Source of the DNA: Candidatus Endonucleibacter bathymodioli
Lineage (GTDB): Bacteria; Pseudomonadota; Gammaproteobacteria; Pseudomonadales; Endozoicomonadaceae
Length of the DNA: 64,000 bases
Direction: 5' to 3'
Assembly (NCBI GenBank): GCA_030674915.1
Contig: JASXSV010000005.1
Coordinates: forward strand, 124,001-188,000
Below are positions 1 through 64,000 of the stretch, piece after piece (positions within the stretch are counted from its first letter, which is position 1; every line of letters begins with the position of its first letter). Below the pieces are notes generated by a model that worked only from the letters and a program-made list of their open reading frames with translations, ran no database searches and was not told the origin of the DNA. The position numbers and the translations under genes were made by a program.

Positions 1-1678
1 GCGTAACCGAATCAGAATAACAAGTTTCTTGCTTCTCATTTGATTCACACTCCAACCCTGTTAACAAGGTGAATGCTTCGCCTTTCGTCCTAGTATCAAA
101 CCTCTGCTTAACTAATGCCGTCAAAGCATCCTCAATAGTTAGATTACCGCCAACGTACTGTTCGTCAATAGCCTCTAACTCGTCCATGACTAATTTTATG
201 CTTTTATACTGAGCTCCATCCTTTAGTTTTAAGGCATTTTTTTGTACAAATTTAATCCAATCGACAACTACCTTTTTGCCTTTCTCTTGCTTGGTCGGCA
301 TTGTAACAAAATTACTTTTTATAGCATTAAACACATAAGATATACCAGATGCCATTTTACCAAAAAAACTATCTTTTATGTTTGCTGCCATACCTTGTTG
401 CAAGTATTCATCCATATCTGCTTGACTAAACTTGCCTTTTTTCTGCTCTTTTTTATTTTGTGCTCTTTTCTCAGGACTAAGTCTTTCTTGCTCCTCTCTT
501 TTGTTATGCATTGTATTTAAGCCATCCTCACCCTCTTTACAAGCGGCAACCAATTGCTCTACTGTTGTAAATTCGTAAATCACATCTTTAATAATTGCGT
601 TATCTAATAGCTCAGCAGTAAGCTCTCTAGTCTTCAAGCCAGAATAATACTTATTTCCTTCATACCATTCAGTTTTTGAATTATTATTTAAATAGCAAAA
701 AAATATTTGATCATTTTTTCTTATTTCATTTTCTTGGTTTTCTTTTGCTATAATAGAGTCTTGCTCACACCAACGCTTGCTGTCATCTAATAATTTACTT
801 ATATTACTGTCAGCATTATGCATACTCCAATTAACCAGCGCTTCTAATACTGGGAACTGCGGTACTGATGACTCATTACTTATTGCTGGCACTAGATAAG
901 GGGTTAATAATATCTCTCTCATCTTCAATGATTCATCAAGTGCTTGCTTTGGGGAAAAATTAGTATTATTTCTTGCTTTTGATATTAGCAGATTTACTTG
1001 TTCATTTAATTTAGCATTAATTAATGAGTTGGCTTTATACGTATTAACCTGATACTGCAACAATGACTGAAGTTTAGAAGAACATTGTTTTCCTCTAGCC
1101 TGAAACTCTTCTTCAACTGCCATTTTATCTTCTTTAGTTAGTAGTTCAAACTTTGTTTTTGTACTTTCTGACAGGAAGATACCAACTCGTTTCTTTATTT
1201 CTTGTGTAATATCGCTAAAAGATATTAGCCAGTCCGGTGATACTAACCCAGTTTTAATAATATCTTGATCAAGATTATCAACCTCAAGCAAAATAGACAC
1301 ATACACTATAGCAAGCACTTCAAATACGGGTTTTTCCTTAAACTCTTCTAGCTTGCCATAAAGATCGTTTTCATCACACATATGTTGCAAATAACGAATG
1401 CTATTATCATTACTCCTACCATATCCAGAGCCTTCTGCCAAGTTAGAACTATTAAAATAGCTTCCAGCAAAGTTTATCGCGCTATCACATTTTTCGTAGA
1501 ACCAGTTCTTTATAGTATCTTTTTGATGATATTGAACGTCTACTGACGTATAAATTTGCTCTGCATGCACACTAACGCCACATACTAAAATCAACAGAGA
1601 AATCACATTTTTAATGCATTTGGAATATGATAAAATAGAACAACAACAAAGCTTAAGTTTGCGAAACATACTACACAT
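1..1678 (-). CDS. Orphan secreted protein, copy 1 (3' end outside window)
   Basis: Near-identical copy of the gene at 4628-6499, reading right to left and leaving the window at base 1. I do not recognise the family. The start follows a run of five G; in the other copy the run has four G, and only there does a longer in-frame start four residues upstream exist, so I place the start at the shared Met-Cys-Ser or the Met three residues later. A signal-peptide-like hydrophobic stretch (ISLLILVCGV, then VHAEQ) follows a short Cys-rich N-region. The rest is hydrophilic and probably helical, with scattered cysteines and no transmembrane segment. Compared with copy 2 it lacks three cysteines, two of them inside a locally divergent block at about 158-235. 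All length differences are multiples of three, so the copy looks intact as far as it is visible. Function unknown; export is inferred from the leader. Confidence 0.75.
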   Translation of the reverse strand, partial: MCSMFRKLKLCCCSILSYSKCIKNVISLLILVCGVSVHAEQIYTSVDVQYHQKDTIKNWFYEKCDSAINFAGSYFNSSNLAEGSGYGRSNDNSIRYLQHMCDENDLYGKLEEFKEKPVFEVLAIVYVSILLEVDNLDQDIIKTGLVSPDWLISFSDITQEIKKRVGIFLSESTKTKFELLTKEDKMAVEEEFQARGKQCSSKLQSLLQYQVNTYKANSLINAKLNEQVNLLISKARNNTNFSPKQALDESLKMREILLTPYLVPAISNESSVPQFPVLEALVNWSMHNADSNISKLLDDSKRWCEQDSIIAKENQENEIRKNDQIFFCYLNNNSKTEWYEGNKYYSGLKTRELTAELLDNAIIKDVIYEFTTVEQLVAACKEGEDGLNTMHNKREEQERLSPEKRAQNKKEQKKGKFSQADMDEYLQQGMAANIKDSFFGKMASGISYVFNAIKSNFVTMPTKQEKGKKVVVDWIKFVQKNALKLKDGAQYKSIKLVMDELEAIDEQYVGGNLTIEDALTALVKQRFDTRTKGEAFTLLTGLECESNEKQETCYSDSVT

Positions 1679-1803
1679 ACCCCCAAGGCATTAAGTTTTA
1701 ACTATTTACCATAGCTATGAAGCCTATACATAGCCGACCAGGGGATAATACTTCTTAACTACAGTAAAGGCAAGAAAATATAAAGTAGCCTATTCCTTCT
1801 TTC
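1..1803. repeat. Long direct repeat, copy 1 (partner 4819-6623)
   Basis: The whole stretch aligns with 4819-6623 in the same orientation with few substitutions, except for a patch near 158-235. It covers the orphan secreted-protein gene and about 120 bp upstream of its start. Homology stops exactly where the IS30 derivative begins (1803) and, in the partner, shortly before an IS5 end remnant (6643). The left end of the repeat is outside the window. Confidence 0.9.
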
Positions 1804-2406
1804 GCGGATTTTAGTCATAAGTGCGCCATATTGAAAAAGCCCGATGCACGAGGCCAGATCCGAAACCGTGTTAGCATTGATGATCGACCTGGAATTGTGG
1901 ATCAAAAAATACGTTTAGGCGATTGGGAAGCAGACACTGTAATTGGCAAAAGACACAAGGGTGTACTGGTTACATTAACGGAAAGAGTGAGTAAATTAAA
2001 TTTGGTAAAACGTATTCCTTCAAAGCACGCTGACGTGGTGACGAAAGCAATTATAACGATGCTCAAGCCTTACCAAACAGACTTACTCACGATCACATTT
2101 GATAACGGAAAGGAGTTCGCCTTTCATGAAAAAATCAAGAAAAAGCTTAACGTAGATACCTATTTTGCTCACCCTTACTCCTCGTGGGAACGAGGCTTGA
2201 ATGAAAATCATAATGGCTTGATAAGACAATATTTGCCCAAAAGACAATCTTTGGATAATGTCACTGACAAAGAAATTTTAGATATACAAAACCGACTAAA
2301 CCAAAGACCAAGAAAACTGTTAGATTTTAAAACACCTGATGAGATTTATAGTGAAATGGCGTTAGCTGCATAAATTTTAAGGGCGCACTTATGACCAAAA
2401 TCCGCG
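1803..2406 (+). mobile_element. Internally deleted IS30-family element with both ends intact
   Basis: Bounded by near-perfect inverted ends of about 25 bp (1803-1827 starting CGCGGATTTTAGTC, and 2381-2406 ending AAAATCCGCG), the same ends as the 1083-bp element at 6714-7796. The interior lacks the first half of the transposase gene: sequence runs from the left-end segment 'attgaaaaag' straight into 'cccgatgc', a junction on a short AAAG shared by both sides in the longer copy. This is a deletion derivative that could only move with transposase supplied in trans. Confidence 0.85.
1831..2373 (+). pseudogene. IS30 transposase, C-terminal fragment
   Basis: 180 residues equal to the C-terminal two thirds of the transposase at 6804-7763. 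It keeps the integrase core: the first acidic motif GDWEADTV, the second at TFDNGKEF and the Glu region SSWERGLNENHNGLIRQY. The N-terminal helix-turn-helix DNA-binding region is missing through the internal deletion, so the product should not bind the ends. The deletion keeps a continuous frame through the junction (first Leu-Lys-Lys-Pro-Asp). Downstream TAA lies just inside the right terminal repeat. Confidence 0.85.
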
Positions 2407-2408
2407 TA

Positions 2409-2530
2409 GGAATTCACTGACAATATAATAAATAACAAAAGAATATGGTTCCACCGTTAAAATAAAATTTTATCAGCTACTAAATAGAAACCACACAACC
2501 TAAATATAACCCTTCCATGATGCAACAATA
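2409..2530 (-). pseudogene. Fragment of an mscK-like gene (matches 9266-9388)
   Basis: About 120 bp immediately right of the IS30 derivative align with an internal part of the mechanosensitive channel gene at 8219-11131, with roughly one mismatch in seven. Shared blocks include 'actaaatag', 'aatataaccct' and 'ccatgatgcaa'. It carries no usable frame of its own. This looks like a decayed second copy of part of that gene, cut on its left side by the IS. Confidence 0.65.
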
Positions 2531-2762
2531 TATTGGAGACGCTCCCACCAGATCCAGAGAATGAATCAATAGACTCACGCTTAAACAATTAATCCCTTAT
2601 GCCATATCTAGCTCCTCCTCCTTGATACTTATAAACTATTTATCTTGTGGTAATAAGTCATCAAGAAAAACCATCGACAACTTCTCTACACCCATGACCG
2701 TTGGATAACGGTGACCAACACTATAACACATTAAAAGGTAATTAATGCAGGTCACGGAGCAA
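2531..2762. other. Non-coding spacer
   Basis: No open frame, RNA gene or recognisable remnant seen between the mscK fragment and the end of the beta-helix-like gene. Confidence 0.5.
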
Positions 2763-4757
2763 TCATTTCCTCACTTTCTTTTGCATCCTCTTCTTTTTTA
2801 TATTTGTTAGTGGCATATGTTCTATAGATTTACATCTAGCGACTGTTTCATCTCCAGTCGTTACTTCAGTAATAACCGAAGAATAATCATTTAAAGAATG
2901 ATTCTGCCTTTTACCACAACAGCAACAGCAACAACCAGTAATAATAGCACCACCAATAGAACTCACAGCAGCAACAATTATTAATGTAGACTCTGGAAAC
3001 AATGTAAACTCTGTAGATTCTGTAGATTCTGTAGATTCTGTAGATTCTGTAGATTCTGTAGATTCTGTGAATTCTGTAAATGTTTCTACAGGAGCGACGT
3101 ATGTAGTAAATACTTTATACAAGTTAATGGCTCTTATGCGCTGTTTGGAAACACTCAACTCTATATTATCTAAGTCACACTCTCCATTTATAAAAGAAAG
3201 CCTACCCCACGAGCATTGATCAGACAAGTTTGACGTTTTATTATAGAAATACAACGAATCATTTCCATTGCGTCTCACTGAAAAGTCAATATTTTCATCC
3301 ATAATGCAATATTCAGATAGAGTATAATGTCCAGTCCCAGCACAGATATCGATAAGAATCATACAGGCTGGATCAACTATATTTATTACATTTATTTTGC
3401 TATTGATTATTATATTATTAGTAGAATTAAATAGCTCCGGCGCTGTTATATGTTCATCATCCCTCGCTTGGCCAAAAACAGCACCGATACCTCTTACTTG
3501 CCTTATATCACATAATCCTAAAACCTTGATAGATCCATTAATAACCAGGTTATGATGCAACTCCATAACCCCAAGTCTCACGAATCCCGCCCCCCAAGAG
3601 ATCCTGTGAAAGCCATTTGATGTTATATTAGTGTTAATACTAACAATATTAGAAATTCTGAGATTAGAGTCTATATGCATCGTCAGGCTGCTAGCAAAGG
3701 GAATCCCGCACCCCACTATCCCACCTAAGCTCATTATCCTATGATCTGCTATTATATGAGTATCTATCAAAACAACGTTTTCTATCATGGCTAATGCTTC
3801 TATATATCCAGCTACACCTCCAATATTTACTGCATACTCAAATTCTGTTCCTCCACTAATAATACTTGTGTTCATGAGAACAATATCTCTAAGCACTGAA
3901 TTATCAGTCTCTAGTCCTACCACACAACCGACGGAGAAAATATTTACATTATCCCCCTTTATAACTATTCTATCGAGATAATATCTTAGTTGACTGTCTA
4001 TTATCTTTATTTGTTCAATTTTAGACGAGTCAACCATTTCCTCGGCCACAGCACCCATAAGTTTATTCTTAGAATGGGTCTCATTATACTTATCTATCGT
4101 ATAAAAAGAGCTACTCTTAATATCTACTAGCAGCACAACTGCATTATCTTTCATTACTTTGGTCACTGCAGAACAACATCCTTCAGAGCTGATATTAGCA
4201 TTCCTGATAGTTAGGTTCTGAACGGTACCATTCCCTTCTAAGCTATACATTAAACAGGTTGGCAGATTATAAATAGTATTATTATTTCCATTTATATTAC
4301 CACTAAACAACATTATTGGCGTAGTAAAAGTACTGGCATCAAAGCTATTCATAAATTGATAATTGCCAGAACTTGGGTACATTGAGTTATTCCCAATCTT
4401 ACTCAAGTCTTCGGCATTAGTTATGTTAATCATCTCTGGCACATTATACATGCTCATCGGAGAAGGTGCTGGAGACGAATAACTACCGGGAATGGCGTTT
4501 GCTATAATAAATATCGGCAACGCTAGTGCAACAAACTTGCCAACCATAGAGCCCAAACCGTTGCCAGAACCAAAGTAACACATTCTGTCCTTACTGCACG
4601 AATCGTCATCTGATTTTTCGTCGTCTTCTACTTTAATGCAACACCAATCTTGGTGTAAATAGGAGTCATCACATTGATCAGCTGAAGTATCAGCATTACA
4701 GCTTTGTTGTTCAAAATCAGGTTCGTGCAATACATTGTCGCTTTCTGATATACCCAC
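2763..4757 (-). CDS. Predicted surface beta-helix-like protein with poly-Cys membrane tail
   Basis: 664 residues, family not identified. Order of parts: an acidic Cys-rich N-region of about 68 residues containing the motif LHQDW; a hydrophobic signal/anchor segment (about 70-92, KFVALALPIFIIANA); a long Asn/Ile-rich region (about 100-550) with repeats such as NGNNNTIYNL and VQNLTIRNANIS, the pattern of parallel beta-helix or GLUG-type surface proteins; a (Thr-Glu-Ser)n spacer (about 560-584); a single transmembrane helix (about 587-606); six consecutive cysteines; and a basic tail ending KKKRMQKKVRK. The start is GTG, as a stop lies four codons upstream and no ATG precedes the leader. The leader is confirmed as coding because the broken gene at 48707 has the same leader. 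Its first 130 bp overlap the end of the upstream secreted-protein frame. A eukaryotic-looking type I membrane topology is inference. Confidence 0.7.
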   Translation of the reverse strand: MGISESDNVLHEPDFEQQSCNADTSADQCDDSYLHQDWCCIKVEDDEKSDDDSCSKDRMCYFGSGNGLGSMVGKFVALALPIFIIANAIPGSYSSPAPSPMSMYNVPEMINITNAEDLSKIGNNSMYPSSGNYQFMNSFDASTFTTPIMLFSGNINGNNNTIYNLPTCLMYSLEGNGTVQNLTIRNANISSEGCCSAVTKVMKDNAVVLLVDIKSSSFYTIDKYNETHSKNKLMGAVAEEMVDSSKIEQIKIIDSQLRYYLDRIVIKGDNVNIFSVGCVVGLETDNSVLRDIVLMNTSIISGGTEFEYAVNIGGVAGYIEALAMIENVVLIDTHIIADHRIMSLGGIVGCGIPFASSLTMHIDSNLRISNIVSINTNITSNGFHRISWGAGFVRLGVMELHHNLVINGSIKVLGLCDIRQVRGIGAVFGQARDDEHITAPELFNSTNNIIINSKINVINIVDPACMILIDICAGTGHYTLSEYCIMDENIDFSVRRNGNDSLYFYNKTSNLSDQCSWGRLSFINGECDLDNIELSVSKQRIRAINLYKVFTTYVAPVETFTEFTESTESTESTESTESTESTEFTLFPESTLIIVAAVSSIGGAIITGCCCCCCGKRQNHSLNDYSSVITEVTTGDETVARCKSIEHMPLTNIKKKRMQKKVRK
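3008..3077 (-). repeat. 9-bp tandem repeat (Thr-Glu-Ser codons)
   Basis: About seven near-perfect 9-bp units (tctgtagat on the + strand) inside the beta-helix-like gene, encoding a TES-repeat spacer just before the transmembrane segment. Unit length is a multiple of three, so copy-number change alters the stalk length without breaking the frame. Confidence 0.9.
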
Positions 4758-6499
4758 CCCATATTTTTATTTTTATATACATTAGTGTTATTATCTGTAT
4801 TTGTAGGCTCATTGCAAGGCGTAACCGAATCAGAATAACAAGTTTCTTGCTTCTCATTTGATTCACACTCCAACCCTGTTAACAAGGTGAATGCTTCGCC
4901 TTTCGTCCTAGTATCAAACCTCTGCTTAACTAATGCCGTCAAAGCATCCACAATAGTTAGATTTCCACAGCGCTCTTTATCAAGCGCCGTCAACTCGTCC
5001 ATGACTAATTTTATGCTTTTATGCTGGGCACAACCCTTTACGTTTAAGGCATTTTTTTGTACAAACTTAATCCAATCAACCACTACTTTTCTGCTTTTCT
5101 CTTGCTTGGTCGGCGTTGTAACAAAATTACTTTTTATAGCATTAAATACATAAAATATACCAGATGCCATTTTGCCAAACAAGCTATCTTTTATGTTTGC
5201 TGCCACACCTTGTTGCAGGTATTCATCCATATCTGCTTGACTAAACTCGCCTTTTTTCTGCTCTTTTTTATTTTGTGCTCTTTTCTCAGGACTAAGTCTT
5301 TCTTGCTCCTCTCTTTTGTTATGCATTGTATTTAAGCCATCCTCACCCTCTTTACAAGCGGCAACCAATTGCTCTACTGTTGTAAATTCGTAAATCACAT
5401 CTTTAATAATTGCGTTATCTAATAGCTCAGCAGTAAGTTCTCTAGTCTTCAAGCCAGAATAATACTTATTTCCTTCATACCATTCAGTTTTTGAATTATT
5501 ATTTAAATAGCAAAAAAATATTTGATCATTTTTTCTTATTTCATTTTCTTGGTTTTCTTTTGCTATAATAGAGTCTTGCTCGCACCAACGCTTGCTGTCA
5601 TCTAATAATTTACTTATATTACTGTCAGCATTATGCATACTCCAATTAACCAGCGCTTCTAATATTGGGAACTGCGGTACTGATGACTCATTACTTATTG
5701 CTGGCACTAGATAAGGGGTTAATAATATCTCTCTCATCTTCAATGATTCATCAAGTGCTTGCTTGGGGGAAAAATTAGTATTATTTCTTGCTTTTGATAT
5801 TAGCAGATTTACTTGTTCATTTAATTTAGCATTAATTAATGAGTTGGCTTTATAAGTATTAACCTGGCACTGCAACAATGTCTGAAGTTTAGAAGAACAT
5901 TGTTTTCCTCTAGCCTGAAACTCTTCTTCAACTGCCATTTTGCCTTCTTTAGTTAGTAGTTCAAACTTTGTTTTTGTACTTTCTGACAGGAAGATACCAA
6001 CTCGTTTCTTTATTTCTTGTGTGATATCGCTAAAAGATATTAGCCAGTCCGGTGATACTAACCCAGTTTTAATAATATCTTGATCAAGATTATCAACTTC
6101 AAGCAAAATAGACACATACACTATAGCAAGCACTTCAAATACGGGTTTTTCCTTAAATTCTTCTAGCTTGCCATAAAGATCGTTTTCATCACACATATGT
6201 TGCAAATAACGAATGCTATTATCATTACTCCTACCATATCCAGAGCCTTCTGCCACGTTAGAACTATTAAAATAGCTTCCAGCAAAGTTTATCGCGCTAT
6301 CACATTTTTCGTAGAACCAGTTCTTTATAGTATCTTTTTGATAATATTGAACGTCTACTGGCGTATAAATTTGCTCTGCATGCACACTAACGCCACATAC
6401 TAAAATCAACAGAGAAATCACATTCTTAATGTATTTGGAATATGATAAAATAGAACAACAAAGCTTAAGTTTGCGAAACATACTACACATACTACACAT
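4628..6499 (-). CDS. Orphan secreted protein, copy 2
   Basis: About 620 residues, no family recognised. N-terminus: a 9-bp duplication gives Met-Cys-Ser twice before MFRKLK, then a hydrophobic leader (SLLILVCGVSVHA) with a plausible cleavage at VHA/EQ. The mature part is hydrophilic and probably helical, with about 12 cysteines, a Lys/Glu-rich stretch (REEQERLSPEKRAQ), and no membrane span. A start 12 bp further left (6511) is possible, but the equivalent frame in copy 1 is closed, so I prefer 6499 or 6490. The last 43 residues overlap, in another frame, the beginning of the beta-helix-like gene, whose leader is independently supported; this tail is therefore probably not ancestral. Likely exported. 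Function unknown. Confidence 0.75.
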   Translation of the reverse strand: MCSMCSMFRKLKLCCSILSYSKYIKNVISLLILVCGVSVHAEQIYTPVDVQYYQKDTIKNWFYEKCDSAINFAGSYFNSSNVAEGSGYGRSNDNSIRYLQHMCDENDLYGKLEEFKEKPVFEVLAIVYVSILLEVDNLDQDIIKTGLVSPDWLISFSDITQEIKKRVGIFLSESTKTKFELLTKEGKMAVEEEFQARGKQCSSKLQTLLQCQVNTYKANSLINAKLNEQVNLLISKARNNTNFSPKQALDESLKMREILLTPYLVPAISNESSVPQFPILEALVNWSMHNADSNISKLLDDSKRWCEQDSIIAKENQENEIRKNDQIFFCYLNNNSKTEWYEGNKYYSGLKTRELTAELLDNAIIKDVIYEFTTVEQLVAACKEGEDGLNTMHNKREEQERLSPEKRAQNKKEQKKGEFSQADMDEYLQQGVAANIKDSLFGKMASGIFYVFNAIKSNFVTTPTKQEKSRKVVVDWIKFVQKNALNVKGCAQHKSIKLVMDELTALDKERCGNLTIVDALTALVKQRFDTRTKGEAFTLLTGLECESNEKQETCYSDSVTPCNEPTNTDNNTNVYKNKNMGWVYQKATMYCTNLILNNKAVMLILQLINVMTPIYTKIGVALK

Positions 6500-6623
6500 A
6501 CCCCAAGGCATTAAGTTTTAACTATTTACAATAGCTATGAAGCCTATACATAACCGACCAAGGGATAATACTTCTTAACTACAGTAAAGGCAAGAAAATA
6601 TAAAGTAGCCTATTCCTTCTTTC
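4819..6623. repeat. Long direct repeat, copy 2 (partner 1-1803)
   Basis: Partner of the repeat at the left edge. It is close to identical apart from scattered substitutions, a divergent patch around 4976-5055, and in-frame indels (one CAA unit and the 9-bp duplication at the gene start). It ends at 6623, 20 bp before an IS5-end remnant. Confidence 0.9.
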
Positions 6624-6642
6624 CAATAGTTACTATAACTAT

Positions 6643-6713
6643 GAGACCTTTGCACGATAACTCTTCATAAGCCACGCTCTTAATTAAATCGTATTTTTTT
6701 GAGGATAAAGCCT
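6643..6713 (+). mobile_element. End fragment of an IS5-family element
   Basis: 71 bp beginning GAGACCTTTGCACGA match the outer end of the intact IS5-family element at 49743-49813 with about six differences. The fragment stops exactly at the left end of the IS30 element (6714), so the IS30 copy landed in, or beside, an already present IS5 copy whose remainder is gone. Confidence 0.8.
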
Positions 6714-7796
6714 CGCGGATTTTAGTCATAAGTGCGCCATATTGAAAAAGTTGAGCCAGAGGGTACACTCACGGTTCGACCAAAAACCAATGTGAGACCA
6801 CTTATGAATAAGCGTTATACCCACCTGACTCAAGAAGAAAAATACCAGATTTGGTCAGAAAAAAAAGCAGGAGTTTCAAATGAAATTATCGCCCAAGACT
6901 TAGGGCGTGATTTGAGTACCGTCAAAAGAGAGTTGGCTAGAAATACAGGGGCTAGAGGTTATCGCCCGAAGCAAGCACATAATTTTGCGTAGGAACGTCA
7001 TCAACAGAAACCCAAAGCGACCAAGATGGTAGCTGAACTGAAAGATAAAATTACTGACAGACTAAGTAAGCAGTGGAGCCCTGAGCAAATACAAGGACGC
7101 CTTAAACGAGATAATCAACCATCTGTATGTCCCGCTACGATTTACCAGTTTATTCGAGAGGACAAAGCTGAGGGTGGTTGCTTGTATCAACATCTTCGGC
7201 ACAAGAAGTATAAGCAAAGAACAGGAAAGCCCGATGCACGAGGCCAGATCCGAAACCGTGTTAGCATTGATGATCGACCTGGAATTGTGGATCAAAAAAT
7301 ACGTTTAGGCGATTGGGAAGCAGACACTGTATTTGGCAAAAGACACAAGGGTGTACTGGTTACATTAACGGAAAGAGTGAGTAAATTAAATTTGGTAAAA
7401 CGTGTTCCTTCAAAGCACGCTGACGTGGTGACAAAAGCAATTATAACGATGCTCAAGCCTTACCAAACAGACTTACTCACGATCACATTTGATAACGGAA
7501 AGGAGTTTGCCTTTCATGAAAAAATCAAGAAAAAGCTTAACGTAGATACCTATTTTGCTCACCCTTACTCCTCGTGGGAACGAGGTTTGAATGAAAATCA
7601 TAATGGCTTGATAAGACAATATTTGCCCAAAAGCCAATCTTTGGATAATGTCACTGACAAAGAAATTTTAGATATACAAAACCGACTAAACCAAAGACCA
7701 AGAAAACTGTTAGACTTTAAAACACCTGATGAGATTTATAGTGAAATGGCGTTAGCTTCATAAATTTTAAGGGCGCACTTATGACTAAAATCCGCG
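6714..7796 (+). mobile_element. IS30-family element, full length, transposase interrupted
   Basis: 1083 bp between inverted ends (6714-6738 and 7771-7796) that start and finish with CGCGGATTTTAGTC. Contains one transposase gene with an in-frame stop. It is the parent type of the deleted copy at 1803-2406. No clear target duplication is visible at the flanks. Confidence 0.9.
6804..7763 (+). pseudogene. IS30-family transposase broken by an in-frame TAG
   Basis: The frame starts MNKRYTHLTQEEKYQIW, the typical IS30 N-terminus with the helix-turn-helix (EIIAQDLGRDLSTVKREL). It runs to a TAG at 6990-6992 and continues in the same frame from 7026 to 7763. Context suggests a CAG (Gln) to TAG change. 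The downstream part holds the catalytic core (GDWEADTVFGK, TFDNGKEF, WERGLNENHNG). Total would be about 320 residues, normal for the family. Unless the stop is read through, the two halves are separate and inactive. Confidence 0.85.
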
Positions 7797-8218
7797 TATT
7801 TTTATCTGAGCACATACCTATATTCTCTTCAATTGAAGCGATAAGTAGATGATGCCAGTAAAAGAGTGGGAAATGACAATAATGCTTTATGACCTGATTT
7901 CCATAGCAGCTGTCTGTGTATATTAAAAAGTGTACTCACACAGAATGATTTACATACTGGCAACACATCATACTTTTTATTAGCGTTAAATTGATTACTG
8001 TAACTAATACCAAGACTTATAGACAAGTATTCTAGCTATAGAATCACAGATTATATGGTAAAAACATTGAATATACGACTATTATCAAGCATATCCAGAT
8101 GGCATTCACACCTTAAACTGGAGCTTAACTTTGATTATCTTTACCCTGACGACACCGACATGAAACTAGTAAAACCCTATGACTACAGGGCTATGATCAC
8201 ACTTTCAAGGGAAATTAG
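7797..8218. other. Intergenic, no supported gene
   Basis: Between the IS30 element and the mscK-like gene. A short minus-strand frame at 7829-8026 has no recognisable family and no ribosome-binding site. 'CCCT...AGGG' at about 8173-8190, followed on the minus strand by TTTT, could be a weak terminator for the mscK-like gene. Confidence 0.4.
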
Positions 8219-11131
8219 TTATGCTTTCTTCTCTATATTGATAGCATATTTAAGGCGTGAAACCTTTATCCCATTTTCTGCAAATAAAACTTTTACTTTC
8301 CTGTTAACTTGATTCTTTGCGGGGAACCTGTCATCTACATGGTTAACAAATAGACGTATTTCATAACGCTCTGCTTGCTCGGTATATTCCACAAAATAGA
8401 TCTCAGGAGGAGGTGACTTAAGAACTTTTTGAGACTCATCTGCAGCTTGTTGCAATAGTTGATAAATTAAGTCGTTATCGCTTCCGTGCTCCAGGGAATA
8501 CCATAGTTGTATGCGCAGAATAGGAGAGCTTAAAGACCAGTTGGTTATCTGACCTGAAACCAATATTCTATTCGGTATAACAAGTTCTTTTCGGTCAAAT
8601 CCCTCTATCACCGTAGCTCGGACAGAAATTCTGCATACGGTTCCATCAATGTCGCCAACGGTGATGGTATCGCCAATCCTGAAAGGCCTTTCAACTAAAA
8701 TAATCAAGCCTGAAAAGAAATTGGCTACAATATCTTGAAGCCCGACTCCCGCTCCTACGCTGATAGCCAAGATAGCCCATTGTAATTTTTCCCAAGGCAT
8801 CCCCATTTGACTTAAGGCAAGCACAATACCTGTTGCCCAGATAAAATAAGTGGAAATCCGATGTATGTTGTATGAATACCCTGGGCGATTTTGAAAACTA
8901 GTCGGTAATAGTATCTGAAGTAAACCAGGTAAATTTCTCCCTATCAGCCATGTAACAAACAAAATGGCAAAACAACCAATTATTGAACCAAGAGCCAGAG
9001 TTAACGCTGTCTGTCCTGCAGAAACAGTAAATATATGGGTTTTTGCGACTATCGTTAATATAGGGCTAACATTTTGCCAAATAAAACCAACAAGCACTAA
9101 GGACAGGGCCGTAAAAAATAATGACAGCATAACTCTACCCTGATTTTCAAATTCCTTGACAGAGCTCCTTGATGTTGTGATAGCTTGCTTGGTTGTGGGT
9201 TGCTTGCTCTGATTTTGTCGCATTCTCATGGCTTGTTGAATAATCAGCTGATTGGTTCTAATAGAAACCCACTGGCAAGCTAATAAATACCCGAAAAATA
9301 GAAATCCACCAGTTAGAATCAAACTTTGCAAGTGACTAAATAGCAACCACGCAACCTGAATATAACCCTGCCATGATGCAAAAAAGATCACGCAAAACAG
9401 AAGAATAGTACAAATACGTAGGCTAATCCCACGCCAATCTGAAAGGGAAAACTGTGTTTTCCAAAGATAGCACAGCCATAATTGCCAGAAGCTGCTTAGT
9501 AGTAAAGATATCTGTCCTAAGCGATTATCTAAAGGATTTCCATACCAGTGAAATGTAAAACCTGTTATCCAAAGTGCAAATATAGATGCACAAGCTAAAG
9601 ATCTGGACCAAGGTAAGGTTTTGGTATTTTGTTTAAGATATTTTTCAAAAAAACCACTTTCCTTCGTAGCATCCAGCAGCACAAGCCAAGCAAATGTAGA
9701 AAGCAACAACACGTAATAATGGCTAATATCGTCAGAATCCAAGATGCTGCGAAGTCCCAAAAATAAGATAAGAAGAAAAGGAATAGGCCTGAAAAACAGC
9801 ATACCAACTATCCATATGGATTTTACCAGAGTTAGATCAGATGGCTTATCAAGAGCACTTAGTCGCTCTTTATTAATTTTATCTGTCATTCGGTAGAATA
9901 TAAGAGCAGGTATCAGGAATAGCAACCACCACCACTCTTCATACAATATTTTTTTTGCGTGCTGAAAAAAAACGGGGATTTGCTCTAAAAGGTTTTCTAC
10001 CAGAGATAGCCAGCCATCCCAGTCAAGAGATGAGGCACTTTTCATCCATAGTTGTCGTTGTTCAAGTAATGTTTTTAATTTTTGTTGTAGGTTTTTTAGC
10101 TCTCCCTCCCGCTTTTGCAACTCGTCTGCCTGACGAATAAGCTCTTCTAGCTGCTCCAAGGAGTCGTTGGCTTTCCGTAACTGCTCAGTGGTTTCGACAC
10201 TAGGTAGTGACTTCAGTTCAGCCTTTTCATCGAACAAAAGATAACGATTTAACTTTAACTCCTGACGAATAGCTTGAGGCGTCAATGACTCGGACAGGCC
10301 ATAAATACGCTTTTTTTGCCGCTCCAAGACTTGGTATAACAGTGCGGCATTATCAAGTTGATCGAGTTGATATTCTACTTCATAGTGAAGGTCCTGCAAT
10401 TGCACCAGATCAGTTCTTGCTTGGCTCAAACGATTTTTTAGCTCTTTTGCATAAGAAATATCTGGATATGATTCATCCTGGTTATCAGTATCTCTCATTC
10501 CTGACAGCATGTTAATTCGTTTCGCTAAAGCAAGGGTAGATACGATCAATGATGCCGCCTGTTGACTGGCTAATAGCTGAAATTGCTCGGCAAAACGAAT
10601 CTTCAAAGAAATAGAGGTCAAGAGCTGCTCGCAGTTTTTTTGCTTAGAACTACTACCTGAAGTTGGGCCAGTACTCTTGTAGTAACTTATTTCTTCTAAG
10701 CATGACAGTCTTTTCCGGTTGAGTTTAATTGACGCTTCTTGAGAAAGAACTTTATTATTTTGCCAAGAAAGGAGCTGACGTTTCTGATCAATCAGCATTC
10801 TTTTTGCTTCACCAAGCTTCAAGCGTGAGGTGTCAACTGTGTTATGACTACGAGCCTCTGATAGCCTTTGTTTTAATGAGATAATCTTCTTTTCTATTTT
10901 AGCATTTTGCTCGTCCAGAGTTGTTTGATCTATAACTTGTTCCGATCCGAAATCAGGAGATGGCGATGTATCAGCTGGCTTTAATAACTGTTGAAGTTCT
11001 CGATAAGCCTCTTGTAATAATGCTTGATTAGCCATCGTAGAAGGTGAAAAAATGAAAACAATGAAGCCCATCCAAATAGATAGTGTGAGGTAGCAGAAAA
11101 AGAAATTTGATTTTAAAGTGGTTTTGTCCAT
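8219..11131 (-). CDS. MscK/MscM-type mechanosensitive channel
   Basis: 970 residues. A signal-like hydrophobic N-terminus (to about residue 35, ending STMANQA) is followed by a long coiled-coil-rich periplasmic region (about 40-390, many Gln/Leu/Lys), then around ten membrane segments (about 395-800), and the MscS core at the C-terminus: a pore helix at about 785-815 (AISVGAGVGLQDIVANFFSG), then the beta domain (RPFRIGDTITVGDIDGTV) and the alpha/beta vestibule domain. Large MscS-family channels of this layout (MscK, YjeP/MscM, both near 1100 residues) open under membrane tension to release solutes. This one is about 130 residues shorter, mostly in the periplasmic part. It stands alone. Which subfamily it belongs to is not settled. 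A 120-bp decayed copy of an internal part lies at 2409-2530. Confidence 0.88.
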   Translation of the reverse strand: MDKTTLKSNFFFCYLTLSIWMGFIVFIFSPSTMANQALLQEAYRELQQLLKPADTSPSPDFGSEQVIDQTTLDEQNAKIEKKIISLKQRLSEARSHNTVDTSRLKLGEAKRMLIDQKRQLLSWQNNKVLSQEASIKLNRKRLSCLEEISYYKSTGPTSGSSSKQKNCEQLLTSISLKIRFAEQFQLLASQQAASLIVSTLALAKRINMLSGMRDTDNQDESYPDISYAKELKNRLSQARTDLVQLQDLHYEVEYQLDQLDNAALLYQVLERQKKRIYGLSESLTPQAIRQELKLNRYLLFDEKAELKSLPSVETTEQLRKANDSLEQLEELIRQADELQKREGELKNLQQKLKTLLEQRQLWMKSASSLDWDGWLSLVENLLEQIPVFFQHAKKILYEEWWWLLFLIPALIFYRMTDKINKERLSALDKPSDLTLVKSIWIVGMLFFRPIPFLLILFLGLRSILDSDDISHYYVLLLSTFAWLVLLDATKESGFFEKYLKQNTKTLPWSRSLACASIFALWITGFTFHWYGNPLDNRLGQISLLLSSFWQLWLCYLWKTQFSLSDWRGISLRICTILLFCVIFFASWQGYIQVAWLLFSHLQSLILTGGFLFFGYLLACQWVSIRTNQLIIQQAMRMRQNQSKQPTTKQAITTSRSSVKEFENQGRVMLSLFFTALSLVLVGFIWQNVSPILTIVAKTHIFTVSAGQTALTLALGSIIGCFAILFVTWLIGRNLPGLLQILLPTSFQNRPGYSYNIHRISTYFIWATGIVLALSQMGMPWEKLQWAILAISVGAGVGLQDIVANFFSGLIILVERPFRIGDTITVGDIDGTVCRISVRATVIEGFDRKELVIPNRILVSGQITNWSLSSPILRIQLWYSLEHGSDNDLIYQLLQQAADESQKVLKSPPPEIYFVEYTEQAERYEIRLFVNHVDDRFPAKNQVNRKVKVLFAENGIKVSRLKYAINIEKKA

Positions 11132-11530
11132 ACTGTGGGTACTTTCAGCTGTAGTATATATCCCTTATAAAATAAGGTATTAGTGAACAACAAACCAACC
11201 ACCACACCCATGAGGCGATGAGTAGTAGGCAATATGCGTGATAGCAATCAACACCCTCACACCTCCAATGGGAATAGTTATAAGACGACAACGAGCATCT
11301 TTCCTATTATAAAGCCCTTTAATGCACTCACGCTTCTGAGCTTCCTGAGTTTTTATGGGAAGTGCCTAAATATTTGCTTGATGTCCTACCTGTATATTTT
11401 TTAGCATACCGCTAGATTGCAGGAAATATACTAAAAAATCAAGCATATTTAATAATCACGAATATCTATGAGAGAGAAGATTTTTTGCCAAACACACTAT
11501 ATTTCATTACCTGATTTGGAGGCGGTGTAG
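11132..11530. other. Intergenic, no supported gene
   Basis: Upstream of the mscK-like gene. Contains one copy of the short dispersed motif (11256-11283). No frame or RNA recognised. Confidence 0.4.
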
Positions 11531-11539
11531 AATATATCG

Positions 11540-11790
11540 CAACCAACACAATACCTTTGACCTTTTTTATCATAGGTGTCATTAATAGACCAGTTAATCA
11601 TAGTAACGCAAACCTTTCTCAATGGCATTCACATAAAAATCAGTGCCCATAATGAGATGATGGTTCTCCAAATCATAATTAGACGACTAGATAAGTCCAT
11701 AATGGCTATCAGGCACATAAAGCCACTCGCATAGTAATATCTACTATATTTGTAGCCCACACCTGATTAGAAAGATAAATAATGAGTCAT
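11540..11790 (-). pseudogene. IS3-family transposase (orfB) remnant
   Basis: On the minus strand, successive frames give pieces of an IS3 integrase core: QVWATNIVDIT, then in another frame SGFMCLIAIMDLSSR, then MGTDFYVNAIEKGLRYY. These match the family's VWATDITY, the YLxAIIDLFSR region and the block before the NTDQGSQF site. Several frameshifts and stops; no intact gene. Confidence 0.65.
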
Positions 11791-11799
11791 TTCCGCAGA

Positions 11800-12470
11800 C
11801 AGGGATAATCTTGAGCCCTTCGCCTGATTAATGTCATGTTCATTGGCATCCGTTGTCGCCAGGCTATGCGTAACCCTGCTCTCGCATCAACTCCGATATG
11901 AGCCTTTATTTCGAAATGCCATTGATTACATTTTTTGGTCTGGTGCACCTCAGGGTCACGCTACTTTGCCTTATTTTTAGTAGACGTAGGATATTCTATG
12001 CTTGTGACATACATCACGGTACCTATTCTCAATATGCACCAGATTCTGTCAACCAGCTATTTACCTCGGTAAAGATGGCGCATCCCAATTGGTGTTTTTC
12101 TAACAAGTGCTGGAAGTTCATGATGATTGTACGATCGGAAGCAGGTGCTGTTCAGAGACAATTATGCAAATAGGCGCATGGACGTTATTTCATATAAAGC
12201 GTCTTCCATTGCTTCATCTCTCCGGCTATATCATTACTGAAGACAAAGGATTCTGATCATAATTCCAAGGGATAAGGTGGTCTGCCGTGACCTCGTTATA
12301 GATACAAGGCTCAATAATACTGGTGAGTCTGTGCCACAGGATAAGTTTCTCCATTTTACGAGTCTTTCACCGTTTGTACACTAATTCATTCTCTGCAAAA
12401 TTTAGTTGTTGATCATAGTGAAATCCAAAGCTGTAGGTAATACAAGGATTATCTCATGCCGGGACTATAA
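11800..12470 (-). pseudogene. IS5-family transposase remnant (type different from 49743)
   Basis: Minus-strand pieces in different frames follow the order of an IS5-group transposase: [28 protein letters not shown] with [20 protein letters not shown] then [29 protein letters not shown], then a part resembling the ATTDANEHD region. Many frameshifts. Sequence differs from the intact element at 49743, so it comes from another IS. Confidence 0.7.
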
Positions 12471-12723
12471 ATCGCACCATCCTTAGCCTTAGCGCTCTTA
12501 AACTTTATAGTGATTGCTTAAATTACATACTAGTTACTTTCTTTCTTTGAAATCTGCCCTTATTTTGGCGGAGGTATTGTATTTACACACAAACTATTTG
12601 AAGATGCTGAGATGCTGGCCTCACTTCTTACCACCCACCAGCACCCCAAACTATTTTGCATATATCAATAAAACAAAACTGGCCGGTACGAAAGGTATCG
12701 ACCATGAGTGTAGAGGTTACTCC

Positions 12724-13470
12724 ATGGCAGGTCACAGTAAATGGGCCAATATTAAACACCGCAAAGCGGCTCAAGATGCTAAGCGCGGCAAGCTATTCAC
12801 AAAAATCATTCGAGAGCTAGTTGTTGCCTCTAAACAAGGGGGGGCTAATGTTGAAGATAACCCAACTTTACGTGCTGTTGTAGACAAGGCATTGTCTGTC
12901 AATATGACTCGAGACACCATCAATCGTGCTGTTGCTCGCGGTGTTGGTGATGATGATGACAGCAACATGGAATCTGTAACCTATGAAGGCTATGGAAGTG
13001 GTGGCATTGCGGTTCTTATTGAATGCCTTACCGATAATCGCAACCGCACCGTTGCTGAAGTGCGGCATGCTTTTTCTAAGAACGGCGGTAATCTGGGTAC
13101 TGACGGATCTGTTGCATATTTGTTCAGTAAAAAAGGTCAAATCTATTTCGAAGAAAATATTGATGAAGATTACCTGATGATGACTGCGCTAGAAGCCGGT
13201 GCTGAAGATGTTATTCATCACAACGACGGCTCGATTGAAGTCATTACTGAATGGACTGAATTTATCGATGTAAAAGACGCGCTAGAAGCCTCAGGACTGA
13301 AACCTGTTGGCAGTGAAGTGGCAATGATTGCTTCTATCCATACTCAGCTGGATATGGATAGTGCGGAAAAAGTAATACGCCTAGTCGATACACTGGAAGA
13401 ACTTGATGACGTTCAGAATGTTTATACTAATGCCGATATACCGCAAGAAATTCTGGAAAAGATAAGCTGA
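12724..13470 (+). CDS. yebC: YebC/PmpR-family protein
   Basis: 248 residues starting at [21 protein letters not shown], the family's signature N-terminus. The open frame extends 70 codons upstream, but that part has no homology, and GAGG lies just before the ATG at 12724, so that is the start. The family (YebC, or PmpR in Pseudomonas) was long called a DNA-binding transcription regulator, and members have also been linked to translation of difficult motifs. Three-domain layout with [21 protein letters not shown] (middle) and the acidic [15 protein letters not shown] end is complete. In many relatives ruvC-ruvA-ruvB follow; here only decayed IS DNA follows, so the operon has been split. Confidence 0.95.
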
Positions 13471-13499
13471 CAACCATTTGATACCCATTATCTCTCATA

Positions 13500-13905
13500 T
13501 ATCTAAGAGAATTATGATGCAGGCTCGAATATTTTAAAATTATCGTTAACCATGATGATCAGCATCGTCCATTTCTTCGAGGCATCCATGATCGATAGGT
13601 ACATAACTTTCTGACCGGATGCATCTGTTGAAAACCGCCTTCTCTTTTTGAGTTCCTACGGATGACGCTATTGAGTGATTCAATAGAGTCGGTGTATAGA
13701 TTGCCTTGCTGAGATCCTCCTGATAGCCAACAAGGTATTGAGTCTATCAATGGTTGTGCCATGAGCGACTGATCTGAGGGTATTTGTCATCCAATTGCGC
13801 ACCGAACTGATTTAGATCCTGCACTACCTCTTCCTCAGTGGCTGAGAGGTAAATCTATTTAAAATCAGCGGTGACAGTCTGTAATCTCTCCACGGTTACT
13901 GCAGG
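13500..13905 (-). pseudogene. IS256-family (mutator) transposase remnant
   Basis: Minus-strand frames yield YLSATEEEVVQDLNQFG, QLDDKYPQISRSW, IYTDSIESLNSVIRR and, after a frameshift, STDASGQKVMYLSIMDASKKW. These are consecutive blocks of the C-terminal half of IS256-type transposases (family: TTNAIESLNSVIR, ASKKWTMPIRNW). Frameshifts and stops separate them. Confidence 0.75.
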
Positions 13906-14065
13906 ATGAGGCCCGTGTTGATGGCTTGCTTATCCTACTGGATTTTGATGACAATTCAGTTCAGCTAAGCAATGCCGTAGACCGGCTCCGGCGATCATGC
14001 TACTTATCCTTAGCCATTCCTGGCAGTAATGATAAGCAGTTACACAAATATAGCTACGCGTCCCC

Positions 14066-15196
14066 CTAAACCTCACCGTAAAGGTCAAAACAGACTCTCT
14101 TTGAGGTGCTAGCGTGATCACCATAGATATCGTAAGAGTCAGTGGAGCTGTCTCTATATTCGTCTAACTGAGAGTGTCTCTTAACTCCCATCTTTGTGCT
14201 GGAGATATTGCTACCTGTTTTTATTGAAGAAACTACAGTATCTCTAATTGTAATTTCTTTAATTGACTCAGCATCTTTATGCCTAGTCATTTCTGGTCTA
14301 TGTACTAGAGCAATTGCTTGATATTTACCTTCTAGTGATTTTATATGCTCATCAAAGTATTTATTCTCTTTACATATATTAGATACTGTTATAACTTCAT
14401 ACGCACCTACTTTACCAGGAATACAGATGTAATCTTTATCCAAATGTGTATATGCATTAAGACCACTAACATCAAAATTTTTAAGTGCATTTTGATTGTC
14501 ATCACAAACGTAAATATGTTTCTGGAAATGTTGTGCTTGTGTAAGTTTAGATAGTTTAACTATTATATCTTTCGTACAAGACTTACTTTCTAGTCCTATT
14601 GTAACTCCAGTGTACATTGCGTGCTTATAATCAGAATCAATACGTATATGTGCTGGAGATTGTTGTAAACATAGGTCTTCCGCCCTTTGGTTACAGAAAC
14701 CGAAAGATACTAAAGCTGCCAGCCTAAAGTTTGAAACTTTTCTCAGGAGATCACTATATCCATTACTCATTCCAGTCTTATCAATAATCTCCTTAATAAA
14801 CAGATTGACAATGCTAGCATCAGTATCTCTATATGCACCTAGACCTGTATTAGACGGGCTATCCATATTTGTAACGCTAACTGTATATAATTGATCAGTT
14901 AATGATTGATCATTGGAAATCAGACAACTTATAACATAAACGGGATTCTGAGACTTGCACACTACTGCTCTTTGAGCCTCTTCTTCGGTTAAGTTACCAC
15001 CTTTCATGAGGCTCCAATTTCTGTTATAAAGACCTTTATTATATGACTCTAGAAACTCCTCACCTTTATTTTGCACAACCAAAGAATAACCTTTGTTAAA
15101 TGTATTGGATACCATAGTTGCCACAACGCGACCGACTCCTATGCATGTAGTTGCGATAGAGCATACGGCTCCACAACCTGAATTAATTACATTCAT
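14066..15196 (-). CDS. Orphan protein, 376 residues
   Basis: Not recognised. Good start: AGGAG lies 8-12 bases before the ATG at 15196. The N-terminus (about 1-30) is Cys-rich and weakly hydrophobic (GCGAVCSIATTCIGVGRVVATMV), which could be an export or membrane segment. The body is soluble-looking with about a dozen cysteines. The C-terminal 70 residues are polar and Ser/Lys/Arg-rich (KMGVKRHSQLDE, STSKRVCFD) and look disordered. It sits alone among IS remnants in AT-rich DNA, a setting shared with the other orphan exported proteins of this window. A role in host interaction is a guess; nothing in the sequence names a function. Confidence 0.6.
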   Translation of the reverse strand: MNVINSGCGAVCSIATTCIGVGRVVATMVSNTFNKGYSLVVQNKGEEFLESYNKGLYNRNWSLMKGGNLTEEEAQRAVVCKSQNPVYVISCLISNDQSLTDQLYTVSVTNMDSPSNTGLGAYRDTDASIVNLFIKEIIDKTGMSNGYSDLLRKVSNFRLAALVSFGFCNQRAEDLCLQQSPAHIRIDSDYKHAMYTGVTIGLESKSCTKDIIVKLSKLTQAQHFQKHIYVCDDNQNALKNFDVSGLNAYTHLDKDYICIPGKVGAYEVITVSNICKENKYFDEHIKSLEGKYQAIALVHRPEMTRHKDAESIKEITIRDTVVSSIKTGSNISSTKMGVKRHSQLDEYRDSSTDSYDIYGDHASTSKRVCFDLYGEV

Positions 15197-15590
15197 AATT
15201 ATAGTACTCCTATTATTTAAATATTCTCAGGCAATACGTCAAGTAAAAAACAACTTGTACAATTAAATAATATGTAGTAGTGCCACTTAATAATATTATC
15301 AATTATTAAACTTATTTTACTTTTATTACTTTTATTACTTTTATTAGAGTAATAACATAAAATAAAGTTCAATAGACAATAAAATATACCAGACTAATGA
15401 TCCAGATATCTCTGTATCATGGGCGTTATCGACTATTCTTATTTTTCCAGCTTAAACAGGGTGGTCAAGGACCAGCTATTCAGAAGAGCCCAAAGAGTCT
15501 AGTCTTCAGAAAATGATACCAGCCAGAAATATTCCCATCGGTCAATTGGCGCGTAATACCTACTGGTATCTCTGGTCTAATGCTGTACAG
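15197..15590. other. AT-rich intergenic
   Basis: Upstream of the orphan 376-residue gene. Contains three tandem 'ttttattac' units near 15318-15345. No gene seen. Confidence 0.5.
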
Positions 15591-15591
15591 T

Positions 15592-15720
15592 TAGAGTAAC
15601 CATATCACTCATGGCAACGTGGACTTAACTAGAATACTAATGGCCTACTACGGAGATTTTTCCCAAAGAGAATGAAGATTGGCGACGTGTCGAAAAATAA
15701 AATTGATGAGGCTTAATTTT
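15592..15720 (+). pseudogene. IS30-family transposase fragment (C-terminal)
   Basis: Plus-strand frame reads YHSWQRGLN, a stop, then NTNGLLRRFFPKRMKIGDVS, matching the family block SSWxRGxNENxNGLIRQYxPK. It is not the same IS30 type as at 6714. No intact frame. Confidence 0.7.
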
Positions 15721-15762
15721 TAATCAACATACGACAACGAAAAACTTTAAACTAGTTTAGTT

Positions 15763-15811
15763 CGATTTAGTTTTTATCCGGTGAGAGTGTTAGTTATTGT
15801 GGAAATCTAGG
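15763..15811 (+). repeat. Dispersed repeat ending 'attgtggaaatctagg' (copy A)
   Basis: 49 bp agree at about nine positions in ten with 62888-62936; the last 20 bp also occur at 46953-46975 and, inverted and slightly changed, at 62543-62565. Looks like an IS terminal segment; the parent element is not in the window. Confidence 0.6.
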
Positions 15812-15858
15812 AACAACCGCACCTTCCGTGGTAATGGATATACTCTCCTATCCATGTC

Positions 15859-16953
15859 TCAGTCATTACTCATCGACATCTTTGGTACTGAAGGATGGCT
15901 GTTATTACGCATCGATAACTCCGCCGTCAAATGACGAGCTATATCTCGATAAATCATAGTTATTTGGGATTCTGGTTCCGCAGCAACGGTGGGTTTACCA
16001 CTGTCAGCCTGCTTCCCTATCATCATAGATAGCGGCAAAGAACCCAGTAACTCTACATCATAAGCTTTAGCTATGCGACTACCTCCACCCTCACCAAACA
16101 AATGCTCACTATGACCACAGCTAGAGCAAACATGAATCGCCATATTTTCAACAATTCCCAAGACAGGAATATCAACTTTGCGAAACATCTCTATACCTTT
16201 TTTCCCGTCAATGAGCGCTAAGTCCTGTGGCGTAGTAACTATCACACTACCAGTCACCGGTACTTTTTGCGCTAGAGTCAGCTGAATATCCCCAGTCCCT
16301 GGCGGCATATCAACGATCAAATAATCCAATTTATTCCAAATAGTTTGCGATAATAACTGCTGCAATGCTCCGCTAACCATAGGACCTCGCCAAACTACCG
16401 GCGTGTCTTCCGTCACCAAAAAAGCCATGGACATCAATTGAATTCCGTAGGCTTCGATAGGAATAAAAAACTTTTCATTTTTAATTTCAGGTCTCTGTCC
16501 ATCAACAATTCCAAATATTTTCCCCATGCTAGGGCCATAAATATCGGCGTCAAGCAACCCTACTCTAGCGCCCTCAGCAACCAAAGCAAGAGCAATATTT
16601 GCTGCCGTTGTCGATTTACCAACACCACCTTTACCAGATGCAATGGCAATAATATTTTTAACTTCGGCCATCGCTTCAATCTTTCCCTGAATCAAGCCAG
16701 TGCTGATTGACCACCCAACCTTTACTTCAACCTTGTCTACACCAAGCACATTTCCAATCTTGCTGCTCAACAGCTGCTCAATACCCTTACAAAGTCCTTC
16801 TGCCGGATAACCAAGCTCGATTAACACCCGAACATGGGCACCTTCTATAACAATCTCTTTAATACAATTTGCAGCGAATAGATCAGTCTTCAGATAAGGA
16901 TCCTGATACGACTTTATTACTACTTCCACATCCTTAGGGCTTGGGTTTTTCAT
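15859..16953 (-). CDS. mrp: Mrp/ApbC iron-sulfur carrier P-loop ATPase
   Basis: 364 residues, full length for the family. An N-terminal MIP18-like (DUF59) domain (about 5-85) precedes the ParA-type ATPase with the deviant Walker A SGKGGVGKST (about 105-115), LLDADIYGPSMG (switch), VDMPPGTGD (Walker B region), and a CSSCGH CxxC pair near residue 278 that bridges a Fe-S cluster between two subunits in characterised members. Such proteins bind and hand on 4Fe-4S clusters to apo-enzymes in the cytosol. In many genomes it lies beside metG; here it is alone, flanked by IS remnants and short dispersed repeats. Start is the first ATG, with an AGGAG-like site before it. Confidence 0.95.
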   Translation of the reverse strand: MKNPSPKDVEVVIKSYQDPYLKTDLFAANCIKEIVIEGAHVRVLIELGYPAEGLCKGIEQLLSSKIGNVLGVDKVEVKVGWSISTGLIQGKIEAMAEVKNIIAIASGKGGVGKSTTAANIALALVAEGARVGLLDADIYGPSMGKIFGIVDGQRPEIKNEKFFIPIEAYGIQLMSMAFLVTEDTPVVWRGPMVSGALQQLLSQTIWNKLDYLIVDMPPGTGDIQLTLAQKVPVTGSVIVTTPQDLALIDGKKGIEMFRKVDIPVLGIVENMAIHVCSSCGHSEHLFGEGGGSRIAKAYDVELLGSLPLSMMIGKQADSGKPTVAAEPESQITMIYRDIARHLTAELSMRNNSHPSVPKMSMSND

Positions 16954-17203
16954 ATAGTCGTACTCCTAAAACGGCAAAAACCTGTTTATACCTATTTTCC
17001 TTTACAGTGCGGGGTTGTTGACTGCTATCACTTACCCAAGTCACCGACTATTCGTAGGATCATGGGACTTATTTAGATTGTCGCCTACCAATACCTTCAA
17101 TGGTAATGGGTATATCTACAAAGCTATGTGGTGCCACACCCAAAACACATAGCATATTAAGGGCATCGGGCTTCACTTTCTTGCCATCTACCTGCACCTT
17201 CAA

Positions 17204-17908
17204 TTATTTTGTATATAGCACTTTTTTTAAACGTTCATGGGCATCTGTTCCGCAAGTTGGGTCAATTCCCTGCTTAACCATCAACGTCCGCTGAACCTGA
17301 TCAGCTACTTCTTCCGCCTGCCTTGCCAGCTCTTTGGTACGACTGTCCTCTATACCTTGTAGAATCGTTGTTTCCAAATCCTCACCATCTACCACCCGGT
17401 TACAAATAATGCTGTAATTTCGCTCAAAAATAGGATAAACAACTCTCTGCTCCTCGCTTCTCAATGTTAGCCAGCCTGTTTCTTTCGCGGCAAAGTAGAT
17501 CGCAATATGTGACCACGGGTATTTTAGTGTATGGTCTGGCGCTTGACATGCTTCATAATACGCCTGTAAGGGCTCTTTCAAGCCTAGTTCGTTATAGTTT
17601 AGCTTACAAAAATCACGAATTGTCGCCAAATCAGGCATATATTTAGATGTTGCCAGCGCTTTTTCTGCAGCCAGCATTATGCGTCTAGGGCTGTATCCCT
17701 GTAATATTCTTGCCCATACTCGCTTTGCCCTAATAAAGTCTTCATCCTTTGGAAAGGCACTTCTAAATCTATGGGGATATGCATCCTCGAGTAATCTGAA
17801 CAATCCATTAATAGCTTGTCCTAATGCCTGCTTTTTATCAGGTGTCAGCGACCCATCCTGATTATCAGTTTGACAGTCAGTCCTTAAACTCCTCGAACCA
17901 GTCGTCAT
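17204..17908 (-). CDS. Replication protein P-like
   Basis: About 235 residues, resembling the replication-P family found beside DnaT-like genes in Pseudomonas/Hahella-type genomes (the phage lambda P protein loads DnaB helicase). Visible signs are the helical N-domain (LGQAINGLFRLLEDAYPHRFRSAF), the block FIRAKRVWARILQGYSPRRIMLAAEKAL and PDLATIRDFCK. The frame opens further upstream (GTG at 17971), overlapping the DnaT-like gene by 95 bp. I prefer the ATG at 17908, which cuts the overlap to 32 bp; the ribosome site is poor for both. It is probably co-transcribed with, and partners, the DnaT-like protein in primosome assembly or helicase loading. A host copy rather than prophage, as no other phage gene is near. 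Confidence 0.7.
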   Translation of the reverse strand: MTTGSRSLRTDCQTDNQDGSLTPDKKQALGQAINGLFRLLEDAYPHRFRSAFPKDEDFIRAKRVWARILQGYSPRRIMLAAEKALATSKYMPDLATIRDFCKLNYNELGLKEPLQAYYEACQAPDHTLKYPWSHIAIYFAAKETGWLTLRSEEQRVVYPIFERNYSIICNRVVDGEDLETTILQGIEDSRTKELARQAEEVADQVQRTLMVKQGIDPTCGTDAHERLKKVLYTK

Positions 17909-18332
17909 CCTGCCACTTGGTATCTGTAAGTTGTTCAGCAGTTGATCGCTGAGATCTTTGCCCTGTTTCACTTTTCTTGCGCTTCCATTGATAGATCACA
18001 TGGTTTTTAAACTTATTCTGCCAAGCTTTCCTGGCTTCACCTGTTTCTAGCCAGTAAAGCTTAAACTCCGGCAATTGCCCTAGGGTAAATTCACAGGGTA
18101 TTCCATGGTGCTGCTCCAGGAACTCCACATAAACTGCATTTGGCGCAAAATCATGAGGCAAAGGCTGCGTCCTAGCTCCAGAATCATGATCTTTAACAGT
18201 TGACAAGCCTTTTGGGTTGAAAATAGGATTTTCGTCGCTTACCGTCTCTAACTTCTCAAGCTCCCACGGTAATGCACCTGCATTAAGCTGACGAATGTAA
18301 CTCTTCTGATCCTTGTCTGTCATAAACTCCAC
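17877..18332 (-). CDS. DnaT-like primosomal protein
   Basis: 151 residues. The central part (about 60-125) matches the DnaT single-strand-DNA-binding domain: FLEQHHGIPCEFTLGQLPEFKLYW followed by GEARKAWQNKFKNHVIYQW, the family pattern 'FLxxHxGIPxxF...F..YW...G..R..W..KF..HV...W'. DnaT acts in PriA-dependent replication restart, helping load DnaB with DnaC. No dnaC is visible, but the overlapping downstream replication-P-like gene could fill that loader role, as in other Pseudomonadales-type genomes. The tail is acidic (WQDDDWFEEF). Likely two-gene operon on the minus strand. A start three codons later (MTDKDQ) is also possible. Confidence 0.75.
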   Translation of the reverse strand: MEFMTDKDQKSYIRQLNAGALPWELEKLETVSDENPIFNPKGLSTVKDHDSGARTQPLPHDFAPNAVYVEFLEQHHGIPCEFTLGQLPEFKLYWLETGEARKAWQNKFKNHVIYQWKRKKSETGQRSQRSTAEQLTDTKWQDDDWFEEFKD

Positions 18333-19068
18333 AATACTTCCTTCCCGATTTTGGTTTACCTACAGCTTTCTGGTAAAATCAGGGCAGTTACTCTACCCTA
18401 TGTTTTTATTAATGTGTGCCTTAGTTCTGGGCGGAAGAGTAAGCAACCCAACCGAAATAAGTACAACTACAAAGGACACACTTGCTTCATAATCCATTGA
18501 AGAACACGTTAGCGTCATGCCCATTGTAAGCACGGCTTTAATCCAGATGCCAGAACTGATGGCCGGAACGAAAAAAAAAAAGAATTTACTAGGCAGAACA
18601 AGAAATATGAGGCATAGAGCTTCAACTGCATCAGATAAAAGTACACACTAAACGCATTCAATACCTTTACCATTAGGCTGCCATCGCATCCTTATGAATC
18701 TGACCAAACGCGTGGACATTATCTATTAGCTGCTAAATGGAGAAAATTTTGGACGAAAAACATCCGTGTGACACTCATAATACTTCTAAAATGTGTATAT
18801 TGACGATAAAACTAAAGCTTTCTTTTCACGACCTCCTTCCCAAAATAGGCTTAATTCAAAAAATACAGAGGAGATAGATAAAGAAGTGCTCAGCCTAGCC
18901 GGATTTACTGACAACAAAAAGATACATCCATGCCCATTGACATGCCCATTGAAGGCATGAGTGTATCGGCTACCCAACTCCCCACTTATCTGCTACTATT
19001 CGCAGGCTCATGGGACTTAGCGCTATTGTCACCTTCTTACATTTTCCATGGTAATGAGTATAGATTAT
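18333..19068. other. Intergenic, no supported gene
   Basis: No frame with homology. Holds one copy of the dispersed motif near 19030-19061 and otherwise shows only scattered stops in all frames. Confidence 0.45.
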
Positions 19069-19560
19069 TTATTGACTCGGAGCTCTCGGTGAATACATCA
19101 GTTGCAGGATGCCAGCTACAGCAACTACATCCACATTCCTACCGTTAATTTCTTTCACCATAGGAGAGCTATCTTCCAGACGAATGATTATCAGATTATT
19201 TATTAATCCTTTTATCATATTTTCCATCACCAGCTCCTCAAAAAAATGCATGCTGAAATCAACATTCACTTCCACCAGTCTCGTATTGCGAAAATAAAAA
19301 GCAGACTCCTCACCTTCATAAACAAGGTTGGCTGTTCCTGAAATGAACATAGGTAAGCGATCTATCATGGCCTTTCAAATACATCCGCGTACATATAACT
19401 ATTTATAGTAAACGTCAGCGGATCCCCATCATCTCCAATAATAACGATAGGGGTTTCAATATACATCTGCGCACTCACAGCGGGCATTAAATTCAAGTTG
19501 CAAAGCTGAGCTGAGGAGAGAGAAAGCCAGTATTAATCATCTCCTGTAATGCTACCTGTC
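19069..19560 (-). pseudogene. YceB-like (DUF1439) lipoprotein, frameshifted
   Basis: Reading from about 19560 leftward, one frame gives an incomplete N-part (AQMYIETPIVIIGDDGDP, then NSYMYADVFERP) that stops, and the next frame continues with MIDRLPMFISGTANLVYEGEES, FYFRNTRLVEVNVDF and GLINNLIIIRLED to 19069. The order and spacing fit the DUF1439 family of outer-membrane lipoproteins (E. coli YceB). A frameshift at about 19365-19375 and the loss of a recognisable lipobox make it a pseudogene. Family assignment is from pattern memory, so moderate. Confidence 0.5.
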
Positions 19561-19689
19561 TGATACTGCCTGTTTTTTATGTATACAGCCCTGCTGTAAT
19601 AACAATAACCGCACAAAGCTAATCAGTAAGTATAGTGATTGTTTTTTCATCATCTCCTTTATCCATCAGTATTCAAGCAGGAGGCATGC

Positions 19690-19930
19690 CCAGCAATTTT
19701 TATTGCCAAAGGATCACGTGCAAAGTAAGCCTAAACATAATAAGCAACAGTTTCCAGAGATATAATTGTCAACTTTTGTCGCCTGCATCGGATGAACAGC
19801 ATCCATGAGAATCAACACTTCGTCTTCTGGTAATAAGGTTTCAACGCTTCGTAGTGCTCCACAACCTCAGTATTCTTTTTAGAATATAATTTGTACGGTG
19901 TTTCCTTCAGTTTTTTTATAAATAAAGCTA
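19690..19930 (-). pseudogene. IS630-family transposase remnant
   Basis: The minus strand gives KNTEVVEHYEAL in one frame and TLLPEDEVLILMDAVHPMQATK in the next: the block containing the second catalytic acid of IS630/Tc1-type DDE transposases (family: E-D-x-x-F-x-D-x-x-H-P). The reading is frameshifted and followed by stops. Confidence 0.65.
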
Positions 19931-20130
19931 TTTATTCAAGATGGATACGGTATATTTAATATTCCAGTGCTCAGACATATAAACGACCATCTGACAGTAT
20001 GAGTATAGAAATGCTCGATCAATTGCCTCTATTGCCGCAATTTCTCGTCACGCAAGTGGTTTTTACTGACACCATTTTCAGAAATCAGATATTCCTTTTG
20101 CATAAAATCATCGATACCGTGCCCCCCAAG

Positions 20131-20162
20131 CAACAAAGCAACAAAGCAACAAAGCAACAAAG
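20131..20162. repeat. 8-bp tandem repeat (caacaaag x4)
   Basis: Four perfect copies in non-coding DNA downstream of cpxA. The unit is not a multiple of three and no gene covers it. Confidence 0.9.
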
Positions 20163-20425
20163 CTCAAAACAAAATTAGCAGAATATAGCTGTAACGAACC
20201 GTGTTAGAAGCGTAGATTGATATTTGACATTCCAATAGTCTTTCTATGTCATCTAGGCTACGAAGAACGGGGCAGTGTTAGACGAAGAGTTTGCGCTGTG
20301 TCGTGAAAGTTTTTTGCATTCCGATATTTTAACAGAATATGATCAACTTTCTTGACTTATATTAAGGTATCATAATAAATCTAATTTTTCCAAAAAAGCG
20401 GCTAGCTAACTCTGACACCTCATTA

Positions 20426-21802
20426 TTACAGTAAATTCATCCTAATTTCCACCTGCAGTCCCGGCGCAACATTATTGACTGTAATGCTACCCTTATGAAA
20501 AGATATCGCACTATAAGCAATAGCCATACCCAAACCCATGCCATTGTTTTCTTTTCCTCTGGTTTCATCAACCCTGAAAAATGGCTCAAACAATGATTTC
20601 AAGGTTTCCTCTGGAACTCCGGGGCCATAATCTCTAACTCTAATAACTGCTTGCTGAGCTACCTCCTCAAGACTCACCTCGACATTACTCTCTTTTGGCG
20701 TGAAGCGAATAGCATTACGAATAATGTTTTCAATAGCACTGGAAATAAAATCACGGACAGCCCATATTTTTATTTCCGAACTACGGATTAAAATAACAGA
20801 TTTCTGACATGCCTGTGCTTCAAAATCGCCATCATTGACCAGCCCCACGACTAACTCTTGGAGATCTATCTTCTCCAAACTCTGCTCTAATACTCCATGC
20901 TGAATTCTAGAGAAACGGATGATTTGACCAATAAGCTGATCCAGTCTTTCCAGCTCACACTCTATCCGGTCATGTTCAACATGGGCGTCAGTAGCTTTCC
21001 CGCGAGCAAGCGCCAATGACAAATGAAGCCGAGTCAATGGTGAACGAAGCTCATGAGAAACGTCTCTTAACAGCCTCTCTTTGCTATTTAATAAAAACTC
21101 TAACTGCTCCGCCATAGCATCAAAATCCTGACCTAATTCTCCTAACTCATCCTTCCTTTGAGCAACTTTCCTATTGACTCTGGTAGTAAGATCTCCTTTT
21201 GCCAACTTCCGAGATGCACTCTGAAGCTGCCTGATTGGGCCCACAAAGTATCTAGCTAAAATAATGCACAATAAAAAACTAACTCCTAACGCAATAATAA
21301 TCAGATGCCACTGCTTAGCTAGGATCTGCTGCACTCTCCAGTGAATAAGACGAGGTATTTCTTTCGTTATGTACAAACTATAAAGCTGATCATTAAGCAT
21401 GACACGATGAGGACCAACAACCAGCAACCCCTGTTTAAAAACAATGGTCGGAGCTAATGCAGAAACTGTTTTTTGATAAGCCTCCAATAATTCTTTAGAG
21501 ATAATTGAATTACCTAGAAGATCACCCTTTAGATCAAATAAAAAATAGCTATTTCCAGGAAATCGTAAGTTTTTGACGTGAACCAGACATTGAGTTAATT
21601 CTTCTATTTTTATTGAAACAACTTCTAGCTCTCTAAATAATTCTCTTCGCTCAGATACAAAATCCGAAGGGTCGACTGTTGCGGCAAAGCTGATAAATAA
21701 CGTGATCAACATAGCCAACATGGTCAACCAAAACCAGAGAAAAATTCTCCAAAATAAACTACGCCAAGGCCACACAACCAGACGCGGGATTTGATGTTCC
21801 AT
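20426..21802 (-). CDS. cpxA: CpxA-like sensor histidine kinase
   Basis: 458 residues. Membrane segments at about 15-45 and 165-190 frame a periplasmic sensor domain of about 120 residues. Then HAMP (about 185-240), the dimerisation/phosphoacceptor helix with RDVSHELRSPLTRLHLSLALAR (His near 248), and the HATPase domain with an N-box near IENIIRNAIRFTP, G1 RDYGPGVP and G2 GMGLGMAIAYS. The HELRSPLTRL box, layout and the linked regulator resemble the Cpx envelope-stress kinase, which phosphorylates CpxR when periplasmic or inner-membrane folding fails. It follows the regulator gene by 12 bp in one operon. The sensor domain is divergent, so the signal could differ. Confidence 0.85.
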   Translation of the reverse strand: MEHQIPRLVVWPWRSLFWRIFLWFWLTMLAMLITLFISFAATVDPSDFVSERRELFRELEVVSIKIEELTQCLVHVKNLRFPGNSYFLFDLKGDLLGNSIISKELLEAYQKTVSALAPTIVFKQGLLVVGPHRVMLNDQLYSLYITKEIPRLIHWRVQQILAKQWHLIIIALGVSFLLCIILARYFVGPIRQLQSASRKLAKGDLTTRVNRKVAQRKDELGELGQDFDAMAEQLEFLLNSKERLLRDVSHELRSPLTRLHLSLALARGKATDAHVEHDRIECELERLDQLIGQIIRFSRIQHGVLEQSLEKIDLQELVVGLVNDGDFEAQACQKSVILIRSSEIKIWAVRDFISSAIENIIRNAIRFTPKESNVEVSLEEVAQQAVIRVRDYGPGVPEETLKSLFEPFFRVDETRGKENNGMGLGMAIAYSAISFHKGSITVNNVAPGLQVEIRMNLL

Positions 21803-21814
21803 TCAATAACAACC

Positions 21815-22531
21815 TCATGGTAAAGTGTAAAAGTAACCACATGCACGTACAGTCTTTATTCTAGGATAGTCATTTTTTCTGGGTCCTATTTTTTTTCTTA
21901 CATTACTCACATGCATATCAATAGCCCTATCATAGGAAACTAAACGACGATTTAATGCTAGCTCAGTCAATTCGCTCCTGGAAATCAATTCACCGGCTTT
22001 TTCCATCAACAACTTCAACACTTGAAACTCAGTTGCAGTTAACTCCAAAGGTTTATTGTCAATGAATGCCTCACGATTAGACAGATTCAAACTAATATCA
22101 TCTAATCTCAAAACCTGCGCAGACTCTTCTACTAATGCAGGGTAACCGCGACGGAGAATAGCCTTAATGCGGGCGACTAACTCTCTATGGTTATAAGGTT
22201 TAGATAAATAGTCATCTGCTCCACACTCCAGGCCAATTACTCTATCTACATCATCCCCGCGGGCCGTCAGCATTAGCACTGGCACACTGGATTCTCGTCT
22301 TATGGCTTTCAGTACATCAAAGCCACTGCCATTAGGTAAAGTAACATCCAGTAAAACAAGAGCATGATTTCCAGACAAAGCCTCTTCCACTCCAGTATCA
22401 CAATCATATACTGCCTTTACACGAAACCCCTCTGTACCCAAGAACTCAATTAATAGATCACAAAGCTCGATATCATCATCCACCAGTAGCAATTTAATAT
22501 TTTCACTCATCATTTGATTACCATCTATCAA
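21815..22531 (-). CDS. cpxR: CpxR-like response regulator
   Basis: About 232-238 residues, OmpR/PhoB class. The receiver has the acidic pair in LLVDDD, the phosphoacceptor Asp in VLLDVTLP (about 55 from the MSENIK start), Thr in MLTARG and Lys in YLSKPYN. The C-terminal winged helix has TATEFQVLKLL and SYDRAIDMHVSNVRKKIG, very like CpxR (FDRAIDMHISNLRRK). It binds promoters of envelope-stress genes when phosphorylated by CpxA. The longest frame starts MIDGNQMM; the ATG at 22510-22513 with GGT before it is the likelier start. First gene of the cpxRA operon; one dispersed intergenic motif lies about 110 bp upstream (22646-22671). Confidence 0.9.
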   Translation of the reverse strand: MIDGNQMMSENIKLLLVDDDIELCDLLIEFLGTEGFRVKAVYDCDTGVEEALSGNHALVLLDVTLPNGSGFDVLKAIRRESSVPVLMLTARGDDVDRVIGLECGADDYLSKPYNHRELVARIKAILRRGYPALVEESAQVLRLDDISLNLSNREAFIDNKPLELTATEFQVLKLLMEKAGELISRSELTELALNRRLVSYDRAIDMHVSNVRKKIGPRKNDYPRIKTVRACGYFYTLP

Positions 22532-23289
22532 AAATTTCTACATCGATATCCGCTTCTATGGAAGGTGTTAGGTTATTGACTACACTCACGTACTCCAACC
22601 AGCCACTGCTCATAGAATCATAGGCTTTGCTAGTTTGCCACCTGCTCACACCTTCAATAGAAACGGATATAAGAAACAAGAAAAACAAAAAAAACAAAAA
22701 AACAAGAAAAATAGCAACCAATACTGCTGCCCCAAAACAGTGGGTATACTATAACAGCACTTTACTTCCAATAAACTCTAGCACTCTGTCTAGATAATTA
22801 GGTTAGTCAGAGATCTACGAACAGTACGGATTTTTTTAACCAAAAAAACTTCCAAACACCTATGTTGTAAGAATAAGACAATTATATAACAAATTAGTTC
22901 CAATAACTTTTCCTCACAAATTCAAGCCTGACGCGCATCATCCAACCAAGTATAAGAAAAATAATAGGTGAGGCAGATAAAGATTCTAACTTGCATTGAT
23001 GAGCGCCACAATGCTACAGACTATAGATTCCAGCATAGATGTTTAGAAAGCAGATACGATGATCAGAAAGAGCCACAGTGGCTATCTGATAAATACTGTG
23101 GAGCGAACGGTGAAGCCTATAGATCAAACTGTGCAATCTCCTATTTCGGACACCATCTTAATAATCAAAAATAGGTGATATAGTGAGCAAGCACAATCAA
23201 CAACCTAAACACCGCAAATGGGAATCAGTATAGATACAATAAGCTCCTGATACGATCATAGACAGCCAAAAGTGCAAATCTTTATAAAA
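22532..23289. other. Intergenic, no supported gene
   Basis: Upstream of cpxR and downstream of apaH. Two copies of the dispersed motif (22646-22671, 23207-23233). Minus- and plus-strand frames of 60-70 codons here have no recognisable family. Confidence 0.45.
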
Positions 23290-24102
23290 TCAACAGTCGC
23301 TATTTTCAACATCTACCCTCTCAAATGTTTGAAGATTTATAACTGTCAGGCGGCGTCCCCAAACACAACCTGTATCCAGAGCATGGATATTGTGTCGACC
23401 AGTTTCCCCTTCTAGGGCTGACCAATGACCAAAGAGAATAACTTTTTCATACATGGGCGCAGATGTAAAAGTATACCACGGAGCAAAACCATATCTAGAG
23501 ATAGCATCTTTATTTTTCAGCTCGATCCGACCCTCTCTATCACAAAAACGCATACGAGTAAAGTAGGTTGCAGCCAGTCTCAATTTTTGATCTTCCCCAA
23601 GAGCCGCGTCCCATACGGTTGGTTCTTCTGATTCAAACAGTATTTTCAATAACTTACGATAGCCGTCATCCTGGAGCATCCTTCCCAGCTCTTGAGCATA
23701 AAATTTAGCTTGATTTAAGTCCCATATAGGAGGAATACCAGCGTGAACCATGGTTATATTCATATTTTTATTGTGATGCAAAAAAGGCCTGAACCTCAGC
23801 CAGCGGAGTAAATCATCTTTGTCCGGCGCTACTAGTATCTGCTCTAACGTATCCTTCTTTTTTTGTTTTCGGATACCTGCATCAATAGCTAACAAATGCA
23901 GATCGTGGTTCCCGAGTATAGCAGTACAGGAACTACCAAGACTTTTAAGGAATCGAAGGGTGGCCAAGGACTCAGGCCCTCTATTAACCATATCACCTAC
24001 AACCCACAGAACATCACTACCTGGATCAAAAACTATTTTGTCCAGTAAACGCCTTAGAGGGTCGTAACATCCCTGTATATCTCCCACAGCATAGACTGTC
24101 AT
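23290..24102 (-). CDS. apaH: Diadenosine tetraphosphatase, symmetrical
   Basis: 270 residues, family length. Calcineurin-type metallophosphatase motifs in order: YAVGDIQGCYDPL (metal ligands), VGDMVNRGPES, LGNHDLHLLA, VHAGIPPIW and FGHWSALEG. Hydrolyses Ap4A to two ADP in the cytosol, limiting alarmone build-up and RNA Np4-capping. The ATG overlaps the stop of rsmA (ATGA), so the two are translationally coupled. In most relatives apaG lies between rsmA and apaH; it is absent here. Confidence 0.95.
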   Translation of the reverse strand: MTVYAVGDIQGCYDPLRRLLDKIVFDPGSDVLWVVGDMVNRGPESLATLRFLKSLGSSCTAILGNHDLHLLAIDAGIRKQKKKDTLEQILVAPDKDDLLRWLRFRPFLHHNKNMNITMVHAGIPPIWDLNQAKFYAQELGRMLQDDGYRKLLKILFESEEPTVWDAALGEDQKLRLAATYFTRMRFCDREGRIELKNKDAISRYGFAPWYTFTSAPMYEKVILFGHWSALEGETGRHNIHALDTGCVWGRRLTVINLQTFERVDVENSDC

Positions 24103-24932
24103 GCTTTTTTACCCTGAACTCTCGTATCTTCTAGATAGTCCGCAATCTTGACGAAATCAGCAAGACTCAATCTTTCTGGTCGAGCACTCGAATCAATCCC
24201 TAGATTCTGAAAATCATCTATCCTTAGATGATTTTTTAGGCTATTTGCTAAAGTTTTACGACGCTGGCCAAATGCATCACGGACAATTATTTCCAAAGCG
24301 ACAATATTCTTACATGGGTATGGCAACGCTGCATGCGGTGTTAGACGAACAATCGCTGACTCTACTTTAGGTGCTGGTTTAAATGATTCCGGACCAACAG
24401 TAAACAAATACTCGGCGCCACAGTAATACTGGGTCATTATACTCAACCTACCGTAATTTTTCCCCCCTGGCGTTGCCACCAGACGCAGAACTACTTCACG
24501 TTGCAACATGAAATGCATATCTCTAATTAACTCATTAAAGCTCAGCAGATGAAAGATCAATGGCGTAGAAATATTATAAGGAAGGTTTCCCACCAAACGC
24601 AACAACCGTTCATCGGTTTTCAGAGAGTAAAAATCAAATTTAAGCGCGTCAGCCTCATAAATACGTACTCCAGGGTTTAGGCCAAACCTCGATGCCAGTT
24701 CTGGAATAAGGTTTCTGTCAATTTCAATAATATCAAGATCTTTAGCTCCATCCAGTAGACCTTCAGTTAATGCCCCCTGACCTGGTCCAATTTCAATCAA
24801 CCGATCACCCTCTCTGGGGTTAATCGAACGAATTATTCGATGAATCACAGCTTGATCATGGAGAAAGTTCTGGCCAAAACGTTTTCGTGCTTTATGAAAA
24901 GTGGTGCGTGAGTAAGGCATAAGTCTCTGCAA
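24099..24932 (-). CDS. rsmA: 16S rRNA dimethyladenosine transferase RsmA (KsgA)
   Basis: 277 residues. AdoMet-binding motif I IEIGPGQGALTEGL (about 44-57) is preceded by the family box RFGQNFLHD; the target-adenine motif IV NLPYNIS is at about 118-124, followed by the small C-terminal domain (AFGQRRKTLANSL). It dimethylates two adjacent adenines near the 3' end of 16S rRNA, a late small-subunit checkpoint. A second ATG (MPYSRTTFHKAR) four codons in is also possible. Normally follows pdxA in the surA-pdxA-rsmA-apaG-apaH run; here it is on the other side of lptD and on the opposite strand. Confidence 0.95.
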   Translation of the reverse strand: MQRLMPYSRTTFHKARKRFGQNFLHDQAVIHRIIRSINPREGDRLIEIGPGQGALTEGLLDGAKDLDIIEIDRNLIPELASRFGLNPGVRIYEADALKFDFYSLKTDERLLRLVGNLPYNISTPLIFHLLSFNELIRDMHFMLQREVVLRLVATPGGKNYGRLSIMTQYYCGAEYLFTVGPESFKPAPKVESAIVRLTPHAALPYPCKNIVALEIIVRDAFGQRRKTLANSLKNHLRIDDFQNLGIDSSARPERLSLADFVKIADYLEDTRVQGKKA

Positions 24933-25230
24933 AATTCATGCAAAAAAAACATCTATTATATACCACAGTGCCTTTGAAGGTACGAGTCAATCGCTTACTC
25001 TAACTCCAACAAACGACTACCCTTTAAGATCATGAAGATTCGCTCGTTTATCGACGACTCACACCTTCAACGGTAACAAGATATATCCAAAACAGATAAA
25101 GATAAAGAGGGTAGCAAACCAGCTCGTTCAAAACCCCAATTACCCAGTAATTAAGACATTTTACATCATCAAGGGTAACTAATATGAGAATGATTGAGAT
25201 GAGGAAAGATGCATGAGCTTAACTTTATAT

Positions 25231-26037
25231 CTACCTTTTTTTCCGGTGTTCTTTGATTTTATCATAAGCCCCTCGGATTTCTTGGGTTTTTTGTTTGGCT
25301 ACTTGCATCATTTCTTCAGGTAATCCTTTGGCAACAAGTTTATCTGGGTGGTGCTGATTCATGAGTTTACGATATGCTTTTTTTATCTCAGCGTCTGTCG
25401 CTGTTTTTTCTACTCCAAGTACATCATAAGCATGTCTTAGTTCATTTATTGAGTCAGGCTGCCGAAAATGTGTATGATACCCTCTTTCATAAAATGTTTT
25501 TTGTGCAAGAAAACGTTTATGAAGCAGTTCAAAGCCAATACTACTAACATTCAACAATCCACAGATTTGCCTAAATACTGCTCGCTCAGCTTGCGTCAAA
25601 CTACCATCTGCATAGGCGGCCTGAAGCTGTATTTCCAAGAATACGGGTATTAAGGTGCTAGAGCTCCGCACCTGTAACAAGGATTGCAGCGGCACTTCAA
25701 TATCAACATTTAACTCCTTACCCCTGTTAAACAACTCAATTGCGGCACGTCGCTGAACTGTCGAAAGGCGCATTCCATTCATTATCGACGATGCTGTTTT
25801 AATTTCATCTTCACTGACTCTACCATCGGCTTTGGCCATGCGCCCCATTACAAGAAATGTAGCATCAAAAAAAACACTTTGCACCCGCTGACGATTAAAC
25901 CCAGAGTACTGCGTGTGGGATGTATTTAGCTCAAGGCGGCTTTTATTTATCCACGCCCCCAAAAAACCACCCAATACTGCACCGTATAGCCCTCCAAACA
26001 TTAGTCCCAGAAACATACCAGCTAATATTGTGGTCAT
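25231..26037 (-). CDS. djlA: DjlA-type co-chaperone
   Basis: 268 residues. An N-terminal glycine-zipper-like membrane segment (about 5-30: FLGLMFGGLYGAVLGGFLGAW) precedes a TerB-like helical domain (about 55-180, MGRMAKADGRVSEDE and AAYADGSLTQAER), and the C-terminal J domain (about 200-265) with the invariant HPD in NQHHPDKL. DjlA is an inner-membrane anchored DnaJ relative that stimulates DnaK; in E. coli it can activate the Rcs envelope-stress system. Next to murU-amgK as in Pseudomonas and relatives. First ATG chosen; no better internal start. Confidence 0.93.
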   Translation of the reverse strand: MTTILAGMFLGLMFGGLYGAVLGGFLGAWINKSRLELNTSHTQYSGFNRQRVQSVFFDATFLVMGRMAKADGRVSEDEIKTASSIMNGMRLSTVQRRAAIELFNRGKELNVDIEVPLQSLLQVRSSSTLIPVFLEIQLQAAYADGSLTQAERAVFRQICGLLNVSSIGFELLHKRFLAQKTFYERGYHTHFRQPDSINELRHAYDVLGVEKTATDAEIKKAYRKLMNQHHPDKLVAKGLPEEMMQVAKQKTQEIRGAYDKIKEHRKKR

Positions 26038-26233
26038 GAAATATTACTCTTACCTCTGCAACTCAACCCTTTCATCATTGGACTGGAATGATTCACTGCC
26101 ACCACCTTTCCTTATTACCTTTGCCTTACCAGAAACTTTTCCTCTCCAAGAAGAAAGTACAGAGCCTATCACCTAAGTTCTCTTGCATCCCGTCTGTAAG
26201 CATCATTCTCATATAGCAATATAGTAGAATTTA

Positions 26234-26914
26234 TCAGGATAATCCCGAACTCAAATAATATTCCAGTGTTTGTAACCGACTAATGGTACCTACATCTGTC
26301 CAATAACCATTATAATATTCACCAGATACATTGCCTTGCGACATAGCTCTACGCAACAAAGGCGCCAAAGGAAATATACCATGCTCACAATCTTTAAATA
26401 ATCCTGCAGATAATACACTAATACCACTAAAAGTTAGCAGTTCTTCGCCGTTTTCATCCACCCGCCCAGCTACCAGAGAAAAATCACCTTGAACTTTAAA
26501 CTTAGGATTATCAACCATAACCAAGTGAGCCAAACCATTAATTCTAGATGGAAGATTATCAATGGGATAATCAGAAAAGACATCACCATTAATAACTATA
26601 AACAGCCCATCCGTAACATCATTTGTCAATAGGGGAATGGCCTTAAAAACACCACCACCTGTTTCAAGTGGCTCTGCCTCCGCAGAGTATGAAATCCGAA
26701 CCCCCCACTGCTCACCGTTATCCAGTGCAGCAGTAATCTTCTCTCCTAACCAAGAATAGTTAATGACGATATCCCGAACCCCAGCAGCAGCCAAACGCTC
26801 GATATGATGGACAATCAAAGGCTTGCCTGCCACGATAACTAAAGGCTTGGGTTTCGTGAGCGTAATAGGCCTCAACCGCTGACCTAAGCCAGCAGCAAGA
26901 ATCAAAGCCTTCAT
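26234..26914 (-). CDS. murU: N-acetylmuramate-1-phosphate uridylyltransferase
   Basis: 226 residues. Nucleotidyltransferase fold with the signature LAAGLGQRLRPITLTKPKPL at the N-terminus, the metal-binding Asp in VINGDVFSD (about 105-112), and the C-terminal YWTDVGTISRL block. It makes UDP-MurNAc from MurNAc-1-phosphate, the second step of the peptidoglycan recycling bypass described in Pseudomonas. Overlaps amgK by 4 bp (ATGA), so the two steps are coupled. Length matches the short MurU enzymes rather than full mannose-1-phosphate guanylyltransferases. Confidence 0.92.
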   Translation of the reverse strand: MKALILAAGLGQRLRPITLTKPKPLVIVAGKPLIVHHIERLAAAGVRDIVINYSWLGEKITAALDNGEQWGVRISYSAEAEPLETGGGVFKAIPLLTNDVTDGLFIVINGDVFSDYPIDNLPSRINGLAHLVMVDNPKFKVQGDFSLVAGRVDENGEELLTFSGISVLSAGLFKDCEHGIFPLAPLLRRAMSQGNVSGEYYNGYWTDVGTISRLQTLEYYLSSGLS

Positions 26915-28059
26915 ACACCAACTCCCTCCCGAATATCGTTAACCCTACCTGACAGCTTTGGAACAACCTTCTTTTCCAGCCATACCGCATGGTGCTCCAG
27001 CTCGGAATATCGTTTACACGTAGCCACAATATAATCCAGAGCTACAGGCAAATCATCCAGATAATTCGTACGTTTATCTCGCAACCAAAGGCGCGAAAAG
27101 ATTCCCATGCATTTTAAATGGCGCTGCAGCCCTATCCAGTCAAACCACTGCTGAATTTGCGCCATGTTTATTGATGCAAGCTGTGGCAACGTCTGAGTGA
27201 ATCCCTGTAACCATTGTTCTACTTTTTCAGTGGGCCAACAGTGATAGCAGTCTTTTAAAAGAGAAACTAGGTCGTAAAGCAACGGTCCGTGTGATGCCCC
27301 CTGAAAATCAAGAACTCCAAGCTTTCCGTCGTCACAGACCATCAAGTTACGGGAGTGAAAGTCACGATGAATCGTGACCCTTGGTTGCTCTAATGCACTT
27401 TCAACCAAATAGTCAAAAAGATCGTTCAACGCCTGATCTTCATTATCATTCAACGTCAATCCGAGAAATGATTTCAAAAACCACTGAGGATAAAGGGACA
27501 GTTCAAATCTCAACAAGTGCTTATCATAAACAGGCAAACCAGTAGCCGGTAGCAACTGTATTTGCTTGGAGAGTTCCATAGCTTGGTTATAAAAATTATC
27601 CACCCTCTCGTCAAGAAGACAATCGTGCAGCTGTATGTCGCCAAAATCCTCCATCAACATGAAACCATTATCCTGATCAAATGCATGCACTTCAGGCACA
27701 CGAACACCCTGCTGCCGCCATTGATGAGCAATATTAATAAACGTTTCATTGTCTTCCTTGTCAGGATGAGCGTCTACCGCTATCAACGGTCCTGCAGGGC
27801 CCTGGACACGATAATACTTCCGAAAACTGGCATCGCTGCTGATTGCTTTTAGGGGGGTGATACTCTGAAAATCATCAAACGCTGACAACTCATACGCAAC
27901 CCACCTTGCCAGAAGATTACGACGTTCTTCTTCAAGAAGAATTACTCGTGTTTGCTTAAAACTACCTGTCACCATATAGTTACTGACACCCACCTTATTA
28001 ATTGGCGATTGGAGAATAAATCGATACCCCGCGCTCCTAACCTTGCTGAGCATAATCAC
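26911..28059 (-). CDS. amgK: Anomeric MurNAc/GlcNAc kinase AmgK
   Basis: 382 residues. Aminoglycoside-phosphotransferase fold: nucleotide-binding N-lobe (SSDASFRKYYRVQ), catalytic HRDFHSRNLMV (about 235-245) and the metal site LGVLDFQGASHGPLLYDL. It phosphorylates MurNAc at C1 and feeds MurU. The family is usually about 340 residues; the first 28-50 residues look extra, so the true start may be the ATG at 27975 rather than the GTG at 28059 or ATG at 28053; no strong ribosome site marks any of them. Divergent from lptD, as in Pseudomonas-type genomes. Confidence 0.92.
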   Translation of the reverse strand: MIMLSKVRSAGYRFILQSPINKVGVSNYMVTGSFKQTRVILLEEERRNLLARWVAYELSAFDDFQSITPLKAISSDASFRKYYRVQGPAGPLIAVDAHPDKEDNETFINIAHQWRQQGVRVPEVHAFDQDNGFMLMEDFGDIQLHDCLLDERVDNFYNQAMELSKQIQLLPATGLPVYDKHLLRFELSLYPQWFLKSFLGLTLNDNEDQALNDLFDYLVESALEQPRVTIHRDFHSRNLMVCDDGKLGVLDFQGASHGPLLYDLVSLLKDCYHCWPTEKVEQWLQGFTQTLPQLASINMAQIQQWFDWIGLQRHLKCMGIFSRLWLRDKRTNYLDDLPVALDYIVATCKRYSELEHHAVWLEKKVVPKLSGRVNDIREGVGV

Positions 28060-28468
28060 TCATAGCTTAAATAGAGATATACTCACCGTTACCGCAAGCA
28101 CTTTAGTAGAGGCGAACCACCATCACTCATATCCATCGCTGAATTATGTACCACGTAGAGATTATCTTCTTTTCTACCTATCCGCATCTTCGATGACTTG
28201 AGGCATATCTTAGCAGCAATCCAGTGCTCCTCTACCCATCCACACTCAGAGATTCATATACAGTCTGCATTCCCGATAGCTATAGCCTATATTCATGCCA
28301 TAATGTATTACCAAATACCCACTGTACAATCCGCGCTACTTACTTAATATCAACATTAAGATTACCATAGACTAATAACAATACCCATCAAACAAGGAAT
28401 ATTGTATAATCACACCCTACTGATTACGAGAGCTGTCCTTACATTCCATCAGCCATTTAAAAAAAGGC
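28060..28468. promoter_or_regulatory. Divergent amgK / lptD promoter region
   Basis: 409 bp without a gene between two divergent operons. A perfect TATAAT lies at 28405-28410, about 60 bp before the lptD start, as a likely -10; no good -35 is seen. An inverted copy of the dispersed motif (about 28074-28103) lies at the amgK side. Confidence 0.4.
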
Positions 28469-31396
28469 ATGGACAGTGAACACAAAAAATCTCCCCCCAA
28501 GGTTATCGAACGTATGGAGCACCACCATTTTCCCTTTAAACTAATGACTCTAACTTTGGCCATTATGGTTAGTATGACTGGAAGTCTACTAGAGTCGCAG
28601 GTTTATGCTAACTATTTACCTGAAATCGAGCAGGACTGCCTCCCTAGAGCCAATAATAATGGCGGAAAGTGCATTTCGGTCCCAAAGAAGAAAAGTGCAA
28701 TAAAAAAAAACCTCTTCCCCGCTTCCATCGCTACAGCTTCAACAAAAATAAACACAACCACTCTGGGATCAAAGTCTTCCAAAGCCACCAACACTGCTGA
28801 CTATGCCAGCCAAAAGAATTCATTAACAACACCTATACCACAACCATTGACACCAATTCCTCTAAGAACAACACTGAACTGGACTCCAGTCTCGAACTTA
28901 ACCCCTACACAACGAGCTAGTCAGCCCTCTTTCACCTGCGGAGCATATATTGAACCAGAACGCCCAGGAAAATATTTTAAAGGTGATGCTAATACTCAAC
29001 GCATTGTAGCGGAAGCAGATAAATCAAACTATGACGAGAACAACGTTGCTACAATGGAAGGAAACGTACTTGTTTTGCAGGCTAATAAACAGTTTGAAGC
29101 CGATAAAGTCACCTTCAATAAACAAAATAATTATGCTCAATTTGAAGGAAAAGTTCGCATCAGAGAGCCTGATATTCTTATTATCGGCGAGCGTGGGGAC
29201 GCCCAACTGAACACGGGTAAAGCTCGAGTTGAAAACGCCACGTATGTCATTTACCATAGCAAATTGAGAGGACATGCCAGCACAGTTGTTCGCAATGAAG
29301 ATAAAACTATGGATTTAACCAACGCCACCTATACTAGCTGCCCTCCTGGTGATAACGGCTGGTTACTATCTGGTAAAGATCTCCACATAGATTCAGCAGC
29401 AGGTTTTGGCATTGCGCGCAATACTGTCATAGAGTTCCTTGGGTTACCGATTCTATATACTCCCTATATCCGCTTCCCAATTGATAACCGCCGTCAGTCC
29501 GGATTCCTATACCCCACATTCACTTTAGATCTTGATAATGGTTCAGACATTAGTATCCCCTACTACATGAATTTGGCTCCCAATTATGATGCTACAATAA
29601 CACCCCGGTTAATTGCCAACCGTGGAGAATTACTGGAATCAGAAGCCCGCTATCTAACAAAAAAGAATAAAGGTGAGCTAATGGTTGCCGGAACAGCAGG
29701 CAAAGACAAACTGAAACTTGAAAACCCATATCAAAATACAGAACGATGGATAGTAAGCTGGCTCCATAAAACACAGCTTACCACTAACTGGGATATAGAG
29801 ATTGACTATACTGATGCCAGCGACAAAGGCTACCTTCACGACTTTGTTTCATCGCCAAGCCTTTCCCATGCCACCTCAGTGAATCAAAAAGTAAGTACCA
29901 ACTATACTGGCGGTAATGAGCGTAACAACTGGCAACTCCGCATCCTCGCCCTCAAGTATAAAAACATGAGCTGGTTCTCTAACGACCCTTATAACAAACT
30001 GCCTCAGTTTGAGTTAAAAGGTAGTTTGTTAGCCAACGACAACCTAACAGTAAACTATATTGCAGACTACACCCAGTTTTCTCGTAATGAGAATTGGAGA
30101 TTTTTGCATGAAGAGATTGACAAGAGCTTTGACCCTGCTGATAAAATAACTCGTAGCATATATGAGCAAGGTTTTGGCATCAATCGCGCTGAAGGCGAGA
30201 GAGTATATCTGGAAACAGGAGTGAGCCTTCCTCTAAAGTGGAGCTACGCCTTCCTGACCCCGACAGTAAAAATTAGACATGTCCAATATAGACTAAAAAG
30301 CCTAGTCAAAAATGAAGTTGTCACCGACCTCAATAACGCCTACGGATCGTTCTCCTCGAGTGATTACACTAAGTCCCCAAGAACAACAGTACCGTTATTT
30401 GCTTTGGATGGCGGCTTGTATTTTGACCGACAAACCTTCATCTCATCAACTAAATACACCCACACCTTTGAGCCACGCATGAAGTATCTATACGCACCTA
30501 GCGCTAAAGGCCAAGAAATGAACCCTATCTTTGATACCTCAGAAATGGGTTTCAGCTATGCCTCGCTCTGGCGCGACAACCGGTTTAGTGGCTATGACCG
30601 TTTAGCCGATAGCAATCACCTTGCCTTAGGCTTCACCACTAAGCTAATAGATGACGATGATAGTTTTGAACGGATGCGTTTCAGTGCAGGGCAGATAGTT
30701 CATTTCAAAAACCGAGAAGTTTACATTGATCCAACTACCGGACAAAAAGTTTATGGTGACGCAGCCAACTGGGATGAAAATCTAACATTATTACAAAAAC
30801 AACGGTTAGAGAAGCTGAATGAACCAGCATCTCTGCTAGCTACAGAGTTAACTTATAACTTTAACCGAGTTTTGAATTTGAAACAAAACCTAACATGGGA
30901 TACTAATACCAACCAGTTAGAACATTATGGAGCATATTACCACTATCATCCTGAAGCACGAAAAGTTATAAATATTGGCTATTCCTATCAGAGACAGGTT
31001 GACAGATTAATAAAAGCTAAAGATGGTACAAATGTTCTAGTTGACCCAAAAAACCCGAATCAAGGCTATAAAATGGCATCGAACAATGCTAGTCATAGCA
31101 ATCTGTCTTTTGCTTGGCCCATCAGCTATCACTGGTCGATCTTAGGACGCTGGCAGTACGACCTAACTAACAATAGGAATATTGAAGATCTTTCAGGTAT
31201 AGAATATAACAGCTGCTGTTATCATATTCGTTTACTATGGCGCACATGGGCAGAAACAAATGACAATATTGACCATCCGAACATAAAAAGAGCATTGCTA
31301 CTACAGTTTGTCCTTATAGGATTAGGGGATTTTTCTGGAGGCTCAAGCACGGATTACCTAAATGGCATTCAAGGCTATACACAACGTGAGAAATAA
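28469..31396 (+). CDS. lptD: LPS-assembly outer-membrane protein LptD
   Basis: 975 residues, long for the family (E. coli 784) because of a low-complexity Ser/Thr/Lys/Pro region (about 70-155) after the leader. An N-terminal hydrophobic leader (about 25-50, LTLAIMVSMTGSLLE, then VYAN) precedes the OstA/LptA-like jellyroll (about 175-310) and the beta-barrel (about 330-950). The paired cysteines in NSCCYHIRLLW near residue 913 and N-side cysteines in DCLP, GGKC and FTCG match the inter-domain disulfides of LptD. It inserts lipopolysaccharide into the outer leaflet with LptE. It depends on SurA, encoded next, for folding. Confidence 0.95.
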   Translation: MDSEHKKSPPKVIERMEHHHFPFKLMTLTLAIMVSMTGSLLESQVYANYLPEIEQDCLPRANNNGGKCISVPKKKSAIKKNLFPASIATASTKINTTTLGSKSSKATNTADYASQKNSLTTPIPQPLTPIPLRTTLNWTPVSNLTPTQRASQPSFTCGAYIEPERPGKYFKGDANTQRIVAEADKSNYDENNVATMEGNVLVLQANKQFEADKVTFNKQNNYAQFEGKVRIREPDILIIGERGDAQLNTGKARVENATYVIYHSKLRGHASTVVRNEDKTMDLTNATYTSCPPGDNGWLLSGKDLHIDSAAGFGIARNTVIEFLGLPILYTPYIRFPIDNRRQSGFLYPTFTLDLDNGSDISIPYYMNLAPNYDATITPRLIANRGELLESEARYLTKKNKGELMVAGTAGKDKLKLENPYQNTERWIVSWLHKTQLTTNWDIEIDYTDASDKGYLHDFVSSPSLSHATSVNQKVSTNYTGGNERNNWQLRILALKYKNMSWFSNDPYNKLPQFELKGSLLANDNLTVNYIADYTQFSRNENWRFLHEEIDKSFDPADKITRSIYEQGFGINRAEGERVYLETGVSLPLKWSYAFLTPTVKIRHVQYRLKSLVKNEVVTDLNNAYGSFSSSDYTKSPRTTVPLFALDGGLYFDRQTFISSTKYTHTFEPRMKYLYAPSAKGQEMNPIFDTSEMGFSYASLWRDNRFSGYDRLADSNHLALGFTTKLIDDDDSFERMRFSAGQIVHFKNREVYIDPTTGQKVYGDAANWDENLTLLQKQRLEKLNEPASLLATELTYNFNRVLNLKQNLTWDTNTNQLEHYGAYYHYHPEARKVINIGYSYQRQVDRLIKAKDGTNVLVDPKNPNQGYKMASNNASHSNLSFAWPISYHWSILGRWQYDLTNNRNIEDLSGIEYNSCCYHIRLLWRTWAETNDNIDHPNIKRALLLQFVLIGLGDFSGGSSTDYLNGIQGYTQREK

Positions 31397-31399
31397 GTG

Positions 31400-32698
31400 A
31401 TGAATGGATTAAAAAAACTAACATTAACCGCCACATGCTTACTAACATTAATCCATGCGTCTAGTGAGTCTGTGAGCGCTAAGGTAATTAAACTTGACCA
31501 TATTGCAGCTATTGTCGACAAGGACGCAGTTATGGCTAGCGAACTCAAAAAACGTATTGAAATAATACGCCGACAGTTAACTGCCCGAAACATTACTTTA
31601 CCTCATGAATCAGTACTTAAAGAGCAAGTATTGGAACAACTAATACTTGAAAATATTCAATTGCAGCTAGGGGAAAAGTCAGGCACCCGTATTAATGACT
31701 GGGCATTGGACGAAGCCCTTAGCAACATAGCTAAAAGGAACAACTTAAGCGTTATAGGCTTCCAGGAGAAGCTAGAAGCAGACGGCCTATCTTTTAATGA
31801 GGCTCGGGAGGAAATACGTCGTGAGATGATCATAAATCGAGTTCGTCAACGTTTTGTGGCAGAGCGTATTCACATCAGTGACCAGGAAATTGATAATTTC
31901 CTTAAATCACGAGAAGGCCAATCCCAGACTGTGACTGAGTATCGGCTGGAACATATATTGATCTCTACCCCTGAAAATGCCAGCTCCGAAGAAATAAAAG
32001 CCGCAAAGATGCAGGCCGAGTCTATTAAAAAAAAGCTGGAAAAAGGTGCAAACTTCTCAGAAATGGCTATCACCCATTCTAAAGGTCAGCAGGCACTTAA
32101 AGGCGGAGATCTTGGCTGGCGCAAAGAAAACGAACTACCAAGCCTTTTCTCAGAGAAGGCTGCGAAGATGAAAAAGGGTGAGATATCTGCTCCATTTCGG
32201 AATTCTGGAGGCTTCCATATTATTAAGCAACTGGACGTTCGAGGTGATCAAAAGCATGCACTGGAACAGGTACATATTCGTCACATATTAGTTAAACCTA
32301 CCAGTATTCGCACCGATCTAGAGGCAAAAATGAAAATAAAAAACCTCTCCACGCGTATTCAAAAAGGTGAAAGCTTTGGAGAACTTGCTAAAGCTCATTC
32401 AGATGATACTGGATCATCTCTAAATGGCGGCGTGATTCCATGGACAGCAACCAGCTCACTACCTGTTGAATTCAAAACAGTGATCAATACCACCAACTCC
32501 AACATAGTTAGCGAACCATTCAGAACCAACGATGGCTGGCATATTCTGGAAGTATTAGATAAACGACAGTCTGATCTTAGTGATCAAGTACGTCGAAACC
32601 GAGCACGAGAGTTACTAGGCAATCGTAAGTTTGAAGAAGAACTATCCGAATGGCTACGTGAGTTACGTGCACGGACTTACGTCGAGATCAAGCTATAG
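31400..32698 (+). CDS. surA: Periplasmic chaperone SurA (peptidyl-prolyl isomerase)
   Basis: 432 residues, normal length. Signal peptide (about 1-27, TLTATCLLTLIHASSESVSA), N-terminal chaperone domain (about 28-175, beginning KLDHIAAIVDKDAVMASEL), two parvulin domains (about 178-280 with LEHILIS and GGDLGW; about 290-390 with IRHILVK and GGVIPW) and the C-terminal helix. It escorts outer-membrane proteins, including LptD, to the Bam complex. A GTG sits directly before the ATG; ATG at 31400 preferred. Begins 3 bp after the lptD stop. Confidence 0.95.
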   Translation: MNGLKKLTLTATCLLTLIHASSESVSAKVIKLDHIAAIVDKDAVMASELKKRIEIIRRQLTARNITLPHESVLKEQVLEQLILENIQLQLGEKSGTRINDWALDEALSNIAKRNNLSVIGFQEKLEADGLSFNEAREEIRREMIINRVRQRFVAERIHISDQEIDNFLKSREGQSQTVTEYRLEHILISTPENASSEEIKAAKMQAESIKKKLEKGANFSEMAITHSKGQQALKGGDLGWRKENELPSLFSEKAAKMKKGEISAPFRNSGGFHIIKQLDVRGDQKHALEQVHIRHILVKPTSIRTDLEAKMKIKNLSTRIQKGESFGELAKAHSDDTGSSLNGGVIPWTATSSLPVEFKTVINTTNSNIVSEPFRTNDGWHILEVLDKRQSDLSDQVRRNRARELLGNRKFEEELSEWLRELRARTYVEIKL

Positions 32699-32700
32699 CA

Positions 32701-33711
32701 ATGAAATCCAGTATACTCCCTAGGTTAGCAATTACTGCTGGTGAACCTGCAGGCATTGGCCCTGACATCTGCCTAATGATGGCTCAGGAAAAGTTTGATG
32801 CCCAACTAGTCATTATTGCAGATCCAGAGTTACTGGCAGACAGGGCTGAACAGCTTGACTTACGCGTCCATTTTACTCAGTTCAATCCAGACTTTACCAC
32901 ACCAACCATTCCAGGAGAACTCCTGATACACCCAGTAGCCCTGAATTCTCCCTGTAAAGCTGGTCAAGCTGACCCTGCGAATAGCCACTATGTTATTAAA
33001 ACACTTAAAATAGCTGTTCAAGGATGTCTTTCTGGTCTTTTTAATGGAATGATTACCACACCTGTTAACAAGCAAATCATTAATGAGGCTGGCGTATCAT
33101 TCAGAGGGCATACTGAATTTTTGGCAGAGCAGACAGGAGAAAAAGTGGTAATGATGCTTGTCACAGAAGGACTTCGTGTCGCTTTAGCCACCACCCACTT
33201 GCCACTTTCTCAAGTTCCTGATGCCATTACTAGGTCGTCATTAACCGAAGTACTACAAATCCTTAATAACGACCTGCAAAACAAATTTTCCATCTCTGCA
33301 CCACAAATATTAGTATCAGCTCTCAACCCCCATGCTGGAGAAGGCGGGTATTTGGGTATGGAGGAAATAGAAATAATTTCTCCAGTTATTCGCGCCCTTA
33401 ATAGTCAAGGTATGCATCTGGTCGGACCATTGCCAGCCGATACACTATTTTGCCCTGACAATATAAAGAAATGCGATGCAGTCTTAGCCATGTACCATGA
33501 CCAAGGTTTACCAGTACTAAAATACAAAAGCTTTGGTAATGCCGTGAATATTACTCTTGGCCTGCCAATCATTCGCACCTCTGTTGATCACGGCACCGCT
33601 TTTAATCTAGCTGGTAGCGGTAAAGCTAACAATGGAAGCCTGATCGCTGCCACAAACATAGCAATTAAAATGATTACAACAAAACAAATAAGAAATGCCG
33701 GTAAATTATGA
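32701..33711 (+). CDS. pdxA: 4-hydroxythreonine-4-phosphate dehydrogenase PdxA
   Basis: 336 residues, full length. Family marks are ITAGEPAGIGPDI at the N-terminus, the metal-binding His in FRGHTEFLAEQTG, the LNPHAGEGGYLGMEE block, GPLPADTLF and the MYHDQGLPVLKY metal site. NAD-dependent oxidation in the DXP-dependent pathway to pyridoxal phosphate. Starts 2 bp after the surA stop, in one operon lptD-surA-pdxA. In relatives rsmA-apaG-apaH follow; here pdxA is last and decayed DNA follows. A 7-bp perfect hairpin (GCTAATG...CATTAGC, 33737-33758) lies 25 bp downstream but has no T-run. Confidence 0.95.
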   Translation: MKSSILPRLAITAGEPAGIGPDICLMMAQEKFDAQLVIIADPELLADRAEQLDLRVHFTQFNPDFTTPTIPGELLIHPVALNSPCKAGQADPANSHYVIKTLKIAVQGCLSGLFNGMITTPVNKQIINEAGVSFRGHTEFLAEQTGEKVVMMLVTEGLRVALATTHLPLSQVPDAITRSSLTEVLQILNNDLQNKFSISAPQILVSALNPHAGEGGYLGMEEIEIISPVIRALNSQGMHLVGPLPADTLFCPDNIKKCDAVLAMYHDQGLPVLKYKSFGNAVNITLGLPIIRTSVDHGTAFNLAGSGKANNGSLIAATNIAIKMITTKQIRNAGKL

Positions 33712-34155
33712 GCTTAGATTACTATAGTGGTTAGCGCTAATGGTAGCAGACATTAGCCTCTATACTCACCAATCGCATCGAAGACACTTTATTTTGAAAC
33801 TATTTTTCTCCACTCTTTGCCTATATTGAAAGTCACTGCTTTGATCAAGAAAACCGGACACATCATTTGCTACATTCTCGTATTGACCCGATGATAAATT
33901 ATTATTAGATCAAATTCGATGAGATTCGATGAGTGTAGCCGGTCTAGATTGTAATACTAAATGCAGTCTCAAGCATCATTCAAATGCTCTCGTACTCACG
34001 GATTGACTGGTGAACCCTGAAAACCCTGTCATGCTTTAAACTATCGCAGAAGAGCTCAATGACGAATCATTCCAGCAAGCGCATATTCCCATTTGATCGT
34101 ACGCCATAGCTCTCTAGCAACTCACAATAGGGCATACTCGTGTATTAAAACCCTC
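33712..34155. other. Intergenic, no supported gene
   Basis: Region after pdxA. Contains the T-less hairpin noted with pdxA and no recognisable frame. Confidence 0.45.
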
Positions 34156-34158
34156 TAT

Positions 34159-34450
34159 CTATGTGAAGTACCAGCCTCTCCGGGGCGGCTGCCGAAGACT
34201 GCAAATCATCGTCATAACACAGCCAATCAAACCCGCTATCTTACGCTTATTACCGCCCAACCAATGAATGAATACAGGCTCATTATCACCAGGTACGCCC
34301 ACCTCGGAGGTATTTACATACGCGATATCACCGGCCCAAATTTGATCTTGCGCTACAGGGTTAAAGTTTTGATTCAATAAATTAGCTGCAACCCAATCCT
34401 ATATTTACGCTTCATCATTACCTTATAAACTATGCATTTCTTAGCTTCCA
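34159..34450 (-). pseudogene. IS3-family transposase remnant (integrase core)
   Basis: Minus-strand frame gives NQNFNPVAQDQIWAGDIAYVNTSE, the start of the IS3 orfB catalytic domain (family: NRxFxxxxPNxVWxGDITYIxT), followed by frameshifted sequence. A neighbouring frame to about 34450 holds MKRKYRIGLQLIY, consistent with the segment just before it. The type differs from the remnant at 11540. Confidence 0.65.
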
Positions 34451-35025
34451 TCTTTAATTTCCCCATTATTATCATGATTTTCATGGATTGGTAACAAGTA
34501 CTATCAAAGAACTCTGCGCATAGTTTTTTAAAAACTTGAAGACCGAAGGCATGCATGAACAGGGCTATGAAAATAAGGAGGCAGTAACCGACTCAGGGAT
34601 TACTTATAAATATTATAATTAGGAACAACCTCACAATTATCACCTATGGGCAGCACCAAATGCAAAAGAACACTATTTTGGGAAATCCTTGAGCCGAGCG
34701 AGCAAAAAAGTTTACCCACTTACAATGATTGGATGGGGGGCGCAAGAACAGTCCACAACCACATACCTTCAAGCACCACATTTAACCATGCGAATGTTAC
34801 ACCAGATTTTATTTAAGGCTGATATCTGGCATCGATACTCACAGGCTTGTTGTTGGTGATATCCAGTCACCCTTCAAACACCTACCGGAAAAAAAGAGCA
34901 GGAACGATGCCATCTCATATATAGTTAGATTAAGTACTTCAGATGTCAACCTAAACAAAAAATATTTCCCAAAAAAAACAAAGCAAAGCCTGACGCCTGC
35001 CCCTGTTTTTTTTGCAAGGATGAGC
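34451..35025. other. Intergenic, no supported gene
   Basis: Downstream of gspD. No frame, RNA or clear terminator hairpin, although a run of eight T follows gspD on the minus strand near 34970-34980. Confidence 0.4.
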
Positions 35026-37170
35026 TTAAGGCACCCAAGGAGCCTTGTCTGACTTTCTTAGATCAAAGGCTTCTGCATCAAAGAGTTTTTCTGCTGTTGC
35101 AGGAAGGTTGTTGCCAGGTACAGTATTTTTTGCTCCACCCCCTAACAGCTTGAGGTTTGTAAAGCGGTCTTGTGACACCCTTGCCAAAGTTTCAGAATTT
35201 CTCATCACCGTTGGCCGAATAAATAGCATTAGATTTCGCTTCTTTGATCCATGATTGTTGTACTTAAAGAGATTTCCTAATACGGGAATATCACCAAATA
35301 ATGGAACTTTATTTTTGGCAGTTTGCCGGTCATCCTGGATTAATCCACCAATTACCACGGTTTTGCCATCATCAACAATAACTGCCGTTTTCAGTGTTCT
35401 GTTATCATAGATAATATCACCTCCTGCAGAAGAGTCCGCAGTGGAGCGACGAGAGGAAATTTCTTGCTGGAGCTCCAACCGCATGCTACTCCCTTCTCCA
35501 ATATGCGGTGTCAATTTTAGTTTGATACCAATATCTTTTCGTTCTGTCGTAGTAAAAGGGTTTGTACTATCTTTTTGGCTGGCTGTCTGATAAGCGCCAG
35601 TCTTAATAGGAATATTTTCACCCACCAAGAACTCCGCCTCCTGATTATCGATTGTCAAAATACTGGGTGTTGACAGAATATTGCTATTGCTTTGTTTGCT
35701 AAGAGCATGAACGAGAACACCGAAGTTATTCTCTCTTAAGGCCAGCGACCCCATGCTTATGCTTTTGTTATCTAACAAATGACCCGTAAGACTACTCAGA
35801 CTTAAACTATGATCTCCTCGGGCTGCTACGGTGTTCCTGCCATCAATACCCCACTGGATACCAAGAGCATCGTTAATATCACCTACTACTTCAACAATAG
35901 CAGCCTCTAATAACACTTGCGCCCTAGGCCGATCAAGCTGACGGATAATCTGCTCCATAGCCTGCAGGGTCTCAGGGGCAGCAATCATTATCAAAGCATT
36001 CTGTGATTCATCAGCTTTAACAAAAACATTCTGAGATTGCTTGCTTTTATCATCAGATTTCATCTGGCCAGGCATTCTATTGTGACCCATAGAGGAATTT
36101 GATGAACCGATACTTATTCCCGTTCTGCCTTGAGTATCTTGAAGTGCCTCTGATGCTTCCGAAAGTATTTCAGCAAGATTTTTTGCATCACCATAGCTAA
36201 TGAACATAACTTTGGTTGTTGACTTCCTAGTACCTTCTTTGTCCAACGTAACAACCAGTTTACGCACTCGAGTTCTTTTGCTGGCATTACCTTTTATGAT
36301 AAGTCTATTACTTCTCTCATCCGAAATTACTTGAAGTCCGCTAGGAAACTGTCCTTTCCCAATATGCAAAGTTTCCTGAATAATTTTTGCGACATCACCA
36401 ACCCAAGCATGCTGGAGCTGAATAACTTCATAGTCATTGTTGCTGGTGTCATCTAGCTCTTTGATTAGGTTCGATATGCGATCAACATTATCTTCTAAAT
36501 CACTAACAATAACAGCGTTACTGGAAGCTGATGCAGCAGCATGTCCATACTGAGCAATTAATGGTCTTATGATTGGGATAACTTCTATCGCAGAAACGCT
36601 ATGAAGTTCAATAACTCTGGTTGTCATAATTGAGCTATGTCCCTTGTCTTTCTCCTGACCAACCGTTTTAGCTGTCGTACTTGGAACAATATTGAGTACT
36701 TTCCCCTTCGGTATGACTGTGTAGCCATTGGTGGTTAACACCTCCAAAAAAACATCATACACTTGGTTTTTAGTCAAGGGTTTGCTAGAGATAACGGTTA
36801 CTGTGTTTCCGCCCTTAATTCTAGGATCAATAACAAAGGTTTCTCCAGTAATTTGTGCTATTTGGGTAATAAATTCTCGAATATCTGCATTTTGTTGATT
36901 CAAGCTCCAGCGCTGCTCCGAGGAAGCATTGCTTTTTGCAGTACTTCCTGATGAAGCCTCATTCCTACTTCTTCTTTGCTGCTCAGACTCACCCAAAAGT
37001 GGCTTGTTACCGCTCGACTTAAGTGTCTGACCGGAAGAAATCGTTTCTCGTGACTGCTCAGCTCCACTGGCAAACTCTGTAAAACCATAGCTAGGCACTA
37101 GCAATACTGGAAATAACAGTGGAAATAGTTTTTTTACTGCATTCTTACTTGTGTAAAAGTTGATATTCAT
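35026..37170 (-). CDS. gspD: Type II secretion outer-membrane secretin GspD
   Basis: 714 residues. Leader at about 1-37, a Ser/Gln-rich linker to about 88, then N0 (about 90-170, WSLNQQNADIREFITQIAQITG), N1-N3 modules (about 185-430) and the secretin barrel (about 440-690) with the hallmark VPLFGDIPVLGNLF near residue 640. Forms the multimeric outer-membrane pore through which folded periplasmic proteins exit. There is no obvious lipobox for a pilotin-independent route. A poorly conserved N3 insertion (GSSNSSMGHNRMPGQM) is Met/Ser rich. gspC lies 45 bp upstream on the same strand. Confidence 0.95.
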   Translation of the reverse strand: MNINFYTSKNAVKKLFPLLFPVLLVPSYGFTEFASGAEQSRETISSGQTLKSSGNKPLLGESEQQRRSRNEASSGSTAKSNASSEQRWSLNQQNADIREFITQIAQITGETFVIDPRIKGGNTVTVISSKPLTKNQVYDVFLEVLTTNGYTVIPKGKVLNIVPSTTAKTVGQEKDKGHSSIMTTRVIELHSVSAIEVIPIIRPLIAQYGHAAASASSNAVIVSDLEDNVDRISNLIKELDDTSNNDYEVIQLQHAWVGDVAKIIQETLHIGKGQFPSGLQVISDERSNRLIIKGNASKRTRVRKLVVTLDKEGTRKSTTKVMFISYGDAKNLAEILSEASEALQDTQGRTGISIGSSNSSMGHNRMPGQMKSDDKSKQSQNVFVKADESQNALIMIAAPETLQAMEQIIRQLDRPRAQVLLEAAIVEVVGDINDALGIQWGIDGRNTVAARGDHSLSLSSLTGHLLDNKSISMGSLALRENNFGVLVHALSKQSNSNILSTPSILTIDNQEAEFLVGENIPIKTGAYQTASQKDSTNPFTTTERKDIGIKLKLTPHIGEGSSMRLELQQEISSRRSTADSSAGGDIIYDNRTLKTAVIVDDGKTVVIGGLIQDDRQTAKNKVPLFGDIPVLGNLFKYNNHGSKKRNLMLFIRPTVMRNSETLARVSQDRFTNLKLLGGGAKNTVPGNNLPATAEKLFDAEAFDLRKSDKAPWVP

Positions 37171-37215
37171 TTCAAAGCCATTTTAGTAAATAATTGTAAC
37201 TTTTTATGGATTTCC

Positions 37216-37878
37216 TTAATTATCTTGCTGAAGCTGTTCTCTCAGCTTACTCATTCTCTCTTCAAGTGAGCCACTGTCCGCTTGCGTAGCATGCTCAGAC
37301 CTAGTGCGCACATCAAGATACTGTTCATTTTCTTGAACATCTACTGAGCTCAGCCCATTTTCCCCTTTGGTAAAGTCAGGAAAGGCTAGTATCTCAAGCT
37401 GTCCGTTCCTTTTTAATATAACATGATCCGCATGTACTTCTGTCAGAATTGCTCCTCCAGGCAGATTGTCGCCAATTCTGTACAGCTTTTCTTGATTGCT
37501 GCCTTGAATAATAGCACTGCTTTCAGATTTGTCCTGCTGTAAATTGGCAAGAGAGCCATGTAGTGTAAGATTAAGCTTGGTTTTTGGTATATCAATTGTG
37601 GCGTTAGGGATATCGTTGCGCTCATTGAAACCGAACAGTAGCTGAAAGTCGCTGGGTTTTAGCTTTTTTTCGGAACTGATCGACGAAGATGCCGTACCAT
37701 CTAGCACAGGTATATTCCCTCGCCTGTCTATTTCATCATAAATCCTGTAGAGTTGAGCGCCAAGCATGACTAACATCGTAGAGCATAGAGCGACAGTTAT
37801 AAGCGGTCGTTTATGCTTTTTCGCCCATTTAATGGAGGATGATATTACCTCTGTTTTCATAAGTATCTCTTCAATCAA
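37216..37878 (-). CDS. gspC: Type II secretion inner-membrane protein GspC
   Basis: 220 residues. Short cytosolic N-terminus, one transmembrane segment (about 27-45, LITVALCSTMLVMLGAQLY), then the periplasmic HR domain (about 70-170, FQLLFGFNERND, TLHGSLANL, SAIIQG and GDNLPGGAILTEVHADHVILKRNG). No PDZ domain; the tail (about 175-220) instead looks like a short coiled coil (LEERMSKLREQLQQ), as in some XcpP/OutC relatives. Links the inner-membrane platform to GspD. First gene of a gspC-gspD pair divergent from gspE-M. Confidence 0.9.
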   Translation of the reverse strand: MIEEILMKTEVISSSIKWAKKHKRPLITVALCSTMLVMLGAQLYRIYDEIDRRGNIPVLDGTASSSISSEKKLKPSDFQLLFGFNERNDIPNATIDIPKTKLNLTLHGSLANLQQDKSESSAIIQGSNQEKLYRIGDNLPGGAILTEVHADHVILKRNGQLEILAFPDFTKGENGLSSVDVQENEQYLDVRTRSEHATQADSGSLEERMSKLREQLQQDN

Positions 37879-38196
37879 AGGTTGTAAAATGTAAGGTAAT
37901 CAATCATAACGGTACTTTTATTTTGAGTAACTATTGTCTAGTATAACAAAAGCACCACGGTTGGGTTTTTTAAATAAATAAATAATATTCTATTTTACAG
38001 GAAAAAGGAAAAAGCCTAAGTTATTATGGTGTAGTATGTAATGGTCAGTTTCTGGATTTCAATAGCCGAATGAACTATTGGCAACTTGCGCACTGAGTGG
38101 CGGGATAAATTATTTCATTAGTTTTTTTTATGAGGTAACTTTAGCTGAGAGTTTAAAAAGATAATTAGAAGTTACTGCTTTATTTAAAAAATAAAT
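37879..38196. promoter_or_regulatory. Divergent gspC / gspE intergenic region
   Basis: 318 AT-rich bases between the two arms of the secretion cluster. It must hold both promoters. No clear -35/-10 pair or operator palindrome is evident by eye. Confidence 0.4.
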
Positions 38197-39762
38197 ATGG
38201 ATACTGATAATTTTTTATATTTAAGTGAGAAGGATATGCCTTTGACTAGCCTTAAAGAGAATGTGAGTGAAGAGGAGTTATCTGGTATAATGCAGTCTGA
38301 TTTAAGGCTACCATTTCCTTTTGCCAAGCGTCATGGTGTAGTCGTTATCTGGGACGGTTCAGACCCTTTGCTCTACTTTTGTCAACCACCGTCAGCGGAA
38401 ATATTGGCAGAAGTCCGGAGATTTGTTGGACAACCGACAAGGTGCAAATCTGTAAGTGAAGATTCTTTCAACGAAATCGTTTTAACCAGCTATCATAAGG
38501 ATAGTTCTGAGGCACTGCAGGATGCTGCCGGCCTAAGCGGAGACCTTGATCTCAGCAGCATTGCTGATGCGGTGCCAATTACGGAGGATCTTCTAGAGCA
38601 GAGCGACGACGCCCCGGTTATCAGGCTTATCAATGCTCTCTTGACTGAGGCCGTTAAAGAAGGCGCATCTGATATACATATAGAAACTTTTGAAAATAAT
38701 TTGATTGTACGTATTCGTGTTGACGGACTTTTGAAAGAAGTGCTTCAACTGCAACGCATGTTGGCTGCGCTACTGGTCTCTCGCATCAAGGTTATGGCTC
38801 GGCTAGATATTGCAGAAAAGCGCATTCCTCAAGATGGCAGGATTTCTTTGAGAGTTGCGGGCAAAGAAGTAGATGTTAGAGTGTCGACTCTTCCCTCTAG
38901 TAATGGTGAGCGGGTCGTTTTGCGACTACTTGACAAGGCATCTGGTCGTCTTGACCTTGAGCACTTGGGTATGGCCCCAGAGGACAAAGAGCGTATTGAA
39001 AGATTATTGACTAAATCCTATGGCATTATTTTGGTTACAGGCCCCACAGGATCTGGTAAAACAACATCATTGTACGCATGTTTGAGCGCCCTTAATGACA
39101 AATGCAGAAATATTTTGACGGTGGAGGATCCTATCGAGTACAACCTTCAGGGGATTGGGCAAACTCAGGTAAACACTAAAGTCGATATGACTTTTGCAAG
39201 AGGATTGAGAGCTATCCTCCGTCAAGATCCAGATGTCGTTATGGTAGGAGAAATACGAGATAAGGAAACGGCTGAAATTGCAGTTCAGGCTAGCTTGACA
39301 GGGCATCTAGTTCTGTCTACCTTGCATACTAATACTGCAGTAGGGGCTCTAACTCGCTTGCAGGATATGGGTATTGAGAGTTTTTTATTAGCGTCAAGCT
39401 TGCTTGGGGTAATTGCTCAACGCTTGGTGCGAGTACTCTGTGATCATTGCAAAGAGTCATTTGAACCGGATGAAGCCGAGTGTGCGCAACTGAGTATTAA
39501 CTCTGCTACTCGCCATATTATTTATCGAGCAAAAGGTTGCAAGGAATGTAATTTCAACGGATATAAGGGTCGTACTGGCATTTATGAAGTACTTATTGTT
39601 GATGAAGATATTCGTAAAATGATTCATAGCGGCCAAGGAGAGCAAGCTGTTACTACCTATGTCAGGAATTATAATACTGGCATCAGATGTGATGGTGCCC
39701 GCAAGGTGCTTGACGGAGTGACAACCTTGGAGGAAGTGCTGAGAGTGACTCAAGGAGACTGA
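38197..39762 (+). CDS. gspE: Type II secretion ATPase GspE
   Basis: 521 residues. N1E region (about 1-130), then the secretion-ATPase core: Walker A GPTGSGKTTSLYA (about 282-294), Asp box VEDPIEYNLQGIGQTQVN, Walker B MVGEIRDKETAE, His box GHLVLSTLHTN, and a tetracysteine zinc site CDHC...CKEC (about 422-455) typical of GspE. Powers assembly of the pseudopilus from the cytoplasmic face, bound to GspL. Poor ribosome-binding sequence before the ATG. First gene of gspEFGHIJKLM. Confidence 0.95.
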   Translation: MDTDNFLYLSEKDMPLTSLKENVSEEELSGIMQSDLRLPFPFAKRHGVVVIWDGSDPLLYFCQPPSAEILAEVRRFVGQPTRCKSVSEDSFNEIVLTSYHKDSSEALQDAAGLSGDLDLSSIADAVPITEDLLEQSDDAPVIRLINALLTEAVKEGASDIHIETFENNLIVRIRVDGLLKEVLQLQRMLAALLVSRIKVMARLDIAEKRIPQDGRISLRVAGKEVDVRVSTLPSSNGERVVLRLLDKASGRLDLEHLGMAPEDKERIERLLTKSYGIILVTGPTGSGKTTSLYACLSALNDKCRNILTVEDPIEYNLQGIGQTQVNTKVDMTFARGLRAILRQDPDVVMVGEIRDKETAEIAVQASLTGHLVLSTLHTNTAVGALTRLQDMGIESFLLASSLLGVIAQRLVRVLCDHCKESFEPDEAECAQLSINSATRHIIYRAKGCKECNFNGYKGRTGIYEVLIVDEDIRKMIHSGQGEQAVTTYVRNYNTGIRCDGARKVLDGVTTLEEVLRVTQGD

Positions 39763-39798
39763 TACTAATGAAAGTAATGAACGTAATGAGATAGTATT

Positions 39799-41010
39799 AT
39801 GGCTGCATTTGAATACACTGCTATAGATCAGCAGGGTAAACAGCATAAAGGTTCTTTGGAGGCAGACAGTAGCCGTCAAGTTAGGCAATTGCTTCGCGAT
39901 AAATCATTAACACCTCTTAGTGTTGATGTAGTAAAAGAACAGAAAAAGGGCGACGGGCTTGGTCTTTTTAGACGCGGTGTTTCGGCAGTTGAGCTAGCGA
40001 CTTTGACTCGACAGCTGGCAACTCTTATTCAAGCCTCTATGCCTATTGAAGAGGCTTTGCAGGGGGTTGCTGCACATCAAGAAAAAAGTCGCCTTAAAAA
40101 TATGCTAATAGCTATTCGCTCAAGGGTTGTGGAGGGCTGCACCCTAGCTCGAAGCCTTGACGCCTTCCCCCAAGCCTTCCCTCAAATGTATCGAGCAACG
40201 GTTGCCGCAGGAGAGCATGCTGGTCATCTTGACAAGGTATTGAACCGTTTAGCTGATTATACCGAAGCTCGGATGCAGTCAATGCAGAGGGTTCAGCAAG
40301 CATTACTTTATCCAGTAATTCTGATGCTTGCTTCACTGGGCATTGTCAGCTTTTTACTGGGCTATGTTGTACCTGATATTGTTAAGGTTTTTGTGGATAC
40401 GGGGCAGGATCTACCAATGATAACCGTGATTCTTATCTCCACAAGCGAGGGTTTTCAGAGTTGGTGGCCAGTGATTATAGTAGGTATTGTTATAACTGTG
40501 ATGGCGGTGAAATACTTACTTAAACGACCGGAAGTCAGGTTGGCATGGGATGGCTATCTTTTAAAACTACCTTTGATTGGGCGCTTTAGTCGTACTCTTA
40601 ACGCAGCTAGATTCGCCAGCACGCTAAGCATTCTAACCCGAAGTGGGGTGTCTCTTGTTGAGGCACTAGCGATTGCTGGACAGGTGGTGAGCAATGAGGC
40701 TATTAAGCTGGCCATTAAAAATGTAGCCAAGATGGTCAGTGAAGGTACCAGCCTGAATCGCTCTCTGAGTGAAACAGGGCACTTCCCACCGATGATGCTA
40801 CATATGATTGCCAGTGGCGAATCCAGCGGTGAGCTGGATGAAATGCTAGATAAAACAGCAGTAAATCAACAACAAGAACTTGATGGTAGGCTAGCGTTAT
40901 TGATGGGGTTATTTGAACCTTTGATGCTTGTTGTAATGGGTGGTGTCGTCATGGTAATTGTTTTGGCTATACTGTTGCCTATTCTTAATATGAATCAGTT
41001 ACTGAATTAA
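39799..41010 (+). CDS. gspF: Type II secretion platform protein GspF
   Basis: 403 residues, normal length. Two T2SSF repeats (about 70-195 and 275-395), each with the pattern beginning FTRQLATLIQASMPIEEAL or FASTLSILTRSGVSLVEAL, and three membrane helices (about 170-195, 222-240, 370-395). Inner-membrane core of the secretion motor. A 37-bp gap follows gspE and about 300 bp precede gspG. Confidence 0.95.
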   Translation: MAAFEYTAIDQQGKQHKGSLEADSSRQVRQLLRDKSLTPLSVDVVKEQKKGDGLGLFRRGVSAVELATLTRQLATLIQASMPIEEALQGVAAHQEKSRLKNMLIAIRSRVVEGCTLARSLDAFPQAFPQMYRATVAAGEHAGHLDKVLNRLADYTEARMQSMQRVQQALLYPVILMLASLGIVSFLLGYVVPDIVKVFVDTGQDLPMITVILISTSEGFQSWWPVIIVGIVITVMAVKYLLKRPEVRLAWDGYLLKLPLIGRFSRTLNAARFASTLSILTRSGVSLVEALAIAGQVVSNEAIKLAIKNVAKMVSEGTSLNRSLSETGHFPPMMLHMIASGESSGELDEMLDKTAVNQQQELDGRLALLMGLFEPLMLVVMGGVVMVIVLAILLPILNMNQLLN

Positions 41011-41309
41011 AACTTAGCTAGAATGAAGATTCTTATAGCAGGCCTATACACTAAGTATCAACTTTACTCTATGAGATAAGAACGGCAGTAAGAACAAAAA
41101 GGACGAAACAAAAAATGGCGAACCACAAAACTTTGCTGATGCCCTGCAAGCATAGAACCAGTCTGCTAAAGAGGTGACGAGATTTTAACGATAAATATGG
41201 CGTTTTTCTTTTATACGACACCTTGATGAAGAATAGCCGCTACATCGGTTTCTCATGAACAGGTCTCTTATTAGGAAAAATGATTTTAATCCAAGCGAGA
41301 ACATTAAAA
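41011..41309. other. Gap between gspF and gspG
   Basis: 300 bp without a gene inside an otherwise tightly packed operon. No terminator seen; could hold a separate promoter for the abundant pseudopilin GspG, but no consensus is visible. Confidence 0.4.
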
Positions 41310-41741
41310 ATGAAAGAGCGCGTCCAAAAGGGCTTTACCCTGATTGAAATCATGATTGTGGTTGTGATACTCGGTATTTTGGCAGCAATGGTTGCTCCAA
41401 AACTACTAAACCGACCTGACCAGGCCAAAATCACAGTGGCTCGTTCGGATATTGGAACTGTTTCTCAAGCGCTTGAGCTTTATCGCCTTGATAATGGTTT
41501 TTATCCGTCCACTGACCAAGGCTTAGAAGCACTTAGTGAAAAGCCAACGATGAGTCCTGAGCCTAGACAGTGGAATCCTGAAGGTTATTTGAAAAAAACA
41601 CCTATGGATCCATGGGGGCGCCCGTACTTGTATATTCAGCCTGGTAATCATGGAAAGTATGATATTTATTCTCTAGGAGTTGATGGGCGAGAAGGAGGAG
41701 ATGAATCTAACTCCATGATTACCAACTGGGATGAGCAATGA
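41310..41741 (+). CDS. gspG: Major pseudopilin GspG
   Basis: 143 residues from MKERVQKG, giving an 8-residue prepilin leader cut before FTLIEIMIVVVILGILAAMV with Glu5. The open frame reaches 41280, but the shorter start fits prepilin leaders. C-terminal GspG signature: YRLDNGFYPSTDQGLEAL, PMDPWGRPYLYIQPG and the calcium-site loop SLGVDGREGGDESNS. Polymerises into the pseudopilus after cleavage by a prepilin peptidase (GspO), not in this window. Confidence 0.95.
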   Translation: MKERVQKGFTLIEIMIVVVILGILAAMVAPKLLNRPDQAKITVARSDIGTVSQALELYRLDNGFYPSTDQGLEALSEKPTMSPEPRQWNPEGYLKKTPMDPWGRPYLYIQPGNHGKYDIYSLGVDGREGGDESNSMITNWDEQ

Positions 41742-42247
41742 GGCGAAAGTGCCATGGATTCACACTAGTAGAAATGTTAGTTGTTGTCCTGATTATTGGC
41801 GTGTTACTGGGTATAACACTTATGACTCCTATGACCGGAAATGCTCATAGGGTTGCCAAGGAACAAGCCACTAGACTTCAACTTCTTTTTTCTCAGGTTC
41901 GGGATAAAGCTCTGCTAGAAAATGCTGAGTTTGGTTTTTCGGTGGACGATGATGGAACATATCGCTGGTGGGTACTCCCACTTGAAGGAAAAAACTGGGT
42001 TATGATTGAGGAGAAGCCCTTTCAGCCGTTCCAGATGCCGGAAAGTTATAACATTGAGCTGGAAACAGGTGAACAAGAAAGTTTTGATTCAAATGAGATT
42101 GATGAAAAAGATCGTCCTTCCGTAGTGTTTTTTTCTGATCGTGAATCAACCCCTTTTAAACTTTCTATAATTCCTGCCAGTGATCAAAAACTATCAGTTA
42201 TTTTGCGCTCGGATGGATTGTCTGATGTTGAAATATCACGCGAGTAG
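41738..42247 (+). CDS. gspH: Minor pseudopilin GspH
   Basis: 169 residues. Leader MRRKCHG followed by FTLVEMLVVVLIIGVLLGI (Glu5 present). Overlaps the gspG stop by 4 bp (ATGA). The C-terminal globular part includes the GspH-like FSVDDDGTYRWWVLP and ends VILRSDGLSDVEI. Adds to the tip or shaft of the pseudopilus. Confidence 0.88.
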   Translation: MRRKCHGFTLVEMLVVVLIIGVLLGITLMTPMTGNAHRVAKEQATRLQLLFSQVRDKALLENAEFGFSVDDDGTYRWWVLPLEGKNWVMIEEKPFQPFQMPESYNIELETGEQESFDSNEIDEKDRPSVVFFSDRESTPFKLSIIPASDQKLSVILRSDGLSDVEISRE

Positions 42248-42650
42248 CCCAGACTCTAAAATGTACGGTTTTACATTAATTGAAGTAATGGTTGCACTGG
42301 CTATTTTTGCGGCGTCTGCAGCCATGCTTATTGTTTCAGACGGGAATAGTATTAGCCAAACTCATCATATGAAGAACAAAGTACTTTCTGTTCAAGTGGC
42401 AGACCAACATTTGAATAAAATCTATACTAGTCAGCGTCGTCTGGAAAATGGCACTAAGGGTCGGATGCAGAAATATGCTGGCTATGATTGGTATGTCCGC
42501 GAGGTCATACGCAATACACGAAAAGAAGGTTTTCAGCAGATTATTGTTGATGTATTTTTGGGTTCTAGTGTTGAGCCCCCTGGTAAGAATGATGTGCCTA
42601 TATTAACACTTACCTCTTACATGAGGAGGTTAAAGAGTGTCCGTCAATAA
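42225..42650 (+). CDS. gspI: Minor pseudopilin GspI
   Basis: About 141 residues. The prepilin cut lies at YG/FTLIEVMVALAIF with Glu5. The frame opens at 42180; the ATG at 42225 (MLKYHASSPDSKMYG) gives a more typical leader and only 23 bp overlap with gspH. GspI family features: VLSVQVADQHLN, GRMQKYAGYDWYVRE. Forms the pseudopilus tip complex with GspJ and GspK. Confidence 0.85.
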   Translation: MLKYHASSPDSKMYGFTLIEVMVALAIFAASAAMLIVSDGNSISQTHHMKNKVLSVQVADQHLNKIYTSQRRLENGTKGRMQKYAGYDWYVREVIRNTRKEGFQQIIVDVFLGSSVEPPGKNDVPILTLTSYMRRLKSVRQ

Positions 42651-43461
42651 AGGTTTTACTCTTCTTGAATTGATGATAGCTATTTTCATTTTTGCAATGA
42701 TCAGTACAGCAGCCTATAAATTGCTAAACTCGGTCACTCATGCCAAGCAGGTTACTGATGGACTGCTCGATAGTTTGGATGAATTACAGAGAAGTTACAT
42801 AACTATAGAGAAGGATTTCTCTCAGATAATTGGCCGCTCCATCAGAGATGAATTTGGCGATAAGCAATCTGCAGTATTAGCTCCATCTAAGCCTGCAACA
42901 CTAGCGACTTATGAAAATGGATATTTGATTGAGTTTACCAGAGCCGGATGGAGAAATCCGCTAGGTCTGATTAGGAGCGACTTGCAGAGAGTGGCATATG
43001 CTCTTGAAGACTCGAAATTGGTTCGTTATTACTGGCCGGTGTTGGATAGGGCGTCAGACCCAGAACTGATCCGACAAATAGTATTGCATAATGTGCTAGG
43101 TGTTAAAATCAGACTTATGGATGAAAAAAAAGTATGGAAATCCTCTTGGCCTCCAGCCACCAAACAAAAAGAAGGGGATGATAAAAATGATAGGCTAGAT
43201 AGGACGGATAGGAAGGATAGGAAGGATAGGAAGGATAGGAATGGTAGGAAGGACGAAAATAGCAAGGAAGAGCACCAATCTCCTATGCTTATGCCTGCAG
43301 GAGTAGAAATAGCCATTCAGCATGATACTTACGGATTGTTGGAGTTTTCGTATCCACTTATAACCATAAAGTCTGCTAGCACTGAAGTGGAGAGTAACAG
43401 CGGTTGGGGTATAGGAGATAAAGCAAGGCAATCAAGAAACAGTGGTGAGGGGGAGTATTGA
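42637..43461 (+). CDS. gspJ: Minor pseudopilin GspJ with an Asp/Arg/Lys-repeat insertion
   Basis: 274 residues; relatives are nearer 200-230. GTG start, short leader MSVNKG then FTLLELMIAIFIFAMIS with Glu5. The family block FTRAGWRNPLGLIRSDLQRVAYAL is intact. Between about residues 180 and 215 there is a charged low-complexity insertion (DRKDRKDRKDR type) encoded by 9-bp tandem repeats, with the C-terminal strands resuming at MPAGVEIAIQ. The insertion presumably forms a surface loop. Overlaps gspI by 14 bp and shares its stop with the TTG start of gspK. Confidence 0.9.
   Translation: MSVNKGFTLLELMIAIFIFAMISTAAYKLLNSVTHAKQVTDGLLDSLDELQRSYITIEKDFSQIIGRSIRDEFGDKQSAVLAPSKPATLATYENGYLIEFTRAGWRNPLGLIRSDLQRVAYALEDSKLVRYYWPVLDRASDPELIRQIVLHNVLGVKIRLMDEKKVWKSSWPPATKQKEGDDKNDRLDRTDRKDRKDRKDRNGRKDENSKEEHQSPMLMPAGVEIAIQHDTYGLLEFSYPLITIKSASTEVESNSGWGIGDKARQSRNSGEGEY
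43190..43250 (+). repeat. 9-bp tandem repeat in gspJ
   Basis: Units close to 'ggaaggata', three perfect plus degenerate flanking copies, encoding Asp-Arg-Lys steps. In frame, so copy-number change lengthens a loop rather than killing the gene. Confidence 0.85.
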
Positions 43462-44468
43462 GCAGAAATAGTAAGTATTCTCAGTCTGTTTGTCGCTATC
43501 AGCAAGGGGTAGCGTTGATTTATGTATTGCTCATTTTTTCAATGATGTCGCTTATGGCTAGCCAGATGGTAACAACTTTATTGTTACATACGGAAAAAAA
43601 TGCACGATTTATCGAGAGAATTCAAGCAAGGCATTATGCCTTGGGGGCAGAGCAGTATGTCGCTTATCTATTGGAAGAAGATTTTGTGGAAGACAAGAAG
43701 AAAAAAAGATTCGTTGACCATGAGAATGAGCGTTGGAATATTAGGAAAGTGGACTACGATGTAGATCAGGGCAGTATTGACTTAGTTGTGGTTGATGAGC
43801 AAGGTCGATTTAATATTAACTGGCTTACATCTGAGGGGAAAACAGGGGAAAAGTTCATGTCAATATTTAAAAACTTACTACAGAATCAGGACATAAATGT
43901 TGAGTTGGCAGACTGGATTCAGACTTGGTTGGGAGCGGCTCCTGACGCCGCTAAGGGGGAAGCCGCAGATAACATTTATCTAATGCTTGATCCTCCTCGG
44001 CGTGCGGCGAATACAGAAATAGCTTCGGTTTCTGAGATAAAATTAGTCGAAGGTATGACATCTGAATACTTTGAGCGTTTGGCACCACTGGTGTCAGCAC
44101 TACCGAAGACCTCGAAGATCAATGTAAACACAGCATTGCCAGAAGTTATTCGTTCTATTTCCGATAAAATAACCGAAGACGATGCTGAGGCAATAATCGA
44201 GGGGAGAGGTCTTGATGGATTTGCAAAAATTGACGAACTTAGCAATGTTACTGAAGTTATAGATAAAATGGCAGATTTAAAATCAGCGAAACTGGTGTTT
44301 TCTAGCCAGTATTTTTCTACTTATATTAAAGCTACTTATCGCGACACATCCTTTTATATGAAAACCTTATTATTTCGTAATAATGAAGGACAAGTGCAGA
44401 TAGCGGGAAGAGAAATCGGCCCGAATAGTTATTGGCTTACAGATAAAAAGGCACCTGAGGCAAACTGA
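43458..44468 (+). CDS. gspK: Minor pseudopilin GspK
   Basis: 336 residues. TTG start in the TTGA overlap with gspJ. The leader ends QQG before VALIYVLLIFSMMSLMASQM; position 5 is not Glu, as usual for GspK. The large helical domain is intact, with DEQGRFNINWL near the first calcium region and the helix-hairpin-helix-like block KINVNTALPEVIRSISDKITEDDAEAI. Caps the pseudopilus tip. Confidence 0.92.
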   Translation: MSRNSKYSQSVCRYQQGVALIYVLLIFSMMSLMASQMVTTLLLHTEKNARFIERIQARHYALGAEQYVAYLLEEDFVEDKKKKRFVDHENERWNIRKVDYDVDQGSIDLVVVDEQGRFNINWLTSEGKTGEKFMSIFKNLLQNQDINVELADWIQTWLGAAPDAAKGEAADNIYLMLDPPRRAANTEIASVSEIKLVEGMTSEYFERLAPLVSALPKTSKINVNTALPEVIRSISDKITEDDAEAIIEGRGLDGFAKIDELSNVTEVIDKMADLKSAKLVFSSQYFSTYIKATYRDTSFYMKTLLFRNNEGQVQIAGREIGPNSYWLTDKKAPEAN

Positions 44469-45856
44469 TGAAAGATATTTTGCTGGTTCGGATATTACCT
44501 GACACAGCGTCACTGGATCTTGGATGCAAAGTTCAATGGGGCATTTTTTCCGAAGCTGGCGAACTGTCCGGGGAAGTGCGCGTATCAGAATTGGGACAGC
44601 TCAAGAATGAGTGGTGCATGTTGAAGGAAGGGGTGGGTATAGATACGAAAATAAACGCAGATAAAAAAAATGATACTGACAAAATAATCCTGCTATTACC
44701 TGGTAATTTGACTGTTAATCGCCAATTGGTGCTTACCAAGGGACAAAAAAAACATATTGTGACTGCTTTACCCTATTTGATAGAAGAAGACCTAGCTGTG
44801 GATGTAGAGAACGTTCATTTTGCTAGCGTCTTGCACCGAAAAGAAGATACTGTTTCGTTGATTGCTATTTCCCATGAAAGTATCCAAACTATCCTTGCCA
44901 TTTTTGATGAAGCTTGCTTGCCACCAGACCAAATTTATTCAGAATGCCAGTTGGTAAACTCAGTCCCTGAAACAATATCTCTGGTTTTGGATAGTTCCAC
45001 AGTAATGATGGCTAGACCTGGGTATGCAACACAGGCCCTGGAGTATGAGACAGTACCATTTGCATTAAATCAACGCACTGCAACACTAGAAGATACTACA
45101 GTAGAGATTGAACAGATTTCGCAGGTGGTATTGTTATCTCCAAATGCCCCGCTGTCTTCATCTGTGGAACAAAATGAAGCATTAAAAGATGAGTTACGTT
45201 CACAGGGTTGGTTTTTTCAAGAAGAAACTTTGGGTAAAGACTCAGTTTTTGAGTTTTTAGCAGAAGCGTACTTTAAGTTATCTCGCGTATATCTGTTAGC
45301 TGATTTACGCCACGGCCCTTATCAGAGCCTTAGAAAAACCTCACTCATGGTTAAGCGTTGGCGTCCAATTGCTATTGTTGCGGCATGCTGGTTGGTTATT
45401 GGGTTAAGTGTAATTATAGGACAAGGTATTTACTTTGATAAACAGGCTGACCAACTTTGGAATCAGAATGCTGCACTGTACCTAAAAGGCTTCCCTCAAG
45501 ATCGTCAAGTCATCGATGCAAAAGCTCGAAACCAGAGAAGCTTCAATATACAAAAATGGTTAGAAAGGAGGTTAAATTCTAACAAGGAAACGAAGACCGC
45601 AGATAAGCCGTTGCTGCCTCTGCTGCAGGGTGTTTCTGCTATCGTAGCCTCCCAAGGTAAGGAAGCTGCTATAGTGCCACAGGGAATAGAGTTTAGTAAT
45701 GATTCTGGTAATCTGATTTTTGAATTCCAGGCTGCTAGTCTGGAGGCGATTAATAAATTGATGGCTGACCTCAAAGAAGAGGGGTTGCAAACTCGTCTTG
45801 ATACTGCAAATCAGGGAAAAGTCGGTGCCATTGCTCGTATGACTATAACAAGGTGA
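44468..45856 (+). CDS. gspL: Type II secretion protein GspL
   Basis: 462 residues. Actin-like cytosolic domain (about 1-295) that binds GspE, one transmembrane helix (about 302-322, PIAIVAACWLVIGLSVIIGQG) and a ferredoxin-like periplasmic domain (about 375-460). The family blocks LPYLIEEDLAVDVENVHFA and KDELRSQGW are present. Shares a base with the gspK stop. Slightly longer than usual through a linker around 50-75. Confidence 0.9.
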   Translation: MKDILLVRILPDTASLDLGCKVQWGIFSEAGELSGEVRVSELGQLKNEWCMLKEGVGIDTKINADKKNDTDKIILLLPGNLTVNRQLVLTKGQKKHIVTALPYLIEEDLAVDVENVHFASVLHRKEDTVSLIAISHESIQTILAIFDEACLPPDQIYSECQLVNSVPETISLVLDSSTVMMARPGYATQALEYETVPFALNQRTATLEDTTVEIEQISQVVLLSPNAPLSSSVEQNEALKDELRSQGWFFQEETLGKDSVFEFLAEAYFKLSRVYLLADLRHGPYQSLRKTSLMVKRWRPIAIVAACWLVIGLSVIIGQGIYFDKQADQLWNQNAALYLKGFPQDRQVIDAKARNQRSFNIQKWLERRLNSNKETKTADKPLLPLLQGVSAIVASQGKEAAIVPQGIEFSNDSGNLIFEFQAASLEAINKLMADLKEEGLQTRLDTANQGKVGAIARMTITR

Positions 45857-45866
45857 CGGGGAAGTA

Positions 45867-46379
45867 ATGCAAAATATAATATCAACCATTGGGCAAATAG
45901 CGTTAGTTCAACAACTACTGGTTCGTTATGCGCAATTGCCAGTAAGACAGAAGAATACCATTGCGTGGTTGATAGCTGTTATTGTTGCTGTATTATTCTA
46001 TGTATTGCTATTTTCCCCTATTTATGAGTGGTCTGAAAAACAAAGGCGAGACTATGGCGATCAAGTCAATACGACATTATGGATGCAGCAGCATATAACT
46101 AAGTTTAGAGATATAGAAAATAGTAAAAGAAGAGGTGTTGATCAACAAAATTTACCTTCTGTCGTGACTGCTCTCGCTAAGGAGGCGGGTGTAACGATTA
46201 ACCGTATGCAACCGAATAGGAAAGGTATCTCTATTTGGTTAGAAGATGCTGCTTATCAGAAAGTGTTATCTTGGCTAGTCATACTTGAAACGAAACACCA
46301 GGTAGTTGTTCAAAAAATAAAACTTGAGCGTTTTCAAGAAGAAGGAAGGGTCAAAGGATACATACATCTCAGTAGCTAA
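45867..46379 (+). CDS. gspM: Type II secretion protein GspM
   Basis: 170 residues. Single transmembrane helix (about 31-51, AWLIAVIVAVLFYVLLFSPIY), then a coiled stretch and a ferredoxin-like periplasmic domain (VVTALAKEAGVTINRMQ ... VVQKIKLERF). Partner of GspL. Last gene of the cluster; no gspN follows and the prepilin peptidase is elsewhere. Ten bases separate it from gspL. Confidence 0.88.
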   Translation: MQNIISTIGQIALVQQLLVRYAQLPVRQKNTIAWLIAVIVAVLFYVLLFSPIYEWSEKQRRDYGDQVNTTLWMQQHITKFRDIENSKRRGVDQQNLPSVVTALAKEAGVTINRMQPNRKGISIWLEDAAYQKVLSWLVILETKHQVVVQKIKLERFQEEGRVKGYIHLSS

Positions 46380-47455
46380 GGTGAGCCAGGTAGGGTGAAT
46401 GCACGCCTACTCTCCATTTTTTGTTATTAGACTTAGATTACATTCTCAGCCATTCCAGAGCTATTCAAAAGCTAGCTGCTTAACTCTTACGCTACCGTTA
46501 ACGTGTTCCTTTGGATGGAGAATCTATCTCCATTGGTTTTTTTTGATCAGACGATAGATGTTCTCGTAACAACTCACCCATTAAAAAACTCCAGTACAAT
46601 ACGTGATGCAATTTACTTCTGTGTAAAGCCTAAACCCAGCTAAGCCTTTACCAGTCGACTCATTCATCAGTTTTTTTAGGAAGCTTGTGTCAGCCTACAA
46701 GCTGTTGAAATGAGCTGCCTCAGTGTCATACTACCCAGTATGGCCTCCTTTCAGCTTTAGGGAGACCGCTTTATTGGAACGGTGCATATAATCACCAATC
46801 CTTCTCGCCGAAAATACTAGTTTACAGAAGGATTGAATCTGGTATCGTTCAGCCAGAATTGATGCTTGCAATAGTTTTTCATGTGGTCAATTGGTAGGTT
46901 ATTTAAGAGCTACAGCCTACGCTGAGCTAACTCTCAAATCCATTCCAAGTATGTCGATTATTGTGGAAATCTAGGTATTGATATGGTAAAAAGCAGCCGT
47001 GGCCTTCATTATACAGCAATAGTTTTAACAAACACTAAGGAAACTATTATAAGTATTTTTGAAAAAATACTCCACCCCCGTGAATCCTCTCCTCTATTAG
47101 CAAGCACGGTCAGCCACCGAACGTAAAGCTGTAGAGGTCGGAGGTCTGCTAGAAATATGAGCTAGACTAGCGATGCACACTGGTCACTCGTCGGTGAAAA
47201 TTCTAATCACCGGAGGCTCTAGCACGCTATTGGTCACGATACAAGTACAGTACCTGCCTATGTATTTTGCAAGTATGAGAAAATGTAGTAAGTTATTGAG
47301 AAAAATTATAGAAGCCAATAATCACATATTTTCAATGACAACTGGTATAATTAACAGTCCGTCAGGTCAGCCTAAACTATAAAATAATGAGTTTGTTCGC
47401 AGACCGCCTGTTCAATAAGGCGTTACCTTCATTCTACTTGTCATTGAGGATAACA
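46380..47455. other. Intergenic with a degenerate repeat block
   Basis: About 1 kb after gspM. The part 46755-46977 is a diverged copy of 62543-62770 (inverted). The rest shows no recognisable gene; a 69-codon frame at 47173-47382 has no homology. Confidence 0.5.
46755..46977 (+). repeat. Dispersed degenerate repeat (inverted partner 62543-62770)
   Basis: Shared blocks, in order: 'agggagac.g.tttattgga', 'ccgaaaata', 'ctggtatcgttcagccaga', 'tacagcct', 'ctctcaaatc', 'attccaag', 'ttattgtgg'. Ends in the same 'tgtgga(a/t)atctagg' as copies A and B. Probably a decayed IS of unknown family. Confidence 0.65.
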
Positions 47456-48685
47456 ATGAAGTCATTAGCATCAAATCATAAAATTAAACGAATCTTATCT
47501 ACTTTGAGTGATTTTTTTAACCATCTGAAGACTGGTGAGCTGTCTACAATGCAGATCATCGGCCTCTCATTATGGCCTATTTCTATCTTAGCGGTGTGCG
47601 CATCTTGTCTTACACTACTAACCGGTGAACATACGGTTGTAAATAGCTACCTGCTGGGCGGTGAACGCTGGGAAAACAGGTTACCACTATATTCAGGACC
47701 TGGCGGCTTTATCTACTCACCTTTCTTTGCTTTTCTATTTTCACCACTAACATATTTACCAACGTATGTCGTTGATTTACTTTGGCGAGCAATATCCATT
47801 AGCTTCTATTTTTTCAGCATCATTCTCTTTTTAAAACATCTGAGTGAAAATAGTGAAAAAAAACTATTAGAGTGGCTTGGAATATTCAGTCTTATAGCTA
47901 TACCTATCGCATTTTCAGGATTTAGAAATGGGCAAATGAACGTTATATTAACTGCTAGCATGGTGATGATCAGTCATCTATTAGTCCGGCAACGCTGGCA
48001 CGCATCAGCACTATTACTAGCACTAATTCTCTGTCTAAAACCAACGTTTATTGTATTCTTCCTGCTAGCAACTAGCTTATTTCGACCATTATGGTCGTGG
48101 ATTCTTTTTTATCTTACTCTATTTCTAACATTGCCATTCTACTTTACTGGTTTAGATTACAGTTATCAGCAATATTGTAATTATATCGAGATGATGAAGT
48201 CAGCGGTAGATTTAGGAGTAAACACACCTAAATGGGCCAGTTTCTTCAATATACCAATGCAAGTTCTTCAAGTACAGATAGACCATCACACGCAAGTTGT
48301 CGTGAAATTATTGCTAGCTTTCGCCACATGGCTAAGTTGTCGTTACGCAGTCAGGAACTTTGACCCACTGACGGCAGTCGTTTATTTATTCAGCTTTGCA
48401 GGAACCTATCATTTATTATTTAATCCAAGAAGTGTCAATACTGACTATATAATTTTAGGCACTATTATGGCAACATGGTTTACTGCCGCACTGTATCTAT
48501 GGAATGACAAAATTCTAACGATAATGATAGGAATCTTGTCGGTTGGTGTGCTATTCGCCCTTGACCTTTCTCGCCTATTCATCCCTGCTTCAACAAGCTG
48601 GGTAAACCCATTAATGGCATTGTTTTTTGTTGCTATTTTAATCGTGAATCAAAAAAATAAAAGAACATTCCAAACCATAAATTAA
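47456..48685 (+). CDS. GT87-like (DUF2029) membrane glycosyltransferase
   Basis: 409 residues from the ATG at 47456, which has GAGG 8 bases upstream; an open frame reaches 47387. About ten membrane helices. The pattern of the GT87/DUF2029 family (GT-C fold, polyprenyl-phosphate-sugar dependent) is visible: FIYSPFFAFLFSPLTYLP after a first luminal loop, FRNGQMNVILTASMV, LILCLKPTFIVFFLLA, and FNPRSVNTDYIILG near the end. Expected to add a sugar to a periplasmic glycan or lipid; the substrate cannot be named. Stands alone, downstream of the secretion cluster and just before the broken LHQDW gene. Confidence 0.75.
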   Translation: MKSLASNHKIKRILSTLSDFFNHLKTGELSTMQIIGLSLWPISILAVCASCLTLLTGEHTVVNSYLLGGERWENRLPLYSGPGGFIYSPFFAFLFSPLTYLPTYVVDLLWRAISISFYFFSIILFLKHLSENSEKKLLEWLGIFSLIAIPIAFSGFRNGQMNVILTASMVMISHLLVRQRWHASALLLALILCLKPTFIVFFLLATSLFRPLWSWILFYLTLFLTLPFYFTGLDYSYQQYCNYIEMMKSAVDLGVNTPKWASFFNIPMQVLQVQIDHHTQVVVKLLLAFATWLSCRYAVRNFDPLTAVVYLFSFAGTYHLLFNPRSVNTDYIILGTIMATWFTAALYLWNDKILTIMIGILSVGVLFALDLSRLFIPASTSWVNPLMALFFVAILIVNQKNKRTFQTIN

Positions 48686-49742
48686 TGCTACTGAATCTAC
48701 TAATAAGCACCTAAAAGCGATTATGCATTACACGACAACCATCTGAAAGAACAAGGATGCAATGCTGGCGCTACGTCAGAGAATGTTGCGCAACCATTTT
48801 TACACCAAGACTGGTCCTTTATTCAAGTAGATAGCAAAGAAGAAAACGAAGAATCATACGAAGAGCAGAGTACTAAAAACATCATTTTTCCTTTAGTCTA
48901 TAGGAAAAGGGTGGGCCATGTATTTTCTCCACTAGTCAAAATGGTGATTGCCGCAACCATAGGTTGCTTGGCTGTATCTAGTTTCGCTCAAGATACTAAT
49001 GCAGCTATAGCGCCTTCCTTGCAATATAACCAGCTTGGGCGTAATTATACACTGATAAATAATACTCTAACTGCAAATAACAACTTCAACCTTGCCCCTA
49101 TGATTGACATGAGGGAGCAACTATTATCTTTAAACAACACTGTAGTAGATAGGTGTCTAGACCCGTCTGCAGGGCGCGCAATACTGATTGATATATGTAC
49201 ATACTTGATGAAAATAACAACAATTACATCCAATTTTGCAACCCATCAGTATCAGGTTTATATGATTTTCAAGGGTACTATTTCATATACATAGGAAATC
49301 CGAACGGAATTCCATGCCCTGAATCTCGTTTCCAGCCTGTTAAGTATTGGCCTAATGAAACTAGTGTATGTATTTATCAAAAATAATTATGTAGTGAGGA
49401 AGGGCAAGAGATATTCTCTACTGGTTCTACAGTTACTAATGTAACTTGTTACTGTAATCCCAACTATAACTACCATTTTTTAATAAAGCCTAAAGACTGT
49501 GGCTGCAATCCTAGACAAGAAGAATGTGGTTGTTACAAAGTACTTTGTCCTCCAGAAACACCTATTTTTGGCCCTCATGATACATGCGTATCTAAGACCA
49601 CTTACAGCACGCAGATTTCAGATTATTATACCAATACTCATGGAACTTGTATGCGGAGCTATTGGCTTAAGAACTACAACGTCGATAATATCAAAGAAAC
49701 AGATTTGATTATACCCCACAATGATTTAAACAATGGTAATAT

Positions 49743-50942
49743 GAGACCTTTGCACGATAACGCTGCATAAGCCCCACTATTAATTAAATTGTATTTTTTT
49801 GAGGATAAAGCCTTAAAAAACACAATTACAGTTCGAATATGCGCCATTCGAGCCATTTCACCCTTCATTTTCGATTTTCAGACGCAACTTGCCTGCTGAA
49901 TCGATAAACCTCGTTTAATATTGTGCGCCACACACATTATTTCAAAACGTGTACGGTTTCGGCTTAAGCCAAGATAACGAGCTTTCGCCATGCCGTAGTG
50001 TAATTTCAAAACGCCAAATACTCGCTCCACAGTGCAGCGCACGCCAGAATGTAAACGGTTAAAGCACTTATCATGTTCTGTTAATGGTTTATTTCGATAA
50101 GCACGTCTTATTATTCTGTTATCAATATTTCTATCATCCAGCCATTCACTGTGCTTCTTGCTGGAATAGGCACTATCCGCATAAACAGACGACTCTTCAC
50201 CATCTAATAGCTCAGTGAAACAATTTGAATCGTGAATATTTCCTGCTGTGTAACCGATCGATTTTATCAACCCATCCTCATCGACATTTATGTGCGCTTT
50301 ATAGCCGTAGGTACTTTTACTCTTCCCGTCAGAACCTGCTTTCACGTTCCACTTCGCGTCAGGATCCTGTGTTGAGTGCTTGTCTTTATCCTTATTTGGG
50401 CGACACTGTTTAGCCTCAATTACGCTAGCATCAACAATACTGATACCTCCAGATTTAATATAAAGACCTTTATCTATAAGCTGGGAATTGATTTCTTGAA
50501 GCAACTTATCCATAAGCAACAACTTATCGAGCTTCTGTCTAAATCGCCAAAAAGTACTGTGGTCCGGCACTGACTCTGAAATGTCGAGCGCAATAAATCG
50601 ACGAAATAAAAGATCGCGAGCAAGCTGTTTCTCTAGGGCCGAATCGCTTAATTTATACCAACTTTGCAGCAGCAGTGCCTTAAACATCATCAGTGGAGGC
50701 CATGCCTTTTCGCCTCGAGAACTTGAATGTATATCTTTCAGATGATGCTCTAAGCGATCCCAATCAATGAGTTCATGGACAGAGTCGAGTTCTTTCACTG
50801 CATCGTGATCAATCAGCATTGAATCTGCTAGACTGCGTTGTTTCAGATTTTTCCAAGCCATAATTTCACCGAAAGGCATTGATTGTGCAAGGCTTATTAT
50901 ACCTGATTTTCAGTTATTTAGCGAGATTCGTGCAAAGGTCTC
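49743..50942 (-). mobile_element. IS5-family element, intact
   Basis: 1200 bp with 15-bp perfect inverted ends GAGACCTTTGCACGA (49743-49757 and, inverted, 50928-50942), flanked by the direct repeat AATAT (49738-49742, 50943-50947), consistent with target duplication. Carries one complete transposase gene on the minus strand. A second copy starts at 62992 and an end fragment is at 6643-6713. Confidence 0.92.
49878..50879 (-). CDS. IS5-family transposase
   Basis: 333 residues. IS5-type N-terminus (MAWKNLKQRSLADS; this ATG, at 50861, is six codons inside the longest frame), LLLQSWYKLSDSALEKQL, and the DDE triad in SIVDASVIE (first Asp), VYADSAYSSKKH (second Asp) and CTVERVFGVLKLHYGMAKARYLG (Glu). 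Full length and free of stops; the stretch shared with the partial copy at 63055 looks identical, so the element has probably moved recently. Confidence 0.92.
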   Translation of the reverse strand: MPFGEIMAWKNLKQRSLADSMLIDHDAVKELDSVHELIDWDRLEHHLKDIHSSSRGEKAWPPLMMFKALLLQSWYKLSDSALEKQLARDLLFRRFIALDISESVPDHSTFWRFRQKLDKLLLMDKLLQEINSQLIDKGLYIKSGGISIVDASVIEAKQCRPNKDKDKHSTQDPDAKWNVKAGSDGKSKSTYGYKAHINVDEDGLIKSIGYTAGNIHDSNCFTELLDGEESSVYADSAYSSKKHSEWLDDRNIDNRIIRRAYRNKPLTEHDKCFNRLHSGVRCTVERVFGVLKLHYGMAKARYLGLSRNRTRFEIMCVAHNIKRGLSIQQASCV

Positions 50943-51437
50943 AATATAGTATTAGATAGAAAAGAATTTCATTCCGTTTTTGGCTCTATAGTATCGCCAA
51001 CATTATGTTTCTGCATATGTTCAATTATTTACATACTAAAGCAGAGTAATGATGTATTAGAAGTTATTAACACACTAAAACTTCGAACTGGAAATCAATT
51101 ATCCGTACAAATATTTTCAAATACGAATAAGGGCACCTCGTATAAAGATTTAGAGTCTAAACTTACTGAATTGGGTCTAAGCTCCAGTAGCATGAACGCT
51201 CATGACATAATTAAAGCGGGTGGGGCTATAACTATTACTACAAATAGCGATGGAACTATCTCAGTGGATATAATGAAGGTGTCGGATTCTTGCGTAGAAG
51301 AAAATGAAACTATAATCATTGAAGAATTGCCTCATAATGTTAGTGATCATGAACAACAGTGTAAACACATAGTACAATCTAGAAGGAGAGAGTGGGAAAA
51401 AAGGGCAGCAAATGTAGAACCTAACTTAAAGCCATGA

Positions 51438-52178
51438 CGCTCTAATTATAAGGCACCTTCGTATACTGGCTCAAACACGGCTCCTCAACATCTATCGTTC
51501 TTGGATGCTGACGTTTCCCCTCTGTATGAGCAGATTATATCTAACTAAATAGGCAAAAGTGTAGACTATATTGCGTAGATATCCTGTCTCTATGATGGAT
51601 ATTTTGGCAGCATATCGTATGAACCATAATGCAACTGTAAATAATCAAAGGTGAAACGCTATTACTGACAATAAAGGAATTCTATTTACTCCAATTAGGG
51701 GCATACAACTCTCTTGATCCTGAGAACCTTTGACGCTACTAAGTCTGAAGCCTCATCCCAATATGCCACATTTATTGAAGAAGATATGGTGCAACCATCA
51801 CAATGAGGATATTTTAAAAATCAAGTTCTTCTTGAAACCGATACATTTGCCTACAGTCTACTTCAGCAAAGACCTCTGAGAAACCAATAGAGGTCGCCTG
51901 CACAACTCTACAAGCTATCTCTATATCTAATATGCAAGCCTTGGTTATACTATGAAAGAAATAGATGACTTATTGTAACTTCATTACTCTCGTATAAGTA
52001 AGGTTTCCATACTCATGAGCAAGCAAGAACAAAATCAAAAAGAAAGACATGCCCCCTACCCTATAAATGATTACCTAAGCAAAGAAAAGCAAAAGCCTGG
52101 AAATGGTAGCTAATTAATATAGACAATTAGTCAGCCAAGCTGCTCGATAAATAAAATAAGAAATTTATGCGTAGCCAC
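51438..52178. other. Intergenic, no supported gene
   Basis: Between the broken exported-protein gene and rapA. No frame with homology and no RNA recognised. Confidence 0.45.
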
Positions 52179-55061
52179 CTAACCTGCAACCATTAAGCGA
52201 ATAGCATCAGATCTTAGCACAGCCTTCTGTAAACACTGATGCCCTAATCCAATCCATCCTTTAAGGTGCTCAATCTCTTCCTCACGAACATTAGGGTTCA
52301 CGGCTTTTAAAGCACTGAGCCTTTCTATCTCTTCCGTCACATCTTTAAACAATTTTTTACAGGCATCATCCACTATACTTTCCACGCATACTTTAGCACA
52401 TTCTTCTGCCCGTGCAAGCATCGTCAGAATAGTTTCTTTCTGAGCTCTTACCAACTTTTTGCCAAAACCTTTTTTGATAGGCCGCAACTGTGCCGTCAAT
52501 GTATCAAACGTACATTTCTCAGCTAAGTTATTCATGGCAAGGTCAATCAGAGTACGAATAGGCGTTATAGGCAGATAACGATCCAGTTGTAGTATTTTAT
52601 CTCCATAGGCTTCAACAACATAAATAACTTCTAGAAGCATAGTGCCAGACTTTAGCGCTTTGTTTTTAAGTAGAACAACCGATACAGTTCCTGTCTCACC
52701 CATCAAAATATTTTCCATACTTTCACTAATCATGGGGTGCTCCCAAGAAAGGAACTGCATGTCTTCACGTGATAGAGCCATCTCTCGGTCAAAAGTAACT
52801 GTTACACCATCATCCGGAAGTCTCGGTAAAGAAGTAACCATATGACTACCAGGACGAATAATCAGACAGTGGCGAGAATGATCTTCTACATCTACCCCAA
52901 AACTCTCAAAAAGCTTTTCTGCATATTGCATTAGTTGACGAGGTTCTTCCCTCGCTTCAATATCGTTGATCAGATCTTCATTGGAAGACAGCCCCCTAGA
53001 ATTAAGTTCGAGCAGTCGATCCCTGCCGTTATGTAAATTATCTTTAAGCTCCTTGTTCAAGCTTTTAGTTTTATTCAGCAATGGCTGAATATCAAAGGAG
53101 TTAACCACTCCACAAGGTTTCAGCAACTGCTGGAGATCCAGCTTCAATTCTTGGAAAACAGTATTGCCTGCCGGACACGTATTAACGAAGGCATCAAGAC
53201 CTTCATGATACCAGTGAAACAGTACTTCCTGACCAGAGCTTTTTATGTAAGGGGCATAAATATTAATGGCTTCTGTTTGACCGATACGGTCAAGGCGACC
53301 GATACGTTGCTCAAGTAGATCAGGGTGTTCGGGCAAATCGAAAAGCACTAAATGGCTGGCAAACTGAAAGTTGCGACCTTCACTGCCAATCTCGGAACAG
53401 ACCATAACCTGAGCTCCATACTCTTCATCTGCAAACCAGGCCGCAGATCTGTCCCGATCAATAATACTCATTCCTTCATGGAATACAGTCGTTGGAATAC
53501 CAGAAAGAATACGCATCGCATCTCCCAGATCCAGAGCTGTAGTTAGCTCCGCACAAATAACCAAGACTTTTTTCTTCCTTAATAATTTAATCTGACTAAT
53601 TAGCCACTCCACTCTAGGATCAACTTTCCACCAAGGAGCAACATCCTCAACCTTAAAATGTGCCTGATAGGCTATCTCAGGAAAAAGGTAATGTCTTAGA
53701 CTGTGCGCCCCTTCCTGTTCTTTATCTAAAGCCAACTGGTAGGGTTTAGGCATAACTAGTGGGCATCCATGAATAATTCTACCAGGAAAACCAGCAACAG
53801 CCGCCCGAGCATTCCTAAATAAGATCCTCCCTGTGCCATGACGATCAAGTAGCTGGTGCAGAAGCTGACTCTGTGCATCGGCTTTATCTTTAGGTGTTCC
53901 CTGCTCAAGCAGCCTGATTAAATCCAAACTGCTATCGCCCAAGAAACCCTTAAAATCTTTGCGCGCCTGATCTGACAACTGTTCTTTTTCCAAAAGCTCC
54001 TGTACTGCGCTAGCTACAGACTCATAAGAACGCGCTTCCTCTTGAAATATAACGAAATCATGGAAACGGTCAGAATCAAGCAGCCTAAGCCGTGCAAAAT
54101 GACTCTCTAAACCCATTTGCTCAGGCGTTGCCGTCAAAAGTAATAATCCCGGTATCCGGGCTGCCAATTTTTCAATACACTGATATTCTAGACTAGGCTT
54201 CCCTGAAGACCAAGCAAGGTGGTGAGCCTCATCAACAATCATCAGATCCCAGTCTACCTCCATAGCCTGTTCTAGACGACATTCATTACTACAAAAGAAG
54301 TCAAGGCTGCAAAGAATCAACTGCTCACTGGCAAATGGATTGTCGTCATTACTATTTTCGAGTCGATCTTCATCAAAAAGACTGAAATAAAGATTAAATC
54401 TCCTAAGCATTTCAACCAACCATTGGTGCAGAAGGTTTTCAGGAACAATTATCAAGACTCTTTCAGCACGACCACTGATCAGTTGCTGGTGCAAAATCAA
54501 TCCTGCCTCAATGGTTTTACCCATACCTACTTCATCAGCCAACATTACTCTAGGGGCGTATCGGTTGGATACTTCCCTAGCTATATGAAGCTGATGAGGA
54601 ATAAGACTGACTCTTGGCCCAATCAATCCCCGCACAGGAGAACTCAGAATTCGGTGGTTATGTAGAAGAGTTTTATAGCGCAGAGAATAGTTGTTATCGG
54701 TGTCAATAAGTCCGGCCAACATTCTATCCTGCGGCTTGTTAAAGCTAATAAAGTCACCAATATCAGTCTCTACTAGTTTCCGTTCCTGGTCATCCTCCAG
54801 TAACCCAGTATAAGTTATAATACCAGCCTTTTCGGTTACTTTGGTGACCGTTATAACCCAGCCTTCACGACTCTCTGCTTTATCACCAGGGCTGAATTGA
54901 ACCCTGACAAGAGGCGCATTATTAATAGAGTATGTCCGAAGCTTCCCGGTTACAGGAAACAGTAGTGTAACCATACGAGCTTCAATGGTGATAACTGTAC
55001 CCAGTCCCTGCTCGATTTCTGTATCGCTGACCCAGCGTTGTCCCAGAACGAAACTCATCAT
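52179..55061 (-). CDS. rapA: RNA polymerase-associated ATPase RapA
   Basis: 960 residues, full length (E. coli 968). Two N-terminal Tudor-like domains (about 1-110, FVLGQRWVSDTE), then the Swi2/Snf2 ATPase: motif I DEVGMGKTIEAGLIL (about 174-188), motif II VDEAHHL (about 278), motif III LLTATPEQMG, and the second RecA lobe with VMVCSEIGSEGRNFQFASHLVLFDLP and QRIGRLDRIGQ. The C-terminal RapA-specific domains follow. It binds core RNA polymerase and helps recycle it after termination. Single gene; the double Met start (MMSFVLGQRW) leaves the exact start open by one codon. Confidence 0.96.
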   Translation of the reverse strand: MMSFVLGQRWVSDTEIEQGLGTVITIEARMVTLLFPVTGKLRTYSINNAPLVRVQFSPGDKAESREGWVITVTKVTEKAGIITYTGLLEDDQERKLVETDIGDFISFNKPQDRMLAGLIDTDNNYSLRYKTLLHNHRILSSPVRGLIGPRVSLIPHQLHIAREVSNRYAPRVMLADEVGMGKTIEAGLILHQQLISGRAERVLIIVPENLLHQWLVEMLRRFNLYFSLFDEDRLENSNDDNPFASEQLILCSLDFFCSNECRLEQAMEVDWDLMIVDEAHHLAWSSGKPSLEYQCIEKLAARIPGLLLLTATPEQMGLESHFARLRLLDSDRFHDFVIFQEEARSYESVASAVQELLEKEQLSDQARKDFKGFLGDSSLDLIRLLEQGTPKDKADAQSQLLHQLLDRHGTGRILFRNARAAVAGFPGRIIHGCPLVMPKPYQLALDKEQEGAHSLRHYLFPEIAYQAHFKVEDVAPWWKVDPRVEWLISQIKLLRKKKVLVICAELTTALDLGDAMRILSGIPTTVFHEGMSIIDRDRSAAWFADEEYGAQVMVCSEIGSEGRNFQFASHLVLFDLPEHPDLLEQRIGRLDRIGQTEAINIYAPYIKSSGQEVLFHWYHEGLDAFVNTCPAGNTVFQELKLDLQQLLKPCGVVNSFDIQPLLNKTKSLNKELKDNLHNGRDRLLELNSRGLSSNEDLINDIEAREEPRQLMQYAEKLFESFGVDVEDHSRHCLIIRPGSHMVTSLPRLPDDGVTVTFDREMALSREDMQFLSWEHPMISESMENILMGETGTVSVVLLKNKALKSGTMLLEVIYVVEAYGDKILQLDRYLPITPIRTLIDLAMNNLAEKCTFDTLTAQLRPIKKGFGKKLVRAQKETILTMLARAEECAKVCVESIVDDACKKLFKDVTEEIERLSALKAVNPNVREEEIEHLKGWIGLGHQCLQKAVLRSDAIRLMVAG

Positions 55062-55255
55062 GTGGCGACCGCTAACCTTACTAGAGCAAAAGGATAATTC
55101 TAGCTAAATTATCTGGAATTTGTATTACTAATAGCCAAAGTAATTCAATGTTTCGCATTAGCTACTAAAATACTCGAGTTAAATCATCATATTGGGGTGA
55201 AAAAATATGTTATTTCATGTAAAACAATAACAACGTCGTTTATGAGAAGCCTAGC

Positions 55256-56749
55256 ATGACAAAACAAATATCTCACTTTATTGCCGGAAAACTAACCGAA
55301 CCGAGTAAACAGCAAGATCCGATATTCAACCCCGCCACAGGTGAACAAAGTGGCACTGTATCCCTGGCTAGCCAAGCGGAAACAGAGCATGCAATTATCA
55401 CTGCAAAAGAAGCCTTCAGCCATTGGCGACAGGTCACACCTTTAAACAGAGCTCGTATTCTTTTTAAGTTCAAAGCACTGATTGAACAGCATCGCGATGA
55501 GCTGGCAGAACTTATTACCCATGAACACGGTAAAATATTTGACGATGCTAGAGGAGAAGTTACCCGCGGAATGGAAGTGGTTGAGTTTGCCTGTGGCGCA
55601 CCCCACCTACTTAAAGGCGAACATACAGAAAACATAGGAACCGGCATTGACGCTTGGTCAATAAATCAACCACTGGGAGTTGTCACTGGCATTACCCCTT
55701 TTAATTTTCCAGCTATGGTTCCTCTTTGGATGTTTCCTATTGCTATAGCTTGCGGAAACACCTTTATATTAAAACCCTCTGAAAAAACCCCCTCCGCATC
55801 CCTGTATCTTGCTAGGCTATTCAAAGAATCAGGACTTCCAGATGGCGTATTAAATGTTATAAATGGTAATAAAGAGGCAGTTGACACACTCCTAAAAAGT
55901 CCTGACATACAGGCTGCCAGCTTTGTTGGTTCAACACCTGTTGCTGAGTATGTTTATCAAGTAGCTTCTCACACAGGTAAAAGAGTTCAAGCACTAGGCG
56001 GCGCAAAAAATCATATGGTTATTATGCCAGATGCTGATCTAGATCAAACCGTAAATGCACTCCTTGGTGCAGCCTACGGCTCTGCTGGTGAACGCTGCAT
56101 GGCAATATCAGTAGCTGTTGCCGTAGCTGATGTTGCCGACAGATTAATTGAAAAACTAACACCAAAAATTCGAGATCTCCGGATTGGCCCTGGCATGAAT
56201 ACTGATATCGAAATAGGCCCTCTGATTAGTAAATCCCACCGCAGTAAAGTGAAAGATTACATCGACTCAGGGGTAGCACAAGGAGCCACACTGGTGATTG
56301 ATGGCAGAAAAATCAACGTCCATGATCATGAAAATGGTTATTACCTTGGAGGCACCTTATTTGATAATGTAACCACTGATATGAGTATCTATCGAGAAGA
56401 AATTTTTGGCCCTGTACTATGTGTCGTACGAGTTCCCAACTATCAGACCGCAACCAAAATTATTAATGACCACGAATACGGAAATGGCACTACAATTTTT
56501 ACCCGAGATGGCGACAGTGCCCGCCAATTTGCCCATGATATTCAGGTCGGAATGGTAGGAATCAATGTTCCCATTCCGGTTCCAATGGCTTTCCACAGCT
56601 TTGGCGGCTGGAAACGCTCTCTGTTTGGACCGTTACATATGCATGGTACTGATGCTGTCCGTTTCTATACCCGCCGTAAGGCTATAACTGCTCGCTGGCC
56701 TAAAGGAATACGCGACAATACAGAGTTTACCCTTCCTACCATGACATAA
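55256..56749 (+). CDS. mmsA: CoA-acylating methylmalonate-semialdehyde dehydrogenase
   Basis: 497 residues. Aldehyde-dehydrogenase fold close to MmsA: INQPLGVVTGITPFNFPAMVPLWMFP (about 140-165), KPSEKTPSA, FVGSTPVAEYVY, catalytic Cys in GSAGERCMAISVAV (about 284), and EIFGPVLCVVRV. NAD- and CoA-dependent conversion of (methyl)malonate semialdehyde to propionyl- or acetyl-CoA in valine, beta-alanine and inositol breakdown. No mmsB or other valine genes are beside it, so it stands alone here. First ATG used. Confidence 0.92.
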   Translation: MTKQISHFIAGKLTEPSKQQDPIFNPATGEQSGTVSLASQAETEHAIITAKEAFSHWRQVTPLNRARILFKFKALIEQHRDELAELITHEHGKIFDDARGEVTRGMEVVEFACGAPHLLKGEHTENIGTGIDAWSINQPLGVVTGITPFNFPAMVPLWMFPIAIACGNTFILKPSEKTPSASLYLARLFKESGLPDGVLNVINGNKEAVDTLLKSPDIQAASFVGSTPVAEYVYQVASHTGKRVQALGGAKNHMVIMPDADLDQTVNALLGAAYGSAGERCMAISVAVAVADVADRLIEKLTPKIRDLRIGPGMNTDIEIGPLISKSHRSKVKDYIDSGVAQGATLVIDGRKINVHDHENGYYLGGTLFDNVTTDMSIYREEIFGPVLCVVRVPNYQTATKIINDHEYGNGTTIFTRDGDSARQFAHDIQVGMVGINVPIPVPMAFHSFGGWKRSLFGPLHMHGTDAVRFYTRRKAITARWPKGIRDNTEFTLPTMT

Positions 56750-57214
56750 CTCATCATGAGAACCATCCGACAAGGTGATTATTTATCATCTATCTAAAAG
56801 ATGGTCTCCTGAAACCATGTTTGTCAAACAGGTGGTGCAAATTACGTGCACTCATTCAAAACCATAGAGCATTAAGATAAATACAAAGAAACTCTGGAAT
56901 AACAACCACTTTACAATTACGCCTTCCGCATCAGAGACTAGGGAAACTAGCATTTAGCTGTGATGTAGGGGCATACAAACTACTAACGGTCTGAACTTAC
57001 AGACTACAGACTTAAATTCCCAGCATCCGAAACTGCGAAATAAAACATTTCCTGTTTTTTGCACGAACCAGCATTTTTACTTTATGATAGAACTTTCCCG
57101 GCATTTCTTATGCCATTTTCTTTGTTTTGATTACAGTTATTATCTCATAGAATCAAACGCAGGTTTGCATAAAGCTATCTTCCTACCATTAGAACAACAA
57201 ACCTCAACCATAAC
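56750..57214. other. Convergent intergenic region mmsA / ald
   Basis: No gene recognised. Must contain the transcription ends of both neighbours; no textbook hairpin with a T-run is evident. Confidence 0.45.
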
Positions 57215-58339
57215 TCACCTTAGAGCCGCTACCACTTCTATGGCTGGGGTATACATCAGCCCTTGGGCTTCCGCTACCGGCAAATGGGTAATATTCCCTC
57301 CACATATATTTAAACCCTCTAGTAACTGAGGATTCTCCGTCAAAGCAACTTTACTGCCTTTATCTGCCAATTCAATAATGTAAGGAAGAGCCACATTATT
57401 TAAAGCCATAGTTGCTGTTCTAGCAACTGCACCTGGCATATTAGCAACACAATAATGCACCACGTCATCCACGACAAAAGTCGGATTATCATGAGTCGTT
57501 GGTCTTGATGTTTCCGCACACCCTCCCTGATCAATAGCGACATCAACCAGAACCGATCCAGCTTTCATTGCTTTTATCAACTCCTTCGTAATTAACTTTG
57601 GCGCTGCGGCTCCTGGCAAGAGCACACTACCAATAACCAGGTCACTTTCTATCACATACTCTTTAATGGTTCGAGAGGTTGAATACACTGTTTTAATACA
57701 ATTCCCATGTAGGCGGTCCAGAGCTCGCAGAGCATCCAGAGATCGATCCAATACAGTTACTTCGGCTCCCATACCAATCGCAATAACTGCTGCATTTTGA
57801 CCAACAACACCTCCACCAATAATGACAACCTTGGCAGGCTTAACACCAGGAACACCACCCAATAATATGCCTCTCCCTGACATAGCCTTTTCAAGACACC
57901 TAGCTCCAGCCTGAATAGACATCCTTCCCGCTACTTCAGACATGGGGGCAAGGATCGGCAGTCTCCCCCTAACGTCACTAACAGTCTCATACGCAATACA
58001 AGTTGCTCCTGACTTAAGAAGATCAGAAGTTTGAGGTCTGTCAGGCGCCAAATGCAAAAAGGTAAACAGCGTATGTTTAGATGATAAACGAGCCCGTTCT
58101 TCCGCCAAAGGCTCCTTGACTTTAATAATCAAACAACTCTGATCAAACAACTCATCTGCTGTATCTACAATTTCACCTCCAGCAGCTTCGTAATCACTGT
58201 TGTCAAAACCAACACCTTCACCCGCCAGGTTTTCAATCATTACTTGATGGCCCCTGCTCGTTAGCTCTGCTACTGCATCAGGCGTCAAGCCAACACGAAA
58301 CTCATTGTTTTTGATTTCCTTGGGCACAGCCACTTTCAT
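57215..58339 (-). CDS. ald: Alanine dehydrogenase
   Basis: 374 residues, full length. N-terminal domain starts [20 protein letters not shown] with the substrate-binding Arg15; Lys in [11 protein letters not shown], His in TFLHLAPD, the NAD fold [30 protein letters not shown] (about 170-200), and the [19 protein letters not shown] region. Reversible NAD-dependent deamination of L-alanine to pyruvate and ammonia, feeding amino acid carbon into central metabolism. A GGAGG-like sequence precedes the ATG. Confidence 0.95.
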
Positions 58340-58740
58340 TAGTAGTTTCCTCCTACCAAATTAGCTAATAAACCTGCTAGCAGGCTCCTCTCCTTTATAA
58401 CTAAAACCTAGTTTACACTTAAATTGCCAGCATAAGTAATACACCTTAACCTATACAAACTCAATAGGATTAGGTAGTGTAAGGCTTTTCCCAATCATAT
58501 GTTGATCAGGCGTTTAATCTAATAAATTTCATTGTGCCGCAAACCACTATTTTTCACTATCTCTCACGATGAGGGTAGCCAGCCACGCTTCATTCGGCAA
58601 GATCAGGAACCATATAAATACCCACAATCATCCTGCCTAGGTATCCGCTCAAGAACGGAACGGTGATTCAGAAATTGACCTAATCTAGGCAAAAATCATA
58701 GCTGTGCTATAATACCCATTATCGAGCTGGGGTGTACAAA
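58340..58740. other. Intergenic, no supported gene
   Basis: Upstream of ald. Holds the ald promoter on the minus strand (not resolved). A plus-strand TATAAT near 58708 faces the transposase remnant that follows. Confidence 0.4.
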
Positions 58741-58744
58741 TTAA

Positions 58745-59175
58745 TAACAAGCTGGCCGTCACTGTGACAGAAGCCACTATTGCTTTACTTGAGTACTATC
58801 TGAATGTGCTGCTGATGAGGGCTACCGATAACGGCAAGGTAAGTTCACATAATTACCACTACTTTGGTGAACTGTTGAGTGGTGATGAGTCTCAGTCGAA
58901 TACCAATAGTGCTTATTAGAGTAAAAAGTACACAGAATAGTTATCTGTTCTAGACATCAAAAACCGTCTGACTAAAAGTGTCTACAAAAATTGCCAGTTA
59001 TCAAAATAAGATAAGCAATTTAACCATTTGAACTCAGGTGTTAGCAGCACGATTAAGCGAGTATTGTCTATGCTAAATCAACATCACGATATGGCAAAGG
59101 CTCACTATCGGATTAATACGAAATCGAATGCACTTAGAATTGATGCATATAGCGCACAATATTAAGCAAGTTTAT
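58745..59175 (+). pseudogene. IS5-family transposase remnant
   Basis: Plus-strand reading with four internal stops gives GELLSGDESQSNTNSAY, SKKYTE, LDIKNRLTKSVYKN, FNHLNSGVSSTIKRVLSML and HHDMAKAHYRINTKSNALRI. This aligns in order with TELLDGEESSVYADSAYSSKKHSEW through GMAKARYLGLSRNRTRF of the intact transposase at 49878. The copy is old and comes from a related but distinct IS5 element. Confidence 0.75.
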
Positions 59176-59605
59176 AGATACAGCAGGATACTTGTGCCTT
59201 AATTCTCATATAGGTGAAAAGAGTTATCCTATGATATTCAGTTACGAATAAAAAGGCAATTTTGAGCTGAAAGTCGTTAAAAAACAAACAAATTGTTTGG
59301 AACTAAATCTGGGAAATATCGCAACGGTATCGCTTGATTCTTTTCCTGACAATAAAAACAAGATCTTAACTTAAGTAGCCCTGCTTCTGTTTTACTAGAT
59401 GATACATTTCAAATTTCAATATGCGTTGTATTAATCAAAAAGCGTGCCCCAATTATCTTTAGCATCATGATTATTTCGGCCCCTATCAGGACTACTTACC
59501 GCAGTAAAATTAAAATTCATGACCATCTCCTTAGCATAATGTGTGGGGGCATCTTCTATCATCAATAAAAATTTATAAAAAAAGTTTCGTGATGTTAAAT
59601 TAGGC
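59176..59605. other. AT-rich intergenic before the IAP gene
   Basis: No gene recognised between the IS5 remnant and the promoter of the BIR-RING gene. Confidence 0.45.
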
Positions 59606-59652
59606 TATAATGCTGTGAAGTTAGTTGTAATTAAGTCACACACTATATTGGA
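59606..59652 (+). promoter_or_regulatory. Putative -10 and ribosome-binding site of the IAP gene
   Basis: Perfect TATAAT at 59606-59611, about 52 bases before the ATG; no convincing -35 at 16-18 bp. GGAG at 59650-59653 sits about 10 bases before the ATG. The gene therefore has bacterial expression signals. Confidence 0.45.
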
Positions 59653-59663
59653 GTATATTAACC

Positions 59664-62054
59664 ATGAAAAGAGCCTTGTCAAAAATGATGTTTTATGCTT
59701 TCATCATTTTCTTTATTCCTCAACGAGGAATGGCTATGCTAGACTCCATAGATAAAAATATGCCAGATCACTGGGTGCCAATTAATAAGAATATCAAGAT
59801 AATAGTGCCAATAACTCTACCTGAAAGTGAGATTGGTACGATGGTTGATCTTAAAGTGGAAAATTCAGTTACGGATGGCCTTACGGAACTACATAGATTT
59901 GTATATGGAGATAGTGAGAATCAAGAGGAAATCCAGAAGACGGAATTAAGTAAAAAAATTGATACAATTAACAAGGATAATAAATATCCGGTAATAGTGA
60001 ACAGCATTGATAATGAGAAATACTGTCACTTAGTTATTAAACAACCAGACCAAGAGTGTTTAGAACTATATACTATTAACACTAAACTAATGAAAAGTTT
60101 TGCCTGTGCGCAAAACACATTATCATCAAAAGAAATACTCCCACCTATTACGCTGAAAAAAAATATAATAGCTGAGGATAGGGCCGATGATTTGTTTGAT
60201 ATCAAACATTGCTCAAAAGAGCTATTAGAAAAGTATCATACTCCTTTGATAGAAAACAATAAAGATACATGTTTCATATTATACATCTCATGCCATATGA
60301 AAGAAACTGGTGCTAATGATGATTCCTGCCCTTTATATGCAGCCTTTTTATTTATAAAGAAAAACTCTGATTCGCTGGAGTCTTTTTGTAGACTAAATAT
60401 ACAAGATGAAAGTGATGACATTGATGAAGATGGTGGGCCAGAAGAAGGTGAGCCAGAAGAAGTTGATACGCTATATAGTCAGCAAGTGTCTAAAACTACT
60501 ATAGATATATTCCAGAATGGTACGATAAGGCTTAACTGTGGTGGTTCATGCAATATTGAATGCAAACAGTCTCCGTCCATACAAGCAGCCTGGTGGGATT
60601 ATACTATGAATCACATAAAGACATATGAGTATAAGTCCTGTTTTATTGATCACAATTCAAATAAGCCGTATGCTTTCGCAGTTTATATGTCCATGAATCA
60701 TATGATTACCGTTCAGAATTGCAAACAAATCCTTGAGCGTCCACCAAATACTGCCGTATTGTCCGAAATAACCGGTGAAAAAATTTCTGACATAGCACAG
60801 GCGACACAGGCGATCCTAGATATTGCAACAAAGGAAGCACCCAAAAGAGTAGCTAATACGGAAGCGGAAGCCCAAAGATTAGCTAATGCGGAAGCGGAAG
60901 CCCAAAGATTAGCTAATGCGAAAGCGGAAGCCCAAAGATTAGCTAATGCGAAAGCGGAAGCCCAAAGATTAGCTAATGCGGAAGCGGAAGAAGCCCAAAA
61001 ATTAGCTAATGCGAAAGCGGAAGCCCAAAGATTAGCTAATGAGCAGGCCAGCATACAAACTGAACAGATGCAAAATACTGCAAATTCGGCAGAAAGAGTT
61101 ACTGCAGAGAATCGTGCACCAGCTAGATACCCAGAATATGCAACATATCAGAATAGGCTTAACAGTTATGATAACTGGCCTCGGCAGCAGACACAGAATC
61201 GAGAAGGTTTAGCGAAAGCTGGGTATTTCTATACGGGAAACACAGACGTTGTTCGGTGCTTTTGCTGTGATCTTGGATTGGCGGAGTGGGATAGCGCTGA
61301 CTGCCCTTGGCGAGAGCATGCCAGACATGCCACGAAGTGTTGGTTTTTGCAACAAGAAAAAGGGTCGCGGTATATCAGCGAGATAAAAAATAAGTGGAAA
61401 GAAGTATATAGTCCAAAGAGTGAGAATTTCGAGCATCTGCAGAGTAGACTTGATACATTTAATGGGGTGTGGAGAGCAGATATTACACAAACACCACAAA
61501 TGTTAGCAGATGCTGGATTTTACTACACCGGAGAAGAGGATACAGTCCGTTGTCATTATTGTGATGGGGGCTTGCGATATTGGGAACCAAACGATATTCC
61601 CTGGGAACAGCACGCAGAATTCTTCGGATATTGCAAGTTTTTAATAAAAATGCAAGGTCGAGATTATATCGAGAGTATCAAGAATGCAGCTAGACAAAGA
61701 CAACTTGCAGAACATGAGGGAAATCAACAGGAACAACAGATCACAGGAGGAAGTAGAGCCAACTCATCAGAAACTGCGTCCTCATCGGCAAAGATATGGA
61801 GGGTACAGACTGAACCAGTTGAAGCTCAGGCTGAAGCTCAGGCTCCAAATAAACAACAACTACTGCAAGAAAACAAGAAGTTAAAAGAAGCTATGAAGTG
61901 CATCGAGTGCAAAGACAAAACAGCGGTTATGCTATTTAAGGAATGTGGACACAGGGTGCTGTGTGAACCATGCAGCAATAATGTGAAGAATTGCCCTGTC
62001 CCTAAATGTAATAAAAAGATAAAAAAACAACCGGTAAAAACCTATTTATCGTAG
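59664..62054 (+). CDS. Secreted BIR-BIR-RING inhibitor-of-apoptosis-like protein
   Basis: 796 residues. A signal peptide (about 1-25, MMFYAFIIFFIPQRGMA) opens it. A 370-residue Cys-containing region of unknown family with an acidic patch (DDIDEDGGPEEGEPEE, near 252-267) follows, then seven AEAQRLAN-type repeats (about 396-460), probably a long helix. Next come two BIR domains: BIR1 at about 485-560 and BIR2 at about 587-662, each with the exact zinc pattern CX2CX16HX6C, and BIR2 with GLRYWEPNDIPWEQHA as in animal IAPs. Last is a C-terminal RING (about 745-790) with CIEC, CGH, CEPC and a final pair spaced CX4C instead of CX2C, ending VKTYLS like animal IAPs (VRTFLS). IAPs bind caspases and act as E3 ubiquitin ligases. 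No such domain set is native to bacteria, so transfer from an animal host is inferred. Activity is untested. Confidence 0.93.
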   Translation: MKRALSKMMFYAFIIFFIPQRGMAMLDSIDKNMPDHWVPINKNIKIIVPITLPESEIGTMVDLKVENSVTDGLTELHRFVYGDSENQEEIQKTELSKKIDTINKDNKYPVIVNSIDNEKYCHLVIKQPDQECLELYTINTKLMKSFACAQNTLSSKEILPPITLKKNIIAEDRADDLFDIKHCSKELLEKYHTPLIENNKDTCFILYISCHMKETGANDDSCPLYAAFLFIKKNSDSLESFCRLNIQDESDDIDEDGGPEEGEPEEVDTLYSQQVSKTTIDIFQNGTIRLNCGGSCNIECKQSPSIQAAWWDYTMNHIKTYEYKSCFIDHNSNKPYAFAVYMSMNHMITVQNCKQILERPPNTAVLSEITGEKISDIAQATQAILDIATKEAPKRVANTEAEAQRLANAEAEAQRLANAKAEAQRLANAKAEAQRLANAEAEEAQKLANAKAEAQRLANEQASIQTEQMQNTANSAERVTAENRAPARYPEYATYQNRLNSYDNWPRQQTQNREGLAKAGYFYTGNTDVVRCFCCDLGLAEWDSADCPWREHARHATKCWFLQQEKGSRYISEIKNKWKEVYSPKSENFEHLQSRLDTFNGVWRADITQTPQMLADAGFYYTGEEDTVRCHYCDGGLRYWEPNDIPWEQHAEFFGYCKFLIKMQGRDYIESIKNAARQRQLAEHEGNQQEQQITGGSRANSSETASSSAKIWRVQTEPVEAQAEAQAPNKQQLLQENKKLKEAMKCIECKDKTAVMLFKECGHRVLCEPCSNNVKNCPVPKCNKKIKKQPVKTYLS
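60850..61045 (+). repeat. 24-bp tandem repeat in the IAP gene
   Basis: About seven or eight units of 'gcggaagcccaaagattagctaat' type, each encoding AEAQRLAN, with one 3-bp insertion (an extra Glu/Ala). High identity between units suggests recent expansion. Confidence 0.9.
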
Positions 62055-62183
62055 GTACGTCTTTTTACTTGGAGGCTGTAACTAAATATAGTGACTTCCT
62101 ATCCTTACCATATACTTGATAAGGATAGGTGAAACATGAATAACACCCACGGAAGCAGAGAACAACCTCCTCAATTCATCAAC

Positions 62184-62480
62184 TCATATTTTATCTGTCT
62201 GAAAATGACACCATTCGACAAACTGACATGCAATAGAGTTTGATCCCAGATAATACAGATTGGATTCAACTTCCAAGCGCATAACGTTTAAGCAGCAATT
62301 TTTGTAAATATTCCGCATGACCTTGGCTAATGTTTGATAGCTTAATGTCTGTCTTGGACTATTGTTAAGCTTTTCTAAAACTATTAAGATATAATTAGCT
62401 GCCACCTGTTTGAAACTGAACTTCTTTGGCCAGTATTGTCGCAGTAGATCGCTAGTATTTTCGTTCAACCTCATGAGCAA
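62184..62480 (-). pseudogene. IS30-family transposase fragment (C-terminal)
   Basis: 98-residue frame reading RLNENTSDLLRQYWPKKFSF, then LEKLNNSPRQTLSYQTLAKVM, matching the IS30 end block (RGxNENxNGLLRQYFPK ... LNxRPRKxLxxxTPxE). The upstream two thirds of the transposase and the ends are missing. Confidence 0.7.
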
Positions 62481-62542
62481 TAATTGTTCTGGTCAGCAGA
62501 ATAAACCTGAGTTCAACACTTCGGAGATCTTTTTTTGGCAAA

Positions 62543-62770
62543 CCCTAGATATCCACAATAACCGACACTCTTGGAATTGATTTGAGAGTCAGCAGCTCGC
62601 AGGCTGTAGTTCTCTCACACCGCATCTGGTTACCACTTGGAAAACTCTTACAAACATCTGGCTCTGGCTGAACGATACCAGAGTCAATCTCTCAGTAAGC
62701 TTGTATTTTCGGTGCTTAGGATTGGGGATTATATATGCACAGCTCCAATAAAACAGTCTCCCTAGAGATA
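62543..62770 (-). repeat. Dispersed degenerate repeat (partner 46755-46977)
   Basis: Inverted copy of the block after gspM, with the shared 'ctggtatcgttcagccaga' and the 'tgtggatatctaggg' end. Parent element unknown. Confidence 0.65.
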
Positions 62771-62887
62771 AATCGATGTCATACTAGGACTTATGATGCA
62801 GAGATGGATCATCTCAATAGCGCAGCTACGCAAGACTGCGACCAAATTTAATAAAAGAACTGATTCGGTCAGGCGGCAGGTAAAATC

Positions 62888-62936
62888 CGATTGAGTTTTT
62901 ATCGGGTAAGTGTGTTAGTCATTGTGGAAATCTAGG
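62888..62936 (+). repeat. Dispersed repeat (copy B; partner 15763-15811)
   Basis: Same 49-bp sequence as copy A with about five differences, ending 'cattgtggaaatctagg'. Lies 55 bp before the second IS5 copy. Confidence 0.6.
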
Positions 62937-62991
62937 CTTGTGCAATCCAATGTTACTACTGCATGAAAAGTGCAACTGGTAGTAATACTAA

Positions 62992-64000
62992 GAGACCTTT
63001 GCACGAATCTCGCTAAATAACTGAAAATCAGGTATAATAAGCCTTGCACAATCAATGCCTTTCGGTGAAATTATGGCTTGGAAAAATCTGAAACAACGCA
63101 GTCTAGCAGATTCAATGCTGATTGATCACGATGCAGTGAAAGAACTCGACTCTGTCCATGAACTCATTGATTGGGATCGCTTAGAGCATCATCTGAAAGA
63201 TATACATTCAAGTTCTCGAGGCGAAAAGGCATGGCCTCCACTGATGATGTTTAAGGCACTGCTGCTGCAAAGTTGGTATAAATTAAGCGATTCGGCCCTA
63301 GAGAAACAACTTGCTCGCGATCTTTTATTTCGTCGATTTATTGCGCTCGACATTTCAGAGTCAGTGCCGGACCACAGTACTTTTTGGCGATTTAGACAGA
63401 AGCTCGATAAGTTGTTGCTTATGGATAAGTTGCTTCAAGAAATCAATTCCCAGCTTATAGATAAAGGTCTTTATATTAAATCTGGAGGTATCAGTATTGT
63501 TGATGCTAGCGTAATTGAGGCTAAACAGTGTCGCCCAAATAAGGATAAAGACAAGCACTCAACACAGGATCCTGACGCGAAGTGGAACGTGAAAGCAGGT
63601 TCTGACGGGAAGAGTAAAAGTACCTACGGCTATAAAGCGCACATAAATGTCGATGAGGATGGGTTGATAAAATCGATCGGTTACACAGCAGGAAATATTC
63701 ACGATTCAAATTGTTTCACTGAGCTATTAGATGGTGAAGAGTCGTCTGTTTATGCGGATAGTGCTTATTCCAGCAAGAAGCACAGTGAATGGCTGGATGA
63801 TAGAAATATTGATAACAGAATAATAAGACGTGCTTATCGAAATAAACCATTAACAGAACATGATAAGTGCTTTAACCGTTTACATTCTGGCGTGCGCTGC
63901 ACTGTGGAGCGAGTATTTGGCGTTTTGAAATTACACTACGGCATGGCGAAAGCTCGTTATCTTGGCTTAAGCCGAAATCGCACACGTTTTGAAATAATGT
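62992..64000 (+). mobile_element. IS5-family element, second copy (right part outside window)
   Basis: Begins with the terminal repeat GAGACCTTTGCACGA and continues identically, in opposite orientation, to the element at 49743-50942 as far as compared by eye. It is cut by the window edge. The target repeat cannot be checked. Confidence 0.9.
63055..64000 (+). CDS. IS5-family transposase (partial)
   Basis: Same protein as at 49878-50879 (starts MPFGEIMAWKNLKQ), running off the window after the catalytic Glu block (CTVERVFGVLKLHYGMAKARYLG). The frame is open throughout the visible part. The alternative start is the MAWKNL ATG at 63073. Confidence 0.92.
   Translation, partial: MPFGEIMAWKNLKQRSLADSMLIDHDAVKELDSVHELIDWDRLEHHLKDIHSSSRGEKAWPPLMMFKALLLQSWYKLSDSALEKQLARDLLFRRFIALDISESVPDHSTFWRFRQKLDKLLLMDKLLQEINSQLIDKGLYIKSGGISIVDASVIEAKQCRPNKDKDKHSTQDPDAKWNVKAGSDGKSKSTYGYKAHINVDEDGLIKSIGYTAGNIHDSNCFTELLDGEESSVYADSAYSSKKHSEWLDDRNIDNRIIRRAYRNKPLTEHDKCFNRLHSGVRCTVERVFGVLKLHYGMAKARYLGLSRNRTRFEIM

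Follow-up and report, generated by a model that had tools for sequence, protein, structure and literature searches.

In the genome of 'Ca. Endonucleobacter bathymodioli', a single intact open reading frame (ORF) encodes a protein of 796 amino acids in which a mussel-type inhibitor of apoptosis (IAP), made up of two BIR domains and a RING finger, stands behind a leader known so far from this genus alone. The protein is probably exported to the host nucleus, where its BIRs would act on caspases or their regulators and its RING on the ubiquitin system. A wider reading, to which we give about an even chance, is that of a plug-in effector system, in which the genus-specific leader would export stolen IAPs, RING-ankyrin ligases and J-proteins alike, the payloads being joined to it by recombination at a helical hinge and strong positive selection diversifying them against a corresponding set of host caspases and further targets. 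The bacteria of this genus live in the host nucleus (PMC11521996). E. childressi is reported to carry seven IAPs and E. puteoserpentis 13, with a host origin assigned to them, Sec signals have been found on all seven of the former, and these seven and the host caspase-2 are expressed during infection (PMC11521996). IAP domains have also been described in coral Endozoicomonas (PMC9743535, 2022), and a review of 2025 (PMC12491435) repeats the Endonucleobacter finding. Because IAPs with Sec signals are already published for the genus (PMC11521996), a captured IAP alone is not new; new here is the front-half leader with its varied back halves, which was not found in the published text covered.

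The gene and its mussel-type half

The window, that is, the whole stretch of 64,000 nucleotides analysed, belongs to a contig of 198,352 bp, and the neighbours of the gene are bacterial. The closest genome is the metagenome-assembled genome (MAG) 'Ca. Endonucleobacter sp. (ex Gigantidas childressi)' (JASXSU01, here E. childressi), contig 2 of which is 94-96% identical to window positions 56788-59635; over 13 control genes the mean dS between the window and E. childressi is 0.445, so that the window comes from a different Endonucleobacter, probably the one of Bathymodiolus puteoserpentis. Three further IAPs of E. childressi resemble the window protein over its whole length with 67-72% identity.

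The gene (59664-62054, plus strand, as are all its parts) starts with ATG at 59664 and ends with a stop codon at 62052-62054. A Sec signal peptide predicted from hydropathy and motif (residues 1-24, 59664-59735) has a charged start and a hydrophobic core (Kyte-Doolittle mean 2.8 over residues 10-18) followed by GMA, after which, at residue 24, cleavage may occur. It is followed by domain A, the common leader domain (about residues 25-250, 59736-60413), by an acidic linker (residues 251-269, 60414-60470) with a 15-bp repeat at 60426-60466, by the Cys/His-rich domain B (about residues 270-392, 60471-60839), possibly a small zinc finger, and by a hinge of AEAQRLAN-type repeats (60844-61041). Then come BIR1 (residues 497-562, 61152-61349) and BIR2 (residues 595-660, 61446-61643), whose outer limits were set by eye, the RING finger (residues 743-788, 61890-62027) and the C-terminal tail VKTYLS (62034-62051), of the kind seen in animal IAP RINGs. 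Tails of this type have a role in RING dimerisation. Pfam recognizes BIR (PF00653) in two stretches (E 6e-40, 136 bits, cut-off 22.9) and a C3HC4 RING (PF13920; E 9e-8, 32.2 bits, cut-off 27), and finds no further family, and no toxin domain, in the rest of the protein; nor is there an ORF of at least 100 amino acids at 62055-63054, the place for the immunity gene of a polymorphic toxin.

The first-pass annotation, which had described a BIR-BIR-RING protein with a signal peptide and perfect CX2CX16HX6C zinc ligation, is borne out by the exact 796-residue ORF, the Pfam domains, the tail and the ligands C532, C535, H552 and C559 in BIR1 and C630, C633, H650 and C657 in BIR2. Its "large unknown domain" indeed belongs to no Pfam family, but it is really two parts, A and B, and what it called a helical repeat goes back to a 30-bp tandem repeat in the DNA, present in 6.5 copies (Tandem Repeats Finder). 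The last ligand pair of the RING is C-x4-C (CPVPKC, 61992-62009), which differs from the usual C-x2-C and occurs in four of the 39 proteins compared, namely the window protein and its three E. childressi relatives. By sequence alignment, the nearest BIRs in the PDB to BIR2 are those of NAIP and BIRC2. Against the BIRC2/BIRC4 construct 3uw4, over residues that we take to line the peptide-binding groove of type II BIRs, BIR2 keeps GGLR.W and D and has Q for E and F for W, and several of its groove positions in this alignment differ between paralogues. The zinc ligands of the BIRs are kept in all four proteins, while their surroundings vary.

The affinity of this half to mussel proteins is supported by protein searches and trees. 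A search with residues 484-796 gave 43 matches, five from Endonucleobacter, the window's own protein among them, and 38 others, of which 11 are unnamed and the named ones are from bivalves except for one chicken protein. Eleven Mytilus proteins share 43-46% identity over 98-100% of the query, and Mytilus IAPs are the best matches outside the genus (46%, E 3e-100). In a tree of 42 rows, which include 30 of the 38 non-Endonucleobacter matches and three loci of other genomes of the family, the window protein groups with its three E. childressi relatives in one clade (100/100), which is nested in a group of bivalve, unnamed and Endonucleobacter proteins (98/98); the node joining Mytilus (94/84) is not starred. 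When four long-branch rows were left out (38 rows), the seven carriers of domain B stand together (80/86, also not starred), a clade of the six carriers of domain A alone is not rejected (p-AU 0.28), and a single clade of all eight Endonucleobacter IAPs is rejected (p-AU 3e-62). One capture behind the domain B chassis and at least one separate capture would fit these trees, which are compatible with this history and not proof of it. BIR domains were found in 14 of 37 genomes of the family. The bivalve IAPs share with the window protein BIRs of the same type and a RING with a KTYLS or KTFLS tail, but they have no match to the front half of signal peptide, A and B, and their RINGs lack C-x4-C; those of Mytilus have N-terminal regions of their own.

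The earlier proposal of a captured animal IAP is thereby supported, the BIR-RING half grouping with bivalves and not with bacterial or viral rows alone. The resemblance to a mussel protein is also what contamination by mussel DNA or a false join in assembly would give. This is practically negligible as an explanation, since the gene is one intact ORF of bacterial style with a candidate ribosome-binding site and bacterial neighbours, its GC content is near that of the window (0.394 and 0.402, respectively), a separate MAG shows the same layout, on contigs of 0.74 and 1.36 Mb, and the assembly graph of E. childressi was checked in PMC11521996; the annotation had itself named continuity with bacterial flanking genes as the safeguard. 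That the IAP was acquired through a mollusc virus, and not straight from the mussel, is rather improbable. Malacoherpesvirus IAPs lie between the bacterial and the mollusc ones and viruses are one of the three possible routes considered in PMC11521996, and coding free of introns is compatible with a virus or with mRNA, but the nearest named relatives in our searches are mussel proteins, and the viral contigs, in a scan with domain A, yielded no relative.

The leader and its back halves

The front half is, as far as the searches reach, a property of Endonucleobacter, in agreement with the earlier claim that the IAP is fused to a bacterial module. The E. childressi MAG has 17 places that match residues 1-390, one of them partial, and a domain A profile of 14 rows recovers the same 17. 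Of the alignments used, A2 comprises 13 of the 17 places together with the window, and A1 and A3 were made without P0010. Domain A was found in none of the 36 other genomes of the family, and among 390 genomes of the order only in that of E. childressi, apart from a stretch of 72 residues outside the genus (E 0.003, four stops), which was rejected as a chance match. Protein searches with residues 26-390 of the window protein and with residues 1-250 of an E. childressi relative gave Endonucleobacter proteins only (six besides that of the window, and ten, respectively). Two 'Ca. Endonucleobacter bathymodioli' proteins, P0006 and P0007, are among those matching residues 26-390, and P0007, of 496 amino acids and with no Pfam domain, stops near the start of BIR1. 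When the front half was compared with the IAPs matched by residues 484-796, the best match outside Endonucleobacter was one of 44 residues to an unnamed protein (E 0.044).

Sequence searches of the PDB with the front half and with domain A gave no match. Two AlphaFold2 runs on the front half, with alignments of 16 rows, gave mean pLDDT values of 41.6 and 35.2 and no usable model of domain A, and Foldseek with the first of these models returned 39 matches, none with E below 0.6. Domain B reaches pLDDT block means of 53-83 in the first model and has no Foldseek match. The Pfam family APAF1_C was considered for domain A, 5 of 14 members matching it (best E 8e-4; window domain A, E 0.07 and 13.5 bits against a cut-off of 22.8); it was set aside because the match spans no more than some 50 residues and the low-confidence models, with their strands, give no hint of a helical domain.

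Domain A directly follows the signal peptide at the extreme N-terminus in all 18 aligned rows, and QRGMA is present in 17 of the 18; P0006 and P0007 have QQGVA. The region upstream of the gene (59291-59663, plus strand) is likewise shared: blastn aligns 59291-59635 at about 95% identity with DNA upstream of the three E. childressi relatives, which have 1.07-1.15 kb of extra DNA between this stretch and the gene, with transposase-like ORFs (by homology to other copies) in two of the three, while the window is without the insert. GGAG at 59650-59653 reads as a candidate ribosome-binding site.

The front half is not a one-off, and the leader sits before four kinds of back half among the domain A ORFs of E. 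childressi: BIR-BIR-RING, RING-H2 with ankyrin repeats, ankyrin repeats, and DnaJ. Pfam was run on 10 of the 17 domain A ORFs, and six others were assigned by precomputed Pfam or by similarity over the whole length, on which the statements about RING and BIR rest in the same way. The RING-H2 and ankyrin members lie mostly in one tandem array (E. childressi contig 1, C1:1269150-1301259) with ten copies of the leader, one of them partial and one in a short frame followed by another. Five array members have RING-H2 and ankyrin repeats by Pfam, and the short C1:1269150 has nothing above the Pfam cut-off. Elsewhere, C3:14210-16867 has ankyrin repeats and a RING match below the cut-off, C2:494223 has ankyrin repeats (Pfam), C3:290135 has two BIRs and a RING (Pfam), and C2:268507 has a DnaJ match (model positions 18-56 of 63) in which HPD is present. 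Seven BIR and RING ORFs were counted in E. childressi (three by precomputed Pfam), the same number as in PMC11521996, and four of the seven carry domain A. Domain B was found in the domain A IAPs and in the ankyrin protein described below; a weak match to it without domain A is seen in C3:914890-917004 (E 3e-6 to P0006, 0.07-0.6 to the window protein).

How a back half can be exchanged is shown by C2:494223-497219, a chimera for which both parental genes have been identified. As a protein it follows the IAP type up to residue 403, with an identity of about 82%. From residue 404 to residue 998 it corresponds instead to residues 453-1047 of C2:487998-491144, an ankyrin protein encoded 3 kb away on the same strand, with an identity of 90.6%. 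In the DNA, the upstream stretch and the first part match an IAP gene at 92-93%, and the second part, continuing past the stop codon, matches the ankyrin gene at 95.6%. The junction is at the hinge, with 12 to 47 bases between the two matches depending on whether the IAP gene of the window or that of E. childressi is taken as reference. The leader can be read as constant and the effector parts as exchangeable and diversifying.

The report of host-origin IAPs in Endonucleobacter (PMC11521996), the genus that the annotation had rightly named, describes proteins like that of the window, with BIR and RING, a Sec signal, host derivation and several copies per genome. For these IAPs its main text mentions no domains but BIR and RING, and it does not contain the terms ankyrin, type II secretion, T2SS, fusion, recombination or positive selection. 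A domain A leader with exchange of payloads was found neither in this main text nor in the available text of PMC9743535, PMC13286007, PMC12491435 and PMC4257569. The novelty that had been suggested for the fusion holds, as far as this text goes, for the front half, not for the captured IAP with its Sec signal.

Divergence behind the leader

The window gene and its three E. childressi relatives were compared, with the hinge left out, under a codon model of the Goldman-Yang type (F3x4, own implementation). For signal peptide and domain A omega is 1.04 (p 0.92 against 1), whereas domain B has 3.15 (p 0.003), the BIR region 2.10 (p 0.0004), linker and RING 3.26 (p 0.005), and the whole from B to RING, again without the hinge, 2.46 (LR 29.7, p 5e-8, 425 codons). 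Controls gave 0.245 (ald) and 0.077 (mms) in the same model, and 13 further control genes gave 0.05-0.35 (of 16 tried, three lacked a relative in the stretch). Simple counts give a weaker result than the codon model. For both B and the BIR region, each of the six pairs has dN above dS, with a one-sided p below 0.05 in two of six pairs for B and three of six for the BIR region; dN is not above dS in one pair for the BIR1 core, one pair for the RING and three pairs for the hinge. In addition, the DNA of the paralogues C2:480483 and C3:575327 is, where aligned, 98-100% identical before the BIRs, 78-88% across them and 93-97% after them, as if the flanks had been homogenised and the BIRs kept distinct.

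In the tandem array, pN/pS over all 28 pairs of eight genes rises from 0.81 in domain A to 1.14 in the RING, 1.35 in the stretch after it and 1.95 in the ankyrin part. The codon model was applied to 8 of the 28 possible pairs. Signal peptide and domain A have an omega of 0.55-1.10 in six of the seven pairs within the array, the other one having 3.46 (p 0.048); the ankyrin part behind the RING has 1.49-4.72, with p below 0.05 in six of the seven and 0.14 in one; and the RING is significant in none. The pair with a gene from outside the array has 0.60 for signal peptide and A and 0.78 for the ankyrin part. The pairs in these selection analyses share sequences, and therefore their p-values are not independent. 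This concentration of amino-acid changes behind the leader suggests an arms race with the host, and since the excess of omega lies behind domain A, it is those parts that are likely to be in conflict with the host.

Proposed export, alternatives and meaning

On the reading that the leader serves export, the signal peptide would take the window protein through Sec, and domain A would be the constant part kept for handling or export. The probable second step is a type II secretion system, the genes of which lie in the window at 35026-46379. NCBIfam identifies gspD, E, F, G, H, I, J, K and L above the cut-off and gspC below it, the gene at 45867-46379 is presumably gspM from its position and the usual make-up of such clusters, and all 11 genes have relatives in E. 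childressi. Inside the host nucleus, caspases or their regulators would be bound by the BIRs and ubiquitylated by the RING, and the parts behind the leader may be exchanged and altered so as to follow changing host targets. Against this model counts the fact that zinc-binding domains would have to cross the oxidising periplasm. In addition, type II secretion is not the sole possible route, because genes of a type III translocon are listed in PMC11521996.

Some other route of exit, such as type III secretion, outer-membrane vesicles or release when the cells lyse as the infection ends, is accordingly a possibility that we take seriously while thinking it unlikely to be the correct one. The type II genes could be ordinary equipment and mere neighbours of the IAP gene, and PMC11521996 lists, besides the translocon genes, a chitinase with a type III signal; on the other hand, the Sec signals on all seven E. 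childressi IAPs (PMC11521996) fit type II better than type III. Another tentative alternative, in our view as doubtful as the preceding one, holds that the signal peptide alone exports and that domain A is a host-facing effector or docking domain, for example a binder of nuclear or ubiquitin-pathway proteins, in which case each fusion would equip another catalytic or binding part with one docking module. Its length of about 225 residues is great for an export signal, and a RING-H2 or Cys/His-rich part lies behind it in most members, but it lacks the dN/dS excess seen behind it and its place is directly after the signal peptide in all the aligned rows. The fast divergence itself might come from decay or relaxed constraint in redundant copies and not from selection for change; there are broken or shortened relatives such as P0007 and the short array members, and an omega of about 1 in domain A can also be read as weak constraint. 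This explanation is improbable, because relaxation brings omega to 1 and not to 2-3 with an LR of 29.7, and the BIR zinc ligands are kept in four of four proteins.

If the leader is taken as an export part with exchangeable payloads, the nearest known parallel is the terminal reassortment of type III effectors (Stavrinides et al. 2006, cited in PMC4257569), in which a constant N-terminus is likewise combined with varied C-terminal effectors. Here, however, the constant part is a Sec-type signal, predicted in the window protein rather than an N-terminal type III signal, with a domain of 225 residues so far seen in a single genus; the payloads include host-derived genes, and the dN/dS excess is on the payload side. 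The Legionella ankyrin effectors (NCBIfam T4SS_Ank) are also ankyrin proteins of an intracellular bacterium, and the repeats match that family far below the cut-off, but the array members differ from them in their Sec-type signal peptide, domain A and RING-H2.

These results extend the story of stolen genes in Endonucleobacter to the question of how host genes may become usable in a bacterium. The leader that fronts the captured IAP also fronts quite different eukaryote-like domains, and the chimera shows how a payload can be attached to it. Furthermore, dN/dS above 1 across hundreds of codons flags the parts that are likely to be in conflict with the host. The general question of how host genes turn into bacterial effectors thus becomes a set of specific tests on named genes.

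The segment between ald and the IAP gene

The DNA running from ald, the control gene upstream, to the IAP gene (window 56788-59635) is 94-96% identical to contig 2 of the E. childressi genome, non-coding stretches included, whereas PMC11521996 puts the identity of the two species at 84.3%. The mean dS across 13 control genes is 0.445, while dS is 0.077 for ald and 0.067 for domain A, the front domain of the IAP. These comparisons suggest a recent exchange between the two species.

The three full-length E. childressi relatives of the window IAP carry 1.07-1.15 kb of additional DNA about 29 bp 5' of the start codon (C2:479386-480453, C3:569514-570594 and C3:574144-575297), and transposase-like ORFs lie inside it in two of the three. 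The window is without this insert, the corresponding point being 59635.

Linker, RING and a truncated relative

The acidic linker between domains A and B (window 60414-60470) contains DxxD-type words resembling caspase sites, which are common to the paralogues only in part and could easily be a by-product of the acidic composition. In the RING, ligands 7 and 8 have a C-x4-C spacing (window 61992-62009), found in the window IAP and its three E. childressi relatives, that is, in four of the 39 proteins compared. P0007, a 496-aa protein of Ca. Endonucleobacter bathymodioli, has the same front half as the window IAP and stops near the start of BIR1; it is apparently a broken IAP.

Other leaders, secreted-looking proteins and a small family genome

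A second leader, different from the domain-A leader, is common to two E. childressi proteins (59% over 257 residues), namely L053 (C2:115468-119262; 1264 aa, six BIRs and no RING by Pfam) and L003 (C2:492505-493383; 292 aa). Two more E. childressi IAPs (C1:1266701-1268917 and C1:1332322-1336542) have in common a third type of front part, with 49% identity over 653 residues.

The window also encodes, on the minus strand, a pair of secreted-looking proteins (2-1678 and 4628-6511) that are 94.8% identical to one another. Over residues 1-560 they share 46-48% identity with E. childressi proteins of 1474 and 1493 aa. A 333-aa ORF, which we take to be transposase-like, is present in two copies, at 49878-50879 (-) and 63055-63999 (+), the latter about 1 kb 3' of the IAP gene and truncated by the window end.

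Elsewhere in the family, the 2.6-Mb genome G006 (loci L064, L075 and L085) has eight BIR matches, in frames of up to 1190 aa, and one protein has a signal-like start. This small genome perhaps represents another host-restricted lineage.
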